From: a virus
DNA: 64,000 bases
IMG/VR virus record: IMGVR_UViG_3300031715_000002
Location: 1-64,000 of that record
Strand: one strand, 5' to 3'
Shown: piece after piece, positions 1 through 64,000 of the stretch
Layout of the letters: the number at the start of each line of letters is the position of its first letter
Position numbering within the stretch: the stretch's first letter is position 1
Notes under the pieces: generated by a model
Told to the model about the DNA's origin: nothing
The model's input: the letters and a program-made list of their open reading frames with translations, nothing else
The model's database searches: none
Translations under genes and position numbers: made by a program

Positions 1-1015
1 TCATCTCTTCCTCGTCCTTGTCATCCTCATCCGGTTCGTCATCGGCTCCCGGCTTGTCGGGCTTGTCGCTGCCGCTCTTCTTGAGTTTCGCCGCCTTCTC
101 CGCCTTGGCCAGCAGAACCAGTTTCTCACTGGGGCCAGCTTTGGCGAAGGCTTGCTGGTCAGCGGCTGACATCGTCACCACCAGTTTTTCTTCATCGCGC
201 TTGTTGCAGGCTTCCTTCATCATGCCCTTGCGCTTCTCTTCGTCCGCAGCCATGTACGCTTTCTTCTGGTCGTCCGTCATCGCCCCGAAGGCTTTGCGCT
301 CCTTCTTGGACATCTTCAGCACTAATCCGCTGATGGCTTTGGACACTGTGTTTTCGGCCAGCAGGGCTTCAGTGGCGGCTTTGAGCGTGGCAATGGTGCC
401 CTCCAGTTCGATTTGATTTTTCTCGATAGCTTCGAGAGTTGGCATGGTATCTCCTTTGTCTGACTTCAGAATTGGGGGCAATTCGTCATCGCCCTTGTCG
501 GGATTCGCAGCGCGCCAAGCCGCCCGAACGCGCGACTTAACGGATGCCAGTTTGTCTGATGGAATTTGAACCTTGTTTCCTCGGAACCCTTTACCGAGGG
601 CGGCCACAGCAGCGCCAACGATCTTTGCGTCTGGCTTGCCTCCTGGGGATGAAGTAAGTCTGAGTTTCCATGTCGATGGCTTGGTTTTATCCGGGGTGAA
701 TGCCCAATCCGAGGCAGGAAAACAAGACCCACCCTGAGTTTGGCAGACACCATCCTTGCAAACTCCTTCAGCGCCACCGCCGCCAACTGCCTTGCATATC
801 AGGTCGTTATCGTCCCATGCGTCGTCTGCCTTGCAGAGAGCACGTAACTCCTGCTCGTTCACGTCGGCACCTCCTGAATCTTTTGAATGTCGTTTCCATA
901 TAGCCACAACCGCGCGTTGGATCTTGCGCTGAGTTTTAGGATCTACTTCACTGCAGGCTGGAGCGTCAACTAGCGAGACCTCGTTCACCGCAAGAGAGCT
1001 AAGTTCATTCGGCAT
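1..1015 (-). CDS. Capsid scaffold-like protein with XkdF-type N-terminus (partial, runs off left edge)
   Basis: An open frame starts at ATG 1015..1013 and continues to position 1, so at least 338 codons are present and the C-terminus is missing. The start has the ribosome site AAGGGGA and lies 2 nt after the stop of the preceding gene. The N-terminus reads NELSSLAVNEVSLVDAPA, the signature that normally follows an XkdF protease core. A middle part with FRGNKVQIPSDKL and KSRVRAAWRAANPD resembles DUF6582-like phage modules. After about residue 190 the protein is a Lys/Glu/Asp-rich predicted coiled coil with an acidic tail, as in scaffolding proteins. Its place just after the protease gene fits prohead assembly. 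Alternative: the second half of a split protease-scaffold polyprotein. Confidence 0.7.
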   Translation of the reverse strand, partial: MPNELSSLAVNEVSLVDAPACSEVDPKTQRKIQRAVVAIWKRHSKDSGGADVNEQELRALCKADDAWDDNDLICKAVGGGGAEGVCKDGVCQTQGGSCFPASDWAFTPDKTKPSTWKLRLTSSPGGKPDAKIVGAAVAALGKGFRGNKVQIPSDKLASVKSRVRAAWRAANPDKGDDELPPILKSDKGDTMPTLEAIEKNQIELEGTIATLKAATEALLAENTVSKAISGLVLKMSKKERKAFGAMTDDQKKAYMAADEEKRKGMMKEACNKRDEEKLVVTMSAADQQAFAKAGPSEKLVLLAKAEKAAKLKKSGSDKPDKPGADDEPDEDDKDEEEM

Positions 1016-1017
1016 AA

Positions 1018-1302
1018 CTAATCCCCTTGCAGCCCGCGATTCTCAATCAACCTTGCGAGCCTGCGCTCCGATGCGATTAAATCCTCTTTCATCACGGCAT
1101 TCTGCTGGATCTCTACAATGGATGCCCTGATATTGCTAACCTGCCGCTGAAGGTCGCTTTCGCGTTCTCTGGACTCTTTCACAAAATTCTCCACGTATCC
1201 TAACCTCTCAAAGAGTTCTTCCGCGTTGCGGATTGGAACGTTGCGCCTGAGTTTGCGCTTGTGCGTGACCAAAACACCATAAATGTGGGCATGGAGCGCC
1301 AA
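1018..1302 (-). CDS. Small coiled-coil protein, unknown function
   Basis: A 94-codon frame whose first in-frame start is TTG, so the true start is uncertain. From about residue 25 the sequence is charged and heptad-like (FERLGYVENFVKESRERESD), suggesting a coiled coil that oligomerises. It lies in the head-gene operon, 2 nt before the scaffold-like gene. No family recognised. The charged coiled coil resembles the one in the membrane protein at 1852..2187, so the two could interact; that is inference only. Confidence 0.45.
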   Translation of the reverse strand: MALHAHIYGVLVTHKRKLRRNVPIRNAEELFERLGYVENFVKESRERESDLQRQVSNIRASIVEIQQNAVMKEDLIASERRLARLIENRGLQGD

Positions 1303-1378
1303 CGGTTACGTAGGCACAGATAAGCGAGCAACACCAATTGGCAGCACAGGGATGTGATAATGAGAGGCATCTAGATCG

Positions 1379-1855
1379 TTACTTACCTTGTGGCATGCGA
1401 TCTTCTGAGGTCGCCATCCCCTTGACCACTTTGAAGAGATTGCTCAGACTGTGCACTTCTAGACGCTGAAATGGGGTGACATTGTAGACCCGCAGCATAT
1501 CGAGCCGATAACTCCCTGGTGGCACGTCAGGAACGATCAAGCCTTCAACCACTTGGTGACAACCTAACTCCAACTCCCTGACAACCATCCCTGGAAGCGG
1601 GTAAACTACTGAATCAATGAAGGAATAGTGCGTTTCTGCGCTAACATCACTGTATTTGCAATAACTCATCTTGTATTCCAGCGAACCGCCGATAGAGACT
1701 TCCTTTTCGACCACGTGGATTTGATCCGTCAGGATGAATGAGTTGCGGGGTCTACTCCACCAGACATACAGGCTCAATGGGATTAGCGCCAATGTGATGG
1801 CGACAACCGTAGCCAGCATCAACACATGGTTTGACGTTAAGTGGAATTCTTTCAC
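1379..1855 (-). CDS. Membrane-anchored protein, unknown function
   Basis: 158 aa with one N-terminal hydrophobic segment at about residues 11-32 (LATVVAITLALIPLSLYVWW), followed by about 125 residues of mixed beta-type sequence. This looks like a signal anchor with an extracytoplasmic domain. Its start overlaps the stop of the 1852..2187 gene by 4 nt, which implies translational coupling. Membrane proteins beside capsid genes are often lysis or superinfection-exclusion factors, but nothing here identifies the role. Confidence 0.55.
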   Translation of the reverse strand: MKEFHLTSNHVLMLATVVAITLALIPLSLYVWWSRPRNSFILTDQIHVVEKEVSIGGSLEYKMSYCKYSDVSAETHYSFIDSVVYPLPGMVVRELELGCHQVVEGLIVPDVPPGSYRLDMLRVYNVTPFQRLEVHSLSNLFKVVKGMATSEDRMPQGK

Positions 1856-2187
1856 TTTTTGACATTCCAGATAAGGGCCAGAATGCTTCCCACCGCCGTA
1901 GTCAGAACAAGCCCGACCAATCCATAGACCACCCTTCTAACTGGATCAAAATCCGCTCTTGTGACGTATTGATCTTTAAGGCATTCCTCAATTGTCCCAA
2001 CCCGGCGTCGGATATCCCTGGATTCCGTTCGCACCTCCGTGAGCGGGTCCGTGCGCCAGCCGTGCGACTCATTATTCAGGTCATCGGCGAAACAGCATCC
2101 ACGAAATGGTAAGAACTCCCAAATGCTGATGCACATCGCGCATATTTGCACTGTAAGGTTCAGCAACAGCAGTTGTAGGAATGTCAT
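1852..2187 (-). CDS. Coiled-coil protein with C-terminal membrane segment (XhlA-like layout)
   Basis: 111 aa. A central charged stretch (TEVRTESRDIRRRVGTIEE) is followed by a C-terminal hydrophobic helix at about residues 87-107 (VVYGLVGLVLTTAVGSILAL) and a short basic tail. Coiled coil plus C-terminal transmembrane segment is the layout of hemolysin XhlA-like lysis accessory proteins. The N-terminal hydrophobic stretch could be a second segment, or the start could lie further in. It is coupled by ATGA to the next gene. Function is inferred from layout only. Confidence 0.5.
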   Translation of the reverse strand: MTFLQLLLLNLTVQICAMCISIWEFLPFRGCCFADDLNNESHGWRTDPLTEVRTESRDIRRRVGTIEECLKDQYVTRADFDPVRRVVYGLVGLVLTTAVGSILALIWNVKK

Positions 2188-2204
2188 GGGGACCCAGTTG
2201 TCTT

Positions 2205-5200
2205 TTACCCGGCGATTGCCGCGCGCTTGCCTTTGCCGCCAACGCTAAATGACCTCAATTCACCAGACGTAATGGATTGCCAGCAGGATTCGCTGGAAAT
2301 GCGAAAGCCAATCCACCAGCCACAGAATGGCATGAACATCGTGGCCGGGATGCCTTGGTCGTTGAGCGAGCGCGTCATCGCTTGCACTTTTTCGTCATCA
2401 AAGAAAACGCTCTCGACAAGTTCTCCTACTTGCTGCGGCTTGCCGTCGCCATCTGTCTCATGCATTTCTCCGGCGACGCGCGCATCCAAACAGTAAGAGT
2501 ATACAGCGGCCTCTAATGTTTTTGGGAGGATTACGTCTGCCTGAGTATCGACCACCGGCTTCCCATTTGCCGAGACAATCGAGGCCCACCCAAAAACAAG
2601 ATGCTGCGGCCTGTCGATCTTGATGATATTCCCGCTCAACTCAAATGCGCATTCCTCTTCTCGCTTGATGGTTGCGGTCTGCCCGCTCAGTGGAAATTCT
2701 TTCTTCTCGCCGCCAATCGACAGCGTGATTCTGTCGAACGTAACCGGGATATTCTCCGGCGTAGCCAGCAAGTGCGGCGCATGTGGCGCTAGGAACTTGA
2801 GCGTGATGTGTGGCGTGTAGCCGAAGTTCTCGCGCGGTTTGCCGCCGCCTTGCTTGATGGCATCCACGAGTTTCTGTCGGAATTGCTGAATGTCATCCGA
2901 ATGGAAACTGCGGTAGGCCACATCCTGCCCATCGGACTGTAGCGTTGCAGGGAATCGGCCGATGCCGCCGATGATGCCAGAGATCGGCGGTTCGTTGCTG
3001 GCGAACACGCGAATGGCATTCTCGATGACCGGCATGACGGTTGGGTCCGTCTCTTCTTGCTTGCCAAGATAGGCCAACGTTAGATGAATATCTTCCGGTG
3101 TCTCGCCACCCGGTACCGCTAGTGCTTTCTGCGTCTCCGCATCGGGCCAGAAGGCAATGAGCACACCATTGCCAGCCTTAGCGACTTCGTCGGGCCGTTT
3201 GCTGCGGTCGTCAATCAACTCGACCATGCCTGGGTCTTTCTCGTTCGTCACCGGCAGCACTTGTCCGATATGCGATTTACACCAGAACTCAATAGCGCGC
3301 TTAATTTTGCCGTCTGGGTCATCGGCCACGCGAGCGGTGAATATCTTGACTGCCTTGCCCTCTGCGAGTAGCCACTTGACGTAATCGACCATCTTGGGGA
3401 TGGGGTGCCCAATCCTGGTGCCATCGTAGGATTCAAGCGGAGCGGCGAGTGTACCATCGAGGTCCACAGAAATGCTCTGAGGCCATCGCCTTGCGTCTTC
3501 CTTCTTGACTATCTTCGCAGCCCACTTGCCGGCCGCTGTGCCGCCCCACGCGTCACGCGTTGAGGATGGCTCGGTAGCGCTGGCCCCATCTGCGAAGTGC
3601 TCCGCAATCTTACGTAGCGCCTCAACCGATAGCCCTCCGCCTTCTGCGAGCGGCGCAGTGATGTCGATGACAGCATTGCCTGAAGCATAAGCAGCGCGCG
3701 CCGCTTTTGCTATCTCTATAGGGGGCAGGTACTTCTTTACGTCAGGCTTGCCGGTCCAGGAGTCGCACACCTGATCGGCCTGTACGGGGTAGTGATCATA
3801 CATCTTGCAATTCCCCGCTGGATCGTAATAGCTACAGTTCGCGCACCGCTCCGTACCCGTAGTCTGGCGAAGATGTGGAGGGATTTGTGGTGCAGCCTTT
3901 TCGGTAGCCTGGAGTTCTTCATTTCCATCATCGGTATCGTCATCCGTCAGCGAGTGGAGAATCAGGTAGATGCCACCCTTGAACGGTTCGTCTTCTTCAA
4001 GGTCAATGTCTTTGATCTTGTCATCGTTCCAGCGTTTCATCGAAGCGTGGTCGCTGAAATCGTTCGGCGGGTCTTCGATATCCTTGGTATCCACATCGAA
4101 GTCGGCAGGGCAATCGTCATCGACCCAAGCATTGAGCAGAGCCTCAAAGCGTGAGTGATCCACCATGCCAATCTTTATGGTCGGGTCAGCCTGCCATCGC
4201 TCATACAGAGCCTTAGCCCATCCCAGTTGGCGCTTCTTGCTGGCGTTGAACGATTCGCCCGTTTGGCCGTCATTGCCTTTGCCTGGTGGCACTTCATCGG
4301 GATGCTTCACAAACCAGTTTATGAGATCTTGATTGTCGCCTCCCGATTTACCCTCAAATTCCCCGAGGTGCCATGGCTGAATTTCAGGGACTGGCTTGCC
4401 GCGGCGCATGGAGCGCGTAGCGTGGCGCGCAATGGCATCTGCCGTCTGAACAGAACGCCGTAGGGGGCTATTGTATAGGACATCTAGCCCCCCACGAGCG
4501 GCGATTCGTTGGCCTAATCGGTCGGCCAGCTTCTCGCCTTTGGCGTTTAGCGGGATGTTTGAGCTTCCTGAGATTCGTTTGGCGATGATTGCTTCGCCGC
4601 TGGCGTTACCTTGAGATCCTGACGGAACTCCCGCGCCATTCTTCTTCGCGCTCGCGCGATGTTTCTCTGCCTCTTCGTCATCTTCCTTTTCCGGTCTGTC
4701 GTCTGGACCTGCCGGCATTGGCAGGAAGTCAGCGCCGTTCTCTGGCGGGTCAACATCCTGCGTGCCTGGGTCGTCCTTATCCTCTGTCCGCTTCTTTTGA
4801 ATCGCCGCAATAATGGAGTCGTAATCGGACATGCCTAGTTCCGGCTTTTCCTCCATCAGTTCCACGAGCTTTTCAGTGAGCACATGGAGCGGTGCATCGG
4901 ACTTGATATCCTCGCGCGCCACTTCGAGCAACCGAAGGAATAGCGGCACATCCAGCGCTATCGTGTCGCCCTTGGCAGTAGGCACCAACAGTTGCCCCGC
5001 CTCTTTGGCCTTGCGCTTCTTTTCCTCTTCGTCTTCATCCTGTTCGTAACGCAATGCGCTGCCAATAGGCACGGGAGAGTGAACCATCCCAACAGTGGGT
5101 GATGCCTTTTGGACTTCCCACACGCCAAGGCCAGTCTCCACGTAGCCGGATTTCTCCAACTCCCGGTAGCCCTTGATGTAGGCGTGCATCTCAGAGCGGC

Positions 5201-5327
5201 CATCGGCTAACGCCTGATTCATCGCCATGCGAAAGATGGTCTGCGCATCCGCATCAGGCACGGCATCGCGAACCGATTCCGGAAGGTCCGAATTGCTGGA
5301 GAGGTGCATCACGCGGAGCGTTGCCAT
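2205..5327 (-). CDS. Multidomain fusion: ChaB - degenerate histidine phosphatase - HAD - 2H phosphoesterase - XkdF prohead protease
   Basis: 1040 aa. In order: a ChaB-like domain (about 14-62, LPESVRDAVPDADAQ); an acidic linker (about 90-245); a histidine-phosphatase-like domain (about 246-400) in which the usual RHG is replaced by AKRIS, although a later DHS is present (390-392); a Cys cluster CANCSYYDPAGNC with a further CDSW (about 495-524); a HAD-type domain with DLDGTL (622-627), FTAR (663-666) and DDRS (706-709); a 2H RNA-ligase-like domain with IHLTLAYL (747-754) and PHITLKFL (839-846); and a C-terminal XkdF/S78-type protease from about 905 (HLVFGWASIV). It lies downstream of portal and MuF genes, as expected for a prohead protease. 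The first ATG overlaps the upstream gene; ATG at 5309, in a TGATG coupling, is an alternative start. Confidence 0.8.
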   Translation of the reverse strand: MATLRVMHLSSNSDLPESVRDAVPDADAQTIFRMAMNQALADGRSEMHAYIKGYRELEKSGYVETGLGVWEVQKASPTVGMVHSPVPIGSALRYEQDEDEEEKKRKAKEAGQLLVPTAKGDTIALDVPLFLRLLEVAREDIKSDAPLHVLTEKLVELMEEKPELGMSDYDSIIAAIQKKRTEDKDDPGTQDVDPPENGADFLPMPAGPDDRPEKEDDEEAEKHRASAKKNGAGVPSGSQGNASGEAIIAKRISGSSNIPLNAKGEKLADRLGQRIAARGGLDVLYNSPLRRSVQTADAIARHATRSMRRGKPVPEIQPWHLGEFEGKSGGDNQDLINWFVKHPDEVPPGKGNDGQTGESFNASKKRQLGWAKALYERWQADPTIKIGMVDHSRFEALLNAWVDDDCPADFDVDTKDIEDPPNDFSDHASMKRWNDDKIKDIDLEEDEPFKGGIYLILHSLTDDDTDDGNEELQATEKAAPQIPPHLRQTTGTERCANCSYYDPAGNCKMYDHYPVQADQVCDSWTGKPDVKKYLPPIEIAKAARAAYASGNAVIDITAPLAEGGGLSVEALRKIAEHFADGASATEPSSTRDAWGGTAAGKWAAKIVKKEDARRWPQSISVDLDGTLAAPLESYDGTRIGHPIPKMVDYVKWLLAEGKAVKIFTARVADDPDGKIKRAIEFWCKSHIGQVLPVTNEKDPGMVELIDDRSKRPDEVAKAGNGVLIAFWPDAETQKALAVPGGETPEDIHLTLAYLGKQEETDPTVMPVIENAIRVFASNEPPISGIIGGIGRFPATLQSDGQDVAYRSFHSDDIQQFRQKLVDAIKQGGGKPRENFGYTPHITLKFLAPHAPHLLATPENIPVTFDRITLSIGGEKKEFPLSGQTATIKREEECAFELSGNIIKIDRPQHLVFGWASIVSANGKPVVDTQADVILPKTLEAAVYSYCLDARVAGEMHETDGDGKPQQVGELVESVFFDDEKVQAMTRSLNDQGIPATMFMPFCGWWIGFRISSESCWQSITSGELRSFSVGGKGKRAAIAG

Positions 5328-5497
5328 GTTATTTTGCGCGCCCTGATTTTGGCTGCGATATCATCGTCCGATTCACCTTGCTCCGCCATTTCTACGAGGC
5401 ACGCACATTCTTCTAACGTATCGTTCACGGCTCTGTCGATGGCGCACCGCACACTATCCACCATGCTTGCTGCGAATACTGCGCCTTGACTGGCCAT
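5309..5497 (-). CDS. Small acidic protein, unknown function
   Basis: 62 aa, predicted mostly helical, with a Cys pair (ECAC) and an acidic stretch (EQGESDDD). It starts 7 nt after the 30-aa membrane peptide gene and its stop overlaps an internal ATG of the protease-fusion gene as TGATG. The tight spacing supports a real coupled gene. No family recognised. Confidence 0.5.
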   Translation of the reverse strand: MASQGAVFAASMVDSVRCAIDRAVNDTLEECACLVEMAEQGESDDDIAAKIRARKITWQRSA

Positions 5498-5503
5498 TCG
5501 TGG

Positions 5504-5596
5504 TTATCGCTTTGGAGGCGGAGAGTTCCAGAACATCAGGAAAACCACTATCATGGTGGCGGCAACTAAGATGGCGACAACAAGAGCGGGAGGCAT
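5504..5596 (-). CDS. 30-aa single-span membrane peptide
   Basis: ATG at 5596..5594 directly follows the TGA of the previous gene. The product has a hydrophobic core of about 20 residues (ALVVAILVAATMIVVFLMFW) and a short basic Pro-rich tail (NSPPPKR). Such peptides in head operons may be holin-like or membrane-targeting, but only the membrane segment is evident. The contiguous arrangement with neighbours on both sides is the main support. Confidence 0.5.
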   Translation of the reverse strand: MPPALVVAILVAATMIVVFLMFWNSPPPKR

Positions 5597-5746
5597 TCAG
5601 TCGCTATCAATCACTGGAACTATTACCGTATCGCCCGGTTCGCCGTTGACTACAATCGTAACCGCCACGAACGATGTCGCGGGGACTTCCGTTTCCACGA
5701 GTTCAGTGAGGCAATCGAGCGCTATGGTGATTTGGTTTTGCATCAT
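5597..5746 (-). CDS. Small beta-rich protein, unknown function
   Basis: 49 aa from ATG 5746, which overlaps the MuF stop as ATGA and has AAGGG just upstream. The sequence alternates hydrophobic and polar residues (TSFVAVTIVVNGEPGDTV), suggesting a small beta fold. A start 33 nt earlier is possible but lies inside MuF. Possibly a head-associated or decoration peptide; unproven. Confidence 0.5.
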   Translation of the reverse strand: MMQNQITIALDCLTELVETEVPATSFVAVTIVVNGEPGDTVIVPVIDSD

Positions 5747-6729
5747 GCTGCCCTTGGAAAGATCAATCCGTATCCGCAACGGCAGAGGGTGTGATATGGA
5801 GCGTACATGTCGCCGGTAGAGAACGGCTGGTCAAGCGGTATTGGACCTTCGGCTTCGATTCCCAAGCAGACGGGACACGTGGCATCGTCCCCTGAAGCGA
5901 TACTTTGCTTCAATGTGCCTATCGGGATAACATTGTTTCGCTTGGCCTGTTGATGCAGGGCAAATTGCCCAGTGTTAGCCGATCTTACTGTTTCGGTCCT
6001 CGCGATTGATTCAGCCCTGTACTTGAGATATCGATCATAGTAGCGCTGCACTTGCTGGTCAATCTGTTCCTGCGTCAGCGCTGTATCATTCCGCACCGCA
6101 GCCATCACCGTCCGGTCGAAGCGTTTATCGCGCAATTCCCGCTCTAGCGCATCGGCCATAGTATCCGGTGAAGAGAGCGCGCGGCGGTAATTCTCAACCG
6201 CTTGCTGCTGGCGCTGCGTCAAGCCGATGGAATCGCGGATTAATCGCGCCTGTTCGTAGGGATGCCCACCTTGCTCGAATGCATTCGTAATCACTTGACG
6301 GATGTTCTCTTTGGTGTCATCCGTGATCTGCTTAATGAGGTTGAACTGGTAGGATTGCAGGAACTTGACCGACTCCGGGTTCGTGATATCGAACGCCCAC
6401 CCGATGCCAATCTTTGCTGGAAGCGCCTCCTTCGCGGCCACGGCGCCCGCTGCAAAGGTTTCCCTGATGGCTGATTTGAACGACTGGATGCCGGTTTGCG
6501 TCTGCCCATTAAGCGCCGCAACAAAGTGCTGATCTACGGCCACAGCGGCAAGCGCTCCGTTGGCATCGCCGGTTGCAATGGCGTGCTCCAGTTCCGTAAG
6601 GGAGACTCTCTTTTTCAGGTAGGCCACGGCGGCAAGAAACGCATCCCGCAGCTTCGGCTCCATGCGCGAAGCCGCTTGCAAGATTGGATCTGTCTCGACT
6701 TGGGATTTACGGACGAAAGTTACGGGCAT
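5743..6729 (-). CDS. MuF-like minor head protein (head morphogenesis)
   Basis: 328 aa. The C-terminal third carries the MuF signature: ARTETVRSANTGQ (about 243-255), a CPVC pair (285-288) and PYHTLCRC (311-318), in which the spaced cysteines and histidine probably bind metal. The N-terminal two thirds are helical. MuF proteins sit inside the capsid at the portal vertex and are needed for head assembly and DNA injection in Mu and SPP1 (gp7). It begins 5 nt after the portal stop, the canonical order. No toxin domain is fused to it here. Confidence 0.9.
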   Translation of the reverse strand: MPVTFVRKSQVETDPILQAASRMEPKLRDAFLAAVAYLKKRVSLTELEHAIATGDANGALAAVAVDQHFVAALNGQTQTGIQSFKSAIRETFAAGAVAAKEALPAKIGIGWAFDITNPESVKFLQSYQFNLIKQITDDTKENIRQVITNAFEQGGHPYEQARLIRDSIGLTQRQQQAVENYRRALSSPDTMADALERELRDKRFDRTVMAAVRNDTALTQEQIDQQVQRYYDRYLKYRAESIARTETVRSANTGQFALHQQAKRNNVIPIGTLKQSIASGDDATCPVCLGIEAEGPIPLDQPFSTGDMYAPYHTLCRCGYGLIFPRAA

Positions 6730-6734
6730 GGATT

Positions 6735-8237
6735 CTACGCCACTTCCTGCAACCGCTCTGCTGCCTGTTCATCCGTCTCGCCTTGCACTGGAGCCGTCTT
6801 TCCCGCTGGCCTCTGAGGCGATTTAGGCCCTGTTGGCGGCTGGCCCTTACCTGAGGGCACGCCAGTCTGTTCAGGAGGCTCCTGAGCCACGGGAGACGGC
6901 GCGGCGGGGGCTTCCTTGGGTTCTTCTGGCAGCCTCGCAACCTTGCGCAAGTAGTTTGCCGTATCCGGGTCGAAGAACGACAGCCCAGACTGCGAGAGGC
7001 GCTGAATGTACGCCGAAAGCTCATCGAGGTCGCGTACCCCGATTTCGCCGGGTACCAGTTTCGGCGCAAGCGTTAGATCCATCTTGTTCAGCGCCATCAG
7101 GCGAGGGATGGCAATGCGGTTCATGACATCGGCCACCGAATCCATGAAGGCCCCGAGGGCAAGCGCAAAGATTTGAGTTGCGCTCATGTGGAGCGACCGG
7201 CTACCCGTGGGAGTCTGGCCAAACTGGATGAAGCCAGCCATCGCCGTATTGAGAATGTCTTGGTTATACCGATTGATGGTAGCTCCGGGGTCTGTCATCT
7301 TGCGGCCGGCGGCCTTGAGCAATTCCAGTTTGACCATGGGATTGCCCTTCTCGTCATAGGCGAGCGGCAAGAGAGCTCCCATCTGATCATCTACGCGAAT
7401 GTTAGTAATCATCTGCTTGGCGGCATCGACTCCGCCCATCGCGTTGATAACTTCCTGATTCGCGTAAAGTACCGGCAACCCGCACATGTCGCGCTCAATC
7501 CCGATGCCTTCCACTTCCTCGATCCTACGCTTGAAAAACCAGGGTCGGTAACAGTTGCGAAGGACCGAGCGACCCTCTGGATTATTCTTTATTGAAGTGG
7601 TGCGGAATAGCAGTAACTTTTCAATCGGAATCGGCACTGTGCGATAGTCCGGAGCTGCTAATTGGACTGCGCCCTGTAAGCCGCCCTCATCGTCCCATAT
7701 CCAGTACAGAATTGTTTCTTGGGCGCGCGGCGCGAGTTTGCGCCATCCGATAAGCCCGTCATCATACTTGCTGGCCTTACGGCCATCAGGACCGAGACGC
7801 CGCTTATAGACGGTTTCAAAGAGTCCATAGCCAAATGCAAACATGTTCACGCATTCTGCGATGAAGTCCGTCCACGTGTGGCTCATGTCGTTCATGTTGG
7901 ACTCTACGAATTCACCGTAATCGTCGCCCTTCGCTCCCTTCGATGGTTCAACACGCCATTCCGCCTTTCTGAGGATCATTTCCATCGCGTAGAACAGCGC
8001 CCCGATAATCGGATCATTGTCGCGCATTTCCCGGTAAACCAGTTTGGCTTGATATGTTGATAGGGAGCTCAGCCACTCTTCAAAAACATATCCGAGCAAC
8101 TTTGTTCTGGCGAGGCCAGATACGCCGATCTCCATCATCGGGTTTGGCTTTGGTAGGGTAACTCCAGCGCCAGGGATCGCTATAACCTCTCGCCGCGATG
8201 GTGTTATAGCCTTACGGATTGTCTCAAAGAATGACAT
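6735..8237 (-). CDS. Portal protein (DUF935 / Mu gp29-like)
   Basis: 500 aa. The N-terminal half has the portal-type stretch VYREMRDNDPIIGALFYAME, then AEWRVEP and FGYGLFETVYKRR, matching DUF935-type portals. The C-terminal 80 residues are Pro/Gln/Glu-rich and probably disordered (EEPKEAPAAPSPVAQEP). Portals form the dodecameric ring through which DNA is packaged. The following MuF gene supports the call. Unusually, the terminase genes are about 24 kb upstream rather than adjacent. Confidence 0.92.
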   Translation of the reverse strand: MSFFETIRKAITPSRREVIAIPGAGVTLPKPNPMMEIGVSGLARTKLLGYVFEEWLSSLSTYQAKLVYREMRDNDPIIGALFYAMEMILRKAEWRVEPSKGAKGDDYGEFVESNMNDMSHTWTDFIAECVNMFAFGYGLFETVYKRRLGPDGRKASKYDDGLIGWRKLAPRAQETILYWIWDDEGGLQGAVQLAAPDYRTVPIPIEKLLLFRTTSIKNNPEGRSVLRNCYRPWFFKRRIEEVEGIGIERDMCGLPVLYANQEVINAMGGVDAAKQMITNIRVDDQMGALLPLAYDEKGNPMVKLELLKAAGRKMTDPGATINRYNQDILNTAMAGFIQFGQTPTGSRSLHMSATQIFALALGAFMDSVADVMNRIAIPRLMALNKMDLTLAPKLVPGEIGVRDLDELSAYIQRLSQSGLSFFDPDTANYLRKVARLPEEPKEAPAAPSPVAQEPPEQTGVPSGKGQPPTGPKSPQRPAGKTAPVQGETDEQAAERLQEVA

Positions 8238-8285
8238 TGTTATAACTTGTGCGCGTCTACTTATTCAGTTTCTTCAGACGTGCCG

Positions 8286-8663
8286 TCATGCTTTCGGTTC
8301 GCCAGAAGTGGTTTCCGCGTGAGTCTCTGCGATGGTCGTTACCACTGTTGCTGGCGGATTCAGCGACTGCTGAGCCATCTGAACGGTAGTCGTTACGATC
8401 TTCATGTCTGGTATCGGCTTGGTGCGCAGAAAGTTTAGCATACTCAGCGTGCCGCTGATGGTGAACACGGCCAGCAATTCGATGAAAAACTTGGAGGTTC
8501 CGACAGCCAAATCCTTAGTCAACGTGGAGCCTACGAACGCCGCGCTAGCGCCAGTAGCTCCGCCGCTAACAAATGCGGAAACGAGTCCGCGTAGCCAGTC
8601 GGTGAAATCGAGGTTGCCAAAGCCTGCCGGAAGTGTCAGTTTCATGGGGGAATTGAGGAGCAT
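8286..8663 (-). CDS. Holin-like membrane protein
   Basis: 125 aa. Two hydrophobic segments are visible: about residues 26-48 (DWLRGLVSAFVSGGATGASA) and about 59-83 (FIELLAVFTISGTLSMLNFL), followed by a polar Thr/Ala-rich tail. The pattern NLDFTDWLRGLVSAF is common in phage membrane proteins beside tail or lysis genes. An internal ATG at residue 7 is an alternative start. A holin role is inferred from topology and from its place before the portal. Confidence 0.55.
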   Translation of the reverse strand: MLLNSPMKLTLPAGFGNLDFTDWLRGLVSAFVSGGATGASAAFVGSTLTKDLAVGTSKFFIELLAVFTISGTLSMLNFLRTKPIPDMKIVTTTVQMAQQSLNPPATVVTTIAETHAETTSGEPKA

Positions 8664-8699
8664 GGGCGAAGTCTGGGTGACTCCGCCCCGTGAGCACGG

Positions 8700-9317
8700 T
8701 TACGGTTCCGTCTCTACCATCTGCACGCCCGCGATACCGCCCGCTATCACGTCAATCGGCTCGCCGGTAGCCGTCAGGTTGATCGTTGGCAGCGTGGGAT
8801 CGGTAATCGTGACAGCAGCGGTAATCACGATGCCTGTGGCCAGTTGTGGCGGCGTGGATGGTGCGAAGGCAGCCACAAGCGGATTGATGGTGCTCGGCGT
8901 GACGACAACCGCAGGGCTGCTGGATGTCCACGTGGTCGCCACAGTTGAGGTCGTTGGTACCACTGCCGGAAGCCCGGCGGCGTCCACGAAGGAAAGGGTT
9001 GCGGTGCCGCTCCCGGAATCCGGGAGTTGCAGGTCGAGAGTTGTTGCCAGTGTGGTTTTGGCCATATTGATTTCTCCGTTAAGCGTCAAGGTAAGAATTG
9101 CGGCTGCGGGTGGTGGCGGGGTTAGTTGGACGATGATCTTTTCTGTGTTGGCGAGAACCTGATTCAAAGTCGCAAGAGCCTGCGATAAAAGCGTTAGGCT
9201 CTGAGCCAATTCGGCATTGGCGGTATGCTGCGATTGAGCTAAAGCCGCCTGCCCAGACAGCAGGGAGTTGAGCTTGTTGATTATCAGATCGACCATCCCC
9301 GCCAGCCACCCTAGCAT
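8700..9317 (-). CDS. Coiled-coil plus Ig-like (BIG2-type) structural protein
   Basis: 205 aa. Residues 10-65 form an amphipathic helical coiled coil, then comes a run of Pro and Ala, then about 130 residues of Thr/Ser/Val-rich beta sequence typical of bacterial Ig-like domains (WTSSSPAVVVTPSTINP is BIG2-like). Ig-like folds decorate phage tails and capsids and bind carbohydrates weakly. It lies in a run of small structural-type genes. Confidence 0.55.
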   Translation of the reverse strand: MLGWLAGMVDLIINKLNSLLSGQAALAQSQHTANAELAQSLTLLSQALATLNQVLANTEKIIVQLTPPPPAAAILTLTLNGEINMAKTTLATTLDLQLPDSGSGTATLSFVDAAGLPAVVPTTSTVATTWTSSSPAVVVTPSTINPLVAAFAPSTPPQLATGIVITAAVTITDPTLPTINLTATGEPIDVIAGGIAGVQMVETEP

Positions 9318-9332
9318 GTTGGTTCCTCAAGT

Positions 9333-9671
9333 TTACGACGTTGCAGGCGCCGCTGGAGCCGGAGGCAATTTGGAAACGGCTGCCTCGATGGTGTTGAGGC
9401 CAGCCACTACATCGTCAATCACTGCGCTGAGCATGGCGGCGTCCAAGTGAGGCAACAGGGCCGTGATGATGTCGGTCGCGGCAGATTTCTTCGTGGCTCC
9501 TTGCCCTGTTCCAGTGGTTTGCTGCTCAATGGCTGCGATTGCTCCGATGACTGTCGCGGCAATCGGGCCGAATACGGGGATGGCGGAAATCAGGTTGTCA
9601 AAAGGGGCCACGTCTTTGGTTATGATGCCGAGGACGTGGCCGATAGACTTGATGACTGATAGAAAACTCAT
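9333..9671 (-). CDS. Small Ala-rich amphipathic protein, unknown function
   Basis: 112 aa. The N-terminal half is hydrophobic (FGPIAATVIGAIAAIEQQ) and may associate with membrane; the rest is helical with an Ala/Pro tail. Similar short proteins occur near phage lysis genes. Downstream on the sense strand the next start is preceded by normal spacing. Upstream, the 100 bp to the next gene contain an 8-bp inverted repeat, CCGTTACG/CGTAACGG (9690-9697 and 9759-9766). Confidence 0.5.
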   Translation of the reverse strand: MSFLSVIKSIGHVLGIITKDVAPFDNLISAIPVFGPIAATVIGAIAAIEQQTTGTGQGATKKSAATDIITALLPHLDAAMLSAVIDDVVAGLNTIEAAVSKLPPAPAAPATS

Positions 9672-9772
9672 GCGGTGAAATCCTATGACCCGTTACGAGA
9701 AGACAGCCGGCTGCCGCGCGGGCCACATGTGGGGCTTTGCGAACAGCCGGCCCTCCCCCGTAACGGAGAGAG

Positions 9773-10351
9773 TTAGGCGGCTGGCGTGCCCGTCGAAGAG
9801 GCAGGCGGTTTCAGCGCGCTAAGAGCAGCAGCCATGACGGCGAAAGAGGCAGCGATGGACGCCTGGGAATCGGCCAGCGATTGGACTGTCGTGGTGATAG
9901 TCGCACCCAAGGCCGCTACCTGTTCGGTCAAGGCCGAAACCTGAGTGGTGACGTTGGTCTGGACGGATTCGGCAATGCCTGCAGCGATTGCAGCGGAGGA
10001 TTGGTCGGTCGAGCGATTCGCCGGATAGGCAGCAGCAGCCATTGTGTCGCCGATGCCAGTACGGATCGGGCTGACAGTCTGCTGACCGCTGGTATCGCCG
10101 GTCTGCGCAGAGATAACGGCGTTCAGGCTACCAAGGTGATCGATTGTGGCCGCGTTCTCAGCGCGGCGCAGATTCAGGGCGGCGTAGGCGCGAGAGTTGG
10201 CTTGGTTGTCGGCAACGGACTGTTGCATCAACTGCATCACGCTGTCGAACAGCAGTTTGATGTTTTCCGGGCCACCCAAAAGGGTGTACGGCGGCACCAG
10301 ATGAGGAGACGAAGTGGAAGGGTAACTGCAAACCGATGCTGGGTCAGACAT
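9773..10351 (-). CDS. Coiled-coil structural protein, unknown function
   Basis: 192 aa, with a strong ribosome site (AAAAGGAGAAAG) before the ATG. The N-terminus is Pro/Ser-rich, followed by helical sequence and a C-terminal coiled coil (VQTNVTTQVSALTEQVAALG). It looks like a trimeric fibre stalk or neck component. The leader CCCCGTAA...AAAGGAGAAA is nearly repeated before the next gene upstream, suggesting a duplicated translation leader. Confidence 0.5.
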   Translation of the reverse strand: MSDPASVCSYPSTSSPHLVPPYTLLGGPENIKLLFDSVMQLMQQSVADNQANSRAYAALNLRRAENAATIDHLGSLNAVISAQTGDTSGQQTVSPIRTGIGDTMAAAAYPANRSTDQSSAAIAAGIAESVQTNVTTQVSALTEQVAALGATITTTVQSLADSQASIAASFAVMAAALSALKPPASSTGTPAA

Positions 10352-10453
10352 TTGGTTCTTTCTCCTTTTACGGGGTTGTTGGTGTCTCGGCTACTGCATT
10401 TTGTGTCTCGCACCGCCGCCAAGACGTGTAGGCTGCGCTGAGAAGATTCTGGA

Positions 10454-10840
10454 TTAGGAAGCCAGAATCGAAGGAAAGTTTGCCTTGAGCAAAGCCGCGT
10501 TGTTCGGGAACAAATTGGCAATCACGGCCGGATCGGTGGTCGTGCCATTCGGCAAATTGACGTACCACTTGGGTTGGGCGTAAAACCAACCGCCCACCAA
10601 TTGTCCAGGTGCCCAAGAGGGCGGCGTCAAAGTGACTTCACCGCCGAGCGTATCGGCAACTTGCTGAGCACACGAAAGCGTTGCCCAGTTCTGCGGGTTC
10701 AATCCTGTAGACTGCCCATTGGGAGCAAAGACTACAGTCGGATTGGTCATGTAAGGGTCGATGAACGGAGATGGCACTTGCCCGGCATTATCCGGGTTTG
10801 CGAGCCACTGCGCCCAGTTTCCGATTTTGGTAATGTCCAT
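10454..10840 (-). CDS. Conserved small protein, unknown function
   Basis: 128 aa starting MDITKIGNWAQWLANPDNAG, with a strong site (AAAAGGAGAAACCAA) before the ATG. The composition is Asn/Pro/Trp-rich and globular (VGGWFYAQPKWYVNLPNGTT). There is no signal peptide, unlike the ten genes upstream of it in the operon. No family recognised; a fibre-associated cap or chaperone is possible but unsupported. Confidence 0.5.
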   Translation of the reverse strand: MDITKIGNWAQWLANPDNAGQVPSPFIDPYMTNPTVVFAPNGQSTGLNPQNWATLSCAQQVADTLGGEVTLTPPSWAPGQLVGGWFYAQPKWYVNLPNGTTTDPAVIANLFPNNAALLKANFPSILAS

Positions 10841-10884
10841 TTGGTTTCTCCTTTTGTTACGGGGGCTGGTAAATCTGATGACTT

Positions 10885-12681
10885 TTAGTGCTTAACTGAT
10901 GGTCCACTAGAAGATCGGGGGCCGTTGGAGGTGTTGCCTGAAATCGTCGCGCCTTGGAACTGATAGGATCCGCTGTCCCATGCCGTGCTGAGTGGCCGTG
11001 CTATCGCTGTCTGCGCGGGACACACCATAGCGTGCGTGCCAATGTCATAAGAACAGCCATCCGTGGTCTCGTACTTGCAAGCGTTGGCGGCATCGGTACC
11101 GATAGCAGGCTCGGAAGAGAATGCAGCCAAGGCCGTGCAGTAAGATTGATGGTTTGCTCCGGCCAACACGGTTGAATTGCTACTGACAGTCGGCGTGCAT
11201 GGTGTAGTAGAATCGTTGGCGCAATTATTACCGTTGCCGACAGTCCCAGATGAACCGGTGGTGTAGCCTTGCGTGGTTGCCTGCGCGTTCGTTTGGACGA
11301 TGTTGGTTGCGCTGTTGTAGCCTGTGCAACTGTTCGCGCCGCCCGTCGAGTCGTAGAACGGTGTGTTGATGAGCTGGTTGTTGAGGACCGTGAGATATTT
11401 CCCTCCGTTGCTGTTCGTGCTCGGTACGCAGGGGATCTCGAAGTCCACGAATGTGTTGTTGAACATGAACTGCCCGCCGGTGTTCGTGCAACCGTAAGTC
11501 GGCGGTCCGGCATAGGCCCAGCCGTTGCCGCCTTCAGGGGTAACGTCGTAGACGAGGTTGTTAAACCAGTACTCCGGGGCGCTCTCCGGGCAGAACCAGA
11601 AATGAACCTGGCCACTGCCAACTAATCCTGGGTCATCATGCCGCAGGACATTGTTGTAAAACACATTTGCGGTTGAAGGGTTCGCATCATCATTGCATTC
11701 GAGTACGTTGGTGTGCGAACCTGCCCCGGCGTTGTGATTGTACATGTGCTCGAAAATATTGTCGTGGATATCGTGGCAGGCTTGGCCAACTCCTTGGTTG
11801 GTGTAGCGGACGATGCTGTCACGGAAGTGGTTGAACCCAGGAAAAGTCCCCCACGCGCACGACCCTGGGCTGCTGTCCTGTCCATCCACCACAATGTGAT
11901 CGAAGGTCTGGGTGCCGTTGCTTCCGCCGCCGATGAGCGTGCAGGGCTGGTTATTGCCGCCTGTGCCCGCTGTTGTGGTGGCTGTCCAGCCATGGATATA
12001 GGCGTTCGTCAGGAAGGCATCCGCGCCGTTACCTGTGGAGGTCCCGACATAGGCAATGATGGTGTCCTGGGTACCCGAAGTCACGGTACTGTCGGAAGAG
12101 CAGAGGCCAGTAAACTCGAAGTTATCGAGGATTGAGCCACTGGCCATTGACACCATGTTGTTGTTGTCGAGTGGAGAGGGCGTGCCCGCGATCTGATGAG
12201 CACAACTCGCCACCAATGTGGTCGAGGTCGAGTTGTCTCCGGTCATGATAGGACGCGTCCATGAACCGCCCGTGAACCACGTTAGGTCCACGCCGAAATA
12301 CAGGCATCCAGTCTGCGTACCCTCGAATGTGCAGGTGGAGGAAATGTCATGTGTGTAGGTGTAGATGAAAAGATTAAATATGTCCCAAGTTCCCCCCGTG
12401 GCTGGAGCCGTTGAGGTTCCGAAGTGCCAGGTGTCACCGCCGCGAAAGATTATTCCGACTCCTCCGCTTCCAGGGGAGAACGAATTGCAGTTGCTGGAGC
12501 AGTTCGGCATTCCCGGAGCATGGAGCCACGAATGGGTCTCATCGTTTCCGGTGTTGGTGTCCAGACCAGACGCCGAGACGAACACGCAATGCGTGCCGGT
12601 GATCGGGATGCCGAATGGGCAAGCACCCACGGCCCACGCCAATCCGCTCGCCACCAGCAATAGGGCGATAGCCCTTAGCAA
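10885..12681 (-). CDS. Secreted right-handed beta-helix protein
   Basis: 598 aa. A Sec signal peptide (MLRAIALLLVASGLAWAVGA) is followed by CVFVSASGLDTNTGN and IFRGGDTWHFG, an opening typical of parallel beta-helix proteins of the pectate-lyase-like class. Repeated short strands with Asn turns follow (FMFNNTFVDF, VFYNNVLRHD), along with many cysteines. No catalytic motif is certain. In a phage the fold suggests a tailspike or polysaccharide-binding protein, but the signal peptide suggests export by the host. It overlaps the previous gene by 7 nt. Confidence 0.65.
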   Translation of the reverse strand: MLRAIALLLVASGLAWAVGACPFGIPITGTHCVFVSASGLDTNTGNDETHSWLHAPGMPNCSSNCNSFSPGSGGVGIIFRGGDTWHFGTSTAPATGGTWDIFNLFIYTYTHDISSTCTFEGTQTGCLYFGVDLTWFTGGSWTRPIMTGDNSTSTTLVASCAHQIAGTPSPLDNNNMVSMASGSILDNFEFTGLCSSDSTVTSGTQDTIIAYVGTSTGNGADAFLTNAYIHGWTATTTAGTGGNNQPCTLIGGGSNGTQTFDHIVVDGQDSSPGSCAWGTFPGFNHFRDSIVRYTNQGVGQACHDIHDNIFEHMYNHNAGAGSHTNVLECNDDANPSTANVFYNNVLRHDDPGLVGSGQVHFWFCPESAPEYWFNNLVYDVTPEGGNGWAYAGPPTYGCTNTGGQFMFNNTFVDFEIPCVPSTNSNGGKYLTVLNNQLINTPFYDSTGGANSCTGYNSATNIVQTNAQATTQGYTTGSSGTVGNGNNCANDSTTPCTPTVSSNSTVLAGANHQSYCTALAAFSSEPAIGTDAANACKYETTDGCSYDIGTHAMVCPAQTAIARPLSTAWDSGSYQFQGATISGNTSNGPRSSSGPSVKH

Positions 12682-14093
12682 GGCCCCGCTCCAAGGAGGG
12701 ACATCGTGCAGTTGGTGACTGCTCCGCTAGAGGTCCTGAATGAGGTCAGCAGAGCTTGCCATGGATTGCTCGATAGCTGGGTAACATTGTTAGCCGTGGC
12801 TCCGGATGAGGAATTTAGAACAAAGGCCCAGGCGTTAACCGTGTTGTTAGTGAAGCAGGAGACATTTTCGCCCGCTCCGTCAAATTGGTAGCAGGTCCAC
12901 GGGCTGCCTACCGAGGTAGCATGAGAAAATACGGTCGTGAAGCCAAACAGAATCTCCCCGGCAGCGGAAGGGGTGATGGATGGTGTTGTAATAGTTGCGC
13001 CGGTAGCACCGGAGGCTAAGGCGGAATCCACGTCATGCGTTACTGGGCAACCAGCAGAAGGAATGAACTCGGCGTACGCGACTTGCGCCTCGGTGAAGCC
13101 TCCTCCGGAAGTTGTCATAGTGACGGTTTGTGCACCGACAGCAGTCGTTGAGAGCACGTAGTATAAGCGCGGTTGTCCTGCGGTGCTCCCGGTATTTCCG
13201 ATAACCGACGTTGCAGTAGCCGTTTGACTGCCTACCGTCACGGAGGTAACCGTGCAATCAGTCAGACACCACGTATAGACCACTACTAGATCGCCTAGCT
13301 GCGTAATGTTCGCCGTCGCGGTGGGATTCCCAGAAGCTACTTCCGTTCCGTAGTCGAAGAACCCAATATCCGCAGTCCCAGAGCACGTCTGGTTAGCGCC
13401 TGAACCCTTGATCCCTAATATCATAGAGGCTGTTGTCTGGGAGCACCCCGCGTCGGGGGTAGCGGTCACCGTCGTGATCGATGATAAGATCCCATCCGCC
13501 GCCCAGTTGCCGTTTGGAAATCCGTTGTTGGTTTTGGTAATTCCAGTAGCCGTGATACTGGAGGCATTGGAGCTGCATTCGCCTACCATAATGATTGCTT
13601 CTGCATCAAACCCGTTGTGGAAAGAAATCACTCCAGACCCACCTGCCAAAGGGACAAGGCATAATGCGCCGCCCGCCGACCCGTACTGGCACATCACCAT
13701 CTTGTCGATGGTATTAGTGGTGTCGGTCCCAGAGATTTCCCATACCCAAAAGGCATTCATGGTTCCGCAGGTCGTGCAGGTGATTGCAGTGTTCGAGGCG
13801 TTGGAGCTCTTGACTACCCAGGCGCAGAAGAACTCCGGGGTTACTGTGTGGTAGCAAGAGCCTATCTTGGTGAATGTTGTGCCGCTCCCGCCCGTGGTCT
13901 GCACGCTGGCTGGACTGCTAGTAGAGTCAGTGACCGCGATGAGAGTATGCCCGGCGCTGGTGCTAGTGATCGTTAACGATGAAGACCCGAAGCCGTTTTT
14001 ACGCTGTACGATAGCGGGAGCCGCCGCAACGTTGGGTGCAATAAATACAGCCCCGATCAATATGCCCGAGAGTATTCCAAGGATGGTCTTCAT
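12675..14093 (-). CDS. Secreted Thr/Ser-rich beta protein, unknown function
   Basis: 472 aa with a clear signal peptide (MKTILGILSGILIGAVFIAP, cleavage near VAAA). The mature part is Thr/Ser/Gly-rich beta sequence in two related halves; both contain a [VA]W-type strand, a Cys pair and NTAITC- or VTQLSSNP-like motifs, resembling the mature part of the 14109..15281 product. No enzyme motif seen. Probably exported, or a virion fibre component with an atypical leader. Confidence 0.6.
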   Translation of the reverse strand: MKTILGILSGILIGAVFIAPNVAAAPAIVQRKNGFGSSSLTITSTSAGHTLIAVTDSTSSPASVQTTGGSGTTFTKIGSCYHTVTPEFFCAWVVKSSNASNTAITCTTCGTMNAFWVWEISGTDTTNTIDKMVMCQYGSAGGALCLVPLAGGSGVISFHNGFDAEAIIMVGECSSNASSITATGITKTNNGFPNGNWAADGILSSITTVTATPDAGCSQTTASMILGIKGSGANQTCSGTADIGFFDYGTEVASGNPTATANITQLGDLVVVYTWCLTDCTVTSVTVGSQTATATSVIGNTGSTAGQPRLYYVLSTTAVGAQTVTMTTSGGGFTEAQVAYAEFIPSAGCPVTHDVDSALASGATGATITTPSITPSAAGEILFGFTTVFSHATSVGSPWTCYQFDGAGENVSCFTNNTVNAWAFVLNSSSGATANNVTQLSSNPWQALLTSFRTSSGAVTNCTMSLLGAGPC

Positions 14094-14108
14094 GCGTGCC
14101 TTCCAGGC

Positions 14109-15281
14109 TTACTGCTGTACGTATAGAACGGTCCCAGAGGTCTGTCCCGACCCGGAAAGAAGGAGACAGACATCATCCCCAAGAGTCGCGGTCTTGTTGA
14201 TCATTCCGGACCCCACTCCCGCAACGAATCCGCCATTGGCCGCAAAGTTCCAGCCTGTTGCGGCGGTCGCGCCCCCGGACATTCCAGCAGTGTTAGTTCC
14301 GCAAGTTGACCCCGTGCCTTCAACCAGCGCTATGTTCTGGGCGGTGGCCGTGATCAAAGGGGCTATCGCGCAAAGATATGTCTGCTTGCTGGCCACGCCG
14401 ACTATGATTCTTCCGCTTGCGGTAAGATTTACGGAAGCCACACTTGGCACTTGCTGATTGCATGGGTTGTAAGCCGTTTTCAGGTCCGAACTGGCTTGAG
14501 GTTTGATCGAGACCGTCATGGCTGAGTAGGTCTCGGAGGCAGAGATGGGGATGCTTTGGGTAAAGTTCGGGGCGTTATTGATGACCGCATGGGAGGAGTA
14601 GAAAACTGATAATGCCGCTCCACCAGACGGGGCTGTATTCTGCTGATCCGTTCCGATCAGTCCATTTGGAACAGTAGCGATTGAAACCGATCCAGAAGTC
14701 ACCGTGCCCGCACCCATTCCGACCCACACAGCGGCAAATTCATTCGGCAGAACTGATCCGAATTGGCCGATGCTAAGGGTAGTTGAAGTAGCCTGTACAG
14801 CGCCACTATAATCCCACGACTGCCCCACAGTAACGGCTCCCTTTAATTCGTAGCATGTAAATGCTGCGGCCCCTGAGACTGTAGTGAGCGTAATTGTATC
14901 CGTGGTGCCACCAACAATATTATTGGCTACGGACAAAGCATACCCTGGGGCGGCAGACGCACCGGAAACCACGCTGATATAGGTGTTGCTCTGCGAGTCG
15001 GTAAAGACCGGTACGGCGGAACCGGTGACTGCCGACTCAAACCCGCCGCATACAATCGTATTTCCGGCAGTCGTATTACCAGGAAAGGCATTTGTAAGGG
15101 TGGTTCCGGAGCCAGCAGAAATCTTGTTATTGATCTGGGCGGTTCCTGCCACCGTGGCCACTTGAACAGGAGGGTTTAAGACGCACGGCCCCCACGCTCC
15201 GCTGGACGATTGGCATTGAACGTTCTGCGCACTCAGGCATCCAGCATAAATAACAATTAGGAATAGTAGTCTGCGTTTCAT
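14109..15281 (-). CDS. Secreted beta protein related to its downstream neighbour
   Basis: 390 aa with a signal peptide (MKRRLLFLIVIYAGCLSAQ). The mature part has the stretch AFPGNTTAGNTIVCGGFES followed by Thr/Ser strands (FTDSQSNTYISVVSG), the same arrangement as in the 12675..14093 product, suggesting duplication. The start directly follows the stop of the upstream gene (1-nt spacing), so translation is probably coupled. Function unknown. Confidence 0.6.
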   Translation of the reverse strand: MKRRLLFLIVIYAGCLSAQNVQCQSSSGAWGPCVLNPPVQVATVAGTAQINNKISAGSGTTLTNAFPGNTTAGNTIVCGGFESAVTGSAVPVFTDSQSNTYISVVSGASAAPGYALSVANNIVGGTTDTITLTTVSGAAAFTCYELKGAVTVGQSWDYSGAVQATSTTLSIGQFGSVLPNEFAAVWVGMGAGTVTSGSVSIATVPNGLIGTDQQNTAPSGGAALSVFYSSHAVINNAPNFTQSIPISASETYSAMTVSIKPQASSDLKTAYNPCNQQVPSVASVNLTASGRIIVGVASKQTYLCAIAPLITATAQNIALVEGTGSTCGTNTAGMSGGATAATGWNFAANGGFVAGVGSGMINKTATLGDDVCLLLSGSGQTSGTVLYVQQ

Positions 15282-17918
15282 TTAGTAAAGCCTCACAAAT
15301 GCGGTAACCGTCGATACGCTTGATGCCGTGGTTTTGACTACACCGACCCCCTCTCCTGTCGTACAACTCACTGATCCATTATCGTGAGCCAATCCGGCTG
15401 TTGATGACGCGCAAAGAATGTCTCCAAATGTGACATTCTGTGTTGCATCAATCACCACACTAGTTTCCCCGGTGGCTACCCACGTGGAGGAAGAGTTGAA
15501 TATCCCAAGAATGTTGTTTGATGGAGTCCCGACACAATTACCAATGGTATTCGAGGCGGTGTAACAAGCCAGATGGCCGCTGGTGATTGTACCTGCCGTG
15601 TCTGTAAATGTCGGGACCTCCGAGCATGATGCCCCAAGTGTACAAACTGTGCCATTTACCGTCACGGAAGAATTTGACAGTTTGGCATTGGCAATGCTTC
15701 CGGCCAGCATGGTGCTAGTAACCGATCCTGTATCTGTAGTGCTCACTATGTTAGCCGCAACCTTTCCAGAATCCGTTAAGGTACAGGTGGTGCTGGAAGT
15801 AGTGCATGAAAGAAGATCCCCTGTAGCAGGAACCGAGGTAGGCCCTAACATAGTGTTGCTGGTTGTGCTCGGAGATGCCCCGACAGTGAAGGTGCCTGAG
15901 CCGGTAGCGTTGCCGAATGCCCACGTGCCAGTGCTGGTACCAGGGACGCCCAATGTAGGAGTGATTGATTCTAAAGGAACACCAGATGAATTAGCTATCA
16001 CGGCCGCACCATTTACCGGCGTCACAAACGTGGTCCCCCCAGTTCCGCCTTGGATCACAATGTCATTTGCCGCGCCGCCGGCGATGTTCGTTGCTGTAGC
16101 GGCCGTTGTTGCGCTGCCAACGTTCAGTGAAGACTGAGCGGTTGATGTAGCCACGTTTGCCACGCCTACCCAGACATTTCCTGTGCTAAGAAATGTGGTC
16201 TCAACTTGCGATCCGTTAACCTGCACCGTGCCGCTTCCCTTACTTTGCAGATTAAGGCTGATGTTGCTGTCGGACCCGGTAGCTCCTAAACCGACCACCG
16301 CCGGATTGGCTGTTGCCGCATTGGTCACAGTCAGAGAATCGACAGCGCTTGCCGTTGCCGAGGACGTCATGAATGGATTTCCGTTGCCGTCGTCAATGGT
16401 CGTGACGTGTGGAGTGGTCAGTACTGGAGATGTGACTAGTGCGAAGTTACCGGACCCGCTTGTGTTGCCGGTAGCATCGGATGGAGTTACCGCGCTGCTG
16501 GTCACTGTCTGCGTAGATCCAGCGAAATGTGCCACGCCCGCGCCAGGACTGGAGGCTACTACTAAATTCGCCGCGACTACGCCGCTGTCCGTCGCCGTGT
16601 GGTTTCCATTGGCCGAAATGACATGACCCGATGTGTAGTTGCTTGAATTTGTGGTGACATTGGCAGCCACTACGCCGCTGTCCACCAGCAGGCCGCCGCC
16701 TGTCCCGCTAAAGCTTGCCAGATCACCGCTGGTATCCGATGCTGGCCCCTGCGTGAGCGGCAGATAGCTTCCGTTGTTCCAACTGCACAGCATCCCGTGC
16801 TGCGTTGAATCGGCATAACAGATATCTACGCCAGAGGCCGCGCCCACACTTGGAACCGTGCCCTCGCCATAGGCATCCACTCCGCCTGTCCCTGCTGTTA
16901 CGGATGGCGGGCTAGTCCCGGTAGATACACTGGCCGCCGTAAATGCCTCAGTTGTGCTAACGGTTGTCCCATTATCCACCACGCTGGAGTCAATGATTGA
17001 GTTAGCGCCGTTTGCCTTTGAGAGATGATTTGTGGTGAGACTCGTGCTGGTCGTGTTACCCGTCCCGCTCGGTGCCGCACAAGCCCCATCACCTCTGAGG
17101 AAGGTGCTACTGGAGCAAGAGCCTGTCCACAGGCCGTACACATCCGAGGATGCCGCATTGCTCAATGCTCCCGTGGTAGTGGTGTTTTTGACGATTCCCG
17201 TGCCCAAGGTGGCCCAATTTTGGTTTGAGGTACCCAACGTTAGGGTAGCCGTGTTCGCCACGCCCGTGCCCCCGTGCGCCGCCGCAATCGTGGTCCCATT
17301 CCACGTACCGGTCATGGTGGAACCAAGCAAAGCCAGCGACCCTCCGCCGCTTGGGAAGGTCCAAGTAGAGGTTGACGGGATGGCAAACGTGGGATTAAAC
17401 GCGCCGGTAAAGAGCAGATTTCCTGCAAGAGTTATGGTATTCGATCCGTTGTTGACGCCGGTACCACCGTAAGTTGCGCCCACCAAGCCGGAATTGATCT
17501 CAGTACCAGAGATGCTTTTGTTTGTCAAAGTCTGAACATCTGTGGTTCCTACCACAGCACCAGCAGGAGCCGCTACGGTAGCAACCGTGCATACGCCAGT
17601 GGTAGTAGAGCAAGTCAGCAACCCGCTGCTGAGCGCGCCAAGGTTGATGGCGTTGGCTGGTTCACTGGTCGATTGGTTGACGAGATAGAACCCGTTCGGA
17701 TTAGCGCCACCACCGCCAGTGCCACACACAGAGCCTGTCCCGCTCGGTACACCGGAATTGTTGACCTGCACGCATTGCGTCCCACCACCAGTGATCGGGA
17801 GCTTTAGCGTACCAAGTCCGCTCAGGTCAAGGCTCCCAGTGGCCGCCGCGTTATAGTTGGCGGATTGACCATAAGCAATCGTAGTTAGAAGTAAAGTAAG
17901 TAGGATTTTTCGCATCAT
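15282..17918 (-). CDS. Secreted tail-fibre-like protein
   Basis: 878 aa with a signal peptide (MMRKILLTLLLTTIAYGQS). The mature sequence is dominated by phage fibre repeats, for example TTDVQTLTNKSISGTEINSG, GATYGGTGVNNG and HGGTGVANTATLTLGT, plus several DSGVVAAN repeats at about residues 410-455 and a DSGKVAANIV unit near 700. These motifs are common in fibre shafts. A fibre carrying a Sec leader is unusual. The protein lies in a continuous operon with other leader-bearing proteins. Confidence 0.7.
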   Translation of the reverse strand: MMRKILLTLLLTTIAYGQSANYNAAATGSLDLSGLGTLKLPITGGGTQCVQVNNSGVPSGTGSVCGTGGGGANPNGFYLVNQSTSEPANAINLGALSSGLLTCSTTTGVCTVATVAAPAGAVVGTTDVQTLTNKSISGTEINSGLVGATYGGTGVNNGSNTITLAGNLLFTGAFNPTFAIPSTSTWTFPSGGGSLALLGSTMTGTWNGTTIAAAHGGTGVANTATLTLGTSNQNWATLGTGIVKNTTTTGALSNAASSDVYGLWTGSCSSSTFLRGDGACAAPSGTGNTTSTSLTTNHLSKANGANSIIDSSVVDNGTTVSTTEAFTAASVSTGTSPPSVTAGTGGVDAYGEGTVPSVGAASGVDICYADSTQHGMLCSWNNGSYLPLTQGPASDTSGDLASFSGTGGGLLVDSGVVAANVTTNSSNYTSGHVISANGNHTATDSGVVAANLVVASSPGAGVAHFAGSTQTVTSSAVTPSDATGNTSGSGNFALVTSPVLTTPHVTTIDDGNGNPFMTSSATASAVDSLTVTNAATANPAVVGLGATGSDSNISLNLQSKGSGTVQVNGSQVETTFLSTGNVWVGVANVATSTAQSSLNVGSATTAATATNIAGGAANDIVIQGGTGGTTFVTPVNGAAVIANSSGVPLESITPTLGVPGTSTGTWAFGNATGSGTFTVGASPSTTSNTMLGPTSVPATGDLLSCTTSSTTCTLTDSGKVAANIVSTTDTGSVTSTMLAGSIANAKLSNSSVTVNGTVCTLGASCSEVPTFTDTAGTITSGHLACYTASNTIGNCVGTPSNNILGIFNSSSTWVATGETSVVIDATQNVTFGDILCASSTAGLAHDNGSVSCTTGEGVGVVKTTASSVSTVTAFVRLY

Positions 17919-17947
17919 GGCACCATCGTTAACCGCGATTCCCTACG

Positions 17948-20900
17948 TCATTGGATGCGTGCTACCTGAAGGCCTTGAGGCATCCACGTGCCACCGATGA
18001 GCAATTCCACCTGATAGTACAGGAAGTGACGGGAAAGCGCTGGAACCTGGATTGTGCAGGATACCGGGCAGAAAAGCCCTGTGGCCGATTCGCTACCCCA
18101 ACTGAATATCTGGGGGCTGGCCGGAATGGTCGCTGTGACCGCTTGGCATTTGTCGAGCCTCGTCATGCAATGGTAATCGGTAGGAGCGCTTCCATTCTCG
18201 AAGTATCCGAAGTCCACGCGCGCCGCCGTGCTTCCTCCGCTGGCCGTGATGTTGATTGTATAGGGAACCGGATTCCATCGCTGTACGGCATCCGGAGTCG
18301 GAAAGGAGGGAAGCCTGGAGGCGCACACGGCGTTCCAAACTCCGTTCACAGCGATACACCACGTCAAATACCAGCTTCCGTCAGGAGTGACGCGCCCGTT
18401 GGCGTTGACGTTTAGAAAGCGCTGCCGCGTCAGGAAATGTCCCAGGCCACGGGCGTACTGCGCGTTAGGATCGGTCCCATTGGCCCAAGAGTATTGCGAA
18501 GGGGCATTGAGCCATGCGCCAGTATTGAAGAAGCCGACATCGTTTTGGGAGAACAACCCGATTCCGCCGAGTGGCAAAGGAACCAGATTGGGGCATGTAA
18601 AGACGATATCTCCCTGAGTGCGACCGCCGCCGCATTCCGTGGTAGTGCGCGCTTCACAGTATTGGTATGTTCCAGGTAGCCCGCTTGCTGGCCCTGAGAT
18701 GTCAGTCAGCGGCTGGGTTCCGCAAAAAGCCATGGTCGGTTGAACCTTTCGGTTCAGACTGTTGGCGATTCCAGATCCGCCAATGCCGTTGAAATCGTCG
18801 CCGTTGCTTGTAGTTCCAGCATAGTAGTAGGTGTTGCCGGAAATGTGAATAGCGGTGCCGGTCTTACTAGTCGGAGAGTTGACGGTGTCCATCGTTTCTC
18901 CGGTCCTAAAGTCCACCATATAATTCGCGCTGGTCTGGCTATCGCCGTATCCGCTAGTATGGTCCTGGGCGGCTTCAACGAACTGCGGAATTCCTTTGAT
19001 TCCTCCGAATAAAGGAGCTAGCGATAGGTAATAGGTCGGGGAAGAAGCCGTTAAACTCGTTAGAGCGGCATAGCCACCGGTCGGTGGTTCTCCTGGATTC
19101 GCACTCCATCCGTCCGCTCCCACGACATAGGATGGCCGTGGCGTCGGATGGTCGATATAATAGGCCGTCGCCACCTGGCCGCCTCCATTCAGGCCGTGAG
19201 GGTCTGTCGTATAATTCCAGGTCCATGACTCACTTCCATGGGGAACGGCGGCCGAGCACTGCATGTAAAGTGTGATCGTGCCAGATGGGCAAGCGCTTCC
19301 GCCGGAAGATGTGCAAAGCCCGCTATCGCTTACGCCGCGGCTGACAGAGATTGTCGGAGTGCTACCACCGCTCGTGCTCAACACCTGAACGTTCTCGCCA
19401 GAACCGCCGCCCTGGAAGCTGATCACATCGCCCACTGCGATGTTCTGAATGAAGCCATCCGAGCCGTTTGGTTGAGCCGCCAGCGTTAGAGTATTGCACC
19501 CATGGGGCACTCCGCCAGGGCAACCTCCTGTCCCTGGTGCGAACTGCGGGCTAGTGCCGATGGTTCCGCTCGAAACCGTGCTCGTCTGGAAACTCTGTCC
19601 CGCGCTTCCGCCGTTCGTCAGAGTCTTCCCGGCGATCCACATCGTACTGGTGTTGGCTTGGCCAGCAGAAAACAGGGTGTGAAGCGTACACCAACGGTTT
19701 GGCGAGGTGGAGGAACCGCCCCCCCAAGTACTCATAGCTGCCATGACGCATCCGGGACCGCCGCCGAGAGCGCTCACACACCCGGCGTTGCCTGCTTGTC
19801 CGTTAGTCGTGGCAACTGGGTCGAAGGAGTATACCCATCCGTAGGTGTCTTGCTGAGACTGGACACAATCGCCAATCAGTAGTGGATCTCCATTACTCCA
19901 CTGCTGCAAACCGCTGATGCCGCATCCCTGCGTTGAGAAGGTCGTTTTATTGAAACTCGGGGTTTGCCCAGTCGTAAAATTAACCAGCAGGCTCAATAAG
20001 TCAGCATTGATCGAACTTGGAGTAAGGTTCGTACCGCTGTTCCAATTCCAGGAGCCTGGCTGAAGAGTGGAACTTGGAGGAAAGGTGATAAGAACCTCTG
20101 TTCCGGTGTTATCTAGGCCGGTGCAGTAGATCTTGAAAGGACCGCTGCCGGTGATAGTGGTGGATGCGTTATTACATGCCTGCCCGCTTCCATTGCCCCA
20201 ACCGTCAGTTCCAGCCTTGCTCGGATAGTTTATAGTTGATAGGGCGTTTCCCTGACCAGTAACGGTATCGAAGAAATAGAAACCTGTTCCAGGCACCTGC
20301 ATGAGATATCCGGCATGCCCGGTAGTAGAGTTAGTTAGTTGCGTTAGGTCAAAGAGATCCGGAGAACCGCTGGCCGGCCACTGAACGGGCAGGCTGCTTG
20401 TTATGGAATATGTGGCGTACTGGATCTTGATCGTGTTCACCGTGTCCGTGGTCCAGATCAGCCAGCCGAAATTGGTGGCCGAGTAGGGCGCGCTGGAAAC
20501 CGGAACCGTGAGGGCAGGGCTACAGGCGCTAGGAGTGATCGTAAACGCCGTGATCGTGACAGCGCTCGTGATTATGCAAACCGAAGACCCAATAGTCACG
20601 ATACTTCCGGGGGACCAGTTTAGATTGAAATTCGTGATTGAATTCTGAGTCGGTATCACGAGTGAAACGTTTCCGCTTCCATCCACATTCACGTTGCCCG
20701 AGCGCTGCTGCATGTCGCCGTACAGAGACTGTTGTTGGCCTAGAAGAGGAGAAGAACCGGCGGGCGTCCAGGAATCTAGGATAGGAGTCGTTGTACCCAG
20801 AGTGACGGTCGAAAGAGATCCAGTGAGATTGGCGGTCTGGGTCTTCGTTGTGCCGTTAGTTGGCCAGCAGTTCGCATTATTGACGGTCGGGCACGCGATG

Positions 20901-21766
20901 ATAGGCGACGACGAGCCGGTGGTCAAGCCGGTGATGCTCAGGACCGCCGAGTCGATAGTATAGAAGTTCCCGCTGTTATCGAAGAGAACCGTATCGATCA
21001 CCGCCAACTTTCCGGAGCCAGCACCTGAAAACGTGGCATATACCCCAGGCGAGTTGAGCAGGATGTTGCCGGGGTTGGTCCACCCGCTCACGCTCGTAGC
21101 CGTTGTGAAGCTGTGCGTACCGCTAAAACCTCCGGTGAAGGGAAAGTCCTGTGGATAAGTAACAAGCTGAACGCCAATACCACTCTGTGTATCGGGAAGA
21201 ACTTCCGGATTGGCCCCCCGAACCATTGAAAGAAACTGCGGATAGGCGTACTGACCGCCAGGAACGTAATAAGCCGTGCTCAAGCTCAGGTCGGGCGGGA
21301 CATCCTCGTTGAAGGTATTTCCCAGGAGAATATTATCCGTCGTAAAAGAACCGGTGGCCGTTCCTCCGCACCCGCTAATCTGGTAATACACGGTTGTTAG
21401 CGGCTTTAGAGAACGAGAGTGGAAATAGCCGTCCAGCGCCCGCTCTGCGGCGCGCTTTCCCAGGATGAAGATTCGAGACGTGCCGTTGTTTACGGACCCG
21501 GTTCGGTTGTCCTGATTGCTCCCGCTATATAGACTCGGGTCCACATCCGCAAGCAGCGGTGATAGAGTTGGCGATTCGCTAGCCGCCACAGTACAGGTGG
21601 TATTCGCAGGAGCCGTGAAGGTGAGTTGGGCCTGCTGGGTGAGCGGCGAGACCGTTACGCTGAAACCACTGCCGGCCGCCGTAGTTCCACTTAGCATCGA
21701 CGGCGCGATCTGAGCCGAGCAGCTGAGCGCCACGAAAAATAGAGAAAATCTCAGTTGTACACCCAT
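17948..21766 (-). CDS. Very large secreted protein, unknown function
   Basis: 1272 aa from ATG 21766, chosen because the signal peptide MGVQLRFSLFFVALSCSAQ starts there; the frame itself opens 40 codons earlier inside the upstream gene. The first 130 mature residues look fibronectin-III-like (AQLTFTAPANTTCTVAASES, ending in YYQISGCGG). The rest is Thr/Ser/Asn/Trp-rich beta sequence with scattered Cys, and the C-terminus ends in a second Ig/FnIII-like part (VPYTINITASGGSTAARVDF). It overlaps the upstream gene by 16 nt. It is the largest product in the window. Confidence 0.65.
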   Translation of the reverse strand: MGVQLRFSLFFVALSCSAQIAPSMLSGTTAAGSGFSVTVSPLTQQAQLTFTAPANTTCTVAASESPTLSPLLADVDPSLYSGSNQDNRTGSVNNGTSRIFILGKRAAERALDGYFHSRSLKPLTTVYYQISGCGGTATGSFTTDNILLGNTFNEDVPPDLSLSTAYYVPGGQYAYPQFLSMVRGANPEVLPDTQSGIGVQLVTYPQDFPFTGGFSGTHSFTTATSVSGWTNPGNILLNSPGVYATFSGAGSGKLAVIDTVLFDNSGNFYTIDSAVLSITGLTTGSSSPIIACPTVNNANCWPTNGTTKTQTANLTGSLSTVTLGTTTPILDSWTPAGSSPLLGQQQSLYGDMQQRSGNVNVDGSGNVSLVIPTQNSITNFNLNWSPGSIVTIGSSVCIITSAVTITAFTITPSACSPALTVPVSSAPYSATNFGWLIWTTDTVNTIKIQYATYSITSSLPVQWPASGSPDLFDLTQLTNSTTGHAGYLMQVPGTGFYFFDTVTGQGNALSTINYPSKAGTDGWGNGSGQACNNASTTITGSGPFKIYCTGLDNTGTEVLITFPPSSTLQPGSWNWNSGTNLTPSSINADLLSLLVNFTTGQTPSFNKTTFSTQGCGISGLQQWSNGDPLLIGDCVQSQQDTYGWVYSFDPVATTNGQAGNAGCVSALGGGPGCVMAAMSTWGGGSSTSPNRWCTLHTLFSAGQANTSTMWIAGKTLTNGGSAGQSFQTSTVSSGTIGTSPQFAPGTGGCPGGVPHGCNTLTLAAQPNGSDGFIQNIAVGDVISFQGGGSGENVQVLSTSGGSTPTISVSRGVSDSGLCTSSGGSACPSGTITLYMQCSAAVPHGSESWTWNYTTDPHGLNGGGQVATAYYIDHPTPRPSYVVGADGWSANPGEPPTGGYAALTSLTASSPTYYLSLAPLFGGIKGIPQFVEAAQDHTSGYGDSQTSANYMVDFRTGETMDTVNSPTSKTGTAIHISGNTYYYAGTTSNGDDFNGIGGSGIANSLNRKVQPTMAFCGTQPLTDISGPASGLPGTYQYCEARTTTECGGGRTQGDIVFTCPNLVPLPLGGIGLFSQNDVGFFNTGAWLNAPSQYSWANGTDPNAQYARGLGHFLTRQRFLNVNANGRVTPDGSWYLTWCIAVNGVWNAVCASRLPSFPTPDAVQRWNPVPYTINITASGGSTAARVDFGYFENGSAPTDYHCMTRLDKCQAVTATIPASPQIFSWGSESATGLFCPVSCTIQVPALSRHFLYYQVELLIGGTWMPQGLQVARIQ

Positions 21767-23649
21767 GAGCCACCCAGACAACGTACCGGGGCATGAACAC
21801 TCCCGGTTGTGCTTGGAGCAGCCAGGTAAGCCGGGCTGCTGGCGTTGGTCACCAGTCCGACCATGCGCTCCAGAACCGAACTGCAAGCTGGTAGGCCGCT
21901 GATCGTAGTGGGTGGGTTGTAAAAGTTCTCAATCCCGGCTATGGAAGTGACGTGCGAGAGGCCGGCAGAGGAAAGAGGAACGGAAATCTTCCCGTTTACA
22001 TTGACGGGAGCAGTGATGGCCATGCTGCTTACACTGCCCTGGGCGTCTACCAAATAGGGAGTGGCCGAAAATGACCCATTGTCGCTTACCCACCCATCGA
22101 CCTGAAGATTGGTTACCGGATTGATGGTCTGAAGCAAGAAAGCCCCGCTGGAACCGGCCGCGCTGGTATTCCTGTATAGCCCCACGTTCTTCACGATCAA
22201 GTTGCTTATCGTATTCTGAACGTTGACGCACGATGGTGCCAGGGGATTTGATGTAAGTTCGTTGGTGCAGTCGCTGTTCACCACGCTAATCGTGTTCCAT
22301 GAACCAACTGACTGGTATACGGGAGCTTGGACGGAGTGGGCATCGGAGACAAAGATTGGTCCGTTTGAATCGGCAGCCGTCAAGCCATTCCCGCTGGCCA
22401 TGTATACCAGGGCCTGCGTGACAACTGACCCCGCATCAACAGTGACTCCGTTGATTCTGATGTTCGTCAAAGGAAAAGCGCACGAGCCAGCACTGTTATA
22501 GCCCGCGACGGCAGAGAAGACATTCCCGACCTCTTCAGACTCAATATTCACATTGTCGATGGGGCCACAGTGACCCTCGGGGGCATTCAGCGCGATATCG
22601 GTGTCTGTGGTGGATGCCGTAGTGCCGGCCATGCCGCAGTAGTTTCTTGAGAAAAAAACGTCCTTCTCTGGACCATCCATATGGCGGCAATCTCGCCCTG
22701 ATCCACTTGGAACTGATATCCACGTCCCCGCCGTGTGAACGTTGATGTCTCGGTCGTAGAGAATACCGTATGATGGCGTGTTGAATATCCGGACGTTATC
22801 GATCCATAGGCCGTCTGTGTTGGCAATGTGGATGCCCGTGCAGTTCGCAGTGCCGTTGGAACAGCCATTGCCGGCCGCGATATTCGGCGCGTTCATGTTT
22901 ATGGAAAGATCCCGAATAACGATGTTCGACCCAGTAGCTCCTGGCGTAACCGTCGTGCTAATGGTCGCCGTTCCGCTGCAAGTGGCTGTTCCGTTGCTCG
23001 CCACAACAGTGGTGGGCGCTGACGTGAAGTTTCCGGGGAACGTGATCGTGAGCGCCGTACCGCCAGCAATCGTATTTGTGCCGGTCAGGGCTACAGTGGC
23101 TGTGGCTGGTATCCACCCAGGAGACACGTTGTTGAACGAGGTGAGCGTGCACGTCTGCGTGACGCTCCCGGTCGCCGTGATGCCGCTCGTATAAGTTCCC
23201 GACGCCAATCCTCCAGGTGGAGCCGCGTTGTTCAGATTGTTGGCGTATCCATTGGTGATCGCGCTGTCGGTTGCGCCTGCCTCCATGAAGATCCCGGCTC
23301 CTGGCGTTATGCCCTGAATGGCGCAAAATCCTCCGGTTGGGCATTGAATATGAGCGCTTAAGGCGATGCCTTGATCCAAGAGAATTACTACCGGGTTGGT
23401 CGCGCTGGCCCCAGACCAAGCCGCATTTATCAGGCCAGCATTTGCGCTCCCAGGATCTGAGCACGAGGGGTTCAGGACGTAAGGGCTAATCGTGCAGCCG
23501 CCCGTAACTCCTAGCTGAGAAGACAGGAAAGTTTTCGCGGTTGTGGAGACTTTTCCTTTGAATACAGTGTCCACGTTTACGCTAGTCTGCGGAGCAGACT
23601 GCATAGCGATTGCGAGGAACGCGATAACTAAGGCCGATTTAGTCTTCAT
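21751..23649 (-). CDS. Secreted pectate-lyase-like beta-helix protein
   Basis: 632 aa with a signal peptide (MKTKSALVIAFLAIAMQSA). The central part has beta-helix rungs: IVIRDLSINMNAPN, GIHIANTDGLWIDNVRIFN, GPIDNVNIESEEVGNVF, TNIRINGVTVDAGS. The overall plan is a pectate lyase-like superfamily fold as used in phage tailspikes. Catalytic residues cannot be assigned. A C-terminal part with CSSVLERMVGLVTNASSPAY could be a trimerisation or attachment domain. Confidence 0.65.
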   Translation of the reverse strand: MKTKSALVIAFLAIAMQSAPQTSVNVDTVFKGKVSTTAKTFLSSQLGVTGGCTISPYVLNPSCSDPGSANAGLINAAWSGASATNPVVILLDQGIALSAHIQCPTGGFCAIQGITPGAGIFMEAGATDSAITNGYANNLNNAAPPGGLASGTYTSGITATGSVTQTCTLTSFNNVSPGWIPATATVALTGTNTIAGGTALTITFPGNFTSAPTTVVASNGTATCSGTATISTTVTPGATGSNIVIRDLSINMNAPNIAAGNGCSNGTANCTGIHIANTDGLWIDNVRIFNTPSYGILYDRDINVHTAGTWISVPSGSGRDCRHMDGPEKDVFFSRNYCGMAGTTASTTDTDIALNAPEGHCGPIDNVNIESEEVGNVFSAVAGYNSAGSCAFPLTNIRINGVTVDAGSVVTQALVYMASGNGLTAADSNGPIFVSDAHSVQAPVYQSVGSWNTISVVNSDCTNELTSNPLAPSCVNVQNTISNLIVKNVGLYRNTSAAGSSGAFLLQTINPVTNLQVDGWVSDNGSFSATPYLVDAQGSVSSMAITAPVNVNGKISVPLSSAGLSHVTSIAGIENFYNPPTTISGLPACSSVLERMVGLVTNASSPAYLAAPSTTGSVHAPVRCLGGSWVYN

Positions 23650-23650
23650 A

Positions 23651-24751
23651 TTAGTGCTGCTTGAGTGCCACTACGACGCTGGTCCCGGCCGCTCCCGGAG
23701 TGGCTGGACAATTGAAAGACGGAGTACAAGCTAAATATGGATTGAAGGTCCCAGTGCTGCTAACGATCTGATCATACACCGCCTCCTTCCATTGAGACTG
23801 GGAAGTACTTGCCGTGGGTTGCCTGAAGTTCCAGGTTGACGACACGCTAGCGCAAGTCGAGCCAAAAGCCACATTTCCAGCTAGGCAGGTATTTCCGTTA
23901 CCGGAGTCGAGAGCCGATATTGCCAGGACGAGATCAGCAGCGTTGGTTGTGGTGACCCCAGACACACTCCCTAACGCGCAACCATTGGTAACTGTTTGGC
24001 ATCCATCGTTGACAACGCTCGACGCAGCGTCCACGGTCAGAATTGGACCATTCGCGTATTCAATCATCGTAACTGCAAATAAGGAAGTCCCTGTCGATGT
24101 GTTAGTCGTAGCCGTAACTGTAAATGTCCCGGTTGAACCAGAGACTATACTACCGAATAGTTGGAAATTAGCGAACCCTAAAGATTGGGTTACCAAAGAC
24201 GAGTAGGAGTTGCCTGTCTGGTTATCTGTGGGTGTCCCGAACGTTATGGCGGCTCCCGAAGTTTGATTTTGCGCGGCTGGAATTACTAGGATGGTGTCGC
24301 CTACCGTCGGCGTGGAACCGAAAGAGCAGTTTAGCGTGGCCACCCCCAAAGATCCTTGGCAGTATTGTTGCTGGACAAAGGTCGTGGCTGGACCGCTAAT
24401 AGTGTACGCTGCATTGCTGGTGTTGCTGTTCGTCTGTCCGACCTGCGTGGCGTACGCATACAGAGTCTCGGTCGTGGAGACTGAGACTGTCGTGGTGTAG
24501 GTCGTCCATCCGGCTCCGCACGTGCCAGCCGTCCCACCTTGAGACAGATTTGAAGTGGCGTAGCATCCGGTGGAGCCGCCAGGGTAGGTAATCGTGACGG
24601 TCTGCGTGCTGCTATACGACCCAGCAGGTGGAGAAAATGTCGGGGCCGCAAGTTGAACGGGAGGCTTATTAGAGCCAAAGAACCCAGAAGGCTGCGCCCA
24701 GGCAGCGACAGAAAACAGCACGCTAATTGAAATTTTTATTGAAATTTGCAT
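23651..24751 (-). CDS. Secreted protein with chitobiase-C-type domain
   Basis: 366 aa from ATG 24751, chosen because MQISIKISISVLFSVAAWAQ is a signal peptide; an in-frame start 42 nt earlier would bury it. About residues 35-115 match the chitobiase/hexosaminidase C-terminal (CHB_HEX_C) pattern: APTFSPPAGSYSSTQTVTI, then TTTVSVSTTETLYAYATQVG and NAAYTI. The remainder is Thr/Ser-rich beta sequence. CHB_HEX_C domains are non-catalytic and may bind glycans. It overlaps the upstream gene by 29 nt. Confidence 0.7.
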   Translation of the reverse strand: MQISIKISISVLFSVAAWAQPSGFFGSNKPPVQLAAPTFSPPAGSYSSTQTVTITYPGGSTGCYATSNLSQGGTAGTCGAGWTTYTTTVSVSTTETLYAYATQVGQTNSNTSNAAYTISGPATTFVQQQYCQGSLGVATLNCSFGSTPTVGDTILVIPAAQNQTSGAAITFGTPTDNQTGNSYSSLVTQSLGFANFQLFGSIVSGSTGTFTVTATTNTSTGTSLFAVTMIEYANGPILTVDAASSVVNDGCQTVTNGCALGSVSGVTTTNAADLVLAISALDSGNGNTCLAGNVAFGSTCASVSSTWNFRQPTASTSQSQWKEAVYDQIVSSTGTFNPYLACTPSFNCPATPGAAGTSVVVALKQH

Positions 24752-25394
24752 AGCACGCAGTAGCTCCGCTGTCGTATGTGAAGCTGAGGACATCTATCGC
24801 GTTGGCTCCAGCGGAAGGCGTGACGGCTCCGCCACCGCCGCCGCTTACCTTCCAGGTGCAGCCTGTTCCGAGTGTCAACCCCTCTCCGCCCGTGGAATCC
24901 TGAATTATCTTGGCCGTGTAGAACCCGCCGTTTACCAAGCCTGTCAAATTAAGAGTTCGGCTACCAGAGTGAACAGTGAAGGTCAAGGTCGCCTGCGCAT
25001 TTAGAACCGAGCCAATCGCCCACGTAACTGTCGCTCCGTCAGTGAGAGTAGTCCATGAAGAAGCAGCGAGGCCGGCCGGTGGCAAGCCTGTGACGTTTGT
25101 TAACGTGCCGCTGGAAGGCGTACCGAGCGCTCCGCCCGTAACGACCAGGGCGTTAGCGAACGTGTTGGTGGCACTGCAATGATGAGGAACGTAGCTGGCT
25201 GCGCTGTCGAACCACCAATCTTTGCCGGGCGTGCAGTTGGTGGGCGCGGTGGTCGCGGCAATCTGGTAGGCCGTCTTCTGGTTGATCTCAGCCGCAGCCG
25301 TAGTGGAATTGCTTGCCGATGTCGCCCACTGCGCGATGGCCGGCGCGATAGCGAGAAATGGACACACTGATAGGGCTATCAAAAATTTCTTCAT
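24723..25394 (-). CDS. Secreted fibre-like protein
   Basis: 223 aa with a signal peptide (MKKFLIALSVCPFLAIAPAIAQ written as far as the AIA-Q site). It contains the phage-fibre motif GGALGTPSSGTLTNVTGLPP, followed by a compact C-terminal beta domain (ATLTFTVHSGSRTLNLTG ... FTYDSGATACYANFN) of the sort that ends short fibres. Lies between the collagen-like and chitobiase-C-like genes in one operon. Confidence 0.65.
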   Translation of the reverse strand: MKKFLIALSVCPFLAIAPAIAQWATSASNSTTAAAEINQKTAYQIAATTAPTNCTPGKDWWFDSAASYVPHHCSATNTFANALVVTGGALGTPSSGTLTNVTGLPPAGLAASSWTTLTDGATVTWAIGSVLNAQATLTFTVHSGSRTLNLTGLVNGGFYTAKIIQDSTGGEGLTLGTGCTWKVSGGGGGAVTPSAGANAIDVLSFTYDSGATACYANFNKNFN

Positions 25395-25402
25395 GTTTTA
25401 CC

Positions 25403-27061
25403 TCAGTTCACAATGACGCCGGTCCACTGTGCGTTCGTTAGGATTCCAGTCCATTGACCATTGGTTAGGTTGCCATGCCATGACAACCCTGCACTGCCAC
25501 CCGTTGCTCCTCCAACAACTAAGCAATTAAGTGTCTCGGATGACACATCGGTAATGTTCAAGCTGTTGGATGCAAGGTTCGCGAAAGGTACGCCGATAAC
25601 AGCCACTCCAGTGGAGTTGAAGCAAGTCACGCTGGCGGTGTAGGGACTGGCTAGGTTCAGACTATGAGTGATCGTGTATGGCGTGCCACCAGTGACGCTG
25701 ATGGAGTTGGCATTATAAGTCGTTCCTCCGCCGCTATTTCCACCGCTGCTGTTGATAGCCAGATATCCGCTTTGAGAGCCCGCGAAGGCCACTACAACGG
25801 TGAATGCTGACGACACAGTTATAGAGCTTGGCGTGATCTGGTTAGCCGGGCTGGAATTGTCGTATGCCGTAACGCTCAGAGCCGTTGTCGAGATTCCGTG
25901 TGTACTGGTCCCGTTACAGCCAGTGCCGACCGTAACTGTGACAACAGTCTGGCTGGTGAAGTTTATTTGGCAGCCCGTGCTAGTAGCGCCAGTTGACCCA
26001 GTCGGACCAGTGCTGCCAGACGGTCCCGTGGAACCCGTTACCCCCGTGATTCCGGTCGAGCCTGTCGGTCCAGTTGGACCGGTTGGTCCTGTGCTACCAG
26101 TAGCGCCTGTGCTTCCCGTCGCACCGTTAGTGCCATTCGTGCCAGCGGTTCCTGTAGCTCCCGTAGGACCAGTTGGTCCCGTTGGACCAGTGGCACCAGT
26201 TGGTCCCGTAGCTCCTCCACCGCCTCCACCTGTTTGGCAGAATACGGTTCCGTTGTACCCGAAGGCATAGGCGAAGCCCCCGACTAATGCACCCGCTGAT
26301 AGATTTGTAGCGCAGTCTGATAACTTGAGAGTCTTTGCGCCAAGGCTCGCAACGTTGAGCGTGCTCGATCCTGTATTCGTGGTCTGCGGGATGAAAACGA
26401 CAAATAGGCCGCTCAGCGTTGTGACGTTCGGAACTGGCGTCGGGCAAGTATAGGTTGTAGTGCTGCCGCTGGCATCGACGCACAGAGCGTTGTTGCCAGT
26501 GCCTGGCGTTCCCGTGGCACCAGTTGGTCCTGTTGCGCCGGTTGATCCGGAAGGACCAGCATTGCCTGTAACTCCAGTAGGACCAGTGGCACCGGTCGCT
26601 CCATTAGATCCAGCAGTTCCTGTTACTCCAGTAGGTCCCGTTGATCCGGTAGCCCCTGTTGCTCCATTGGCCCCAGTCGCACCTGCTGGCCCTGTGCCAT
26701 TTCCGTTGACCACGCACGTGATGTTAGCCGTAGATGAGAAGTTAAATACTACGCTTGTGACCGTGCTCGTGTTTCCGATAGTGTAGGCCGTGAACGGCGT
26801 AAATGGCCCGCTGCCTGTTCCGGTAAAACAGAACGTGATGATGTAGTTGAGGCTTGTGAGATTGAGCGCCGTGGTGTTGACGGCGAGTGTCGTAACTGCG
26901 GGAGTCGATTGGGCAAAGGCATTCGGCCCGCCAGCCACAGCTAAGTTGGAGTTGGGGACGCACCCGAGTTGCCCATTAGGCAGCGCGCCAAGATGGCCGT
27001 TAGCGCCGCACTGAGCAGCCAACGTGCCCGCAAACGCCAAGGCTATCAGGATTGTTTTCAT
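25403..27061 (-). CDS. Secreted collagen-like protein
   Basis: 552 aa with a signal peptide ([17 protein letters not shown]). Two collagen-like Gly-X-Thr/Pro regions occupy about residues 123-190 and 281-361 (units such as [19 protein letters not shown]), separated by a globular domain of about 90 residues and followed by a beta-rich C-terminus. Bacterial collagen-like stalks trimerise and appear in phage fibres and exported adhesins. The third-position Thr bias is typical of bacterial rather than animal collagen. The C-terminal repeat ([20 protein letters not shown]) is a tandem duplication. Confidence 0.8.
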
Positions 27062-27083
27062 AATCAGAAAATTCTCAAGCTGC

Positions 27084-27440
27084 CTAGTAGTAAGTCAGGC
27101 TCGCCCGGTTGTTCCAGATGTTTGCGAATGTGGATGAGCCTACAGCCCATTGCGTTTGTGTCAGGTTCGATCCTGAGTAGGTAAACTTTTGGATGGCCCA
27201 AACCGCTTTAGTTGCATCAGGCGGTCCGCTACTCAGCGCCCATCCGATGTACAGGATGTTCGATCCACCGCCGTAATCGTAGAGTTTGCTGATGGCAAAA
27301 TCCGGGGGCGCATCGGTAGGAACGCAATCGTAGATAGCGCGGTGCGATGTGCTTTGCGCGTTGACTGTCGTCCCGGAGTTGAAACTGCCTGCCAGAAACC
27401 CAAACAGGATGCAAGCGAATGCGAGAGACTTTCGAGACAT
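27084..27440 (-). CDS. Small secreted protein, unknown function
   Basis: 118 aa with a signal peptide ending near TTVNAQ. The mature part contains YIGWALSS and [20 protein letters not shown] and ends in [11 protein letters not shown], a pattern seen in short phage proteins near fibre genes. Its ATG overlaps the lysozyme stop as TAATG. It is the first of ten consecutive leader-bearing genes in transcription order. Confidence 0.6.
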
Positions 27441-28012
27441 TAGGTAGCCACTCCTTTTGCAGCGGCTAACGCTGCCTGCACTTCGTGGTCGTTGATGATT
27501 TCAAGTAGCGTGTCCGCGTAGCTCGGGGAGGTCGCGTATATCGGCGCGAAGGCGCGCACGCATTTATCGAGATTAACGTCTTGCTGGTACTGCTGCATGA
27601 TGGCAGCGTAAGGGGCGCGCGTGAACAGATTGGCGCGGTAGGCGAAACAATCGGCTAGCGTGGCGAAGGACGCGAACCAGTCCAGCACGTGGTACTTGTT
27701 TACGGCATTGCTGTGTTTGTCATACGTGGGCTTGTAAGTCTGATCAAGCGTTGCTGTGCGCCCACGGTCAAGCGCAAGAAATTGCGTTCGCTGCGCATCA
27801 GTGAAGTATTCTGTGGTCGGACAGAGTTTTTCGCTCCACTGGCCGGTGTACGCCTTGATCCCAAGCGCATTGTTCTCACCGCTCATGTAATCCAGCCAGC
27901 CGCTCTCCAGCGCTGCCTGTGCCATCACGATTACAGCGGGGCATGTGGGCACAAGCACTTCACAACGGACAGATGCTTGCGCAAGGGATTGCAGGACAGT
28001 GGGGGTTTTCAT
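27440..28012 (-). CDS. Endolysin, GH73-type N-acetylglucosaminidase
   Basis: 190 aa from ATG 28012. The pattern VIVMAQAALESGWL, then NALGIKA and YHVLDWFASFATLADCFAYR, fits the glucosaminidase (GH73/FlgJ-like) family; the Glu in ALESGW (about residue 36) is the expected catalytic acid. It cleaves peptidoglycan, for lysis or virion entry. No signal peptide or membrane anchor. An upstream in-frame start exists but the added sequence overlaps the divergent plus-strand gene and looks non-coding. Ribosome site is weak. Confidence 0.82.
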   Translation of the reverse strand: MKTPTVLQSLAQASVRCEVLVPTCPAVIVMAQAALESGWLDYMSGENNALGIKAYTGQWSEKLCPTTEYFTDAQRTQFLALDRGRTATLDQTYKPTYDKHSNAVNKYHVLDWFASFATLADCFAYRANLFTRAPYAAIMQQYQQDVNLDKCVRAFAPIYATSPSYADTLLEIINDHEVQAALAAAKGVAT

Positions 28013-28042
28013 TTCTGCGCTATTTGTGCCACAATAGGAGAA

Positions 28043-28489
28043 ATGGCTATACCGATTTGGCTGCTTATTCTGATTGGCTATGCGATGATGAGTTGGCAAA
28101 CGGCGGCGGCTATCTTTGCAGATTGCCAGCATTTGTCTAGTCAAGAGTCTGCCGAACGCGACTACCGGCAAGACCTAGGGATTACATGGCTGTTTGCGAT
28201 TTTGCCGCCTATCTGGTTGGCAACGCCATTTGTTACTGGATTCTGGAAGCACGGCTGGAACTGGACATTCGCGCATAGGGAGCCAGAATCAGACATTGGC
28301 CGCGTACTCGCGAATGTAAGGACCGAAGCGGGCCTACCGATTTTACCAGCGTATAATGTGCCGGTAACGGTGCAATGGGTTCAGCCAGCCCCGCCCGTAT
28401 CCGACCACTCGTACACCACACTGAGCATTTACCACGGCGAAGGTTGCGCAATCTGCGGTAGGCCAAAAAAGGAGCATGTGAACCGATAA
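28043..28489 (+). CDS. Small membrane protein with C-terminal zinc-like motif
   Basis: 148 aa from ATG 28043, preceded by AGGAGA. Two hydrophobic segments lie at about residues 3-22 (PIWLLILIGYAMMSW) and 46-65 (TWLFAILPPIWLATPFV). The cytoplasmic tail ends in HGEGCAICGRPKKEH, a possible zinc site. It is divergent from the lysozyme gene and one of few plus-strand genes. Possibly a superinfection-exclusion or lysogenic conversion protein; the orientation, not homology, suggests this. Confidence 0.6.
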   Translation: MAIPIWLLILIGYAMMSWQTAAAIFADCQHLSSQESAERDYRQDLGITWLFAILPPIWLATPFVTGFWKHGWNWTFAHREPESDIGRVLANVRTEAGLPILPAYNVPVTVQWVQPAPPVSDHSYTTLSIYHGEGCAICGRPKKEHVNR

Positions 28490-28602
28490 TGGCTGGCCGG
28501 CCGAAACTCAAGACTCCGTGCCCTTACCGCTGCGGTGCGTCTCCCATGGGAGCAAGAGAACTGCGAGCGCATCTGCCGAAGTGCCCGAAGAGAAAGCGCT
28601 AG
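28489..28602 (+). CDS. 37-aa C2HC zinc-finger microprotein
   Basis: The ATG overlaps the stop of the previous gene (TAATG). The sequence CPYRCGASPMGARELRAHLP followed by KC gives Cys11, Cys15, His28 and Cys32, a C2HC zinc-finger spacing, with basic ends (GRPKLK, PKRKR). A DNA- or RNA-binding role is plausible. It converges with, and overlaps by 4 nt, the minus-strand gene ending at 28599. Confidence 0.55.
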   Translation: MAGRPKLKTPCPYRCGASPMGARELRAHLPKCPKRKR

Positions 28603-28835
28603 GCCGCACTGTGCTTGCGCTCTCGCTCTCCCGCGTGGCCTTCTTTGGACTGCCACATCAGCACATCAACCGGAATTGTCTCTGGATTTCGCAACCGCAC
28701 ACCATCGCGCATGTAGACTTTGACCGGCCCGAACAGTTCATCATTTTGACGATCAGGCAGCGCGCAGAATGTCAGGCGGTCTTGATGCACCCGGCTATGG
28801 GCGCGCGAAGCGCCGTAGTAGTTGATGGAGAACAC
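28599..28835 (-). CDS. Small basic protein, unknown function
   Basis: 78 aa beginning at GTG 28835. Basic, His-rich (FSINYYGASRAHSRVHQDRL) with a globular core (LFGPVKVYMRDGVRLRNPET). It follows the 28857..29147 gene at normal operon spacing. A competing plus-strand frame of similar length exists in the same bases; this strand was chosen because of the operon context and more natural composition. Confidence 0.45.
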   Translation of the reverse strand: MFSINYYGASRAHSRVHQDRLTFCALPDRQNDELFGPVKVYMRDGVRLRNPETIPVDVLMWQSKEGHAGERERKHSAA

Positions 28836-28856
28836 GGGCGGACAAAAGGATAGAAA

Positions 28857-29147
28857 CTAGATCGGTGCCGCTTCGACTTCGGGAGCAAGCGCCTTTGGCA
28901 TCGTCTCGCTAATCAGCCGCTTGATGGTGGCTACATCGGTAGGCTGCAAGTGGTCGAGATCACAAACACACACGGCATTAGGAATCGGCCAGAACCAAAT
29001 CACAGGATCGAAGCCGCGCACTTGGAGCAACTTGCGCATGTCGATAAGGCCCGCCATCAAATCAGGACGCGGTTCCTTCGGTGGGTCCACGATGATGAGA
29101 ACGTGCTTTGGCTTGCTTCCGAGGATGTGACCGTTGAAGCCGCTCAT
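28857..29147 (-). CDS. Conserved phage protein, unknown function
   Basis: 96 aa. An alpha/beta core is suggested by PKHVLIIVDPPKEPRP and LLQVRGFDPVIWFWPIPNAV, followed by a helix. Its start is 2 nt after the stop of the upstream gene. No family recognised; the VDPP and IPN motifs do not define an active site. Confidence 0.5.
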   Translation of the reverse strand: MSGFNGHILGSKPKHVLIIVDPPKEPRPDLMAGLIDMRKLLQVRGFDPVIWFWPIPNAVCVCDLDHLQPTDVATIKRLISETMPKALAPEVEAAPI

Positions 29148-29149
29148 TA

Positions 29150-29431
29150 TTAGCTACCCGGCTTGATTGAGACAGTGACTTCCTGATATCCGCCAGCTTT
29201 TGTCTCGTAGTCGGAAAATCCCATGTGGCCGAATGCGCTCACGATGGCGGTTCTGTCTGGCCCAAAAGTGGACAGGCATTGATCTAATGCGTCTCGAATC
29301 ATTTCGACAGTCTTGCGTTCGCCGTCATCGTACAAACCAGCGGGTTTCTCTGCCAATGGTCCCTTGAATTGCTCGCTGAGGCTACCTCTTACGTCTGCTA
29401 CCTTGCCACTTGCGTTAACACTCCAACTCAT
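29150..29431 (-). CDS. Conserved small phage protein
   Basis: 93 aa from ATG 29431, with site AAAGGG and a 4-nt overlap with the upstream gene. The opening MSWSVNASGKVADVRGSLSE and the ending (QEVTVSIKPGS) match a recurrent small phage family of unknown role, with a helical centre. A longer frame exists upstream but its extra residues lie in the neighbouring gene. Confidence 0.6.
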   Translation of the reverse strand: MSWSVNASGKVADVRGSLSEQFKGPLAEKPAGLYDDGERKTVEMIRDALDQCLSTFGPDRTAIVSAFGHMGFSDYETKAGGYQEVTVSIKPGS

Positions 29432-29778
29432 TTTGCAGCCCTTTCCGATTTCATTTTGTTCTCTTGCTTCGCCAACTTCTTGATGACCCTGTGCAACCGC
29501 TGCTGTGCTGCATCCGCATGGCGTACGCACTTGCGGAACTGCCGGCTGTCCTCTAAACCTGCCCACGCGGCGTCTAGCGCGGCCCGTATGCGCTCTAATT
29601 CGCCTTCAAGGCCCTTGAGGTAGGCTACGGTTGCCAGATGCCCCTGAAGCTCGGGAGGCGTAGCACCGCGGCCACGAGTGGCCTTGATCTCTTTATGCGT
29701 TTGGCCCAGGCCGTCAATCCATGCGGACACTTCCGTGGCGGTTTGCATTGGCTCCGTGGATTGGGTGCGTGCGCTCAT
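29428..29778 (-). CDS. Helical protein, unknown function
   Basis: 116 aa, mostly helical and charged, with a long amphipathic helix (YLKGLEGELERIRAALDAAW) and a basic C-terminus (RVIKKLAKQENKMKSERAAK). Coupled by ATGA to the next gene. Could be a scaffold or nucleic-acid-associated helper; no family recognised. Confidence 0.5.
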   Translation of the reverse strand: MSARTQSTEPMQTATEVSAWIDGLGQTHKEIKATRGRGATPPELQGHLATVAYLKGLEGELERIRAALDAAWAGLEDSRQFRKCVRHADAAQQRLHRVIKKLAKQENKMKSERAAK

Positions 29779-29815
29779 GCTGGCACGCCTTCAGGAGAGA
29801 TCTGAAGTGTGAGAG

Positions 29816-30175
29816 TCATGCCGCAACGAACGATACTTCTACCGCTTGATCAGCCCGCGCTTCCACCGTCTCCACCCAATCCGCAATCTCTTGCCGCGTC
29901 CACAGGTGGTAGTCGTTCAAATGCACAATGATCCCGCACGTACCTTGCGCCACATGGCCGCACTCTGGGCAGGTCGCCGGCCGGTCGAACAGCGCCTTCC
30001 ACGCGACTGGCAGCAAGCCCGGATGATAACTGCCATTCAGGCCGATGGCGTCAAGCGCCGCTCCGAACGCGCACGTACTGGTTTCGGTGTACACGTCGCC
30101 GTAGCCCTGCTTGCGCATCAGTGAGCCAAGCCGGATAGCATCCGCTACTGTCAGTGTGGTTTCGATTGGGGTCAT
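29816..30175 (-). CDS. Phage protein with CxxC and HLNDxHxW motif
   Basis: 119 aa. It carries CPECG (about residue 70) and IIVHLNDYHLWTRQEIADWV, a motif seen in many small phage proteins of unknown role; the Cys pair and His residues may bind zinc. Its start overlaps the stop of the upstream coiled-coil gene as ATGA. Function unknown. Confidence 0.6.
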   Translation of the reverse strand: MTPIETTLTVADAIRLGSLMRKQGYGDVYTETSTCAFGAALDAIGLNGSYHPGLLPVAWKALFDRPATCPECGHVAQGTCGIIVHLNDYHLWTRQEIADWVETVEARADQAVEVSFVAA

Positions 30176-30387
30176 ACGGCAACCTCAGCGCCATTGGCGG
30201 TATCTTCGCCAAGCGCCATGCTCATCAGTTTGTCTTGGGCGTCCCGCTCCTTGGCGCGCGCCTTCTCAGCCTCGCGACACAAGTCATTGATGCGCTTGCG
30301 CATCGCGTCGATTTCCCTGTCTAGGGCAACACGCGCCTCGTAGGCAGACTTAAGCTCTTGAGCCACCGCCGCTAATAAATCGCTCAC
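30172..30387 (-). CDS. Small coiled-coil protein
   Basis: 71 aa from GTG 30387, which overlaps the upstream stop as GTGA and has GGAG at good spacing; a longer frame would overlap that gene by 28 nt. The sequence is a long heptad-like helix (ALDREIDAMRKRINDLCREA) with a short tail. Probably a structural helper or regulator; no family assigned. Confidence 0.55.
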   Translation of the reverse strand: MSDLLAAVAQELKSAYEARVALDREIDAMRKRINDLCREAEKARAKERDAQDKLMSMALGEDTANGAEVAV

Positions 30388-30593
30388 GCTGCCCACTCCG
30401 TCTTTGCCCATCGCTCCGCGACCTCAGTCTTTTCGATCAGCACCAATTCCTCGTGCAACTCCAACAATTCAACCTGCAACATATCGTGCAACCCCCGCAC
30501 GCTAGCACCAGCGCACCGACGCGCCAGAGCGATCAACTGCCCATCGCTCATCCCGATCCGGTCCTGTAGCTCCAGAATCTCTTCCCGTAGCAT
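30384..30593 (-). CDS. Small helical protein, unknown function
   Basis: 69 aa, Leu/Glu-rich (MLREEILELQDRIGMSDGQL ... LQVELLELHEELVLIEKTEV). It is the first gene of the leftward run after the control region. The helix around IGMSDGQLIALAR is weakly HTH-like, so a small regulator is possible. Confidence 0.5.
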   Translation of the reverse strand: MLREEILELQDRIGMSDGQLIALARRCAGASVRGLHDMLQVELLELHEELVLIEKTEVAERWAKTEWAA

Positions 30594-31070
30594 GGTGACA
30601 TACCACCTCCGATCCCATGCTACAGGGTAATGGCATCATAAGCAACGGTAATAGTGTACTGGGCGTATGATTAGCCACGGAGGGGTTGGCCGAGACGCAC
30701 ACCGGTTCTCGACGGCAGTCTGCTTCTCATACTCGCAGAGTGGTAGATCGGGCCAAAGAAATTGCCTCCCGGCAAAACAGAAAGAGCTGCGTTCCACTCA
30801 GCCGGTTTGCTGTCTAGCGCCACCATGCCGTGCTTGGGGCACTGGAACTCCGCATGGCGGACGCCATGCTGGCCGAGACTGCCGGTCGGGCTGAGCCGTT
30901 CGGCCCTTGGATTAGGTACTTAAGTACTTTATTTTCAATGTAAAAGATAACAGTATAGAGCAATATACTGATAACCATTTTCTTTAAATTTTCCCCGAAC
31001 CCTTATTGACGCGGAGGCGTCCATCATGTTGACATATATATCAACACCATCTGTTGTTCTGGAGATATAT
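30594..31070. promoter_or_regulatory. Divergent control region with palindromes
   Basis: No confident gene in this 477-nt gap. It separates leftward genes from the rightward XRE pair. Its right part is AT-rich and holds a perfect 12-bp palindrome GTACTTAAGTAC (30916-30927), an inverted repeat CAGTATA-6-TATACTG (30951-30970) and a near-palindrome GTTGACATATATATCAAC (31028-31045) directly before the regulator gene. The left part is GC-rich and has GCATGGCG-2-CGCCATGC (30852-30869). This looks like an operator region for the XRE repressor (inference). Confidence 0.55.
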
Positions 31071-31391
31071 ATGAGCCATTGGGCTAAACCGAATGAATGG
31101 GCGGCGGACACTGACGATTTGGAGATTGTCGAAGAATCGGCACTTGCCATGGCGCAATCGACTATCCAGAACGCCATGAATAGGAGTGGGATCTCTCGTT
31201 CTGAGATGGCACGGCGCATGGACTGCCACCGCTCATTCGTCTCGCGAATGATGACCGGAGACCATAATCTGACGATTAAGACTATGGCGAGAAGTTTGGC
31301 TGTTTGTGGATTCGAGATCCGGTTTCAGCCGGTCACTCTCGAATGCACGTGGGCCGATGCTGGAGCCAGGGAGCGATACGTTGAGCGTTGA
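31071..31391 (+). CDS. XRE/Cro-CI-type HTH regulator
   Basis: 106 aa from ATG 31071, preceded by GGAG at 6-nt spacing. An XRE helix-turn-helix lies at about residues 38-72 (SGISRSEMARRMDCHRSFVS followed by RMMTG). A short acidic N-terminal arm and a C-terminal beta tail (FEIRFQPVTLE) resemble antitoxin-type regulators. It is transcribed against the late genes and overlaps the next gene by 11 nt, suggesting a two-gene operon controlling lysogeny or acting as an antitoxin. Confidence 0.75.
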   Translation: MSHWAKPNEWAADTDDLEIVEESALAMAQSTIQNAMNRSGISRSEMARRMDCHRSFVSRMMTGDHNLTIKTMARSLAVCGFEIRFQPVTLECTWADAGARERYVER

Positions 31392-31752
31392 TATTCCATC
31401 TGTCATCGAGCAAATGGACCTTCGGGTTTTCATCCGATTCGATGAAGACTACCGGGTCTACAGTGCGTGCTGTATAGATACTGGAGCGGTGGCCACTGGC
31501 GAAACCATCGAAGAGGCCGAATCGCTCATCAAGAGCATTCTTGAAAATGATCTTCGCCACGCAATACGAGAAGGCAGCCTCAAGAGTTTGTTTCACTCCC
31601 AAGCGCCTTATGATGCCATCGCTGGATGGTGGGAAGCAAAGGCAGTAGATCCTGAGGCCCTCAAGCGGATTGCTTTGGACGTTTCGCCTAGTCCACAAAA
31701 ACGTGGGGCGCAATCTGAATTCAGGTTCAAGGCCAGAGAGAGTGTAGCCTGA
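31381..31752 (+). CDS. HicB-like protein, partner of the XRE regulator
   Basis: 123 aa from TTG 31381, chosen for the site AGGGAG 7 nt upstream; ATG at 31357 is an alternative. The N-terminal part (FIRFDEDYRVYSACCIDTGA then TGETIEEAESLI) matches the HicB-type beta-alpha layout in which a substrate-like strand is followed by GET-EEA. The C-terminal part is helical (AIAGWWEAKAVDPEALKRI). The pairing suggests a toxin-antitoxin or immunity module; no HicA partner is visible. Confidence 0.5.
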   Translation: MSVDIPSVIEQMDLRVFIRFDEDYRVYSACCIDTGAVATGETIEEAESLIKSILENDLRHAIREGSLKSLFHSQAPYDAIAGWWEAKAVDPEALKRIALDVSPSPQKRGAQSEFRFKARESVA

Positions 31753-32073
31753 GACAGCTTCCCTCTCTACCGGTCGCCCTGGTAATCAAAATCGCGTCGG
31801 CAAGAGGCATTTCTCACGCGTCTGTTTTAGGAAATCAGCGACTGATGGAGTTCTTTGCGGATGGGTTTCTGACGACAATTCACACAACCGCAGACCTGGA
31901 TATGGTTGACCCGAGCAATATCATGCGGCTGGTTAACTTCTTCTCTACGAAGCTGTCGGTAATCTCTTCTGGCCGATGGCATCGGCAGAGGACGCCTAAT
32001 GAAGAAAATGGTTGACATCCGCTTGGACCTTGCGATCATCCCCAGAAACTAATTGATTCCAAAGCCTGAATAA
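31753..32073. other. Gap without confident gene
   Basis: About 320 nt. A plus-strand frame from ATG 31845 to 32015 could give 56 aa (opening MEFFADGFLTTIHTTADLDM) and a minus-strand frame at 31827..32039 gives 70 aa, but neither has a convincing ribosome site or recognisable composition. I see no hairpin-plus-T terminator. Confidence 0.3.
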
Positions 32074-32286
32074 TCATTCATCCGCTCCAGCAACGCACCT
32101 GCGGACACTACCCGCCGTCTTGATGTTTATATGGGCGCAATCGGCAATCCAGCGAAGCCCGATAGAGCAATTACCGCCGCGCTCCGCGCCAGCAAGAATC
32201 AGGTAAATGCGCACGGCGGCATGGGTGAGACGGGCATCCGTCGTGACCTCCCACGGGATTCTGGAATATTGGGGCTTAGGCGTCAA
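32074..32286 (-). pseudogene. Truncated winged-helix (replication/HTH) protein
   Basis: 70 aa. The opening YSRIPWEVTTDARLTHAAVR followed by IYLILAG matches the N-terminal helix-turn-helix of phage replication-type proteins (usually well over 100 aa). The frame ends early (RRCVAGADE). One base over, the same DNA reads LLERMNDYSGFGIN before a stop at about 32047, a more natural end, so a single-base frameshift near 32095-32105 is likely. Could also be a genuine short DNA-binding protein. Confidence 0.45.
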
Positions 32287-32350
32287 AAGTGTGGCCTTCT
32301 ACTGGTACACCACTGTGGCCTTGTACCGGTACACGTACATACACAAACTA

Positions 32351-32542
32351 TTACGCAGTACGCGAGAACCGCATGGCAATGCGATGAAGTTCGGCGAGAT
32401 ATGCGCGGTATGATCGGATTTGCTCACGCTCTTTGGCGTAGCAGTCTCCACAGACACCATGGCGCATCCTGCCGTTGGCATGGTGGCATCGGTCGCAGAC
32501 CTTCCGCTCTCCCCGCTTGTCGATTACGCTGAATCCGCTCAT
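32351..32542 (-). CDS. Small zinc-ribbon protein
   Basis: 63 aa from ATG 32542 (AGGA upstream). Two Cys pairs, CDRC and CGDC, with a His pair between (CDRCHHANGRMRHGVCGDC), form a zinc-ribbon; a basic helix follows. Common in phage operons beside terminase, probably nucleic-acid binding. The longer in-frame opening lies over the neighbouring gene and is rejected. Confidence 0.55.
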   Translation of the reverse strand: MSGFSVIDKRGERKVCDRCHHANGRMRHGVCGDCYAKEREQIRSYRAYLAELHRIAMRFSRTA

Positions 32543-32553
32543 AGCGTTAATTC

Positions 32554-32799
32554 CTACAGAGACGCCATGCACTCCATTGGGATATCTGCTGCATCTTCTT
32601 CTGGACGATAGGCCGGAACTTCGGAGACGCACTCAAAAATGCAGATCCCTCTGCTCTCAAGTTTCAAATTCCGAGCTTTCTTTTCGCACTCCCCCAGGGA
32701 ATCGAACCATTCGACCATGCAGCCGAACGGATTTATGAACATGTACTTGTTTTTCATCACAGCCCTTAGCGCATCACTCGCTACTCGCGCAGTTTTCAT
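32554..32799 (-). CDS. Small conserved phage protein
   Basis: 81 aa. MFINPFGCMVEWFDSLGECE and KARNLKLESRGICIFECVSE suggest a small alpha/beta fold with several Cys. It starts 30 nt downstream of the large-terminase stop in the same direction. Function unknown. Confidence 0.5.
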   Translation of the reverse strand: MKTARVASDALRAVMKNKYMFINPFGCMVEWFDSLGECEKKARNLKLESRGICIFECVSEVPAYRPEEDAADIPMECMASL

Positions 32800-32828
32800 T
32801 TTACGCTACTGCGCACTAACGTATAGGA

Positions 32829-34127
32829 CTACCCCCGATTCCTCTGCATCCGGTACGGACTCGTCCAACCCTCTGGTTTTGTTGTATTTGAGGACATTGA
32901 GAGGTTTGCCGCCATGAAGGAACCGAACTGCTTGCCAGCAGATAGTACTTCTTTGGCCTTCGCTACACCCTGCCAGCCGATTGCGAGCGCCATCACCAAA
33001 TCGTCATGCCCCCCGGCCGGCGCCGAGTACTTCATCAGGCCGCCAGCGCCAGGCTTACCCTCAAACGCCTGCAATTCGCCAATCAGTGCCGGGTCATTCG
33101 GAATCTTGATTTCGCAGCGCTCGAAGGCCAGAGCCAAGGATTGAATGATCTCAGACTTGCTGGCGTAGGTCGTGGTGAATGCCTGAACCTTCAAGCCGTC
33201 GTTGGCAAGCTGCTCAATAACCGGCTGGCCCATGGAGTTCGCTTCAGCGATGATGAGCGGTTTGCCGTGACGCAGATACATGGCCTGTAGCCGGCCACGC
33301 TGAAGGCTGTACTCGATGCCCCGGAACCGGTCAAGTTCCAACACCTTGCCATCTTCGCTGATGCACGCAAACACGGTGTAGTCGTTCACTCGGCCCCAGT
33401 CCACACCGATGCACGACGGCACACCTTCGAGCGGTTGCACCGATACTGCATCCATGATCTTGCGGAAAACCGCGCCTTGCCACGTGACGAACTGCGCAAG
33501 CCCCTCCTGAGCAAAAGCCAGATCCGTCATATCCCGCTTCATCGCCTCGATCTCTGATGGCAACGTATGCGGGTTCATGTGGCTCGGCATCTGCCAGGAG
33601 CACCACTCTGGCTTTAGCGGATCTTGCCCGTAGGTGAACAGGATATAGAAATCATTAGCCGTGCCGCGCGGTGTGCTCAGAAACCAAGCATCGCCCTGGT
33701 AATCCATTAGTTGCGAACGCAGGTTGAGTTCCCACGCCGTTTTGAGGTTACTCACTTTGGCCGCCTCATCCACCACAATGCGAGCGTAAGCGCGACCGCG
33801 ACCCGAATCGGCATCGTTTAGTGACCAGCCCTCAATCACGCCGCCACCAATAATTTCCATGCGGTGATCTTTATCTGACTTGCCTACAATTACTTCTCTC
33901 AGCGTATGACAAAGTGCGCGCCAAACGTCCTCCAAATCTTTGTACGTCGGCGCGAACCACGCAGCGGGCTTACCCTTCAGTGCCGGATGGATTACCCGAT
34001 CCATTCCCAGTGTCGTCTTGCCGAACCGCCGGCCGCAATCCACTACCGTAAACCGCTTCGATTGCTGGATGATCTCCATTTGTGCCGGGTGCGGTTGCGG
34101 GAGCACCAATTGAATGTTCTTGCTCAT
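32829..34127 (-). CDS. terL: Terminase large subunit
   Basis: 432 aa. ATPase motifs: Walker A GRRFGKTT (32-39) and Walker B IVVDEA (117-122). The nuclease domain starts with the acidic GVDWG (241-245) and ends with HDDLVMAL (374-381), the usual RNase-H-like metal ligands. It powers packaging and cuts concatemers at the portal. Its start lies inside the small-subunit gene (158-nt overlap). Length and motifs are complete, so it looks functional. Confidence 0.95.
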   Translation of the reverse strand: MSKNIQLVLPQPHPAQMEIIQQSKRFTVVDCGRRFGKTTLGMDRVIHPALKGKPAAWFAPTYKDLEDVWRALCHTLREVIVGKSDKDHRMEIIGGGVIEGWSLNDADSGRGRAYARIVVDEAAKVSNLKTAWELNLRSQLMDYQGDAWFLSTPRGTANDFYILFTYGQDPLKPEWCSWQMPSHMNPHTLPSEIEAMKRDMTDLAFAQEGLAQFVTWQGAVFRKIMDAVSVQPLEGVPSCIGVDWGRVNDYTVFACISEDGKVLELDRFRGIEYSLQRGRLQAMYLRHGKPLIIAEANSMGQPVIEQLANDGLKVQAFTTTYASKSEIIQSLALAFERCEIKIPNDPALIGELQAFEGKPGAGGLMKYSAPAGGHDDLVMALAIGWQGVAKAKEVLSAGKQFGSFMAANLSMSSNTTKPEGWTSPYRMQRNRG

Positions 34128-34758
34128 GGCCGTTGCCGTTCGTAACGATTACCGTGCTGCGGGTTAGTTTGGTGTCGAGATGCTGGTAGGTGACAGTGAC
34201 GTTGACATCGCCGCCTGCCTTGATGCCTTCATCCCACTGGCCCATCTCGACAGCAATTTGTTTCTCATGCTCACGGAGTTCTCTCAGCAGTCCAGTGTCT
34301 ACCGGGTACTCTGGGATCAGTTTCGAGATTTCAACGAACTGCGTCTTGCCATCGACGACACGCTGCTCTGTGACGCGAGCCGATTTGAACTCCACTGCCA
34401 CGAGGCCGGTATCTCCGCCAGGAATCTCAGGCCGGTTGTAGACTTTGGCGCGTGCCTCGATAACCTTGTCCAGGCCCGTGCATCGCTTGTCTAGAGCTTG
34501 GATGCGCTTGTGGCGCAATGCCCGCCCGGAGTTTTCGGTCCTGCGGATGATTTTGGCAAGCTCGGATTGGATGCGGGCCTGGAATTCAGGATAGGTTTTC
34601 CACATCCTGATGGCACGGTCAGTGCAGCCAACCTGTGACCCGATTCCAGCATCGGTGAGCACGTCTTCTGCGAGCATTTGGGCTGCGCGCTCACGCTTTG
34701 GCGTCCACTTCCAAGGCTCCAAAGCCTTTGTTTCTGCGGGGTTTAAGCTACGATCCAT
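33970..34758 (-). CDS. terS: Terminase small subunit-like protein
   Basis: 262 aa. An N-terminal HTH region (AAQMLAEDVLTDAGIGSQVG followed by CTDRAIRMWKTYPEF) resembles small terminases of the phBC6A51-like type, which recognise packaging sites. A helical middle follows, then a Gly/Asn/Thr-rich probably disordered tail. The tail overlaps the first 158 nt of terL in another frame, unusually long. Position just before terL supports the role. Confidence 0.75.
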   Translation of the reverse strand: MDRSLNPAETKALEPWKWTPKRERAAQMLAEDVLTDAGIGSQVGCTDRAIRMWKTYPEFQARIQSELAKIIRRTENSGRALRHKRIQALDKRCTGLDKVIEARAKVYNRPEIPGGDTGLVAVEFKSARVTEQRVVDGKTQFVEISKLIPEYPVDTGLLRELREHEKQIAVEMGQWDEGIKAGGDVNVTVTYQHLDTKLTRSTVIVTNGNGHEQEHSIGAPATAPGTNGDHPAIEAVYGSGLRPAVRQDDTGNGSGNPSGTEG

Positions 34759-34797
34759 AGGAAAATAACGGCAGGGCTATTGTATTAGCCCTGCTTA

Positions 34798-35409
34798 TTA
34801 TGCAGCATGTGCTTTATCGCCCAAACTAAACTTGCAACCGCACTCTGGGCAAGTGATCTGATTGGAGCCGCTGCCACTTCCGAGCGAAAGCGGGTCGTCA
34901 CCGCCGAAAGGGATGCCGACGGAAAGTTGGTCCAACAGGTCCGTCAAGCCTGGAGTGAGATTGGCCCCGAGGTCACTCTGGCGGATGTCACCGATGAGGG
35001 AATCGAGCAAGGATTGGTCTGTGCCTGCCATGGCGGCAATCGGGTCCATGGAAGCGAGCGCTAGTTTTTCTTCTGCTTCCGAAAGCTCCACGTAAGTGAT
35101 TGGGACTGTCGGCTGATTGCTGCTGATGGCCATCGCGATTCGCAAATGCCCATCGACCACGTGCTGAGTGGTAATGTTCACTACTACATTCTGGATCACG
35201 CCGATGGTTTCAAGCGTGCCAGCGAGCGCTTCCTGTTGCGCTTGAGGATGCAAGCGAAAGTTGAAAGGGTTGCTTAAAAGTTGATCTGGCGCTTCCTCGC
35301 CGTAGCCACGGATTCTGTTTTTCCAGACAACTGGGCCGGTTAACGGTTGGCCGTTCTGCGCCTGCTTTTCCTTCGCCAAGTGGCGAGCGCCGCGTTGCTC
35401 ACGCATCAA
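34798..35409 (-). CDS. ParB-like nuclease-domain protein with zinc ribbon
   Basis: 203 aa. The core LLSNPFNFRLHPQAQQEALA then QHVVDGHLRIAMA is the ParB/Srx-like motif (GHLR being the key loop), as in phage ParB-N proteins that precede terminase genes. The C-terminus has CPECGCKF, a zinc-ribbon. Probably DNA-binding, possibly a nuclease helping packaging or modification. Overlaps the next upstream gene by 4 nt. Confidence 0.75.
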   Translation of the reverse strand: MMREQRGARHLAKEKQAQNGQPLTGPVVWKNRIRGYGEEAPDQLLSNPFNFRLHPQAQQEALAGTLETIGVIQNVVVNITTQHVVDGHLRIAMAISSNQPTVPITYVELSEAEEKLALASMDPIAAMAGTDQSLLDSLIGDIRQSDLGANLTPGLTDLLDQLSVGIPFGGDDPLSLGSGSGSNQITCPECGCKFSLGDKAHAA

Positions 35410-35606
35410 CCGCCCACCTGATCAATACGCGCCGGAAAAATTTTCATTGAGACGACGGCCACTCCATCCTCGTAGGACAGCGAGAGGCTGCCATATAAGA
35501 TTGAAGAGTCAAACGAATCTCCGCTTTCGATGTCGAATGGCTGCAAGACCACGGACGCTCTGCCAAGCACATCTTGCTTCCTGATAATTCTCAGGCCAAT
35601 TTGCAT
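35406..35606 (-). CDS. Small beta-type protein, unknown function
   Basis: 66 aa with alternating strands (LGRASVVLQPFDIESGDSFD, LYGSLSLSYEDGVAVVSMKI). Coupled by ATGA to the ParB-like gene. No family recognised. Confidence 0.5.
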   Translation of the reverse strand: MQIGLRIIRKQDVLGRASVVLQPFDIESGDSFDSSILYGSLSLSYEDGVAVVSMKIFPARIDQVGG

Positions 35607-35628
35607 ATCGCTTCAGGATACCGCCGTT

Positions 35629-35985
35629 TTACGCCCCCATCCCCATCTGAATTCGGTAGCCCATGTGCTTCAACCAGTCTATCGAAACTGAGAGCACTGG
35701 CATTTCCGACTGGCGGTTGAGTTCGTGATATTCGCGGCGGGTGCGCTGGTAGATCGGGCAATCTGGCGTGACACGCACCGGCATGGCGAAGGCTTCTTTG
35801 GCCTGGATGTACTTGACACGCGACCGCGACCCGCCCACGAGGAACATGCCGGTCAAGATGAACAGCTTGGCGTCCTCGAAAGGAACATCGGCAACGAACT
35901 TGCGCTCATGGTCCAAGTACATGACGCTCTGTGCTTTAGTGGCGGATACCGCATCCGCAATGTGTTTTTCTTGGAGGAGTGCCAT
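35629..35985 (-). CDS. Conserved small phage protein, unknown function
   Basis: 118 aa from ATG 35985. The longer frame opening at GTG 36069 adds a Ser/Arg-rich N-terminus that looks non-coding, so the internal ATG was chosen, although its ribosome site is weak. The sequence (LFILTGMFLVGGSRSRVKYI, then IYQRTRREYHELNRQSEMPV) is globular alpha/beta. It is the first leftward gene after the divergent gap, so it may head the packaging operon. Confidence 0.5.
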   Translation of the reverse strand: MALLQEKHIADAVSATKAQSVMYLDHERKFVADVPFEDAKLFILTGMFLVGGSRSRVKYIQAKEAFAMPVRVTPDCPIYQRTRREYHELNRQSEMPVLSVSIDWLKHMGYRIQMGMGA

Positions 35986-36186
35986 CGGAAGGAATTTTGA
36001 CCGGCTGGAAATAGAACCGCCCCGCGGTGTCGGGCTACCGCAGGTGATTCTATCCAGCCACGCGCTCACAGCTTAGCGGACCCGCGCGTCGGCCCGTAGT
36101 GCGGTGATTGCTTAGGACGTTGTGCCCTTTGGCATTTCGTAAGCGATTGTACCTTATAGCGCAATGGTAATGGAAGAAAAATGCCA

Positions 36187-36216
36187 TTGACTCCACAGGA
36201 TTACATGTTATATCCT
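36187..36216 (+). promoter_or_regulatory. Sigma70-like promoter for plus-strand cassette
   Basis: TTGACT (36187-36192), 18-nt spacer, TATCCT (36211-36216). The predicted transcription start falls only a few nt before ATG 36227, so the first gene may be read from a nearly leaderless mRNA. Prediction from sequence only. Confidence 0.45.
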
Positions 36217-36226
36217 ATGTTGTCTC

Positions 36227-36424
36227 ATGATTCCATCGAAGCCGCACCCAAAGCGCTCCACAGACCCTCAGATGGACGGCTACCTCACACCACAGCAGGC
36301 GGCCAAGGCGATAGGCGTCACGCGGAGGACCATCTACAGAATGATCTCAACTCATAAGCTCAAGGCGCGGCAACCCAGCGGCCCACATGGGGTGTGGCGG
36401 ATAAGGCGGGAGGATCTACCGTGA
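36227..36424 (+). CDS. Excisionase-family HTH protein
   Basis: 65 aa. GYLTPQQAAKAIGVTRRTIY then RMISTHKLKARQ and WRIRREDL is the MerR/excisionase-type HTH_17 motif. It binds DNA as a Xis or small regulator. No ribosome site precedes the ATG, consistent with a near-leaderless message. It heads a run of plus-strand microgenes and its stop overlaps the next start as GTGA. Confidence 0.75.
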   Translation: MIPSKPHPKRSTDPQMDGYLTPQQAAKAIGVTRRTIYRMISTHKLKARQPSGPHGVWRIRREDLP

Positions 36425-36666
36425 CCGGTGAACTGCAAGAGATGTACATCGCTCTCGGGATATCTCTGTTGTCTCTTATCGCGAGTTGTATCGTACTTAG
36501 AATCCCACACCGCCTGTTTCACCAGTGGGAAAAGTGGCAGGAGATTCCACCAGACCCAATTGGCATTCAATCCCTGTACTTGATTCAAGAGCGCTGCTGC
36601 AAGACGTGCGGGCTGAATAAAGATGAGGTGATCGACAAGGTTACCGGGAGGTTGGCGTTGCTATGA
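36421..36666 (+). CDS. Single-span membrane protein with CxxC
   Basis: 81 aa from GTG 36421, overlapping the preceding stop and preceded by GGGAGGA. One hydrophobic helix at about residues 8-28 (MYIALGISLLSLIASCIVL) is followed by a polar domain with ERCCKTCGLN, a possible metal site. Function unknown. Confidence 0.55.
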   Translation: MTGELQEMYIALGISLLSLIASCIVLRIPHRLFHQWEKWQEIPPDPIGIQSLYLIQERCCKTCGLNKDEVIDKVTGRLALL

Positions 36667-36812
36667 CTATGCTCCAGGACGCCATCGCGCGCGTTTACCG
36701 GCAGTTGCAGTATGCACTTGACCGCCGAGAACTGAACGCCAAAGAGCGTCGCCTGTTTGAGATTACGAGGGCCGCTACGGAGCGATACAGCCGAGAGGAA
36801 ACGAGGAAATAA
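36663..36812 (+). CDS. 49-aa basic helical microprotein
   Basis: ATG overlaps the previous stop (ATGA). Strongly charged helix (YRQLQYALDRRELNAKERRL ending EETRK). The overlap on the left and an ordinary 4-nt gap on the right support a genuine gene, though no family is known. Confidence 0.5.
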   Translation: MTMLQDAIARVYRQLQYALDRRELNAKERRLFEITRAATERYSREETRK

Positions 36813-36816
36813 AGTC

Positions 36817-36948
36817 ATGTTCTTTCGCGTCCAAGCCGCGCCACGCCGCGCTGAAGCACCGACTGATACTCAGGGGCCTGCCAGCAATTCGGAAGGCGCA
36901 GAACGCCCACGGCACATCGACGCATGGAATCCGAGCGGCAAGGTGTAG
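36817..36948 (+). CDS. 43-aa microprotein, unknown function
   Basis: ATG 36817 with GAGGAAA upstream. Arg/Ala/Pro-rich and probably disordered (APRRAEAPTDTQGPASNSEG). Last gene of the run; weak support beyond context. The 159 nt before the next gene contain no convincing terminator. Confidence 0.35.
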   Translation: MFFRVQAAPRRAEAPTDTQGPASNSEGAERPRHIDAWNPSGKV

Positions 36949-37107
36949 GGATACCCCCAAACGCGGGGAGTACCTAACTCGTACTACCCGCATCTTTTCC
37001 CTTGCAATGATCGCTATCCAAGCGCAGAATGAGAATTGCCAAGCGGTTCCTACACACTCTGGATCAGAGCAAAAGGTGCTGAGAACCGTGAGGCAAATTT
37101 TACTCAT

Positions 37108-38463
37108 ATGACACCAACAGCAGATCGTCCCACCACGCCGGAAGGCAACCTGATCTACCGTATCCCCGAGGGCAACATGGAGGCCCTTAAGGTTCGGGTT
37201 GAGAAACTGAACCGCCGCGCCGCCAAGCTGCACATGGGGCCGCTGGTGCTGTCTGAGATCGGCGAGGCATTCGAGACGCGCGTAAAGCACGCCGATTCGA
37301 CTGGCGACTTCGGCCCGCGCCGCCGCATCGAGTATCAGTTACGCTTTGCCCTCGTGACACTCACTGGAAACTGCCCGCGCGTCAACGGTTGGGCCATGGC
37401 CGCTACCATTCAGCACGAAGATGGCGGAAATATTCTGCGCACCGTGCCGGGATTTGAAACCAGCCTGCCGCTTGAGTATCGTACCGCCGAAACTGGATGC
37501 GATCATTGCCAAACCAAACGCATCCGCAAGGACACCTATGTCCTTCAGTCCGAAACCGGCGAATGGAAGCAGGTCGGGCGCAACTGCCTTGCCGATTTCT
37601 TGCGCACCGAGAACGCAGCGGGATTGGCTGAATACGCCGAACTGCTTGCGGGGCTGGACGGCGAGCTTGGCGCTTACGAGGATGAGGGTTTCGGCGGCTC
37701 TGGCATCCGGGTTTACTGGAACACGCTAACGTTGCTCACCCAGGTTGCTTGCTGCGTACGCGCCGATGGATGGTGCTCTCGGACAGAGGCGCGGAACTCT
37801 TATGTTCCCAAGTGCGCTACGGTAGACGCCGCGCTCAATTGCTTCGACCAGAACTTCTGGGACCGGCTCACGGCCAGCAAGCAAGCTGCGTACACCCCGA
37901 CCGAAGAGGATAAAGCCAAGGCAACCGGCGCTATCGAATGGGCACAATCGCTCTCAGCCGATGTCACCAACGATTACCTCTGGAACATTCGCGTCGTCAG
38001 CCAGCGTGAGCAGATTGGCCCGCGCGAAGCCGGCTTGGCCGGTTCCATCATCGCCGCCTACAACCGCTATCTGGAACAAGAGATGGCCCGCAAGTACGAA
38101 CGCGATAATCCGAGCAACTGGTTCGGCGAAGTCGGCAAGCGCGAAGTATTCACGTTTACCGTGATGGGTTTGCGCGAAATGGAGAACGATTTTGGCCTGA
38201 CTACGCTGGTAACGTTCCGCGATGCCGCCGGCAACCGCGCGAAGTGGTTCTGCTCCGGGGAATGCAGCATGGAGGTCGGCTCCGTGGTTACGGTAAAGGC
38301 GACCGTCAAAGAGCACGACGAATATAAGGGAAGCAAGCAGACGCTGCTGAGCCGTGTGTCTCTGTACGATGCGGCCGCAGAGGCGGCGGCAAAGGCTGAA
38401 AAGAAAGTAGCCGCCAAAGCCGCTCGCAATGCAGCCAAGGCCAACTTGCAGGAGGTGGCTTAA
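37108..38463 (+). CDS. Conserved phage protein with zinc knuckle and OB-like tail
   Basis: 451 aa from ATG 37108; a start 72 nt earlier is possible. It has CDHCQTKRIRKDTYVL and WKQVGRNCLADF (about residues 132-175), a four-Cys zinc site typical of a large but unnamed phage family. A basic helical middle follows. Near the C-terminus, KWFCSGECSMEVGSVVTVKA then KEHDEYKGSKQTLLSRV looks like an OB-type nucleic-acid-binding segment, ending in an Ala/Lys helix. Probably a DNA-handling protein. Confidence 0.6.
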   Translation: MTPTADRPTTPEGNLIYRIPEGNMEALKVRVEKLNRRAAKLHMGPLVLSEIGEAFETRVKHADSTGDFGPRRRIEYQLRFALVTLTGNCPRVNGWAMAATIQHEDGGNILRTVPGFETSLPLEYRTAETGCDHCQTKRIRKDTYVLQSETGEWKQVGRNCLADFLRTENAAGLAEYAELLAGLDGELGAYEDEGFGGSGIRVYWNTLTLLTQVACCVRADGWCSRTEARNSYVPKCATVDAALNCFDQNFWDRLTASKQAAYTPTEEDKAKATGAIEWAQSLSADVTNDYLWNIRVVSQREQIGPREAGLAGSIIAAYNRYLEQEMARKYERDNPSNWFGEVGKREVFTFTVMGLREMENDFGLTTLVTFRDAAGNRAKWFCSGECSMEVGSVVTVKATVKEHDEYKGSKQTLLSRVSLYDAAAEAAAKAEKKVAAKAARNAAKANLQEVA

Positions 38464-38609
38464 TGATCCGCTACACCATCACCACGAATGGCTACGGCAC
38501 CATCGAGCTTGGCGGGATGGCCGATAAGGCCATCGAGTACGAACGGGAGCGCGCCAAGATGACGGCGGGGCAGCGCGCGGCGAGCCTGTGCGCGCAGGAG
38601 AGGGACTGA
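38463..38609 (+). CDS. 48-aa microprotein, unknown function
   Basis: ATG overlaps the stop of the large upstream gene (TAATG). Opening MIRYTITTNGYGTIELGGMA then a charged helix (DKAIEYERERAKMTAG). First of four short genes that follow one another by overlapping starts and stops. Confidence 0.5.
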   Translation: MIRYTITTNGYGTIELGGMADKAIEYERERAKMTAGQRAASLCAQERD

Positions 38610-38764
38610 TGACTTGGGACGAAGAAACCGAGAACTTTCTGCCGGCCCAATGCGATTGCGGCAACTGCGATGAGTGTTGTGAGCGCGCAGTGCGCGAGAT
38701 GAACCGCGCGGGAGAGGTCGAGGAACAACAACTGGCGGTCGAACTGCCGGAGGAACTTCAATGA
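38609..38764 (+). CDS. 51-aa acidic Cys-rich microprotein
   Basis: Starts in the TGATG overlap with the previous gene. Five Cys near the N-terminus (CDCGNCDECC) suggest metal binding; the rest is an acidic helix (EMNRAGEVEEQQLAVELPEE). Function unknown. Confidence 0.5.
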   Translation: MTWDEETENFLPAQCDCGNCDECCERAVREMNRAGEVEEQQLAVELPEELQ

Positions 38765-38895
38765 TCCTCTGCTCTCTCGTTTGCCTCGCTATTGTGGTCT
38801 GCCCAATCGCGCTTGGCGCGGTGCTCTGGTGGGCCGCAGAACGCACGGCACTGGTGGTCGATGAATGGCTGGAGGGACGCCATGAGTTGGATTGA
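38761..38895 (+). CDS. 44-aa single-span membrane peptide
   Basis: ATG overlaps the upstream stop (ATGA). A hydrophobic N-terminal helix (CSLVCLAIVVCPIALGAVLW) is followed by a short charged tail. Possibly a small holin-like or membrane-targeting peptide; no more can be said. Confidence 0.5.
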   Translation: MILCSLVCLAIVVCPIALGAVLWWAAERTALVVDEWLEGRHELD

Positions 38896-39007
38896 GATCA
38901 CCATAGCGTGGATCTTTGCAGTATGGATGCCGCTGTCGTTTGTGGCCGTGATGGTCTGGGCGGCATGGCAAGGAATCAAGTTTCTCGCGGCGCTGCTGCG
39001 AGGTTGA
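38882..39007 (+). CDS. 41-aa single-span membrane peptide
   Basis: ATG 38882 lies 14 nt inside the previous gene. The product is almost wholly hydrophobic (ITIAWIFAVWMPLSFVAVMV) with a short basic end (LLRG). Two adjacent tiny membrane genes suggest a pair, as in some holin-antiholin sets. That is inference from layout. Confidence 0.5.
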   Translation: MSWIEITIAWIFAVWMPLSFVAVMVWAAWQGIKFLAALLRG

Positions 39008-39165
39008 GCCGGGATGGCTCCCGTTAGCCCTTTGGGCGAAAGGCCAGTTGCCGGACTTACAACCGGTAGCCAACCGCCATGGTGGCAGTGCGCGAAAGCT
39101 GGCGGTGACTTTTTGCGGAAGAGTTGGGTTTTCAAGACGAAAACTCACCGAAATTTATAGCGAGT

Positions 39166-39195
39166 TTGCAAAGTTTACGGCCCTTGCCCTATAAT
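39166..39195 (+). promoter_or_regulatory. Strong sigma70-like promoter
   Basis: TTGCAA (39166-39171), 18-nt spacer, perfect TATAAT (39190-39195). No good protein-coding gene follows directly; a structured RNA candidate does. Confidence 0.55.
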
Positions 39196-39201
39196 GGGGT
39201 T

Positions 39202-39302
39202 CCCAGTCTCTCCGCGGGGATTGGAAAGGTCGTATAGAGCGATACCACGGGCGGTTGCGCTATCAGCCGCCCAGTCGCTCTCAACCCTATAGCGAGGGTT
39301 TG
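39202..39302 (+). ncRNA. Candidate small structured RNA
   Basis: Immediately after the TATAAT promoter lies a nested hairpin: an outer stem GAGCGA/TCGCTC enclosing an inner GGGCGG/CCGCCC, followed by a second hairpin AACCCT-ATAGCG-AGGGTT. The region has no plausible protein gene. It could be a regulatory RNA or a structured 5' leader. There is no clear U-rich terminator, so the 3' end is unknown. Confidence 0.4.
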
Positions 39303-39662
39303 TGAGAACAATCAAACGAAGGCCATCCCGAAGCATTAACCCAACACACCCTCATACCGCGCTTCGCTCATTTCGAGGTGCGGCGGGTGTCTTGCGCCGC
39401 GTGTGGTGGACCTCCGGCACAAGCGTTTCTCGAAGCCAACCATCGCAACCAGTTGCTTTACTATCTAGCCCGATACCCCAGTCCCCGAGGGGGATGCGCG
39501 CGGATACCTGCGTCTGGCTGACGTAGGTTAAAACTCCGGAGACCTGCGCTTAATGGGCTTGCGCAGGCTGAACCGGTTAGATGGTTTAGCTTTAGAGTTT
39601 ACCCGCATAGGGAAGGCTAAGGATTTGAAGAAAACACCTAGCCCAAGGGCGTTTTGCGTACT
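39303..39662. other. Gap; weak plus-strand ORF only
   Basis: About 360 nt. A possible frame at 39378..39521 from GTG (47 aa) has a CAAC pair and a natural-looking sequence (EANHRNQLLYYLARYPSPRG), but its ribosome site is poor and it may be the remnant of a larger gene. Nothing else supported. Confidence 0.3.
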
Positions 39663-39936
39663 TTATTTCCCCAACCTGAACATCGCACGCATCCGCATTG
39701 CCCCTTCTGCCTCGGTAATCGGCTTCTCTGCGCATACCCCATGGCTGCAAATCAATCCACGCGGCCCTGTCCCCATCAATCGGCACACCATCGGGCGCAC
39801 TTCGTAAACGGAGCATCTGTGGTCCTTCAACAGACTGCAATCAAGCGTTCCGGACTTATGCGCCATGAACAGGCTTCGGTCGCCTTCCGGCTCATGGCCG
39901 ATGAACTCAGAGATGCGCTCCCATTCAACCCGCGTC
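39663..39936 (-). pseudogene. 5'-truncated YkgJ-like cysteine-cluster protein
   Basis: The frame reads TRVEWERISEFIGHEPEGDR and then LDCSLLKDHRCSVYEVRPMV with CRLMG and a later CSHG. CSVYEVRPMVCR is the YkgJ (zinc or iron-sulphur cysteine cluster) signature. The first CxxxC part of the family is missing. Upstream the frame runs into the ISL3 transposase remnant at about 39936, so the 5' end has been lost. The first in-frame ATG (39866) gives a 67-aa fragment only. Confidence 0.6.
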
Positions 39937-40741
39937 TTTGCGGCGGCGAAGGATCAGGTGGCGCTCGTGCATCAACTTCCGGCGCTGCTTGACCTCCATC
40001 GACTCCCTGAGTTCCTTGCGGACGGCATCCAGGCAGTGATTCGCTATCTTGACCACATGGAACTTGTCCACCACGACTTTGGCATTGGGCAGCACCTTCA
40101 GTGCTGCGTCCCTGTAGGGACGCCACATATCCATCGTCACGATATCTACGGCGTTCTTATTCAACCGTTCAGTCATCCACTTGATTACAGTGGGCTTATT
40201 CCGGTCCACCAAAAGGTCGATAAGCGAATTCATCTCGACGTTCGTGAGCACACACCGGGGCTTGCGGATCAGGAACAACTCGTCAATGCCTAACCAATTC
40301 GGCGTCACCGGACGGTACTCGGCGTCGAGCTTGTCCGTGTGCTCCGTGAAGATGTTGCGGACGGTCTTCTCGTCAACACCAACGTCGGCGGCGACTTCCG
40401 TGAACGTGCGCTCCAAGGAACGCTTCTTGATGTACTCGATCAGGCGGCGAGTCATCGTGCGCTTCTCGTCCATGTCGGGGAGAACCTGCTGGAAGGTCTT
40501 TCCGCAGTCGCCGCACTTGTACCGCACCCGCATGACCTTCAGGCCCACCCGGCTTACCGTGGATGGGCGTATCTCCGAAGTGCTGTTCCTCCACGCCATG
40601 CCGATTCAGCTTCGGCGGCGTGACTCCACAGCGAACACAACACACGGGAGCCTTGGTGTACTCTGCCGTAATCACCATGTCGTCGTCGTTGTGGTTTGTT
40701 TCCAACACGTTCCAGTCTTTCAATCCAATGATATTGGGCAC
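39925..40741 (-). pseudogene. ISL3-family transposase remnant A (frameshifted and truncated)
   Basis: Reading from GTG 40741, the N-terminal zinc finger (CCVRCGVTPPKLNRHGVEEQ ... FGDTPIHGK) is in one frame and the rest (YKCGDCGKTFQQVLPDMDEK, IDELFLIRKPRC, DMWRPYRDAA, VVVDKFHVVKIAN) is in another. The switch is at about 40552, where one extra C breaks the frame. The ISL3 catalytic Asp motifs (GIDE, VVDKFH) are present but the protein stops after RRRKDAG, lacking the C-terminal Glu region. IS ends were not found. Confidence 0.8.
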
Positions 40742-41491
40742 TCTGTCATAATATCAAACATCGGATTACACTGTGGAGTACTCACGGTACTACTTTCGGA
40801 TTCTGCCGTGAAGAAGACTTGCTGAGAGAGACGGCCAGCGGCAATCTCGCAGTACTTCTCTTCGATCTCGATGCCAATACCACGACGCCCAAGGTGCTTT
40901 GCTGCCACCATTGTTGTGCCGCTCCCCATGAATGGGTCCAGGACGGTTTCCCCCGGTCTGCTCCCCAACGAAACAAGCCATTTCATCCAACTGAGTGGCT
41001 TTGGGCAGTGGCTTTGGGCACGGATGCCCATTCTTCTCGCCGATGTCGGTGCTGGAGATGGCGATGGCCTTCGATCCCTTATGCAAATCGGGAGATGAAC
41101 CGTAGAACATGCAGTGGGCAAGCGACGAAAACCCCCAAGCATTCCGGCCACACGCAGCAGGAAGAAACACTCCACCAACGGCTGTGGGGCGGGGGAAGTC
41201 CCACATCATCGTGCCAGCGCAAAAAACGATGGCCCTCTCTGAGTGCTTTATCGCTGCGTCAACCACGGGCACGACCACACTCAAGAAGTTGGCATATGTG
41301 TCGTCGTATGATGCGTACTTCTGCTTGGCTAGGTATTGTGGACGCTTCTCCTTCGATGCGTCATGGTTGCCGAGATTCACGCCGTAAGGTGGGTCCGTCA
41401 ATACCAGATGAACGGGTGCGAGTGCTGGTATAACGTCCCGGCTGTCGCCGTGGTAGATCGTAATTCCGTCCTGTTGGTAGTAAGGTTTCAA
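40720..41491 (-). pseudogene. DNA methyltransferase (N6-adenine/N4-cytosine, class beta) split by 13-bp duplication
   Basis: From TTG 41491 (AAGGA at 6-nt spacing) the protein reads YYQQDGITIYHGDSRDVI and TDPPYGV, the catalytic DPPY motif. In another frame downstream come DPFMGSGTTMVAAKHLGRRG and EEKYCEIAAGRL, the SAM-binding motif. The order DPPY then FMGSGTT is class beta. The frame breaks at a perfect 13-bp tandem duplication; removing one copy joins GHPCPKP to LSWMKWLV. It resembles the intact copy at 62923..63867. Confidence 0.85.
40994..41019. repeat. 13-bp tandem duplication
   Basis: AGTGGCTTTGGGC occurs twice in a row (40994-41006 and 41007-41019). Because 13 is not a multiple of three, the second copy puts the methyltransferase out of frame. 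Confidence 0.95.
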
Positions 41492-41606
41492 ATGATGTCC
41501 TTGGCGGATTCCGCCGTGTTCAACCACGCTACATTCCGATTTTGCATAGACGAGTTATTGGGGAGAACAGAGTACGAAACTCCACAGTCAAATCCGAATA
41601 GCCTTT

Positions 41607-41906
41607 TCAATTTGAATCAGCTTTTTCGCGGGAATCATACTCACGGTTCAGCCTTTCAATCTCAACCTCAAACGACATACCCCACAGAGCCTCGAACTTG
41701 TGCCGACCGAGGCGTTCTACTGAAAGCATCCCGGCTTGATGCCTTGCTGGCTTGCCAGAATGGGGTTCTTTGCCACTTTCCCGCCTCTGTGGGCCACGTT
41801 CGGCTCCCGGTTGAGGGATAATGGCACCCCCTCCCTTGCGCGTGGCATTGAGGCTTGTGCACTTCAGTGACTTTTTGCGGATCAGTGGCTTGCGGTGGGG
41901 AATCAT
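41607..41906 (-). CDS. Basic protein, unknown function
   Basis: 99 aa from ATG 41906, overlapping the C5 methyltransferase stop as ATGA. N-terminal half is Lys/Arg/Gly-rich (KKSLKCTSLNATRKGGGAII), C-terminal half is helical (RLGRHKFEALWGMSFEVEIE). Likely nucleic-acid binding. Coupling to the methyltransferase suggests a shared role in modification, but no family is recognised. Confidence 0.5.
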   Translation of the reverse strand: MIPHRKPLIRKKSLKCTSLNATRKGGGAIIPQPGAERGPQRRESGKEPHSGKPARHQAGMLSVERLGRHKFEALWGMSFEVEIERLNREYDSREKADSN

Positions 41907-42777
41907 CTGGACGGCCAAAAACATTCGGCAATATGGAGCGAAAGAGGGAATGGGATTCTGGCGATCATGGCGCTGGCGGCCTTGCGCCGCGGTGAATTGC
42001 TCGGGAAGTGGGCAGCCACGTCGGGATCTGCTAACCATGCGCGTCCGGAGTGCCCCGGCTGCTTCACTCCGCTCACCGCCACCGCCGCGCTCTGAAACGA
42101 GCCTCCCGCCATCCCCTTCTCGTGCTGATGGAAGTTGAAGCCGTCCACCTTGACGTGCCCCTTGGCCGAAACAGACGCCATCCCGAACTCAAGCGGCCCG
42201 CTGCGCACGATGCGACCGCCCACGTCTTCCACATCGCCCCAGAGGTAGTACGAGCCGTAGTGCGCCTTCGCCCGGCCTACCCACGGCTGCGCGCCCTTAA
42301 CGTTCTCGACCACCATGGGGATATAGCGTGGCGCGAATTCGCATCCGTCAAGTTTCGTGGCAGGGTGATAAATTCCGCAGCGTGCGCAACCATACGCCTC
42401 CGTGGCCGCTTCGCTGGCCTCTCGCTGGATGCGGAAGCAGGCGTCGAACAGAGCATTAAGGCTCTCTAGGCGGTCGCCGAACGGAGAATCCCGCTCCCAC
42501 CTCTGCCACCGAACCTCCGCTTGGCCAGATTCCACGGCATGGCCATGTAGGAGTACCGCTGGCACGGAGGCGAAGCGACAATGCAGGCGGCATCGCGAAA
42601 CTGGCTACCATGGATCGTGCGAACATCCTGAAGCACCAACTCCGCGCCTTCAGGCACAGGCCCATGGTGCGGGCAGTGCTCAATATCAAACCCGATTGCT
42701 CTACCGCCAAGCGAGAGCCAGCCCGCGCTCCATCCGAAGCTGCCTGCAAACAGTTCGATCATTAGAGGCGGGTTCAC
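41903..42777 (-). pseudogene. C5-cytosine DNA methyltransferase, frameshifted
   Basis: The N-terminal frame from GTG 42777 has LIELFAGSFGW-type motif I (IELFAGSFGWSAGWLSLGGR) and the catalytic ASPPCQRYSYMAMPW. After NLAK the frame goes wrong; the second frame continues AEVRWQRWERDSPFGD and contains VVENVKGAQPWVG (the ENV motif) and a target-recognition region. Restoring one G at about 42520 (AAGCGG to AAGGCGG) joins the two. The gene is complete otherwise. Reading of the start could also be at 42852. Confidence 0.8.
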
Positions 42778-42805
42778 GCAAAGAGTTCCTGGTTCTTGCT
42801 CTTGC

Positions 42806-43366
42806 TCATCGTGAAGCCCTCCGTCTTGATTCAGAAATGCTGGCAGGGTCACCGAAACGCAGGCGCGGTGGTGGCGTGGCCATTACTGGCTCCGCTGGAA
42901 TAGCGAGCGGTTCGCATTTCTCGCCGACCATCACAGCATCGCAGAAGGCCGCAATGCGCTCTTTGCTTGCGTGCTGGCCGTCCCAGTCTCCACCGTACCT
43001 TGGACCTTCGCCACGATCCGGTGAATGGAAACTACACTGCCCGAATCCCGGCAAGTCCACATAGAGCACTTGGGATGCTCGCTCACCAAACACCACGGCT
43101 GGATCTTCTTTCCAACCCCAAACAAACCCGAGCGATTCGCCGTGTATGCTCAGCAAGCGGCACAGTTCTCCGAGGGACCATTGCTTTACGTCGTAGGCCG
43201 CGCGCCGCCATTTGCCACGGCGGTAATCCTTAGCCCGGCTGCTACGCTTCTGGCAACGGAACAAGGCCACGGCGATTTCGCCGAGTGTCCCGCGTGAAGC
43301 CAACTCAGCATAGTACGCTTTGGTGACTTGCCCGTCGTTCTGCGAGAAAACCTGTGCCGCTGTCAT
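42806..43366 (-). CDS. Conserved phage protein, unknown function
   Basis: 186 aa with GGAG before the ATG and an ATGA overlap with the upstream gene. The motif VLYVDLPGFGQCSFHSPDRG then YGGDWDGQHASKERIAAFCD is shared by many phage proteins of unknown role. The basic N-terminal half (YRRGKWRRAAYDVK) suggests nucleic-acid contact. It lies beside a broken methyltransferase gene. Confidence 0.55.
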   Translation of the reverse strand: MTAAQVFSQNDGQVTKAYYAELASRGTLGEIAVALFRCQKRSSRAKDYRRGKWRRAAYDVKQWSLGELCRLLSIHGESLGFVWGWKEDPAVVFGERASQVLYVDLPGFGQCSFHSPDRGEGPRYGGDWDGQHASKERIAAFCDAVMVGEKCEPLAIPAEPVMATPPPRLRFGDPASISESRRRASR

Positions 43367-43929
43367 GATGGCCGCTCCACTTCAAGTACGTGTGTCAGAT
43401 GCCATCCGCCATTGGCCTTTGGCTCGCATTGCTTAAGGAGCCACGGCACAACACTATCGTGCCATTCGGACAACGGAACCCATCCACCAACGCTCATGCA
43501 ATTCACATCGAAGATATTCGGCTCTTCACTTTGAATTGAGGAGTCAGCAACTATCCAGTGAGTGTGCCGATAGCGGACCAGAATCGGAACCCCCGGAGCC
43601 GTCCATGGGCCTTCCCATTGCACGCGCACCAATCCGAAGCGTGGCCAAGGGTGCAGGCCATCGTTGAACCAAGCCGTACCGCCTATCGCCTTACGTGGAC
43701 TCCAATTGAGTCCAAGACGGTTCAGGCACTCAAACATCAATGTTGGGTTGGTATACCCCTTACTCTCGAAATCGCCCATGTGGGGTCGCAGTGCGTCTGG
43801 GGTTAGCCCGGAAACAACAGCCAACGCCGCCGGGCCACAATTGAAACCCCACTCGTCGCCGGCGCGCTCTGCATCGGACAGCGTGAATCGTGGCGCTACT
43901 AATCGAGAAACAATGCGTGCCGCTGCCAT
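43363..43929 (-). CDS. Papain-like cysteine peptidase-fold protein
   Basis: 188 aa. FNCGPAALAVVSGLTPDALR has the C-G-P-A-A motif of papain/C39-type folds (Cys31), and RYRHTHWIVADS (His122/124) followed by FDVN could supply the His and Asp/Asn. Such proteins are known in phages but without a described substrate. It could process a structural or host protein, or act as an inactive binding fold. No signal peptide. Confidence 0.6.
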   Translation of the reverse strand: MAAARIVSRLVAPRFTLSDAERAGDEWGFNCGPAALAVVSGLTPDALRPHMGDFESKGYTNPTLMFECLNRLGLNWSPRKAIGGTAWFNDGLHPWPRFGLVRVQWEGPWTAPGVPILVRYRHTHWIVADSSIQSEEPNIFDVNCMSVGGWVPLSEWHDSVVPWLLKQCEPKANGGWHLTHVLEVERPS

Positions 43930-43946
43930 ATGGACTTCAGCCTTTG

Positions 43947-44231
43947 TTATTTCGAGAACTGTTTGATTAAGCCCGCCATGTGGGCATCTATCTCAGTGAC
44001 TTCATGCACGTCGAAATTGACGTGAGCCTTTGCCGGATATGCCGCCATGAGAGCATCCAACGCCTGCTTATCTGGCACGGAAACCACAGCGTACTCGCCT
44101 GAGCCGTCCTTAAATCCGCCGATGCTCTGGAAGAATCTCTGGTTGGCCGAAAGCCACTCCGCAGCCTGATGAAAGGTTTCCGCAGTCGGGTTCGTACCCG
44201 GCTTTGGTGAAACGGTGATATGGAACGTCAT
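43947..44231 (-). CDS. Small dimeric alpha-beta barrel-like protein
   Basis: 94 aa, very strong site (AGAGGAGGAGG) before the ATG. FHITVSPKPGTNPTAETFHQ, then GEYAVVSVPDKQALDALMAA and VHEVTEIDAHM, has the layout of a muconolactone-isomerase/YCII-type dimeric barrel. No active-site residue assigned. Function unknown. Confidence 0.5.
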   Translation of the reverse strand: MTFHITVSPKPGTNPTAETFHQAAEWLSANQRFFQSIGGFKDGSGEYAVVSVPDKQALDALMAAYPAKAHVNFDVHEVTEIDAHMAGLIKQFSK

Positions 44232-44256
44232 TGTTGCCTCCTCCTCTGAAAGTTAT

Positions 44257-45174
44257 TTATGCGGTGGCTCCGTAGTTTGGTACGCCTGGGAGTTGCGGCC
44301 CGTAAGGCAGCACCGGAACATCGTCCCAAGTACGAGCATCAAGCGTTCGCCCGGCTTTCTTTTTGTCTGCAAATCGCACCATCGGAGCGGCGATGTGATA
44401 AGCAGCACCAGATATTGGAGCAAACTGTCCCCACTGCTTCCAAAGAAACGGCAGTGGCCACGGTCGTCCCATATCAGCGCGATTGCGGCAATCATCGCGA
44501 AGTTTTCTCGCCCAGTCCACTTGGCAGGGGCGCGCGCGAGGACCAGATTCGCCACCACCGATCACCCAATCGAAGTAAGGTAGCCATGAGTTGTAGTTTA
44601 TGACATGCGTATCCCGATAGGGCTGTGGTGTCCAATCCAACTCGCTTAGGAGCGGCTCGCACGATGCAAATATCAGTGATCCAGGGAAGACGCGCTGGAA
44701 TTGGATGATGTGTGGCATGCGCTCATCAAGTCGCCTTTGGTTCTCCAGCGTCACACCGAACATAGCATTACGCGGCCAATCTTTGTCCCAATAGGCAGGA
44801 AACATCCGTACCGCGTTCTCTGGGCGCTTCGTCAAAAATAGCCAAAGCAGATTCGGTGTGCTCACGGCAATATCGAACACGCGACGGCGTAGCGGCTCAA
44901 GTTCCTCGCGGTCCTCAAGCACGTCGCACATAGATCCACAGAACACGCGGTGCATAACGCCAAGTCTCTCAGCCGCCTTGTTCCATTTGAACGGCTGCTG
45001 CCAGTGATTCTCCCCGAAGAAACGGCGGTCTACATCTTGCCCCCAGACTTTCAGGCCAACCCGCTTTGAAAATGATTCGGCGTAGCAATTCTGGCATCCC
45101 TCGCTCACTTTGGTACATCCCCAGATCATGTTAAAAGTGTGCTCCGTCCATTCGATCTTTGAATTTTCGGCCAT
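44257..45174 (-). CDS. DUF5131 / phage Gp37-Gp68-like protein
   Basis: 305 aa from ATG 45174, overlapping the upstream stop (TAATG). It opens with NSKIEWTEHTFNMIWGCTKV and CQNCYAESFSKR; Cys20, Cys27 and Cys30 give a radical-SAM-like Cys cluster. Further signatures are FLTKRPENAVRMFP, GVTLENQRRLDERM and WVIGGGESGPRARP, all typical of the Gp37/Gp68 (DUF5131) family. The biochemical role is not settled; these genes are widespread in phages. Confidence 0.85.
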   Translation of the reverse strand: MAENSKIEWTEHTFNMIWGCTKVSEGCQNCYAESFSKRVGLKVWGQDVDRRFFGENHWQQPFKWNKAAERLGVMHRVFCGSMCDVLEDREELEPLRRRVFDIAVSTPNLLWLFLTKRPENAVRMFPAYWDKDWPRNAMFGVTLENQRRLDERMPHIIQFQRVFPGSLIFASCEPLLSELDWTPQPYRDTHVINYNSWLPYFDWVIGGGESGPRARPCQVDWARKLRDDCRNRADMGRPWPLPFLWKQWGQFAPISGAAYHIAAPMVRFADKKKAGRTLDARTWDDVPVLPYGPQLPGVPNYGATA

Positions 45175-45686
45175 TACGCCCCCTTCGTTTCCGCACTCGG
45201 CACGCACACCACCAGATCGGCATCTGCCTTGCGCGCCAGACTGCCTCTGATTTCCTCCACCGGCTTCGCTTCAATGCGCTCGATTTCGCGTAGCGCCACT
45301 TCCCGGAAGGTGGTTTCATACGCCGCGCACCAGCCCAACAGGGTGACTGCCACGCCGCCGGCCTCTTGCTGCGGTTGCCCCGCTGGGCGTCCGTAGACAT
45401 GGAAAATTTGCCGCATCACTGGGTCGAACGGGATGCCTTCTGCTTGCGCCAACTCGACTGCCTCTTCGAGCAAGCGGATGGCGCGCTCCTGCGGGGCAAT
45501 ATGGTCCGCTCCGATGCGCGTGCGAATCCATTCGGCTACGCGGCGCTCAAGAAACCCAGAGGGCATCTCGCCTTCGATGATAATCGGCGCAGGCGACTTC
45601 AGGGATTCTATCTTTGTTGGCTCAAAACCGGCCATGCTGCCATCTTGCGCCTTGCTATCAAGGTATCGTTCGTATTCAGCGATCAT
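45174..45686 (-). CDS. MazG-like nucleotide pyrophosphohydrolase
   Basis: 170 aa from ATG 45686 (ATGA overlap with the upstream gene). The metal-binding helices are visible as RAIRLLEEAVELAQAEGIPF and then GQPQQEAGGVAVTLLGWCAA, the EExxE ... ExxxD/G spacing of MazG-like proteins. It would hydrolyse noncanonical NTPs or alarmones. The last acidic ligand appears replaced by small residues, common in this phage subfamily. Confidence 0.65.
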   Translation of the reverse strand: MIAEYERYLDSKAQDGSMAGFEPTKIESLKSPAPIIIEGEMPSGFLERRVAEWIRTRIGADHIAPQERAIRLLEEAVELAQAEGIPFDPVMRQIFHVYGRPAGQPQQEAGGVAVTLLGWCAAYETTFREVALREIERIEAKPVEEIRGSLARKADADLVVCVPSAETKGA

Positions 45687-45910
45687 GCAAACAGCCCCAC
45701 CTTCTCGCCTTGCGCCGGCCGCACATCCCACCCGGCATGGTGATCCAATCCAGGCACAATCTCATATCCACGGACGCGCAGCCAGCCTTCCAACTCTTCG
45801 GTAGGCCGGTGCTGGCCAACCCACAGGTTCATGAACCAATCCGAAAGGCGGATGGCACGCTGCTTGCGGTTTACGAGGGCGAGTACGGATTCGGAGAGGA
45901 TGAGGTTCAT
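45683..45910 (-). CDS. Small basic/aromatic protein, unknown function
   Basis: 75 aa from ATG 45910 (GGAG upstream). Coupled by ATGA on both sides. Trp/Arg-rich (IRLSDWFMNLWVGQHRPTEE) with a compact C-terminus (WLRVRGYEIVPGLDHHAGWD). Not recognised. Confidence 0.5.
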   Translation of the reverse strand: MNLILSESVLALVNRKQRAIRLSDWFMNLWVGQHRPTEELEGWLRVRGYEIVPGLDHHAGWDVRPAQGEKVGLFA

Positions 45911-46458
45911 AAAACGCTCCGACTGCCAACTGCGGGGCAACTCACCGAATGCGGGACGATGCCCTGCTTGGCCAACTCGCGCGACGCGACCAACCTAGGC
46001 CCAGGTTCCTCTTGCCACTGCACCCGATTAGTTGCCACCAATGCCTTAGCAATTTCATCTACGCGGGCATTGAAGGCACGGCCCTCAGCCAGAATCTCTT
46101 TCCATGGCTTGCCGCACATGCAACAATCAGGCGCGAGCGAGATTGGCTGCGGAGGGCCGTATTTTTTCCGCCATTCCTTCTCTCGATCAATACGGACTTC
46201 TTCTTGTGCGGTAGTATTCGCATTCACCTGACGGATGATTTCTACGATGGTGGCGGGCGCAGGACACTCCTCACATTGATCAACCGCCATATCGACTACC
46301 TGCCGTACAGCCGAGTCAGACTTGCATCCGCCCAGGAGCACGCGTTTGAATTCGGCGGCTCGCGCCTTCGCCTGCTCTGGAGAACTCTTGGCACCTGGCG
46401 CGAAAGGGATTTGCATCAACCTGGCAATTTGTTTGTTAATTCCGGCGTCATCAATCAT
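45907..46458 (-). CDS. Replication-associated protein, zinc-binding (inferred)
   Basis: 183 aa. Helical with a CCMCGKPW zinc pair near residue 115 and an N-terminal region (MIDDAGINKQIARLMQIPFA) resembling helicase-loader-type proteins. It follows the replication protein gene at 46460..47269 by one base, a pairing typical of phage initiator plus loader. Function is inferred from context, not from a clear motif. Confidence 0.5.
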   Translation of the reverse strand: MIDDAGINKQIARLMQIPFAPGAKSSPEQAKARAAEFKRVLLGGCKSDSAVRQVVDMAVDQCEECPAPATIVEIIRQVNANTTAQEEVRIDREKEWRKKYGPPQPISLAPDCCMCGKPWKEILAEGRAFNARVDEIAKALVATNRVQWQEEPGPRLVASRELAKQGIVPHSVSCPAVGSRSVL

Positions 46459-46459
46459 G

Positions 46460-47269
46460 CTATGCCTCTTCGATAATTTCGCTCATGGTTTTAGCGCGCG
46501 CTGGCCAACGCGAGGTCCACCCATCCTCCGCACATTGAGCCAACCAGCCCATTTTCCCGTTGGTACTGCCGGGGTTCATGATTGCCCCACGCGCCACGTC
46601 CGCAGACTTGCAATAGCTTTCCAGGCAAGCGAAAATGGCACCCTCGTTATCGGTGGAAACATACATCATCCACTCGCGCTCTACGCCAGCCCGGCCATAC
46701 TTCCTGGGGTAGAGTTCCCAGAATTCCTCAAAACGGCTGGATGCTGCGGTAGAGGGAATTTTACGCGCGGTTCCATTTGTATGTACTGTTGTGTTTTGTA
46801 CTGTTGTTCCTTGTACTGTTATGTCTTGTCCTGTAACGCCACTTTTTGCCAACGTGGTGGGATTTTCCGCCACTTCATCGGCAGATTCCGCCACTTCATC
46901 GGCAGAATTTCCCAAAGCCTCTGTTTGCAGGGCTTCTAGCCATCCTATTTCGACCAATCGGGGGATTACCTCTTGGAATACTTGGGCTGGCAATCGGGAG
47001 ATTCTCCCAAGGGAGCGGCAGATTCCGCCAATGCCTTGGGGGATTCCGCTAGGAAGAGTACCGCGATTTTCGCGCGGGGTTTGCTTTGCGGCGATCTCAA
47101 TTATAGCCACCCAAGCTCCGAAATGGGCCGCTCCGTTTGGATGGTCCACGAGGGCCGTATATCCTTCCCCGTCCATCTTTGTTGGAACTGCCACCCAATC
47201 GAGGCGCTTTAGTTTTCGGCTGGCAGCGTTCTCAAAATCTCTATCCCAATTAGTTATGCGGTAGATCAC
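46460..47269 (-). CDS. Phage replication initiation-like protein
   Basis: 269 aa starting at GTG 47269. The N-terminal winged-helix part (WVAVPTKMDGEGYTALVDHP ... VIPRLVEIGWLE) is followed by a Thr/Val-rich tandem linker (TVQGTTVQNTTVHT) and a DnaD/replisome-organiser-like C-terminus (FEEFWELYPRKYGRAGVERE). It is the first gene behind the structured leader at 47291-47390 and probably starts the replication operon. Confidence 0.65.
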   Translation of the reverse strand: MIYRITNWDRDFENAASRKLKRLDWVAVPTKMDGEGYTALVDHPNGAAHFGAWVAIIEIAAKQTPRENRGTLPSGIPQGIGGICRSLGRISRLPAQVFQEVIPRLVEIGWLEALQTEALGNSADEVAESADEVAENPTTLAKSGVTGQDITVQGTTVQNTTVHTNGTARKIPSTAASSRFEEFWELYPRKYGRAGVEREWMMYVSTDNEGAIFACLESYCKSADVARGAIMNPGSTNGKMGWLAQCAEDGWTSRWPARAKTMSEIIEEA

Positions 47270-47290
47270 TTATCGGCCATCCCTCAATGG

Positions 47291-47390
47291 CTGTCAGCGG
47301 GAGCGGTATGAGGGTACCGCCCCGCTGCTGACATTTCCGTGGGCTTTCGCCCAACAGAACGCATTGTACCGCAACTCACGGTAGATTCAA
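47291..47390 (-). promoter_or_regulatory. Promoter and structured leader of the replication operon
   Basis: On the minus strand TTGAAT (47390-47385), 16-nt spacer, TACAAT (47368-47363) form a promoter. The transcribed leader holds a short hairpin GGGC-GAAA-GCCC (47352-47341), a GNRA-type loop, and then a long hairpin at about 47333-47292 pairing GTCAG...CGGTA with TACCGCTCCCGCTGAC. A structured leader of this kind may regulate translation of the gene at 47269. Confidence 0.5.
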
Positions 47391-47417
47391 AGCCAAAAAA
47401 TGGTGCTCCTGTGGCCC

Positions 47418-47609
47418 TCACGGCGCCACCTCCAGGAAATCCGCATGGAACTCCTCTGAGCGCTCCCTGCCATCAATCCGCACCGTTACCAACTCATTCC
47501 GCTGGCCAACCACGATAGCTCGCGTGAAGCGCTGGTCTACGAGCTTCTCTCTGGCCTCGTGGCTGAGCACGACGTGCTGGCGTGGACGGAAGCGCTTGGG
47601 AGGAGTCAT
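47418..47609 (-). CDS. Small basic beta protein
   Basis: 63 aa from ATG 47609. RPRQHVVLSHEAREKLVDQR then TRAIVVGQRNELVTVRIDGR is a small SH3/KOW-like beta fold. It starts 6 nt after the DUF2303 gene. A longer frame would overlap that gene and is rejected. Function unknown. Confidence 0.5.
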   Translation of the reverse strand: MTPPKRFRPRQHVVLSHEAREKLVDQRFTRAIVVGQRNELVTVRIDGRERSEEFHADFLEVAP

Positions 47610-47614
47610 GGAGT

Positions 47615-48454
47615 TTACGCAGGCGTGCCGTTCAGGATTGTGGTTTCGGTTGCTGCGGCAATCTGATTCACGATGGCCCTGAAGGCATCCCGTTCGATGT
47701 TGGCCGCGCGCCAGAGGTCGTACCACATGGCCAGTTTACCGGCCGCCAAGCGCCACCGGAGCCGCGCTACCACCTTGACCGGATCGCCGCCCTGGTAGAT
47801 CGGTATCTGGATGGTGAACGTCTCCGGCACGGCAAACTCACCCGCCGCGCCGCAGACGCCCTTGACCATCTCGTTGTAGCGGAACTTGATGCCCGCGTTG
47901 GTGCGGACGGCCGACTCGCAGTTGATTTCACCCGAGGCCACGATGGTCCGGGCGATCTCCAACATGGTGGCGGGCGCCGGGTCCACGATGTCTGGCGAGT
48001 TGTCTTCGATGAACTGAGCGAAGACATCCTGGGCCACCTGCTTGCCGTCCTGGCTAGTCCTCCACAGAATCCACTCATCCGATTTGCGGAGCGCGATTTC
48101 TATGGTGTGCTGGCACCAGCGCGGGACGGCCACACCGTATTCGTCTCCCAGGCCCTCATGGTAATCCAGCACCGCCTTGATCTGGCCGCTCTTTTCGTCC
48201 GCGAAGATACGGGAATCTCCATCGCTGAAATCGCCGAAGTACTTCACGAACGACAGCGCGTCGTGAAACTTCACATTGGCTTTGATGCGCGGGGGCCGCT
48301 CGCGCAGTTGCTCGTTGACGGGCAATTGGACCACAGAGTAGCCTAGCGGCGCGAGAACACTCGGAACACCCCCATCGAGCGATGAGGTAAACGTTTCCCC
48401 GGCGCGCGCCAGCGCCGCAATCTCTTGAATCGCTTCTTTGGTGATGTCAGCCAC
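47615..48454 (-). CDS. DUF2303 family protein
   Basis: 279 aa starting at GTG 48454 with AGGAGAACC upstream. PPRIKANVKFHDALSFVKYF then DSRIFADEKSGQIKAVLDYH and TIQIPIYQGGDP match the DUF2303 (YfdQ-like) family of prophage proteins. The role is unknown, although it is common in recombination and early regions. Overlaps the upstream gene by 8 nt. Confidence 0.85.
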   Translation of the reverse strand: MADITKEAIQEIAALARAGETFTSSLDGGVPSVLAPLGYSVVQLPVNEQLRERPPRIKANVKFHDALSFVKYFGDFSDGDSRIFADEKSGQIKAVLDYHEGLGDEYGVAVPRWCQHTIEIALRKSDEWILWRTSQDGKQVAQDVFAQFIEDNSPDIVDPAPATMLEIARTIVASGEINCESAVRTNAGIKFRYNEMVKGVCGAAGEFAVPETFTIQIPIYQGGDPVKVVARLRWRLAAGKLAMWYDLWRAANIERDAFRAIVNQIAAATETTILNGTPA

Positions 48455-48782
48455 GTGGTTCTCCTACGGAAGCACTCTTGCGGTCTGGCTCGAAGAGTTT
48501 CTGCTGGCGCGGGTCCTCGCGCGTCAGTGTGCCATCCTGAGCCAAGAAAAAGATGGAAGACCCGATGGAGAATTCTGGTTTCTTGACCTTGGAATCATAA
48601 TCGATCTTCATCTCAATCTGGCCGTCCTTCTGCTTTGATGGGCTAAGGGAAAACTTGATCGACATCTCCCCTTTCATATTGGTTTCCGCCACGGCCTCTA
48701 CCAACTCGGTGAATTTCCGGCTGATATCGATGGCCACATTACCGTCTCGCATCTCGGCTAAAACAGACAGAATGTCTGTCAT
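48447..48782 (-). CDS. Conserved phage protein, unknown function
   Basis: 111 aa with site AGGAGG before the ATG. Beta-type sequence (MKGEMSIKFSLSPSKQKDGQ ... FFLAQDGTLTREDPRQQKLF). Regularly seen next to DUF2303 genes, so the two probably act together. Confidence 0.6.
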   Translation of the reverse strand: MTDILSVLAEMRDGNVAIDISRKFTELVEAVAETNMKGEMSIKFSLSPSKQKDGQIEMKIDYDSKVKKPEFSIGSSIFFLAQDGTLTREDPRQQKLFEPDRKSASVGEPRG

Positions 48783-48796
48783 TGTTTCCTCCTAAC

Positions 48797-49333
48797 CTAC
48801 TCCTGCTCCTTCAGCCACAACTCGAAGGCCTCTTCCAGCACCTGCTCCTGAGTGATCTTGCGGTAATCAAGGACCGCCTGAATCCGCGCTACGAAGGCCA
48901 GAGGGACCACGGCCAAACTCATATCTATGGTCGCCAAGCGTAGGGATGCTGGCCGCCCCGTGCGCCTGGGCTTCGGCGGATTAGCGCGGAAAGCCTCAAC
49001 CTCTACACGCTGGAAGATGTACTCTTGTCCACGAGCGTGCTTACGCCACGATGGCGTGAGTTTGCCAATGCGCACCATGCGACGAATCGTTCCATCGGAT
49101 ATATCGAGGTACTCCGCCGCCTCACGCACCGTCATCACCGGGCTTGGGCTCGGCTCCTGATGGCTCATAGCCTCGAATCCTACGCCCCATTCCGGTGCAT
49201 CGGTCGGCAAACTCTCCATGGCCTTAGCGATTTCCTCGCGGGTTAGCCCGTTCATCCGGACGGCGAACTCTTGCTGCGTCATCCCTAAATCTCCATTCCG
49301 TGCCATCGGTGCCTTAGCCGTAGCAGTCATCAT
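48797..49333 (-). CDS. Excisionase-type HTH regulator
   Basis: 178 aa. The core VMTVREAAEYLDISDGTIRR then MVRIGKLTPS and YIFQRVEVEAF is the HTH_17 (MerR/excisionase) motif. Upstream lies an acidic linker; downstream is a helical C-terminus. Probably a phage DNA-binding regulator of this early operon. Confidence 0.75.
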   Translation of the reverse strand: MMTATAKAPMARNGDLGMTQQEFAVRMNGLTREEIAKAMESLPTDAPEWGVGFEAMSHQEPSPSPVMTVREAAEYLDISDGTIRRMVRIGKLTPSWRKHARGQEYIFQRVEVEAFRANPPKPRRTGRPASLRLATIDMSLAVVPLAFVARIQAVLDYRKITQEQVLEEAFELWLKEQE

Positions 49334-49336
49334 GGG

Positions 49337-49816
49337 TTACCATTCCTCGAATCTCAAATCAGGGTACTTCGCCATGAACCACTTTGCCTTGATCCTGTAA
49401 GCATCTGGGCGAAATCCCTTGGCGTCCACGACCACCGTTTCACCGGTGGCTATTTCCTTGTACCGGAAGTCTGCAATATAGTACACCGGGCGCACGTGCT
49501 TTCCCCACTTCGTATCGAAGGAATCTTGAAGTGCAAAACGCGGCTGCACCTGGAGAGCGACAATGTGGCCGCACCGTTCCATGGCCAGCAGTTTTTGATA
49601 CGCTTCCGCTTCTCGGATGCTCTGGAATACCGCACCGCCACTCATCCTGTAGGCCAGCACTTCTTTCCGGTTCTCAAATACCTGTCCCTCGGCAGAGACG
49701 AACTTGTTGCCGTATTTCTCACGCTTCGGCAGAGCGGTGGCCGTGGTCTTTATGACATCAGGTTGCTTGAGCCTATCGAAGTGGGCCAGCACGTCTGATT
49801 CTGTCCAGCCACTCAT
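49337..49816 (-). CDS. DUF1064 family protein, PD-(D/E)XK nuclease-like
   Basis: 159 aa. KYGNKFVSAEGQVFENRKEV, then VALQVQPRFALQDSF, YYIADFRYKE and VVVDAKGF are the ordered motifs of DUF1064, a family in the restriction endonuclease-like fold; D in ADF and DxK in VDAKG fit the catalytic site. Likely a Holliday-junction or recombination nuclease. Its start is overlapped by the small gene at 49813..49884. Confidence 0.75.
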   Translation of the reverse strand: MSGWTESDVLAHFDRLKQPDVIKTTATALPKREKYGNKFVSAEGQVFENRKEVLAYRMSGGAVFQSIREAEAYQKLLAMERCGHIVALQVQPRFALQDSFDTKWGKHVRPVYYIADFRYKEIATGETVVVDAKGFRPDAYRIKAKWFMAKYPDLRFEEW

Positions 49817-49884
49817 TTCCGTCTCTTCCCCGCAGCAATTAGAGCGCCCTTTTTAACTGCTTCGAGTGCTTGTCCAAAGTTCAT
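49813..49884 (-). CDS. 23-aa peptide resembling DUF2829/Tad2 N-terminus
   Basis: ATG overlaps the stop of the upstream gene and TGA overlaps the next start (both ATGA). The product begins MNFGQALEAVKKGALIAAG, which resembles the conserved opening of the DUF2829 family (Tad2, which inhibits Thoeris defence), but then stops. Either a truncated remnant or a separate peptide; too short for certainty. Confidence 0.4.
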   Translation of the reverse strand: MNFGQALEAVKKGALIAAGKRRK

Positions 49885-50324
49885 ATTTTTACCCCCATCA
49901 ACGCCAACTCCACCAGTGGCTCCCGGTGGTCACACTGCCCCACAGCCCGGCACACGGCACATGGCCGCTTGTAGGCAATCGCCAGCAGAGTCTTAACCCG
50001 GTTGGCCTGTAAAACGGCAGGAAGCGGGCTTTCCGTTCTCTCTGTGGGCATTGGGCGCGGCTTAGGCTCCTCCAATACCACCGGAGGGCCTACCGCGGCC
50101 TGGTGACAGTGGTAATGTACTACCGAGTGATCTATCCGCAGCGCTTCACTGGTGTCCCGCTGAGACAACCCCATGCTGCGTAACTGCTGGCACGCATCGC
50201 GGCGGGCGCGGGTGACTCTGCGCGAGCGTGCCCCTTGCAATATCGCGGATGGCAGCACGTTGTTGCGCCTGGCAACTGCGGCGATGATGCGCTCAACGCG
50301 GGACCGGGAAAGGCGGGTGGTCAT
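49881..50324 (-). CDS. DnaA domain IV-like DNA-binding protein
   Basis: 147 aa from ATG 50324, which has GGAGGT upstream and an ATGA overlap. The pattern VERIIAAVARRNNVLPSAIL, then RARRDACQQLRSMGLSQRD and RIDHSVVHYHCHQ matches DnaA domain IV, where DHS-V is the DnaA-box reading loop. It has no AAA domain. It may bind phage or host origin sequences or act as a DnaA decoy (inference). Confidence 0.7.
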   Translation of the reverse strand: MTTRLSRSRVERIIAAVARRNNVLPSAILQGARSRRVTRARRDACQQLRSMGLSQRDTSEALRIDHSVVHYHCHQAAVGPPVVLEEPKPRPMPTERTESPLPAVLQANRVKTLLAIAYKRPCAVCRAVGQCDHREPLVELALMGVKI

Positions 50325-50935
50325 TGTGCCGCTACCTCCGCTGTAGGTGCTTTGCGGGTGGCGGCATCGTATTGCTGAATACCCCAGACGATTGCATAGA
50401 GGCACCACAATAAGTGATAGGCGTACTCTTTTCCGTCTGGCAACTCGCAAGTGTCAAACTGAAACCCATCGTGCTTGAAGTCCCGAGCCGCTATCAGCAG
50501 ATCTAGCTTACAGTCTTGGCAAAGCACCTCATCCCGTAGCGCTTCCATGACAGATTGCAACCGATCTCCTTCAAGGTCATAGTATTCAGTTAACTGGGCA
50601 ACGAGGCGCTGCTTAAATAATTCCTCGGAGAATACCTTAGCCCCGTCCCTGCCGCCGTGCGTTCCATGCTGAAGTTTTTCAGCCCAATAGCTCGCATTGA
50701 TGCGCAGTTTGGAATCGCGGAAGAATGAGAACATGTCTGGCAATCGCGCGAATGTCCAGCACCCCATGTCGGCTGCGATTGTGAGAAACCCAGGCCACGT
50801 CACAAGATCGAACCACATATTCCAGTGATTGTCTGGACGCTTAAACTTGATGTGCCGATAAATCCCGCTATCGAGCAAAATGTTGATCTTGTGATCCCGA
50901 ACATCGCGCAGGAAATCTTCAGGGGTTATGCTCAT
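50321..50935 (-). CDS. Conserved phage protein, unknown function
   Basis: 204 aa starting MSITPEDFLRDVRDHKINIL. FDLVTWPGFLTIAADMGCWT and AYHLLWCLYAIVWGIQQYDA are motifs found in a widespread phage protein of unknown role. Coupled by ATGA on both sides. Confidence 0.65.
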   Translation of the reverse strand: MSITPEDFLRDVRDHKINILLDSGIYRHIKFKRPDNHWNMWFDLVTWPGFLTIAADMGCWTFARLPDMFSFFRDSKLRINASYWAEKLQHGTHGGRDGAKVFSEELFKQRLVAQLTEYYDLEGDRLQSVMEALRDEVLCQDCKLDLLIAARDFKHDGFQFDTCELPDGKEYAYHLLWCLYAIVWGIQQYDAATRKAPTAEVAAQ

Positions 50936-51501
50936 CGCGCAACCTCTTTCTCAGGCGACAATGCCGGATTAGAACAAATCAATCTGATGTGATGCCAGTA
51001 TTCCGCTGTAAGCCAATGGAAGCGCTGCGCGCTGTACCGACGAATGTCCAGCATTCCCAAATGGCCGTCCGAGGCAAAACCCTCAACCGCTCCAACCACT
51101 TCGGCCCCCGGTAGCATTTGTGCTGTGGGATCATGAATCAGGTGCATCCATGCTATTCCAGAGACCAGAATCAATTTGGAGCACTCCAGGCAGGATGGAG
51201 CCATACTCGCGCAAGGCTTGTTGTCCCTCATCTTCACGTGCAACATCCATGATCCTGCTAGGCGTTCGAGAGCGGCGATTATTGCCGCCTGTTCAGCATG
51301 AATCGCCGTTTTTCCACAGTTCCGTTTACATCGGTCGCTGCCATCACACTCAAACGGCCCTGGCTGATGATTGTACCCATGGGAGATGAACCGATTATCA
51401 GCGGAGGCAATGACCACTCCACGCTTGCTTTGACATGGCGAGTACGCCGCCGTTGAGAGAGCATACGGGACCCAAGAAGCAATTTGGGATTCGGTACTCA
51501 T
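50932..51501 (-). CDS. dCMP deaminase-like protein
   Basis: 189 aa from ATG 51501 (ATGA overlap, AGAGG site). Zinc ligands are visible: HAE at 68-70 and the pair CLEC at 104-107, preceded by a Cys-rich stretch (CDGSDRCKRNCGKT) like that of T4-type deoxycytidylate deaminases. It would convert dCMP to dUMP to supply thymidine nucleotides for phage DNA synthesis. Confidence 0.8.
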   Translation of the reverse strand: MSTESQIASWVPYALSTAAYSPCQSKRGVVIASADNRFISHGYNHQPGPFECDGSDRCKRNCGKTAIHAEQAAIIAALERLAGSWMLHVKMRDNKPCASMAPSCLECSKLILVSGIAWMHLIHDPTAQMLPGAEVVGAVEGFASDGHLGMLDIRRYSAQRFHWLTAEYWHHIRLICSNPALSPEKEVAR

Positions 51502-51875
51502 TTCGCCGCCTCTTTCTCCGGCGACCACAGCGCCTCTTGCGGCTCATCGCCATTGCAGGCGCGACCGTCGCTCAATCTCTCTCCCCAGATCCAACGATTA
51601 ACGTACCAGACAAATGCTATCGCCGCATCGCCAGCGTGGCCGGTGGCTTCATCAATTGCGGCTTCCAACCCGTTGCGCGGCGGCACATGGCCAGTCTCTT
51701 TGCTGAACTGCGCAACAATATCAGCATCCTGCGCGGCGAAGTTCAGGCAACCGTACCACGCGGGCAACACGATCTCACTAGTTGGCATCAGCGCGTGAAT
51801 GCGCTCTTGCACAGAGGCAACGGATTGCTTCGTGATGCGCCTTGGCGCACCAATGGCTTTTGACTTTTCCTTCAC
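51498..51875 (-). CDS. Conserved small phage protein
   Basis: 125 aa starting at GTG 51875. Opening MKEKSKAIGAPRRITKQSVA, then a hydrophobic helix part (AAIAFVWYVNRWIWGERLSD). First gene behind the promoter at 52.0 kb and directly downstream of an inverted repeat whose arm ends at the ribosome site. Function unknown. Confidence 0.55.
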   Translation of the reverse strand: MKEKSKAIGAPRRITKQSVASVQERIHALMPTSEIVLPAWYGCLNFAAQDADIVAQFSKETGHVPPRNGLEAAIDEATGHAGDAAIAFVWYVNRWIWGERLSDGRACNGDEPQEALWSPEKEAAK

Positions 51876-51882
51876 TGGCTTC

Positions 51883-51929
51883 CCTCGGCCTCTCGATAAA
51901 CCGCGAGAGGGGCGGGTCGGAGGCCGAGG
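51883..51929. repeat. Inverted repeat at the translation start of the operon
   Basis: A perfect 10-bp stem CCTCGGCCTC (51883-51892) / GAGGCCGAGG (51920-51929) with a competing inner stem CCTCTCG/CGAGAGG (51889-51895, 51904-51910). In the leftward transcript its 3' arm ends 7 nt before the GTG at 51875 and includes part of the ribosome site, so it could switch translation. Confidence 0.6.
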
Positions 51930-52003
51930 AAGGCGTTAAGCGATCCCTACCCCTCGTCCCGCAGTTTCACAACACCCAACGTGGCCTACGCTGGATATCG
52001 TGA

Positions 52004-52032
52004 ATAGTATTACGAATCCATTGTTAAGTCAA
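52004..52032 (-). promoter_or_regulatory. Strong sigma70-like promoter (leftward)
   Basis: On the minus strand TTGACT (52032-52027), spacer exactly 17 nt, TACTAT (52009-52004). It precedes the run of coupled genes from 51875 leftward. It lies between the ISL3 remnant B and that operon. Confidence 0.7.
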
Positions 52033-52218
52033 TAACAAATTTCACAGTGTTGGCTAAGCCCCTGTACCCTTTGGCCAGCGGCGTTGCGGTTCCAACTCCA
52101 CGGCCTTTGTCGTCTGCCGTTTCACTGGCTGTGGCGGGTTGTCCAGCAGGGACAAGAGGGCCTTCATCTTTGCGCGCATCCGTGGGTAGTGGGCTACTTT
52201 CGATTCCCGGCAGCTTGA

Positions 52219-53223
52219 GCGGCTCGCCGTCTCCGTGAGTACGTCCAGCGCCGATCTCTGGAGCGGACCTTTACGGAAGTTGGCGTCGATATTGGCGTGG
52301 ACGAGAAGACCATCCGTAACATCTTCAACGAATACGTTGCGGATCTCGATGCAAAGTATTGGCCGCTCACGCCGAACTGGATTGGCATTGACGAACTGTT
52401 TCTCGTCCGCAAGCCCCGCTGCATCTTCACGAACGTCCAGCAACGCACCATCATGGACCTGTTGCCCAATCGAGATCAGGCCAGCGTTTTGAAGTGGCTC
52501 ATGCGGCGACAACTGCGAGAACTGGTGGAAGTTGTCACGATGGATATGTGGCGACCCTACCGGAACGCTGCGCTCGAAGCGATGCCGAACGCCGTGGTGG
52601 TCGTTGACAAATTCCACGTTGTCAAAATGGCGAACCATGCTCTCGATTCCATCCGCAAAGGTCTTCGAGACGGCATGGACCTGAAGGAACGCCGGAAGCT
52701 CCTGAGAAGCCGCCACTTGATCCTTCGCCGCCGCAAGGATCTCAGCGACAAAGACTACGCAGCGATGGAAGAGTGGACGAACGCCATTCCCGCACTGTTC
52801 GCCGCCTACCAAGCCAAAGAGGACTTCTTCGACATCTATGAGTGCAAATCGAAGGTCGAAGCGATGGAACTCTACGACACCTGGAAGGCTTGCCTGGACA
52901 AGCGAACCGCCGCTGCCTTCTTCGAGTTGATCCGAGCCGTGGATAATTGGCGTCCCGAAATCTTCAACTACTTCGATTTTCCAGGGGCCACCAATGCGTA
53001 CACGGAGGCCGCTAACGGCATGGCGAAGGTCGCCAATAGATTGGGCCGGGGATACTCGTTTGAGGCCATCAGAGCCAAGGTATTGTTCGGACAGGCCAAG
53101 CATATCAAGCGCCCCAAATTCGGAGAAACAGCGCTGGAAAGCGCTGACACCTACGGTGTGTCCCTGCCAAGTTTGATCGAGATGTTGGACGCAAATCATT
53201 CAGACACACTCAATTCCGAATAG
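52219..53223 (+). pseudogene. ISL3-family transposase remnant B (N-terminally degraded)
   Basis: The frame from 52219 reads RREYVQ-type sequence then SLERTFTEVGVDIGVDEKTI, IDELFLVRKPRC, VVTMDMWRPYRNAALEAMPN, VVVDKFHVVKMANHALDSIR and the C-terminal NAYTEAANGMAKVANRLGRG, where the Glu completes the DDE set. An in-frame stop at 52216-52218 and garbled upstream sequence show the zinc-finger N-terminus is lost. Roughly 60% identical to remnant A by eye, so a different element. It truncates the adjacent methyltransferase. Confidence 0.8.
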
Positions 53224-53618
53224 CCGATCTGCGGATTCTTCGGAATCGACACCTCCCCGATCCACTCGAAGCCGCCCGCCTCGAACAGATCCACCACCGC
53301 CCCCCGGAAGTCCCGCCGCCCCATGTACCCGTGCTGATTCTTGTACCGAAGGAGCTGCTGGATGTGAATGCACACGTTCCGCCCCGGCTTCATCACCCGC
53401 AGCAGTTGGTGGATGAAGAACCGCATATGCAGCCCGAACTGCGACCCCCGCATATCCACCCCGTCCGGGTTGTTCCCGATATCCTCCGGCTTCCCCGAGT
53501 ACATAAAGAGCGCCCCGAACGGGATCGAACTCACCGTCAGGTCGATACTCTCCGGCTCCAGGTGCCCGAACATCGCCGGAATATTGTCCTCGTTCCAGAT
53601 CTGAGCGTTAATCCCCAC
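53196..53618 (-). pseudogene. Phage DNA methyltransferase truncated by ISL3 remnant B
   Basis: From GTG 53618 (GGAGG at 6-nt spacing). IWNEDNIPAMFGHLEPESID, LTVSSIPFGALFMYSGKPED and IHIQQLLRYKNQHGYMGRRD match a phage N4/N6 methyltransferase family in which SIPF takes the place of DPPY. The known family continues after IPKNPQI; here the last residues (GYSELSVSE) come from the insertion-sequence end, so the C-terminal half is gone. The GTG lies inside the PP-loop enzyme stop region, showing the two were coupled. Confidence 0.75.
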
Positions 53619-54798
53619 AGACATCCTCCAGGAATGGCTGTACCACGCCATCCGCAAACATCGGCTCCAACACTGCATCCCCCGCCGGTTCGGTACCATC
53701 CCACCCGCGCGGCCACGTATTCGCCTCAGTCAACTCACGAATCCGGGCTTCCTCCTCAGGGTTAATGAGGTCGATCTTCGGCTGCCCGACTTGCTCTGCT
53801 GCGTCGTTAATCTCCCCCTGCACACCCAGCACAGTAGACAACCCGAACTCGCGTGCCTCCATCGTCAACGGCCCGACCCTCTGCTGGTTTTGCGACAGCG
53901 TGCCATCCTTCCGCCGCTCGCCGCCCGCCTTACGGATGCGATGGGCGTGGTTGAAAGTCAGCTCCTCGTAGAGCGGCTTAAGCCGAAGAAGCGGGGCTAG
54001 GTAAGACCATTCCGGCCGCTCTACTACGCCGCGCAATGCCTTGTCTTGACTCGCCAGCGGACAACCGATACATCCGGTCCGTGCGTTGATCTCCACGGCC
54101 TCATCGCCGCCGTAGACGTTCGCCACCATCCGCGTCGGGTATTCGTGCTCCCCGAACATTAGCCAATCCCACACGTGGCATACGCGCCAGTGAAGCAACG
54201 GAGCCAAGGTATCCGCCACCGCCTCCGGAGTCGCCTCCTGGAACCATCCCTGCCCGCACTCCGCCCCATCCCGCGAGCAACTCATGATAATCCTGCTGTC
54301 GCGCGCCGCAGATTCCCCTAGCCGGACCCCCGTGAGCATCAGGAGCTTCTCGCCGGCGGTTTCCCGGAGTTCCTTGAGCGCGTTCAACATCGGCTCGATC
54401 TTGATCTGGCTGGTACACCAGCGAAATCGGTTCTTCGGCGGGGGAACCCCGCGGCCGAACATGTACACGAAGTAACGGTCGTCCATCGCCGGTAGAACCA
54501 CCCGCGCGCTAAAGCCCTTGCTCCGCAACTTCTCCATCATCCGCATCGCGGATACCTGGAGCGGTGGTATCTCCATCCGGGTGTCCGCATAAAGGATCGT
54601 CAGCGACTCCGGCCGTGGAATCACGCCACTCTCGATCAGGTGCGCGACAATCGTCACCGTCGCACTGGAGTCTTTCCCTCCGCTGTAAGCGATGGCCCAA
54701 TGCTTGAACCGCGGAGCGTACGCCCTCAGCGACTCCACCGTTAACTCGATGGATTTCGGTAGTGTCAGTCGCTCCGACTCGAAGAGATTTGCGTTCAT
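53608..54798 (-). CDS. PAPS reductase/DndC-like PP-loop protein
   Basis: 396 aa. IAYSGGKDSSATVTIVAHLI (SGGKDSS at 39-45) is the PP-loop ATP-pyrophosphatase motif. RWCTSQIK (126-133) and the pair CIGC (243-246) are typical of phage and DndC-type PAPS reductase-family proteins that bind iron-sulphur clusters. It sits directly before a methyltransferase gene, suggesting a DNA-modification or nucleotide-thiolation role; sulphate assimilation is less likely in a phage. Confidence 0.75.
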   Translation of the reverse strand: MNANLFESERLTLPKSIELTVESLRAYAPRFKHWAIAYSGGKDSSATVTIVAHLIESGVIPRPESLTILYADTRMEIPPLQVSAMRMMEKLRSKGFSARVVLPAMDDRYFVYMFGRGVPPPKNRFRWCTSQIKIEPMLNALKELRETAGEKLLMLTGVRLGESAARDSRIIMSCSRDGAECGQGWFQEATPEAVADTLAPLLHWRVCHVWDWLMFGEHEYPTRMVANVYGGDEAVEINARTGCIGCPLASQDKALRGVVERPEWSYLAPLLRLKPLYEELTFNHAHRIRKAGGERRKDGTLSQNQQRVGPLTMEAREFGLSTVLGVQGEINDAAEQVGQPKIDLINPEEEARIRELTEANTWPRGWDGTEPAGDAVLEPMFADGVVQPFLEDVCGD

Positions 54799-55007
54799 GC
54801 CGCCATCCCCTCCAGCGCTATCTTGTAATAGCGCTCCTGCTCCTCCGCGTCCGCCTCGAAGTTCCCCGCCTTGCGCAGGATATTCTCCAGGATCGGCCCC
54901 TCCAGCTCCACGATGAACGGAATATGAATCCGCACCTCCAAATGGTTATGGATGGCGTAGCCCATCATCAGTACGAATGCCACGATCACAACAGCAACCA
55001 TCATCAT
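54795..55007 (-). CDS. Small N-terminally anchored membrane protein
   Basis: 70 aa. An N-terminal hydrophobic helix (MMMVAVVIVAFVLMMGYAI) is followed by a polar tail with an amphipathic helix (FEADAEEQERYYKIALEGMA). Coupled by ATGA to the PP-loop gene. Function unknown. Confidence 0.5.
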   Translation of the reverse strand: MMMVAVVIVAFVLMMGYAIHNHLEVRIHIPFIVELEGPILENILRKAGNFEADAEEQERYYKIALEGMAA

Positions 55008-55159
55008 TGCTTGCCTCCAGGCGGTATCAACCGCTCGCCTATCTCATCTGGCCTGTACCCGTGACTACGCAGTCCACAGCGTAGCCAATGCGTGCCGTTC
55101 CATTCGGCCACTTCCCAATCCTCCACGAAGCGGACCCAGTAGAAGCCGTGGGCTGTCAT
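55004..55159 (-). CDS. 51-aa Trp-rich phage protein
   Basis: ATG 55159 overlaps the upstream stop (TGATG); the stop overlaps the next start. FYWVRFVEDWEVAEWNGTHW then RPDEIGERLIPP is the pattern of DUF551-type small phage proteins. Short but well supported by coupling on both sides. Confidence 0.6.
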   Translation of the reverse strand: MTAHGFYWVRFVEDWEVAEWNGTHWLRCGLRSHGYRPDEIGERLIPPGGKQ

Positions 55160-55359
55160 CATTCCTCGCTGTCCTGTGCTTCCAGAACGCCGATTTGCTG
55201 GCCGGCGATGAACTCGCGATGCTCTGCGGTGCCAGCCGGATACGGATTACTCTGATGCGATTTTAGTTCGGAACTGGGCCATTCTGCTTGCATGTAGGAA
55301 TAGTAAACCTGCTGGCGTGGGGTCATCGCCTTGAACTGCTTCAGTTTTACCGGACTCAT
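55159..55359 (-). CDS. Rmf-like small protein
   Basis: 66 aa. The C-terminal part SNPYPAGTAEHREFIAGQQI resembles the NPY...E..W..G core of ribosome modulation factor-like proteins often carried by phages. A true Rmf role (ribosome dimer formation) is uncertain. Overlaps the upstream gene by 4 nt. Confidence 0.5.
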   Translation of the reverse strand: MSPVKLKQFKAMTPRQQVYYSYMQAEWPSSELKSHQSNPYPAGTAEHREFIAGQQIGVLEAQDSEE

Positions 55360-55544
55360 AATTCCTCTTTCCGCTCTCGCAACGCCGTGATGATGCGGCT
55401 CGCCTCGGCAGTGGTCAATTCGTCCAGAAATCGGATGGTACGCCCCAACTCTTCGCTCATGAATGCCTTTCGCGCAGCGCGGTCGAACCCAAGATCGTTG
55501 AACAGGATCTCCAGATAGTTAATCTGTGGAGTCGTCGCATTCAT
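55356..55544 (-). CDS. Conserved small phage protein
   Basis: 62 aa from ATG 55544, with GGAGG at 6-nt spacing; a longer frame overlaps the zinc-ribbon gene and is rejected. QINYLEILFNDLGFDRAARK then GRTIRFLDELTTAEASRIIT is a recurrent phage motif in early regions. Helical. Function unknown. Confidence 0.6.
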   Translation of the reverse strand: MNATTPQINYLEILFNDLGFDRAARKAFMSEELGRTIRFLDELTTAEASRIITALRERKEEL

Positions 55545-55695
55545 ACCCGTCCTCCGGGTCATCCCACGGTGCGCAGCCAAAAGCAAAGAACAGTCCGCAC
55601 TTTCGACACCGATTGCCGTAGTACTCCTCAATGAAGAAGCACTCGCCACCTTTGGCGCAATCTACGCCGCTATTACCTTCCGTGAGGGCACTCAT
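55519..55695 (-). CDS. 58-aa Cys-rich (zinc-ribbon) protein
   Basis: ATG 55695..55693. Cys residues are paired (GVDCAKGGEC, NRCRKC, GCAP, YECDD), giving a likely zinc-ribbon; the rest is aromatic (FFIEEYYGN). Starts at the stop of the next upstream gene and overlaps the following one by 26 nt. Confidence 0.5.
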   Translation of the reverse strand: MSALTEGNSGVDCAKGGECFFIEEYYGNRCRKCGLFFAFGCAPWDDPEDGYECDDSTD

Positions 55696-55931
55696 CACAA
55701 TGGCCTTTTGCGATGTGTCGCGCCAGCAAACATCCCCAAATCTGCCAACCTCACAGATGCAGCAAGCATTGGGACCTGAAACGCCTTGCAGAATGCCTTG
55801 AGAAAATCATCATCCACAAGGCTTACGCCTTCTGGGTAATGCTTTCTAATCCATTCAAGCACCAGTCTCTCAGGCATCAGTAAGCACATGGCGAACAGGT
55901 TAGCTTCGCGGTCTTGCTCTACGGTGCTCAT
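55695..55931 (-). CDS. ImmA/IrrE-like short protein lacking HExxH
   Basis: 78 aa from ATG 55931 (ATGA overlap). DREANLFAMCLLMPERLVLE then VPMLAASVRLADLGMF is the C-terminal core of ImmA/IrrE (M78) peptidases. The zinc-binding HExxH helix that precedes this core is absent, so it is probably non-catalytic. Such truncated forms are common in phages. May bind a repressor without cutting it (inference). Confidence 0.6.
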   Translation of the reverse strand: MSTVEQDREANLFAMCLLMPERLVLEWIRKHYPEGVSLVDDDFLKAFCKAFQVPMLAASVRLADLGMFAGATHRKRPL

Positions 55932-56647
55932 ACCTGCACACACACTAAAGGCTGATTCTCGCTACCTCCAGCCTCTAGGAATAAACACGACTCGCGTCCT
56001 TTGAGGCGCACCGGACGACCAGCCGCTTTCTCTGTTTCCACCACTGCTTTGACTTGGGCCAATTTCTCTGGAGAGCGCCATTGCAATGCCAGAATCATCG
56101 CCGCTGGAAGATCCCGCTTGGCATCATCCTCGACCATATCGACAATCTCTTTGGCGAGTTCAGTCTTGAGTAACTTCACGTCTTCATCTGGCGCTCGACG
56201 CATCTGCTCGACGTAGACCTCAAAGGCCCGCCAGACCAAAAAAGGGACAGACTTATCTGCCATCATCGTTTTCAGTAGGCCTTCTGCGAACTGCCGGATT
56301 TGCTTTACCGGAGCGGCCAACATAGGAGTCAGCAATTCATCAATTCGCGCCTCATGCCTGTCGGCTTCGTCTTTATCGTGTGCGATAGCCAATCCGACAA
56401 AGACACGATGCCATTTCTCGATCATCTCTGTAACATTCATGGCCTTTTTCCTCTTGCGGCTAGGCTCCTTACATGCATAGAAGCAAATACAGCCGACCTC
56501 TCTCGCCCAATGAACCGGAGACGGATAACTCCGACTAGACACATTTAGCGCGTAGATAAACTTTCCAAAATCGTAGCAACTGAGTACGAGCGTTCGCACG
56601 CCTTCGGCAGGATCAACCACCGATGTAGGTATATGCGGACCACTCAT
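55928..56647 (-). CDS. Conserved protein, unknown function
   Basis: 239 aa from ATG 56647 (GGGGAG site, ATGA overlap). N-terminal part GPHIPTSVVDPAEGVRTLVL then LSCYDFGKFIYALNVSSRSY is alpha/beta; the rest is a helical bundle (AKEIVDMVEDDAKRDLPAAM). A longer frame overlaps the next upstream gene. Not recognised. Confidence 0.5.
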   Translation of the reverse strand: MSGPHIPTSVVDPAEGVRTLVLSCYDFGKFIYALNVSSRSYPSPVHWAREVGCICFYACKEPSRKRKKAMNVTEMIEKWHRVFVGLAIAHDKDEADRHEARIDELLTPMLAAPVKQIRQFAEGLLKTMMADKSVPFLVWRAFEVYVEQMRRAPDEDVKLLKTELAKEIVDMVEDDAKRDLPAAMILALQWRSPEKLAQVKAVVETEKAAGRPVRLKGRESCLFLEAGGSENQPLVCVQV

Positions 56648-56883
56648 TTCGCTCTCCCCTTCCACCTCGGAGTGGCCGCCGCCAACCACAACAGACCAGC
56701 GAGACGCTTCTGCCACTCTACTAAGGATTTGTCAGCCCAGTCTGCCGTATTCTGAATAGCACTCTCTACCGTATCGCCACATGAAGGAAAGGCAACGAGA
56801 AATACACGCTCCCAGAAATCGCGCTCCATTCCCCTCATAGTATCCGCAGCGCGAAGTGTCAATAGCGTTTCCTCAAAATTCAT
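56644..56883 (-). CDS. Helical protein, unknown function
   Basis: 79 aa from ATG 56883 (GGAGAG at 7 nt); ATG 56898 is an alternative. Helical and Trp/Leu-rich (ADWADKSLVEWQKRLAGLLW). Follows the SMC-like ATPase gene directly and may be its partner; unproven. Confidence 0.45.
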   Translation of the reverse strand: MNFEETLLTLRAADTMRGMERDFWERVFLVAFPSCGDTVESAIQNTADWADKSLVEWQKRLAGLLWLAAATPRWKGRAK

Positions 56884-56897
56884 TTCGTTACTCTCCA

Positions 56898-58289
56898 TTA
56901 CAAATTGACGATATGGAAATCGGAATCCGAGAGTCGCGAGATAAACCACTGCAACCCGGTTTGCTTCGCAGCGGCAACGAAGCTATCAAAGTGCGCCGTG
57001 TCCAAGCATTCCAGCCCGTCTGCGCACACGATGCCTAAATCTTTCGCGCGCATCGCGCCGATCTTAACCCAGAACTGCGTGCGCCGCTGCGTGTTGATTT
57101 CCGAGAGCGGTACGCCGTTGAGGTAGGGCACGCCGGCCTCGACCTTCAGCCCTGGTATCGGCAGATTCTTCATCAGGTCTTCGCGGATGGCGTCCACATG
57201 AGCTATTGCCGCTGTCATGAGCGTAGATTTCTTTTCGAGCAAGTCTGCCACGCGCTCAGCCTCTTCAGCTATCTTGACGGTTTGTGCGGCCCGCTGTTGG
57301 CCCTCGGCGTTCTTACGCGCTTCAGCCTGTTCAGTTATCAACCGCTCGCGCTCCGGTCGCGTGTCGTCTTCCAGTTGCTTCAGCGCCGCCTGATGTTCGG
57401 CCATCAGGGTATCGACCGCAGATTGCGCCAGCGCCTTAGCAGCATCGGTACGCTTTGTGCGCTCCGCTTCCAGCAGCCTGATCTGCGCGTCTATCTCTTT
57501 GTCGATGGTTTCCTTTTCAGCGCGTAGCAACTCGGAGATATTCATCCGCGCTCCAGCCGTGTGCTTCTCGGCCGCAATGCGCGTCTCGGTTTGCTTGCTG
57601 GCAAGCGCTTGGATTTCCTCTTGGATGGCTTGTGCCTTTGCGCCCCAATCGACGCCATTCTGGGCTTCTGGGCCGATGGACTCACGCAACTGCTGTCCGT
57701 TAATCTTCTTGCTCTTGGCCTCCCGGTTCACATCCGTCCGGAGATCGTAGACGGTATTCGCAACCAACTTGAGAGCGTCAAGCGCCGGCAATTTCTCAGC
57801 CTTCTTGAGCGCGGCATTGACCTCCGGCGATGCCACATCGGCTACTGCGGCAATGAGCTTCGCCTTATCCAGCGTGAGCGGGATAGTTTCCAAGATAATC
57901 TCAGCCTGCCGCTCCTCACTGGCATTCATCGCCTGCCCAATTGGGTCGATGGAAACCGAATCAAGTATGGATTCCAGAAACGTAGCGGGCGCCCCGAGCC
58001 TACCGGCTGAACTGCTCTTGATGCTGATGGCCTTTGCTTTCCCAGGCTCGAACGACCTGCGAATCTCCCAAGTCTCGCCCTCGTCTTCGATGACGGCGCG
58101 AATCTCGCCGCTAGTAGCGCCAGCGCGGAGCATACGCGGTTGCGCCTTGCCGAAAAGGCCAACAACCAACTGGATTAGGCTTGTCTTATTCGATCCATTT
58201 TTGCCAAGAGCCGCGACACACTCCCCGCATTCGAGAGAGAACGTCTCGAAGCCTTTTATGTTGCTGGCGGCGAGTGATTTAATCCTCAT
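56898..58289 (-). CDS. SMC/RecN-type AAA ATPase
   Basis: 463 aa from ATG 58289 (GGAGGAAAG site). RIKSLAASNIKGFETFSLEC and a P-loop GKNGSNKT (29-36) form an SMC/RecF-type head; the third Gly of GxxGxGKT is replaced by Asn. A long coiled coil follows (about 200-360). The C-terminal part has GAMRAKDLGIVCADGLECLD, but a clear ABC signature is not obvious. Likely acts in recombination or as an exonuclease subunit. Confidence 0.7.
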   Translation of the reverse strand: MRIKSLAASNIKGFETFSLECGECVAALGKNGSNKTSLIQLVVGLFGKAQPRMLRAGATSGEIRAVIEDEGETWEIRRSFEPGKAKAISIKSSSAGRLGAPATFLESILDSVSIDPIGQAMNASEERQAEIILETIPLTLDKAKLIAAVADVASPEVNAALKKAEKLPALDALKLVANTVYDLRTDVNREAKSKKINGQQLRESIGPEAQNGVDWGAKAQAIQEEIQALASKQTETRIAAEKHTAGARMNISELLRAEKETIDKEIDAQIRLLEAERTKRTDAAKALAQSAVDTLMAEHQAALKQLEDDTRPERERLITEQAEARKNAEGQQRAAQTVKIAEEAERVADLLEKKSTLMTAAIAHVDAIREDLMKNLPIPGLKVEAGVPYLNGVPLSEINTQRRTQFWVKIGAMRAKDLGIVCADGLECLDTAHFDSFVAAAKQTGLQWFISRLSDSDFHIVNL

Positions 58290-58543
58290 GGCTTTCCTCC
58301 AGATGGAGCGCATCCAGGTCGTGGCCCAGTGTCTTCAATGACAGCCTTGAGCGTCCCGAGTACGGCGTTGCACCAAACGATACTGGCAGTGGCTTCCTCA
58401 TAGGCATGGCGACCCTTGACCGCATCCTCCATCACCTCTGAGCCAGTCCATGCAATGTAGTGAGTCTGAAGGCTGGCCATCAGTTCGTCCTTCAACGCCT
58501 GCTGTTTGGCGATGGCTTCGCGGATTTGGGATTCAGTTAGCAT
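58286..58543 (-). CDS. Small helical protein
   Basis: 85 aa from ATG 58543 (GTG 58555 also possible). LTESQIREAIAKQQALKDEL then ASIVWCNAVLGTLKAVIED is helical, with a Gly/Pro tail. Coupled by ATGA to the SMC-like gene. Function unknown. Confidence 0.5.
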   Translation of the reverse strand: MLTESQIREAIAKQQALKDELMASLQTHYIAWTGSEVMEDAVKGRHAYEEATASIVWCNAVLGTLKAVIEDTGPRPGCAPSGGKP

Positions 58544-58557
58544 TAGTTTAACCACGG

Positions 58558-59037
58558 CTATTTAACAAACACTTGCTGCGGCACTGCCTCCGCAACGCGC
58601 TTCTGCTTCGCTCTCAGTTTGGCGGCCATCTTATAAGCTCGCCCTCCGATGTTGTTCATGGATGACCGCCCCTCATCTAGCCATCGGTCGCGCCACTGTT
58701 CTCGCTTGGCTGGATCGTCAATCAATTCCAGGCCAGCCTTGTACGTGCTGCGGTCCTGCTGATACCCAATCAGGCAGGACTCGAAGCATTTCGCCAACTC
58801 AGCCGATTTCTCTTCGGTGACGCGGGTTATCAGGGCATCCAGCGTGCAACCGAAGTGCTCTTGGCAGTATTCCTCGTGGCCTCCTAAAAGAAACAGAGGT
58901 ATCTCGATTGCCCCACCATCAATCGGCTTAAAGCCGTACTGGCCACTTCCGAGAAACAGGCAGGCCACTAGCGCCACGTCAAGTGATGGAGCCTCAATGG
59001 TGTATGGATCGCTTGGGTTAATGATTTCGTAGAGCAT
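58558..59037 (-). CDS. Conserved phage protein, unknown function
   Basis: 159 aa. MLYEIINPSDPYTIEAPSLD then VALVACLFLGSGQYGF and DALITRVTEEKSAELAKCFE are shared by a family of phage proteins of unknown role. No ribosome site is visible before the ATG; the 188-bp repeat lies just upstream and may affect translation. Confidence 0.6.
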   Translation of the reverse strand: MLYEIINPSDPYTIEAPSLDVALVACLFLGSGQYGFKPIDGGAIEIPLFLLGGHEEYCQEHFGCTLDALITRVTEEKSAELAKCFESCLIGYQQDRSTYKAGLELIDDPAKREQWRDRWLDEGRSSMNNIGGRAYKMAAKLRAKQKRVAEAVPQQVFVK

Positions 59038-59052
59038 GGATTTTGCTATCTT

Positions 59053-59240
59053 CCGTCCCCGTACCCGGACCCGTACCCGTACCCGTACCCGTACCCGGAC
59101 CCGGACCCGGACCCGGACCCGTCCCCGGACCCGTCCCCGGACCCGTCCCCGTACCCGGACCCGGACCCGGACCCGTCCCCGTACCCGGACCCGGACCCGT
59201 ACCCGGCCCCGGACCCGGACCCGGACCCGTACCCGGACCC
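59053..59240. repeat. Hexanucleotide repeat array, about 31 units (CCCGKA/CCCGTC)
   Basis: Near-perfect 6-bp units, CCCGGA, CCCGTA and CCCGTC, repeat over 188 bp. On the minus (sense) strand this is GGG every 6 nt, an ideal G-quadruplex series. It also encodes either an Arg-Thr/Pro ladder (plus) or a Gly-Ser/Tyr/Asp ladder (minus, 59046..59261), but neither has gene-like features beyond an open frame. It lies between two conserved genes of one operon. Confidence 0.9.
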
Positions 59241-59590
59241 TATTTGAAGTTGCGTAGGCATTTCTCAGACTCCTTCGAGCAAGGGATTATCTCGATCCTG
59301 CCTTGCACGAAATTTTCGGGCGCTTCAACCGACACCTTGCCGCCAGAGATACCAGATACGGCGATCTCAGTACAAGATAATGCCCCCTGCCAACTCCAGA
59401 TACGCCGTGTTTCCTTCAGTGTTACTTCTCCACCGTTTACTGCTGTGACGATGCCCACATGCACGCCAGCCGAGCAGCACCGCACGACACAGTATTTGCC
59501 GATAGCAGCGTGGTTACCGTTTTGCGCTGGCTGGCTGAAAAGCTTTGCCAATTCGCGCGCTTGTCCGATAGTCAGTTCGTCTATGTTCAT
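59240..59590 (-). CDS. DUF6948-like phage protein
   Basis: 116 aa with AAAGGA before the ATG. IGKYCVVRCCSAGVHVGIVT, then TLKETRRIWSWQGALSCTEI and IEIIPCSKESEKCL are the motifs of a common small phage family (DUF6948 as I recall it). A beta fold of unknown function. Its end abuts the repeat array. Confidence 0.65.
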   Translation of the reverse strand: MNIDELTIGQARELAKLFSQPAQNGNHAAIGKYCVVRCCSAGVHVGIVTAVNGGEVTLKETRRIWSWQGALSCTEIAVSGISGGKVSVEAPENFVQGRIEIIPCSKESEKCLRNFK

Positions 59591-59599
59591 AGGAATCCT

Positions 59600-60979
59600 T
59601 TACTCAAAACTCAGCGCATCCGTATGTCGCTCGCGTTTGCCTTTCTTGGTTTCGGCCTTGGGTGGCTCGCCTGCAGGACCAGTTAGGCCAATCGACCCCA
59701 TGGTCTGCCACTTCGGGAACTCACCCGGCTCCTCGATGACGCGGTATAGCACACCCTCGTAGATGCACTCGGTACCCAGTTTCAGGTCATCCGGAGCGGG
59801 CATCTCGCCTTTGGCGTATGTGATGATCGGCGGTTTGCCAGATGCCGTTTCCTGGGGTTTCTGGGACGTTTGCTGGCCTGTTGGCTCCGGGGTGGCAGTA
59901 GAAGGCTTGGGTGCCTCCTGGGCAGGCTCAGCGGGCTTGGGAGTGGCGTCGGCGGCGGGCTGCGGAGCGCTGCCGGCCGGTTCCGTTTTCATGCGCACGG
60001 TATCGTCCTGCTGCTTTTTCTTTTGCGCTTCGATCTTTTCCAAGATAGCCAGTTTGGCGGCGGTGGGCTTCTCACCTTCCTCTGGCTGTTCGTTCAGCGC
60101 CATCACGTCTTTCCACGTGGCTACGCCTTCGCAGATGGCCATGTAGATGCCGCGGAGGTTCACGTACTCGCCGGGCGTGCTGGCGGACACCGGATGCCCT
60201 AAGTATCGCTCAATCATGGACGGCAGGATGCCCTTGTCCGCGAAGGCGTCAAGAATCTTTTTCTTGGTGCCCTCCGGGTCGCTCATCGCAGAATTGGCAA
60301 GCGTATCCCAGATCTTACGCTTCCACTCCTGTTTGTAGTGCGGCGGGAGCAACTTTTCGGCCAGCGTGCGGATGGCCTTGCTCACCGATGCTGCTTCCGA
60401 TTGGGAAACTTCGGCGTCCGTCGCCTGAATGATGTACACGGTATCGCCGTAGCTGTTCTCGCGTGTGGCAAGCGGCGTTTGGCCCTGTTTGATTTTCCGG
60501 CGCTCAACGGTTTTCGGAGTCGTGATGACCCGCCAATAGGCGTTATTGCTTTCGATATCCCAGACACCGACACGTGTTACGCGCTTTTGTTCGTCTTCTG
60601 CCAGCACAATGGTTTGCACGTCGATGTTGCCAGCCTCATAAATGACGGCCTCTAGGAATCTGATAGAGAATCCGGTGGGCCACTCTTCGGGAGCCTTCAG
60701 CAACCGCTCGCGTTTGTCTAAGTCGGCCCAACCTTCTGGCGCGCGGCTGATTGGCTTGACGTAGAGTGCTTCTGCGCAGAACTCGCTATCGCGGCAGAGC
60801 TTCATCATGTTCTGCCGCACGTCGTCCCATGAACGCCGGTTGCGGATGGCGACCATGATTCTGGCCTCGACCATGGCGCGCTCTTGCGCCGCCAGCGCGA
60901 CGGCTACTGGGTCTTGGTTCCTCGCCACTGCGTAATCATCGCGGCGGACGATATCGGTTGATTCTCGTAAAGGTGTCAT
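59600..60979 (-). CDS. Recombination-module phage protein
   Basis: 459 aa. AQERAMVEARIMVAIRNRRS, then EGWADLDKRERLLKAPEEWP, TVERRKIKQGQTPLATREN and ASVSKAIRTLAEKLLPPHYK match a large phage family encoded next to YqaJ exonucleases, functionally comparable to RecT/Erf annealing proteins. The C-terminal 120 residues are Pro/Ala/Gln-rich and disordered before a short beta end. A single-strand annealing role is inferred from neighbours. Confidence 0.6.
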   Translation of the reverse strand: MTPLRESTDIVRRDDYAVARNQDPVAVALAAQERAMVEARIMVAIRNRRSWDDVRQNMMKLCRDSEFCAEALYVKPISRAPEGWADLDKRERLLKAPEEWPTGFSIRFLEAVIYEAGNIDVQTIVLAEDEQKRVTRVGVWDIESNNAYWRVITTPKTVERRKIKQGQTPLATRENSYGDTVYIIQATDAEVSQSEAASVSKAIRTLAEKLLPPHYKQEWKRKIWDTLANSAMSDPEGTKKKILDAFADKGILPSMIERYLGHPVSASTPGEYVNLRGIYMAICEGVATWKDVMALNEQPEEGEKPTAAKLAILEKIEAQKKKQQDDTVRMKTEPAGSAPQPAADATPKPAEPAQEAPKPSTATPEPTGQQTSQKPQETASGKPPIITYAKGEMPAPDDLKLGTECIYEGVLYRVIEEPGEFPKWQTMGSIGLTGPAGEPPKAETKKGKRERHTDALSFE

Positions 60980-60988
60980 CTCTTCTCC

Positions 60989-62035
60989 CTACTTCCAGTT
61001 TCTTGGGCACAGCAACTTGCGCGCGCCATGCTTTGTAACTATCTGGCTTTGTGCCGCCAGTTGCTCGAACGTTTGCGCCCACCAGTCGGGATACGTTTGG
61101 TCCGCTACTAGCGCGTATCGCTTCAGTAGCTCAACCCGCCACCCCAACTCCCGCGCTACCTTTTCCCAGTCCACCCCAACGCTATCCGCATCCTTGCGCC
61201 ACGTCACCTTGCCCAGGCTGCTATTCAGGCCGTCCGCATCGCCAATCAACTGCTTGACTTCATTGCTGAGCGATTCTTTCTCCTGTTCGGCGCGGTTGAA
61301 CTCGTCGCGCGCCAACTTCAGGCGCATCAGTAGCGCCTCTTCCTCTCCCGTGGCCTGCCGTAGCACTTCCACGTTGCGCGGGAATCGCTGCCTGAGATAT
61401 TCCTTGGCCGTCTCCGTACAGCCGATGGGCGGCGCTACGCGCGCCAGCACGTGCTCACGCCAGAACTTTTCGCACTCTTCCAGCAGCACCGCTTCCAAAT
61501 CGGCATCGAAGTGGATGCGGTAAATACGAAGATCATCAAGCCCGCAGATTGCCGCGGCATCGGACCATGGCAGGCCGGTTGTGGAACAAGCCCACTGCAA
61601 CTGAAGGCTCACACGGTCGGGTACCTTATCGGAGCCAGTCTCGCCCCATTCATAGGCCTGGTCCCAAGACACCGTTTTCGCATCAACCATCCCGAGCGCT
61701 TGGATTCCAGCGGCAGGCACATAAATCGGCGTGGCAGAAGACGCTTCGCTACTGATTACGAAAGCATCGGGGCTTACTACCTGCCATTCTCGGTCGGGAT
61801 GCCGGATGGTTTCATCGAACCAATAGCATTTACACCTACGCTCATCGCCGTACCACGCGACTACGCCACGTTCCAGGTATTTTCCGCGGCGCATTCTGGC
61901 GTTTGGCGGTTGCCGCTTTACTAGCCCCAGCTTATCGGCGTAAACTGAGAACCTGTCGCGGCGCGTATCTAGGCCAACGACGGCACACACATCACTGCCA
62001 CCAATTCCACGTGCGCGTATGCGATTGTCAATCAT
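60989..62035 (-). CDS. YqaJ-family phage recombination exonuclease
   Basis: 348 aa. The YqaJ motifs are IRARGIGGSDVCAVVGLDTR, RMRRGKYLERGVVAWYG (Glu ligand), VVSPDAFV, GMVDAKTVSW (Asp and Lys of DxK) and VSLQLQWACSTTGL. Lambda-Exo-like 5'-3' dsDNA exonuclease; a coiled-coil tail follows from about residue 235. Paired with the gene at 59600..60979 for recombination. Confidence 0.85.
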   Translation of the reverse strand: MIDNRIRARGIGGSDVCAVVGLDTRRDRFSVYADKLGLVKRQPPNARMRRGKYLERGVVAWYGDERRCKCYWFDETIRHPDREWQVVSPDAFVISSEASSATPIYVPAAGIQALGMVDAKTVSWDQAYEWGETGSDKVPDRVSLQLQWACSTTGLPWSDAAAICGLDDLRIYRIHFDADLEAVLLEECEKFWREHVLARVAPPIGCTETAKEYLRQRFPRNVEVLRQATGEEEALLMRLKLARDEFNRAEQEKESLSNEVKQLIGDADGLNSSLGKVTWRKDADSVGVDWEKVARELGWRVELLKRYALVADQTYPDWWAQTFEQLAAQSQIVTKHGARKLLCPRNWK

Positions 62036-62268
62036 TTACTCCTCTTCCGCCTAACTGCCTGCCAACCGCTTCGCCACTCGAAACTTTCAGCGCTCGCAAG
62101 CGGATAAGGATTATCGAGCAATCGCCTTCCATCACGATTCGCTCGCATACCTGCTCTCTCTGCCTTTAGCAAGGCTCGCTCATGCGCTTGCTCGGCCTCC
62201 ACTTGCTCATCCACCATAGCGATTACGCTGGCCCAGTCCACGCGCTCAAGAGATGAGGGGAAGCTCAT
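62032..62268 (-). CDS. Small Rmf-like/charged protein
   Basis: 78 aa from ATG 62268 (ATGA overlap, GGAGG site). A charged helix (EQVEAEQAHERALLKAERAG) is followed by LLDNPYPLASAESFEWRSGW, an NPY...E.W..GW motif like ribosome modulation factor. Similar to the end of the 55159..55359 product. Role unproven. Confidence 0.5.
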   Translation of the reverse strand: MSFPSSLERVDWASVIAMVDEQVEAEQAHERALLKAERAGMRANRDGRRLLDNPYPLASAESFEWRSGWQAVRRKRSK

Positions 62269-62828
62269 TGCCTCAACCTCCACGCCAGTTTTGCCGCCAG
62301 CCGCGCATCGGCCAGTGCATCGTGCGCGCCATCAACCGGAATCCCCAGAAATTCGCATACCGTGGTTAGCTTTAGGTTGTTCGGCTTGTCTGCGCGGTCG
62401 AAGTACTTCCAGGCGGCCAATTGCAGGCAGTCCAACACGTGGTAGCTGCACGGAAAGAACTGATCACCGTACAACCGTCGTAGCCTCGGAAAATCGAACG
62501 TCAGCGCATTGTAGCCAGCCAACCGCGCCATGCTGTACGGATTCCCCGTTCGCTTCGAGATCATCTCAATCGACCGGTATGGCTCCATCCACTTCGAGAA
62601 CTTGCGCACGGCATCCGCTGGCGGGATGGCTTCAGCCTTCCAGACTTCGCGGTCGTAGCCGTTCATCTTCAGCGCTTCGGGATCGGCATCGACTTCGTTG
62701 AATTGCAACTTGGCCTCAAACTGCGAGACTTCCGTGCCTGAATCGTCAACGGCAATTGCCGCCAACTGGATGTCCGGTTGCGTGTCAAGCAAGCCGCCGG
62801 TTTCGAGGTCGAAGAAAATGGTGAACAT
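62265..62828 (-). CDS. DnaQ-like 3'-5' exonuclease
   Basis: 187 aa from ATG 62828, chosen because MFTIFFDLETGG starts exactly at the catalytic strand; a start at 62912 adds 28 unconvincing residues. DEDD motifs: FFDLETGG (D and E), GYNALTFDFPRLRR (D) and HDALADARLAAKLAW (H and D). Likely proofreading or recombination exonuclease of the early module. Confidence 0.8.
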   Translation of the reverse strand: MFTIFFDLETGGLLDTQPDIQLAAIAVDDSGTEVSQFEAKLQFNEVDADPEALKMNGYDREVWKAEAIPPADAVRKFSKWMEPYRSIEMISKRTGNPYSMARLAGYNALTFDFPRLRRLYGDQFFPCSYHVLDCLQLAAWKYFDRADKPNNLKLTTVCEFLGIPVDGAHDALADARLAAKLAWRLRQ

Positions 62829-62922
62829 GTTTATCCAGCCAGAAGCACAGCCAAAAGTCTGGGCTTTCCGGATTTCGTTGTGTCGCTTCGTACATTGTTC
62901 GCTCTCATTCATTTAGTTCTCT

Positions 62923-63867
62923 CTACGGATTTTGCTGTGGCGGAACACACTCAAATCCGGTGTTCATACTGATCTGTTCCGGCTCCGCTACGAGTTCGCA
63001 TAGCGGCAAGACCGACTGCGATAACCGCTTGGCAGCGATCTCGCAATACTTCTCTTCAATCTCGATTCCGATGGCCCTTCGGTAGCACTGCTTTGCGGCC
63101 AGCAATGTGGTTCCGCTGCCCATGAAGGGGTCCAAGATCACGCCATCCGGCGCATGGCGCATGAGGGATGCCAACAAGGGCAACGGCTTACGGTGCGGGT
63201 GCTGGTTACGCCCCACGCATCCGTTACCCGTCCTAAATCGGAGGATCGAAAAGGAGCCATCATCTACCCGACGCCAGCCAGCCCCCCGCACGAAGATCGG
63301 CTCGTGGTTATAACGCCACGGCCCCCCGTTTAGGCCACCTTCAGCCTTATCCCAAACCAGCCTGTAATCCCAATCGCCCGGAGGCTCTGGTAGCCGTGGG
63401 GTTGAGAAGATCAGCATTGGCTTGTTGGTGGCACCGATAAGCCAATCACGCACCGCACAATCCAAGTCGTTAGCGATCACATCGCCGTGTCTGCCGTAGC
63501 TTCCCGCTAACGCCTGAAGGCCGTAGGGCGGGTCAGTGATGACGCAATCCACTTTTGGCAGATACGATAGGATTTCCTTGCAATCGCCGTGATAGATCGT
63601 GATGCCGTCTTCGTTGTAGTATGGCTTCAGCATGGCATCCCGCTCCCGTTGTAAAAGTTCACGTTCCGCTCTCCAGTCCAGTTCGCCCCACAGTGCGCCG
63701 AACTTATCCGGCCCGTCGTAGGCTTCACACCACGCAATCTCCCGGTCACATCGTTCGATTGCGGCGGCGTAGCTGGTAATCGGGATTGGCTTGCCCATAG
63801 CGTTGAATCCGCTATCGGCATCAGTCTCAATTTTGGATGGCCTCGCCTGTCCAAGAAATTCCGCCAT
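62923..63867 (-). CDS. DNA methyltransferase (N6-adenine/N4-cytosine, class beta), intact
   Basis: 314 aa with GGAG at 7 nt before the ATG. Catalytic DPPYGLQ in VDCVITDPPYGLQALAG and the later ILDPFMGSGTTLLAAKQCYR SAM-binding motif give class beta order. It shares KPYYNEDGITIYHGD, DPFMGSGTT and EIEEKYCEIAAKRLSQ with the broken copy at 40720..41491. The N-terminal 75 residues are an extra helical domain. Would protect phage DNA from restriction. Confidence 0.9.
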   Translation of the reverse strand: MAEFLGQARPSKIETDADSGFNAMGKPIPITSYAAAIERCDREIAWCEAYDGPDKFGALWGELDWRAERELLQRERDAMLKPYYNEDGITIYHGDCKEILSYLPKVDCVITDPPYGLQALAGSYGRHGDVIANDLDCAVRDWLIGATNKPMLIFSTPRLPEPPGDWDYRLVWDKAEGGLNGGPWRYNHEPIFVRGAGWRRVDDGSFSILRFRTGNGCVGRNQHPHRKPLPLLASLMRHAPDGVILDPFMGSGTTLLAAKQCYRRAIGIEIEEKYCEIAAKRLSQSVLPLCELVAEPEQISMNTGFECVPPQQNP

Positions 63868-64000
63868 TATCGGTCTCCCTTAACCCTTGGAAGTCCAGCC
63901 CTGAGAGCAAGCACGATGATGTCTCTCTTCGGCAATTGCCTGTCGATGCTCACATGCTCAATCTCGCAGTTCAGATCGGCAGGAACCCTCACCCGCAATG
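63867..64000 (-). CDS. Ribbon-helix-helix-like protein (partial, runs off right edge)
   Basis: Only the last 43 codons are visible. LRVRVPADLNCEIEHVSIDR then QLPKRDIIVLALRAGLPRV looks like a strand followed by two helices, as in CopG/Arc RHH repressors. The stop overlaps the methyltransferase ATG (TAATG), indicating one operon. Confidence 0.5.
   Translation of the reverse strand, partial: LRVRVPADLNCEIEHVSIDRQLPKRDIIVLALRAGLPRVKGDR

Follow-up and report, generated by a model that had tools for sequence, protein, structure and literature searches.

A 1040-residue XkdF fusion in a phage head operon as a candidate polyvalent head-cargo protein

What could be the role, in a virus head operon, of a gene that joins several enzyme-like domains to an XkdF peptidase in a single chain of 1040 residues? 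The locus lies in a window of 64,000 bases (the whole stretch of DNA analysed here), position 1 of which is the first base of a 96,199-base IMG/VR virus record. Positions 2205..5327 of the minus strand form a single unbroken ORF, with its ATG at 5327 and its stop at 2205-2207. An earlier note on this DNA had reported a 1040-aa fusion at this place; the fusion is real, although its strand had been left unsaid. Along the minus strand the genes follow in the order portal, MuF, fusion, three small genes, scaffold-like gene and, across the contig end, capsid protein.

6735..8237, minus strand: Mu-type portal protein (Pfam 1.7e-28)
5743..6729, minus strand: MuF head morphogenesis protein, the upstream neighbour (phrog_3517, 4.9e-67)
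2205..5327, minus strand: 1040-aa fusion protein (read as an ORF; contiguous relatives in contigs L003, L004, L013 and L015)
2..1015, minus strand: scaffold-like gene cut by the contig start, with an apparent continuation at record position 96199
record 93986-95026, minus strand: major capsid protein, beyond the scaffold-like gene at the other record end

From window position 1, where it is cut, the scaffold-like gene appears to continue at the opposite end of the record. The three small genes downstream of the fusion gave no meaningful family matches in Pfam or PHROGs. The fusion gene itself occupies the XkdF slot of the operon. Lean XkdF genes (about 130-245 aa) stand in the same slot, upstream of scaffold and capsid genes, in the cultured relatives KPP23, RDJL Phi 1, Mulvp2 and Carvaje. 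Whether the gene is an enlarged XkdF head-maturation peptidase gene turned polyvalent cargo protein is, in our judgement, an evenly balanced question.

Domain architecture of the fusion

The chain, from its N-terminus, can be divided as follows.

5112..5297, minus strand: ChaB-like N-terminal domain, aa 11-72 (Pfam 0.006; pLDDT about 80-88)
5061..5102, minus strand: capsid-N-arm-like segment SPTVGMVHSPVPIG, aa 76-89 (leave-one-out PSSM 32.0 bits; disordered)
4752..4961, minus strand: helical module, aa 123-182, then the conserved linker DDPGTQDV, aa 185-192 (alignments; model)
3903..4589, minus strand: histidine-phosphatase-like domain, aa 247-475, apparently circularly permuted (Pfam 8e-16; Foldseek 6e-7)
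3945..3974, minus strand: putative displaced RHG-equivalent strand GIYLILHSLT with H458 (9-mer match; strand 452-457 in models)
3762..3860, minus strand: Cys4 cluster C495-x2-C498-x8-C507-x13-C521 (sequence, alignment; also in L002)
3492..3740, minus strand: conserved helical module, aa 530-612 (in all accessory chains by alignment; model)
3195..3485, minus strand: HAD-like domain, aa 615-711 (phrog_1238, 4e-8)
2688..3179, minus strand: 2H phosphoesterase, aa 717-880 (Pfam 1.9e-10; Foldseek LigT 5ldm, 1.5e-7)
2220..2651, minus strand: XkdF / Peptidase_S78_2, aa 893-1036 (Pfam 1.8e-13; alignment)

Pfam and PHROGs matches together with AlphaFold blocks uphold the proposal of four accessory domains ahead of XkdF in one chain, ChaB being weak. 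The Pfam matches comprise His_Phos_1 (8e-16, aa 248-393), 2_5_RNA_ligase2 and LigT_PEase (1.9e-10 and 4.2e-7, aa 746-866) and Peptidase_S78_2/XkdF (1.8e-13, aa 900-1034; 51.1 bits against a curated cut-off of 24), while HAD is matched through phrog_1238 (4e-8, aa 616-716). The AlphaFold model of the whole chain, built with 13 related sequences, contains folded blocks at residues 11-72, 123-182, 255-460, 535-612, 616-707 and 720-880, with low-confidence joints at 74-123, 183-251, 466-481, 708-718 and 884-893. Structure prediction had been suggested as a check on the domains, and ChaB, HP (the histidine-phosphatase-like domain), HAD and 2H all came out as folded blocks with pLDDT mostly 75-93; XkdF was weakly modelled. 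Foldseek searches with this model retrieved LigT/2',3'-cyclic phosphodiesterases and the histidine-phosphatase fold (CobC/TIGAR/PGM).

The HAD, 2H and XkdF assignments of the earlier note stand. The HAD motifs D622xD624GT, T664 and D706D707 are all retained, and this segment shares 42-54% identity with HAD proteins of cultured phages. The 2H domain bears both H-x-[ST] motifs (H748LT and H840IT), and XkdF keeps its conserved His and Ser, H956 (GEMHE) and S1028 (SFSVGG); G-x-MHE and S-[IV]-GG are kept in the aligned XkdF-bearing members. ChaB forms a folded block, but in the fusion itself it falls under the Pfam cut-off (0.006, 17.6 bits against 27). Judged by sequence comparison it is nonetheless real at the family level, because relatives match at or near the cut-off (L004, 1.2e-5 and 26.2 bits; L043, 2.6e-13 and 50.8 bits, with XkdF in the same chain).

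The Cys4 cluster at 495-521, the helical modules at 123-182 and 530-612 and the segment at 76-89 had been overlooked before. For the Cys4 region Pfam gives a HIPIP-like match at just 0.042.

Relatives and exchange of modules

Searches of viral contigs yielded L002-L006, L013-L017 and L035, L014 being nearly identical to L003. The same domains, sought in related phages as had been suggested, were found both fused and as separate genes. The complete order with ChaB, HP, HAD and 2H occurs in L002 (truncated), L003 and L004. L005 and L006 have HP, HAD and 2H without ChaB and encode XkdF as a separate gene; HAD is missing from L013 and L015, and also from L016, L017 and L035, in which the modules are split over two or three genes. 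Since relatives sharing the fusion's modules lie in at least 10 independent contigs, the fusion is not taken for a misassembly. The chance that it is one is negligible, as several independent contigs show the same order.

A misassembly or chance fusion was rejected on the same domain order at 45-52% identity in unrelated contigs.

Across relatives the frame is kept while the accessory modules vary. An ADP-ribosyltransferase module is present in L015 (Pfam 1.1e-5), and the YHGTS stretch of L006 is probably another one, judging from its residues. L017 contains a PI3/4-kinase-like module (7.9e-11) and L035 a Zeta-toxin-like one (6.1e-18). In addition, what looks like a nuclease-like module (D...ExK, no Pfam match), read by eye, occurs in L005, L006, L016, L017 and L035 and, for L003 and L015, in genes that lie upstream of the fusion. 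Module junctions in the relatives carry the linker K-[YF]-x-x-[DNE]QPRDxxG[RE][FW], with 15 copies at distinct loci and none expected in shuffled proteins. The fusion is comparable to the polyvalent proteins in that several enzymatic domains lie in one phage chain and vary between relatives.

The ADP-ribosyltransferase, Zeta-toxin-like and nuclease-like modules look like effectors more than assembly parts. The pattern of swapped modules, taken by itself, would also suit domains that work in the producing cell.

Could the accessory domains instead have a role in assembly or in the producing cell, for instance in late RNA or nucleotide processing, and be trimmed by XkdF without being delivered? 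Prohead proteases often remove scaffolding domains, and four relatives (L005, L006, L016 and L017) encode the accessory chain, wholly or in part, in a gene apart from XkdF. Against this, the effector-like modules lie in comparable positions, and the capsid-arm motif described below stays with the accessory modules. We consider such a producing-cell role unlikely.

Head cargo is indirectly supported, and the lean XkdF genes, the 2H-XkdF fusions of Arthrobacter phages and the 221-aa protein of L043, which unites ChaB (2.6e-13), the capsid-like motif and XkdF, suggest by their make-up an accretion series toward the fusion. The Arthrobacter proteins (Shrooms gp18, Ottawa gp87; PHROG 14859), annotated as RNA ligase or aldolase, resemble the fusion in having 2H followed by XkdF in one chain, in a head operon with a related capsid protein. 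They differ in their length of about 373-380 aa and in lacking ChaB, HP and HAD.

The head-cargo idea in general is already published for polyvalent proteins, some of which have an assemblin-like head peptidase as their last domain (Iyer et al., 2017, PMC5512222). As far as the text consulted goes, these proteins share with the fusion a multi-domain chain in portal/terminase-type phages, 2H plus other enzymes, a C-terminal head peptidase and modules shuffled among relatives, whereas an apparently permuted HP and a capsid-arm-like motif set the fusion apart (PMC5512222). The peptidase of the fusion is also a different one, XkdF. It has been called unrelated to prohead peptidases of the SH superfamily, and in some jumbo phages it is proposed to stand in for the usual prohead peptidase (PMC7824862). 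Our literature search found no paper on XkdF with ChaB or with a scaffold.

The histidine-phosphatase-like domain

The earlier note had read a histidine-phosphatase-like domain here. Its fold is that of histidine phosphatase branch 1 (Pfam 8e-16; Foldseek 6e-7 to 6nru), but the N-terminal RHG strand is missing and catalytic residues are replaced. Like CobC, PhoE and TIGAR, the domain has the branch 1 fold, the SxLxR motif and the second His; unlike them, its RHG-type strand is apparently C-terminal, with Arg changed to Leu and Glu to Pro.

The His_Phos_1 match in the fusion begins only at profile position 14. In all members but one it begins at position 9-15, past the RHG strand, and no RHG motif on a first strand is found at the N-terminus of any member; the exception, L017, matches from position 2 over EYLKREGQLEE, without the RHG His. 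A sister protein in L026 shows the canonical order, matching from position 1 with VYLFHHAVAT at its N-terminus. Every member carries, about 67 residues past the second His motif, a strand [IV]Y[LP]ILH[SG]LT whose His (H458) is invariant. When 9-mers were scored ungapped against the RHG strands of E. coli CobC, YtjC and GpmA, this IYLILHSLT-type strand was the top 9-mer of the whole protein in seven of the eight members and second in L004; VYLILHGLT of L013/L015 scores 24.7, the next-best 9-mer 12-13. In the model of the domain (pLDDT 79.5, pTM 0.80) the N-terminal strand is absent and a confident extra C-terminal strand (452-457) is present.

On the strand match, the order of elements in the model and the canonical-order sister, the domain appears to be circularly permuted, with the RHG-type strand at its C-terminus. 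Sequence profiles do not prove this, because the rotated order brings no HMM gain: Pfam scans of native and rotated domains improved nothing, and no gain for the permuted order came from family HMMs built in both orders and set beside shuffled-strand controls. Foldseek against viral models found only ordinary histidine phosphatases, with TM 0.4-0.5, which speaks neither for nor against permutation. The simpler account, that beta-1 was lost and the C-terminal strand is unrelated, agrees with the lack of HMM gain when that strand is placed before the domain. It is nevertheless improbable in view of the match to the canonical xYLVRHGET in seven of eight members, the strand short at one end of the model and gained at the other, the invariant H458 and the sister in L026.

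Whatever its order, HP is probably not an ordinary phosphatase. In every member, two of the five classical catalytic positions hold another residue, Leu for the RHG Arg and Pro318 for the acid Glu (LRE-x-x-x-G is not kept in any member; the reference motif in PhoE is LREIHLGDWEG), and classical phosphatase chemistry is unlikely because both are replaced. The suggestion that the accessory domains could act as separate enzymes therefore suits 2H and HAD, with their intact motifs, but probably not HP. No paper on circular permutation of histidine phosphatases was found in the literature searched, within which the permuted fold looks new; if true, it would give a well-studied superfamily a rearranged member.

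The capsid-arm-like segment and possible head cargo

Directly past the ChaB-like domain, in a stretch disordered in the AlphaFold model, the 14 residues 76-89 resemble the N-terminus of the major capsid protein of the same phage. The N-terminal arm of the capsid protein reads PTPGDVHVNRPLS. With a profile made from this segment of the relatives, the fusion itself left out, the fusion segment scored 32.0 bits, the capsid N-terminus 31.4 and the next window 14.0 among 86,486 six-frame windows of the 96-kb genome. The capsid N-terminus is likewise the other top match in L003, L004, L005, L006, L016 and L017. When 2.9 million viral contigs were scanned at the DNA level for VHVNRPLG, 24 of them matched: 14 capsid N-termini, seven protease/cargo/scaffold-type contigs (L013, L027, L033, L035, L041, L043 and L047, the motif of L033 lying in a scaffold-like protein) and three chance frames. 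Co-variation of capsid and cargo motifs is only suggestive (permutation P = 0.035 for 8 pairs, with kinship ignored).

In KPP23, RDJL Phi 1, Mulvp2 and Tedan the capsid proteins bear the motif (23.5-30 bits) and the lean XkdF proteins do not, so the motif seems dispensable for packaging of XkdF. An unfused XkdF-like protein, S0112_068, has been detected in virions of the related phage S0112 (PMC6893657). It resembles the XkdF-like protein of Tedan by eye, and it is a weak precedent for XkdF packaging because its Pfam XkdF score is only 0.032.

The XkdF slot, the effector-like module shuffling, S0112_068 in virions and the capsid N-arm-like segment are what lends head cargo its indirect support. 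We give about equal weight to the fusion being, and not being, a polyvalent head-cargo protein built on XkdF and docked by capsid-arm mimicry. The architecture, conservation, module shuffling, operon position, folds, 2H, HAD and XkdF motifs and capsid-arm motif are computed; docking, enclosure, trimming, ejection and all substrates we infer. Late in infection, the chain would enter the prohead under assembly by way of its XkdF part and its N-terminal region, where the disordered 14-aa segment would imitate the capsid N-terminal arm and dock on the shell or its assembly partner. Docking would enclose the accessory domains, and XkdF would mature the head and may trim the chain. After ejection, these enclosed domains (2H phosphoesterase, HAD hydrolase and the putatively permuted phosphatase-like one) could work inside the newly infected host, most likely on phosphorylated nucleotides or the ends of RNA.

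A fuller version, in which the capsid-arm copy replaces a subunit in an inter-subunit sheet or on an assembly partner and swappable effectors, including the permuted HP fold, are enclosed and delivered, is offered tentatively. The only solved relative of the capsid protein is 3bjq, whose match excludes the N-terminus. In phage YSD1 an auxiliary protein augments the N-arm/E-loop sheet (PMC7385642).

The shared segment may instead be an XkdF recognition or cleavage site in the capsid N-terminus, the XkdF chain and the cargo, with ChaB removed as a propeptide. Such a site would agree with a short motif that recurs among capsid proteins, protease/cargo proteins and, in L033, a scaffold-like protein, and that follows the N-terminal domain in a disordered region, and T4 gp21 offers a precedent with L/I-x-E (PMC9026906). 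However, the motif is missing from the scaffolds of KPP23 and RDJL Phi 1, which such a protease would be expected to cut; it is conserved over about 12 residues, more than the gp21 site covers; in the capsid protein it lies close to the N-terminus, at a distance of only about 3-16 residues; and accessory chains keep it even where XkdF has its own gene. We rate a cleavage site as rather unlikely. Docking is favoured, not strongly, because the motif is absent from lean XkdF proteins and from these two scaffolds, yet sits on accessory chains separate from XkdF. The KPP23 capsid protein was N-terminally sequenced, with the result not printed (PMC4031330). For the self-release of the protease that the earlier note had considered, no cleavage site emerged: conserved sites between the domains, whose search it had recommended, could not be assigned, and the DQPRDxxGRF linker of the relatives has zero copies in the genome of the fusion phage.

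If head cargo holds, what would the 2H domain do? By its two H-x-[ST] motifs and its predicted fold it is LigT-like, with E. coli LigT (1.5e-7) and Deinococcus CPDase among the Foldseek matches and human Usb1 and rotavirus 2',5'-phosphodiesterase lower down. For the 2H domains of polyvalent proteins, an action on RNA or defence nucleotides has been suggested (Iyer et al., 2017, PMC5512222). That proposal, the match to rotavirus VP3 2',5'-phosphodiesterase (4ye2, 1.6e-4) and sub-threshold Acb1 matches in L004 (0.025) and L035 (0.00058) are consistent with a 2H domain delivered to degrade host cyclic or 2',5'-linked nucleotide signals. We regard this anti-defence role, which the earlier note had put forward, as quite unlikely, since the top fold matches are LigT-type RNA 2',3'-cyclic phosphodiesterases (1.5e-7), and the 1040-aa fusion matched neither the Acb1 anti-CBASS profile in Pfam nor any PADLOC entry.

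Head cargo loaded by a short peptide is known from T4, in which 10 residues suffice as a capsid targeting sequence, IPI is an anti-restriction cargo and Alt an ADP-ribosyltransferase (PMC9026906). As with T4 internal proteins and Alt, a short N-terminal peptide would bring cargo into the head beside the head protease. T4 cargo, in contrast, is encoded apart from gp21, and its targeting peptide has core affinity, whereas the segment of the fusion resembles the capsid protein (PMC9026906). A capsid-arm copy on a cargo chain looks new within the literature searched, and the likeness in sequence suggests how helper proteins could get into the virus head. If the segment is a loading signal, it would represent a cargo-loading route unlike that of T4 and a sequence tag for finding head-delivered effectors across a large siphophage group, and it would make head cargo directly testable in siphophages sharing the capsid arm. 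Phage records with a related capsid protein number 141.

Accessory modules beside an S78 protease

The accessory set of the fusion is also found in L026, a contig from an archaeal assembly, where it is grouped around an unrelated protease:
3194-8545, L026: portal, Cys-rich protein, unfused histidine phosphatase, then S78 prohead protease
This histidine phosphatase has the ordinary order and shares the HPDEVPPG motif. The S78 prohead protease matches only S78 and DUF6582 in Pfam, and one of its segments looks ChaB-like when its residues are inspected by eye.

Cargo-like modules, junctions and insertions

Many cargo-like modules are present in L035, a contig carrying relatives of the accessory modules:
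467-2987 and 5200-8076 (minus), L035: MuF (head morphogenesis) protein with further effector-like domains; Zeta-toxin-like module adjoining 2H
The linker K-Y-x-x-DQPRDxxGRFG, a possible recombination or processing signal, occurs at many effector-like module junctions (L005, L006, L015, L016, L017 and L035). In two of these contigs, further elements were observed:
2953-4836, L006: MuF gene, which appears to be broken by an intein-like insertion (HPSCLLGSTPATAKDIVG ... ANGIITHNC)
4494-5420, L005: GIY-YIG-like ORF between the accessory chain and a separate XkdF gene, which might be related to the split of these two

Capsid-arm segment and other window genes

The VHVNRPLG segment, known from capsid N-termini and from protease or cargo chains, recurs in L033:
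7984-9051, L033: scaffold-like protein with VHVNRPLG near its N-terminus
The capsid protein gene of L033 adjoins this protein.

Other genes of the window include:
15282-21886, minus: a pair of long ORFs, encoding 878 and 1312 aa, neither with a PHROG match at 0.001
53608-54798, minus: gene of the host-takeover type, whose product belongs to the phosphoadenosine phosphosulfate reductase family (phrog_12882, 4.8e-161)

Follow-up and report, generated by a model that had tools for sequence, protein, structure and literature searches.

In this study, we have analysed a window of 64,000 bases (bases 1-64000 of a 96,199-base virus record, the remaining sequence of which was also analysed), and our results indicate that ten consecutive genes within it probably make up a cassette of late genes for phage fibres and spikes that are exported via Sec. 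Counting for this reading are the ten leaders in a row, the parity and high content of cysteines in the products, the fibre features of three of them (g2, g3 and g7) and the presence of independent cassettes in other phages. Counting against it are the lack of a recognisable attachment domain at the mature N-termini and the enzymes encoded in other blocks (GH26 in phage G017, a polysaccharide lyase in phage Pan5). Tailed phages are taken to build their fibres in the cytoplasm. We found no published description of such cassettes in the open-access literature, an absence that is no proof of novelty, and the phage signal peptides found there were only those of endolysins and of envelope proteins such as Lom. 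Exported, oxidised fibre cassettes in several phage groups would change the recognition of receptor-binding proteins in metagenomes, where annotation may file such fibres as host secreted proteins, and would suggest either that fibres mature outside the cell or that the phage makes an extracellular layer.

Genome setting of the block

The main phage genes of the record lie on the minus strand, and the ten ORFs follow each other on that strand from 27440 down to 10885 as one co-directional run, overlapping or abutting within the late-strand genes with gaps of -29 to +44 bases. The first-pass annotation had described ten consecutive ORFs with a Sec-type signal peptide each, and all ten are indeed present, co-directional and provided with a high leader score. 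It had also placed them between terminase and portal, which holds broadly, as the block lies between the terminase large subunit (32829..34127, minus strand; phrog_2, 1.4e-39) and the portal protein (6735..8237, minus strand; phrog_113, 8.6e-75), but it adjoins neither directly and other genes intervene on both sides. Above the block are small genes and, directly adjacent, a glucosaminidase-type endolysin (27440..28171, minus strand; PF01832, E 7.6e-13; phrog_3513, 1.9e-16), for which no signal peptide was found from this start; below it are five small genes, including one for a holin-like small protein with a weak match (9333..9671, minus strand; phrog_6918, 5.6e-4). A head morphogenesis protein (5743-6729) and a fused head-maturation protein (2205-5327) are encoded on the same strand. 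Two gene starts within the block had to be moved: the gene at 17948 begins at 21766 rather than at 21886, and the gene at 23651 begins at 24751, inside a long ORF.

Judged by position and sequence, the likely capsid, tail, tape-measure and tail-tip genes, together with the gene of an ordinary collagen-like fibre that has no signal peptide, lie at the far end of the record, which is therefore probably a permuted genome. The ordinary tail genes of this phage (G000) lie away from the block, which is not in the tail module. No tyrosine integrase (PF00589) was found in the 96-kb record, which may be incomplete, and one scan of genome contigs yielded no Acidobacteriota provirus.

Leader peptides

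Leaders were scored with a home-made scorer that evaluates the n-, h- and c-regions and the (-3,-1) rule, and that gives 8.8-12.1 for known exported proteins of E. coli. The ten block proteins score 9.7-12.2, nine of them at least 10.3, and in each leader a positive n-region and a hydrophobic stretch precede a small-x-small site. Genes for head, tail and packaging that were tested in the same phage score at most 5.1, and hardly any ORF in the rest of the 96-kb record exceeds 9, those that do being spurious or unrelated. In 112 portal-related loci, 21 of 874 ORFs score 10 or more (several of the 21 come from similar blocks), and against this background nine of ten in a row at that level is far beyond chance. 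The earlier observation that the cleavage site is mostly followed by Gln also stands, a small residue followed by Gln being found in seven of the ten (VNA/Q, LAA/Q, AIA/Q, AWA/Q, CSA/Q, AYG/Q and LSA/Q, the slash marking the cut). The scorer also passes some N-terminal membrane anchors (DedD 10.7, MalG 10.0), so the score alone is no proof of cleavage, and cysteine parity was used for that purpose.

Cysteine parity and oxidation

Even cysteine numbers are preferred in exported bacterial proteins, owing to disulphide formation (PMC7678975); this reasoning is of the E. coli type and is assumed here to hold for the hosts of these phages. In the window, the mature cysteine number is even in nine of the ten block proteins. 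Among 66 leader proteins from 13 contigs, 46 have an even and 11 an odd number of cysteines when counted downstream of the predicted cleavage site, compared with 32 and 29 for the full-length chains. The first seven contigs gave an even number in 25 of 31 cysteine-containing mature proteins versus 76 of 162 controls, and six further contigs, collected only once the test had been fixed, gave 21 of 26 versus 24 of 65 (Fisher p ~4e-7 for both sets pooled, with the caveats that proteins within a contig are not fully independent and that the start chosen for each ORF was the one with the highest leader score). The outcome holds for fixed cuts at 18-30 residues, and removal of a random segment instead of the leader leaves 48% even. 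Bacteroidota-like blocks are poor in cysteine and the parity evidence does not extend to them; without these contigs the parity is stronger, with 43 of 50 even.

Because parity turns even only once the leader is removed, the leaders are, as far as sequence can show, cleaved off and the mature chains built for disulphide bonding, and these chains would therefore fold outside the cytoplasm. Even parity is here a signature of putative periplasmic disulphide bonding. The cysteine content points the same way, at 1-3.8% in the block; head and tail proteins of this phage mostly have less than 1.4%, and 78 ordinary fibre proteins average 0.21%. Export of the block proteins is thus strongly supported by their predicted features, and since they combine cleavable leaders with paired cysteines, they evidently leave the cell before it lyses.

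The ten proteins

Three members of the block, all of which are encoded on the minus strand, have a fibre family or fold. The exported collagen-like tail-fibre protein g2 (25403..27061, 552 aa, 12 cysteines in the mature part) matches PF01391 (E 2.5e-15) and phrog_5073, tail fiber (7.5e-36), and with this Pfam match the collagen-like protein of the first reading is confirmed. The exported fibre-head protein g3 (24723..25394, 223 aa, leader ending in APAIA before Q) has homologues with and without a signal peptide; its C-terminal beta-sandwich (residues 111-220, carrying Cys179 and Cys214) is modelled by AlphaFold at pLDDT >90 and is matched by Foldseek to viral tail-fibre C-terminal domains, with E down to 2.4e-10. 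The exported fibre-repeat protein g7 (15282..17918, 878 aa, leader MMRKILLTLLLTTIAYG before Q, 16 mature cysteines) carries GGTGVNN repeats common to 116 other ORFs, mostly ordinary phage fibres, in contigs partly selected by one g7 motif. By homology or fold, then, the block encodes at least three fibre proteins.

No family has been assigned to the remaining seven. The first of them, g1 (27084..27440, 118 aa), has an ATG start with a ribosome site (AAAGGAG) upstream, a score of 10.45, a leader ending in TTVNA before QSTS, and no family match. It is joined by g4 (23651..24751, 366 aa, score 10.8, leader MQISIKISISVLFSVAAWA before Q, 10 mature cysteines), which has no family match in Pfam; g5 (21751..23649, 632 aa, score 11.4, leader MKTKSALVIAFLAIA before MQ, 16 mature cysteines); g6 (17948..21766, 1272 aa, score 9.7, leader MGVQLRFSLFFVALSCSA before Q), with 28 mature cysteines and one in the leader; g8 (14109..15281, 390 aa, score 10.6, leader MKRRLLFLIVIYAGCLSA before Q, 8 mature cysteines), for which AlphaFold from the single sequence gives a poor model (pLDDT 32); g9 (12675..14093, 472 aa, score 11.0, leader ending in APNVAA before APA, 16 mature cysteines); and g10 (10885..12681, 598 aa, TTG start, score 12.2, leader MLRAIALLLVASGLAWA before VGA, 22 mature cysteines). 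The beta-helix, chitobiase-C and FnIII labels previously given to block proteins found no confirmation in Pfam. Pfam places none of the ten in a carbohydrate-active enzyme family, and neither Pfam nor PHROGs detects an N-terminal virion-attachment domain in any of them. Single-protein scans of viral contigs gave no relatives of g5 or g6, tblastn gave no match for g6 against phages and plasmids or for g7 and g3 against phages, and PDB sequence searches gave none for g5, g6 and g10. A domain that by eye seemed common to g4, g8, g9 and a G017 protein was unsupported by phmmer and jackhmmer, and a match of g8 to an amylase inhibitor was below the Pfam family cut-off.

The head of g3 occurs both with and without export. 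A scan of viral contigs with g3 matched 18 contigs: in L253, L254, L255, L256 and L258 the g3-type head is on leader-bearing proteins, in runs of such genes, and in L257, L259 and L264-L269 it is on ordinary fibres without a leader. The cysteine pair corresponding to Cys179 and Cys214 is present in all exported soil-type versions of the head, window included, and absent from every version without a signal peptide as well as from L263, which is exported and Bacteroidota-like. The exported versions are closely related, so that this represents one correlated change and not six independent ones.

Similar cassettes in other phages

Runs of leader-bearing fibre-like genes are found in at least 12 other phage genomes, in clusters of 2-10 genes, and comparable blocks are present in contigs of sipho-, myo- and podo-like type, drawn from many separate metagenomes. 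Of the near relatives by portal, G002, G003 and G004 have leader genes and L005 has none between terminase and portal. The portals of G002, G003, G004 and this phage are 65-70% identical while their cassettes share almost no sequence, a divergence as would be expected of host-interaction genes. Phage G017, which was reached via leader-bearing proteins of the fibre-repeat motif survey and has a different portal family, carries eight consecutive leader genes exactly between terminase and portal, among whose products are a GH26 enzyme and a beta-helix-like spike that carries Peptidase_S74 (1.6e-8); in its relative PdC23 the terminase adjoins the portal. Blocks lie directly behind baseplate genes in G014 and G022 (the latter with a baseplate-J-like gene), sit within a tail module or immediately after it in G014, G019, G022 and L133, and are also in a tail module in G004. 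Further blocks were found in G014 and G024 (with Bacteroidota-like leaders), G018, G019, G021, G022, G023 and G025. In the isolated Pseudanabaena phage Pan5 (ON968456), leaders are carried by the protein annotated as cement (Pan5_07), by a large protein encoded next to it and by a polysaccharide lyase; virion mass-spectrometry data exist for this phage (PMC9837993).

Possible functions of the exported proteins

The idea of exported fibres or adhesins put forward in the first-pass annotation is upheld as regards export (leaders, parity) and the fibre nature of g2, g3 and g7, and falls short as regards several domain names without Pfam support. Taken alone, the sequence fits both a secreted adhesin or decoration system and fibres assembled outside. 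In the mechanism that we propose, the block proteins would be expressed late, along with the lysis genes, and the host Sec machinery would export them; in the periplasm they would be oxidised and presumably form trimers, and lysis would release them to act as glycan- or receptor-binding fibres. Docking on progeny virions at or after lysis is the most likely single endpoint, with a probability that we place a little short of one half, and would extend fibre maturation to the periplasm and the outside. In vitro, finished particles of model phages can take up tailspikes and long fibres, and late docking is therefore possible. Tentatively, there may be a second assembly route, in which Sec exports fibres and spikes, their disulphide bonds and trimers form in the periplasm, and virions acquire them no earlier than at lysis; if true, it would provide oxidised, rugged and freely exchangeable receptor-binding parts, possibly shared by co-infecting phages. 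This phage also has a collagen-like fibre that lacks a signal peptide, and its virion may therefore do without the block.

Nearly as likely as docking is that the proteins are exported and never become virion parts, acting free or at the cell surface by masking receptors on the infected cell and its debris, by excluding other phages or by clearing exopolysaccharide. Phages are known to export proteins of this sort, such as lambda Lom (PMC12309495), and the GH26 and polysaccharide lyase members, the ordinary fibre in the same phage and the number of different proteins (up to ten per phage, many for one tail) fit such a role; however, the S74 chaperone, the collagen and the tail-fibre repeats are virion-type parts, and the blocks of G014, G019, G022 and L133 lie in or right behind tail modules. 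The same two enzymes could suggest auxiliary metabolic cargo, that is, secreted enzymes helping the infected host to degrade soil polymers, but this is unlikely for a block in which fibre domains dominate and carbohydrate-active enzyme families were not found by Pfam. That the leaders are uncleaved hydrophobic anchors or buried segments of ordinary cytoplasmic virion parts is very improbable: the scorer does accept some membrane anchors, but cysteine parity is even only after leader removal, the (-3,-1) rule holds in 65 of the 66 leader proteins (it was partly used in choosing the cut), Gln is at +1 in 36 of the 66, and such leaders are rare in ordinary fibres (5 of 83 fibre-repeat proteins with an intact N-terminus in the motif survey). 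That the block stems from faulty assembly or annotation, or from host DNA fused to a phage contig, is conceivable for a metagenomic record but hardly credible when the same arrangement recurs in contigs of many separate metagenomes and several phage groups.

The cassette of exported fibre and spike proteins that we favour has partial counterparts in known systems. Its proteins resemble tailed-phage fibres and tailspikes (collagen-like, GGTG-type repeats, Peptidase_S74) in domains, repeats and head fold, and also in late-operon position and rapid replacement between relatives; unlike these, they have a Sec signal peptide, are rich in cysteine with even parity, show no visible virion-attachment N-terminus and come in clusters of 2-10 genes. 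The outer-membrane protein Lom of lambda, whose gene lies between those for the tail tip and the tail fibres (PMC12309495), has a leader that scores 12.3 with the same scorer. Lom and Bor share with the block proteins a signal peptide and export to the host envelope, but they are single, small, outer-membrane or lipoprotein products, whereas the block is a long run of large, fibre-like, soluble proteins. Endolysins with signal peptides, such as Lys44 of fOg44 and LysA of Ms6 with its chaperone (reviewed in PMC6116005), are likewise phage proteins sent via the host Sec pathway and linked to lysis; the block cargo differs in being fibre-like and not lytic, and the endolysin of this phage shows no signal peptide. 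Finally, surface-displayed bacterial DGR proteins, which like the block proteins are binding proteins displayed outside, have been told from phage DGR fibres by the rule that absence of a signal peptide marks phage fibres (PMC6199706), a rule that the block proteins break.

Additional observations

Just outside the window, next to the collagen-like fibre that lacks a signal peptide, a pectate-lyase-like spike (PF12708; L002:3897-6122, record 66897-69122) has a hydrophobic start scoring 7.6 and is possibly an eleventh exported or anchored protein. The annotated capsid cement protein of Pan5 (L247:5945-6346) clearly starts with a signal peptide (score 11.7) and would thus be a decoration protein that is exported; its weak PDB matches to glutamate receptors were regarded as fortuitous. 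In Flavobacterium phage lotta8-1, a product annotated as structural and coat-protein-like (L245:20810-21892) likewise has a signal-peptide-like leader (score 12.1). In G017, the gene below the portal (L242:5134-6921) seems by eye to have an intein-like insertion in a head-morphogenesis protein. The 1040-aa product of 2205-5327 in the window combines histidine phosphatase, 2'-5' RNA ligase/LigT and XkdF-type phage protease domains in one chain. The late region of the record beyond the window (L002) and those of G002 and G004 are dotted with glycosyltransferase-like and sugar-metabolism-like genes, which in G004 form a long run. The window also contains two ISL3-type transposase gene pieces in opposite orientations (39925-40599, minus strand; 52297-53223, plus strand) and, at 59053-59240, an array of about 30 CCCGGA hexamers with a higher-order unit of 30 bases.
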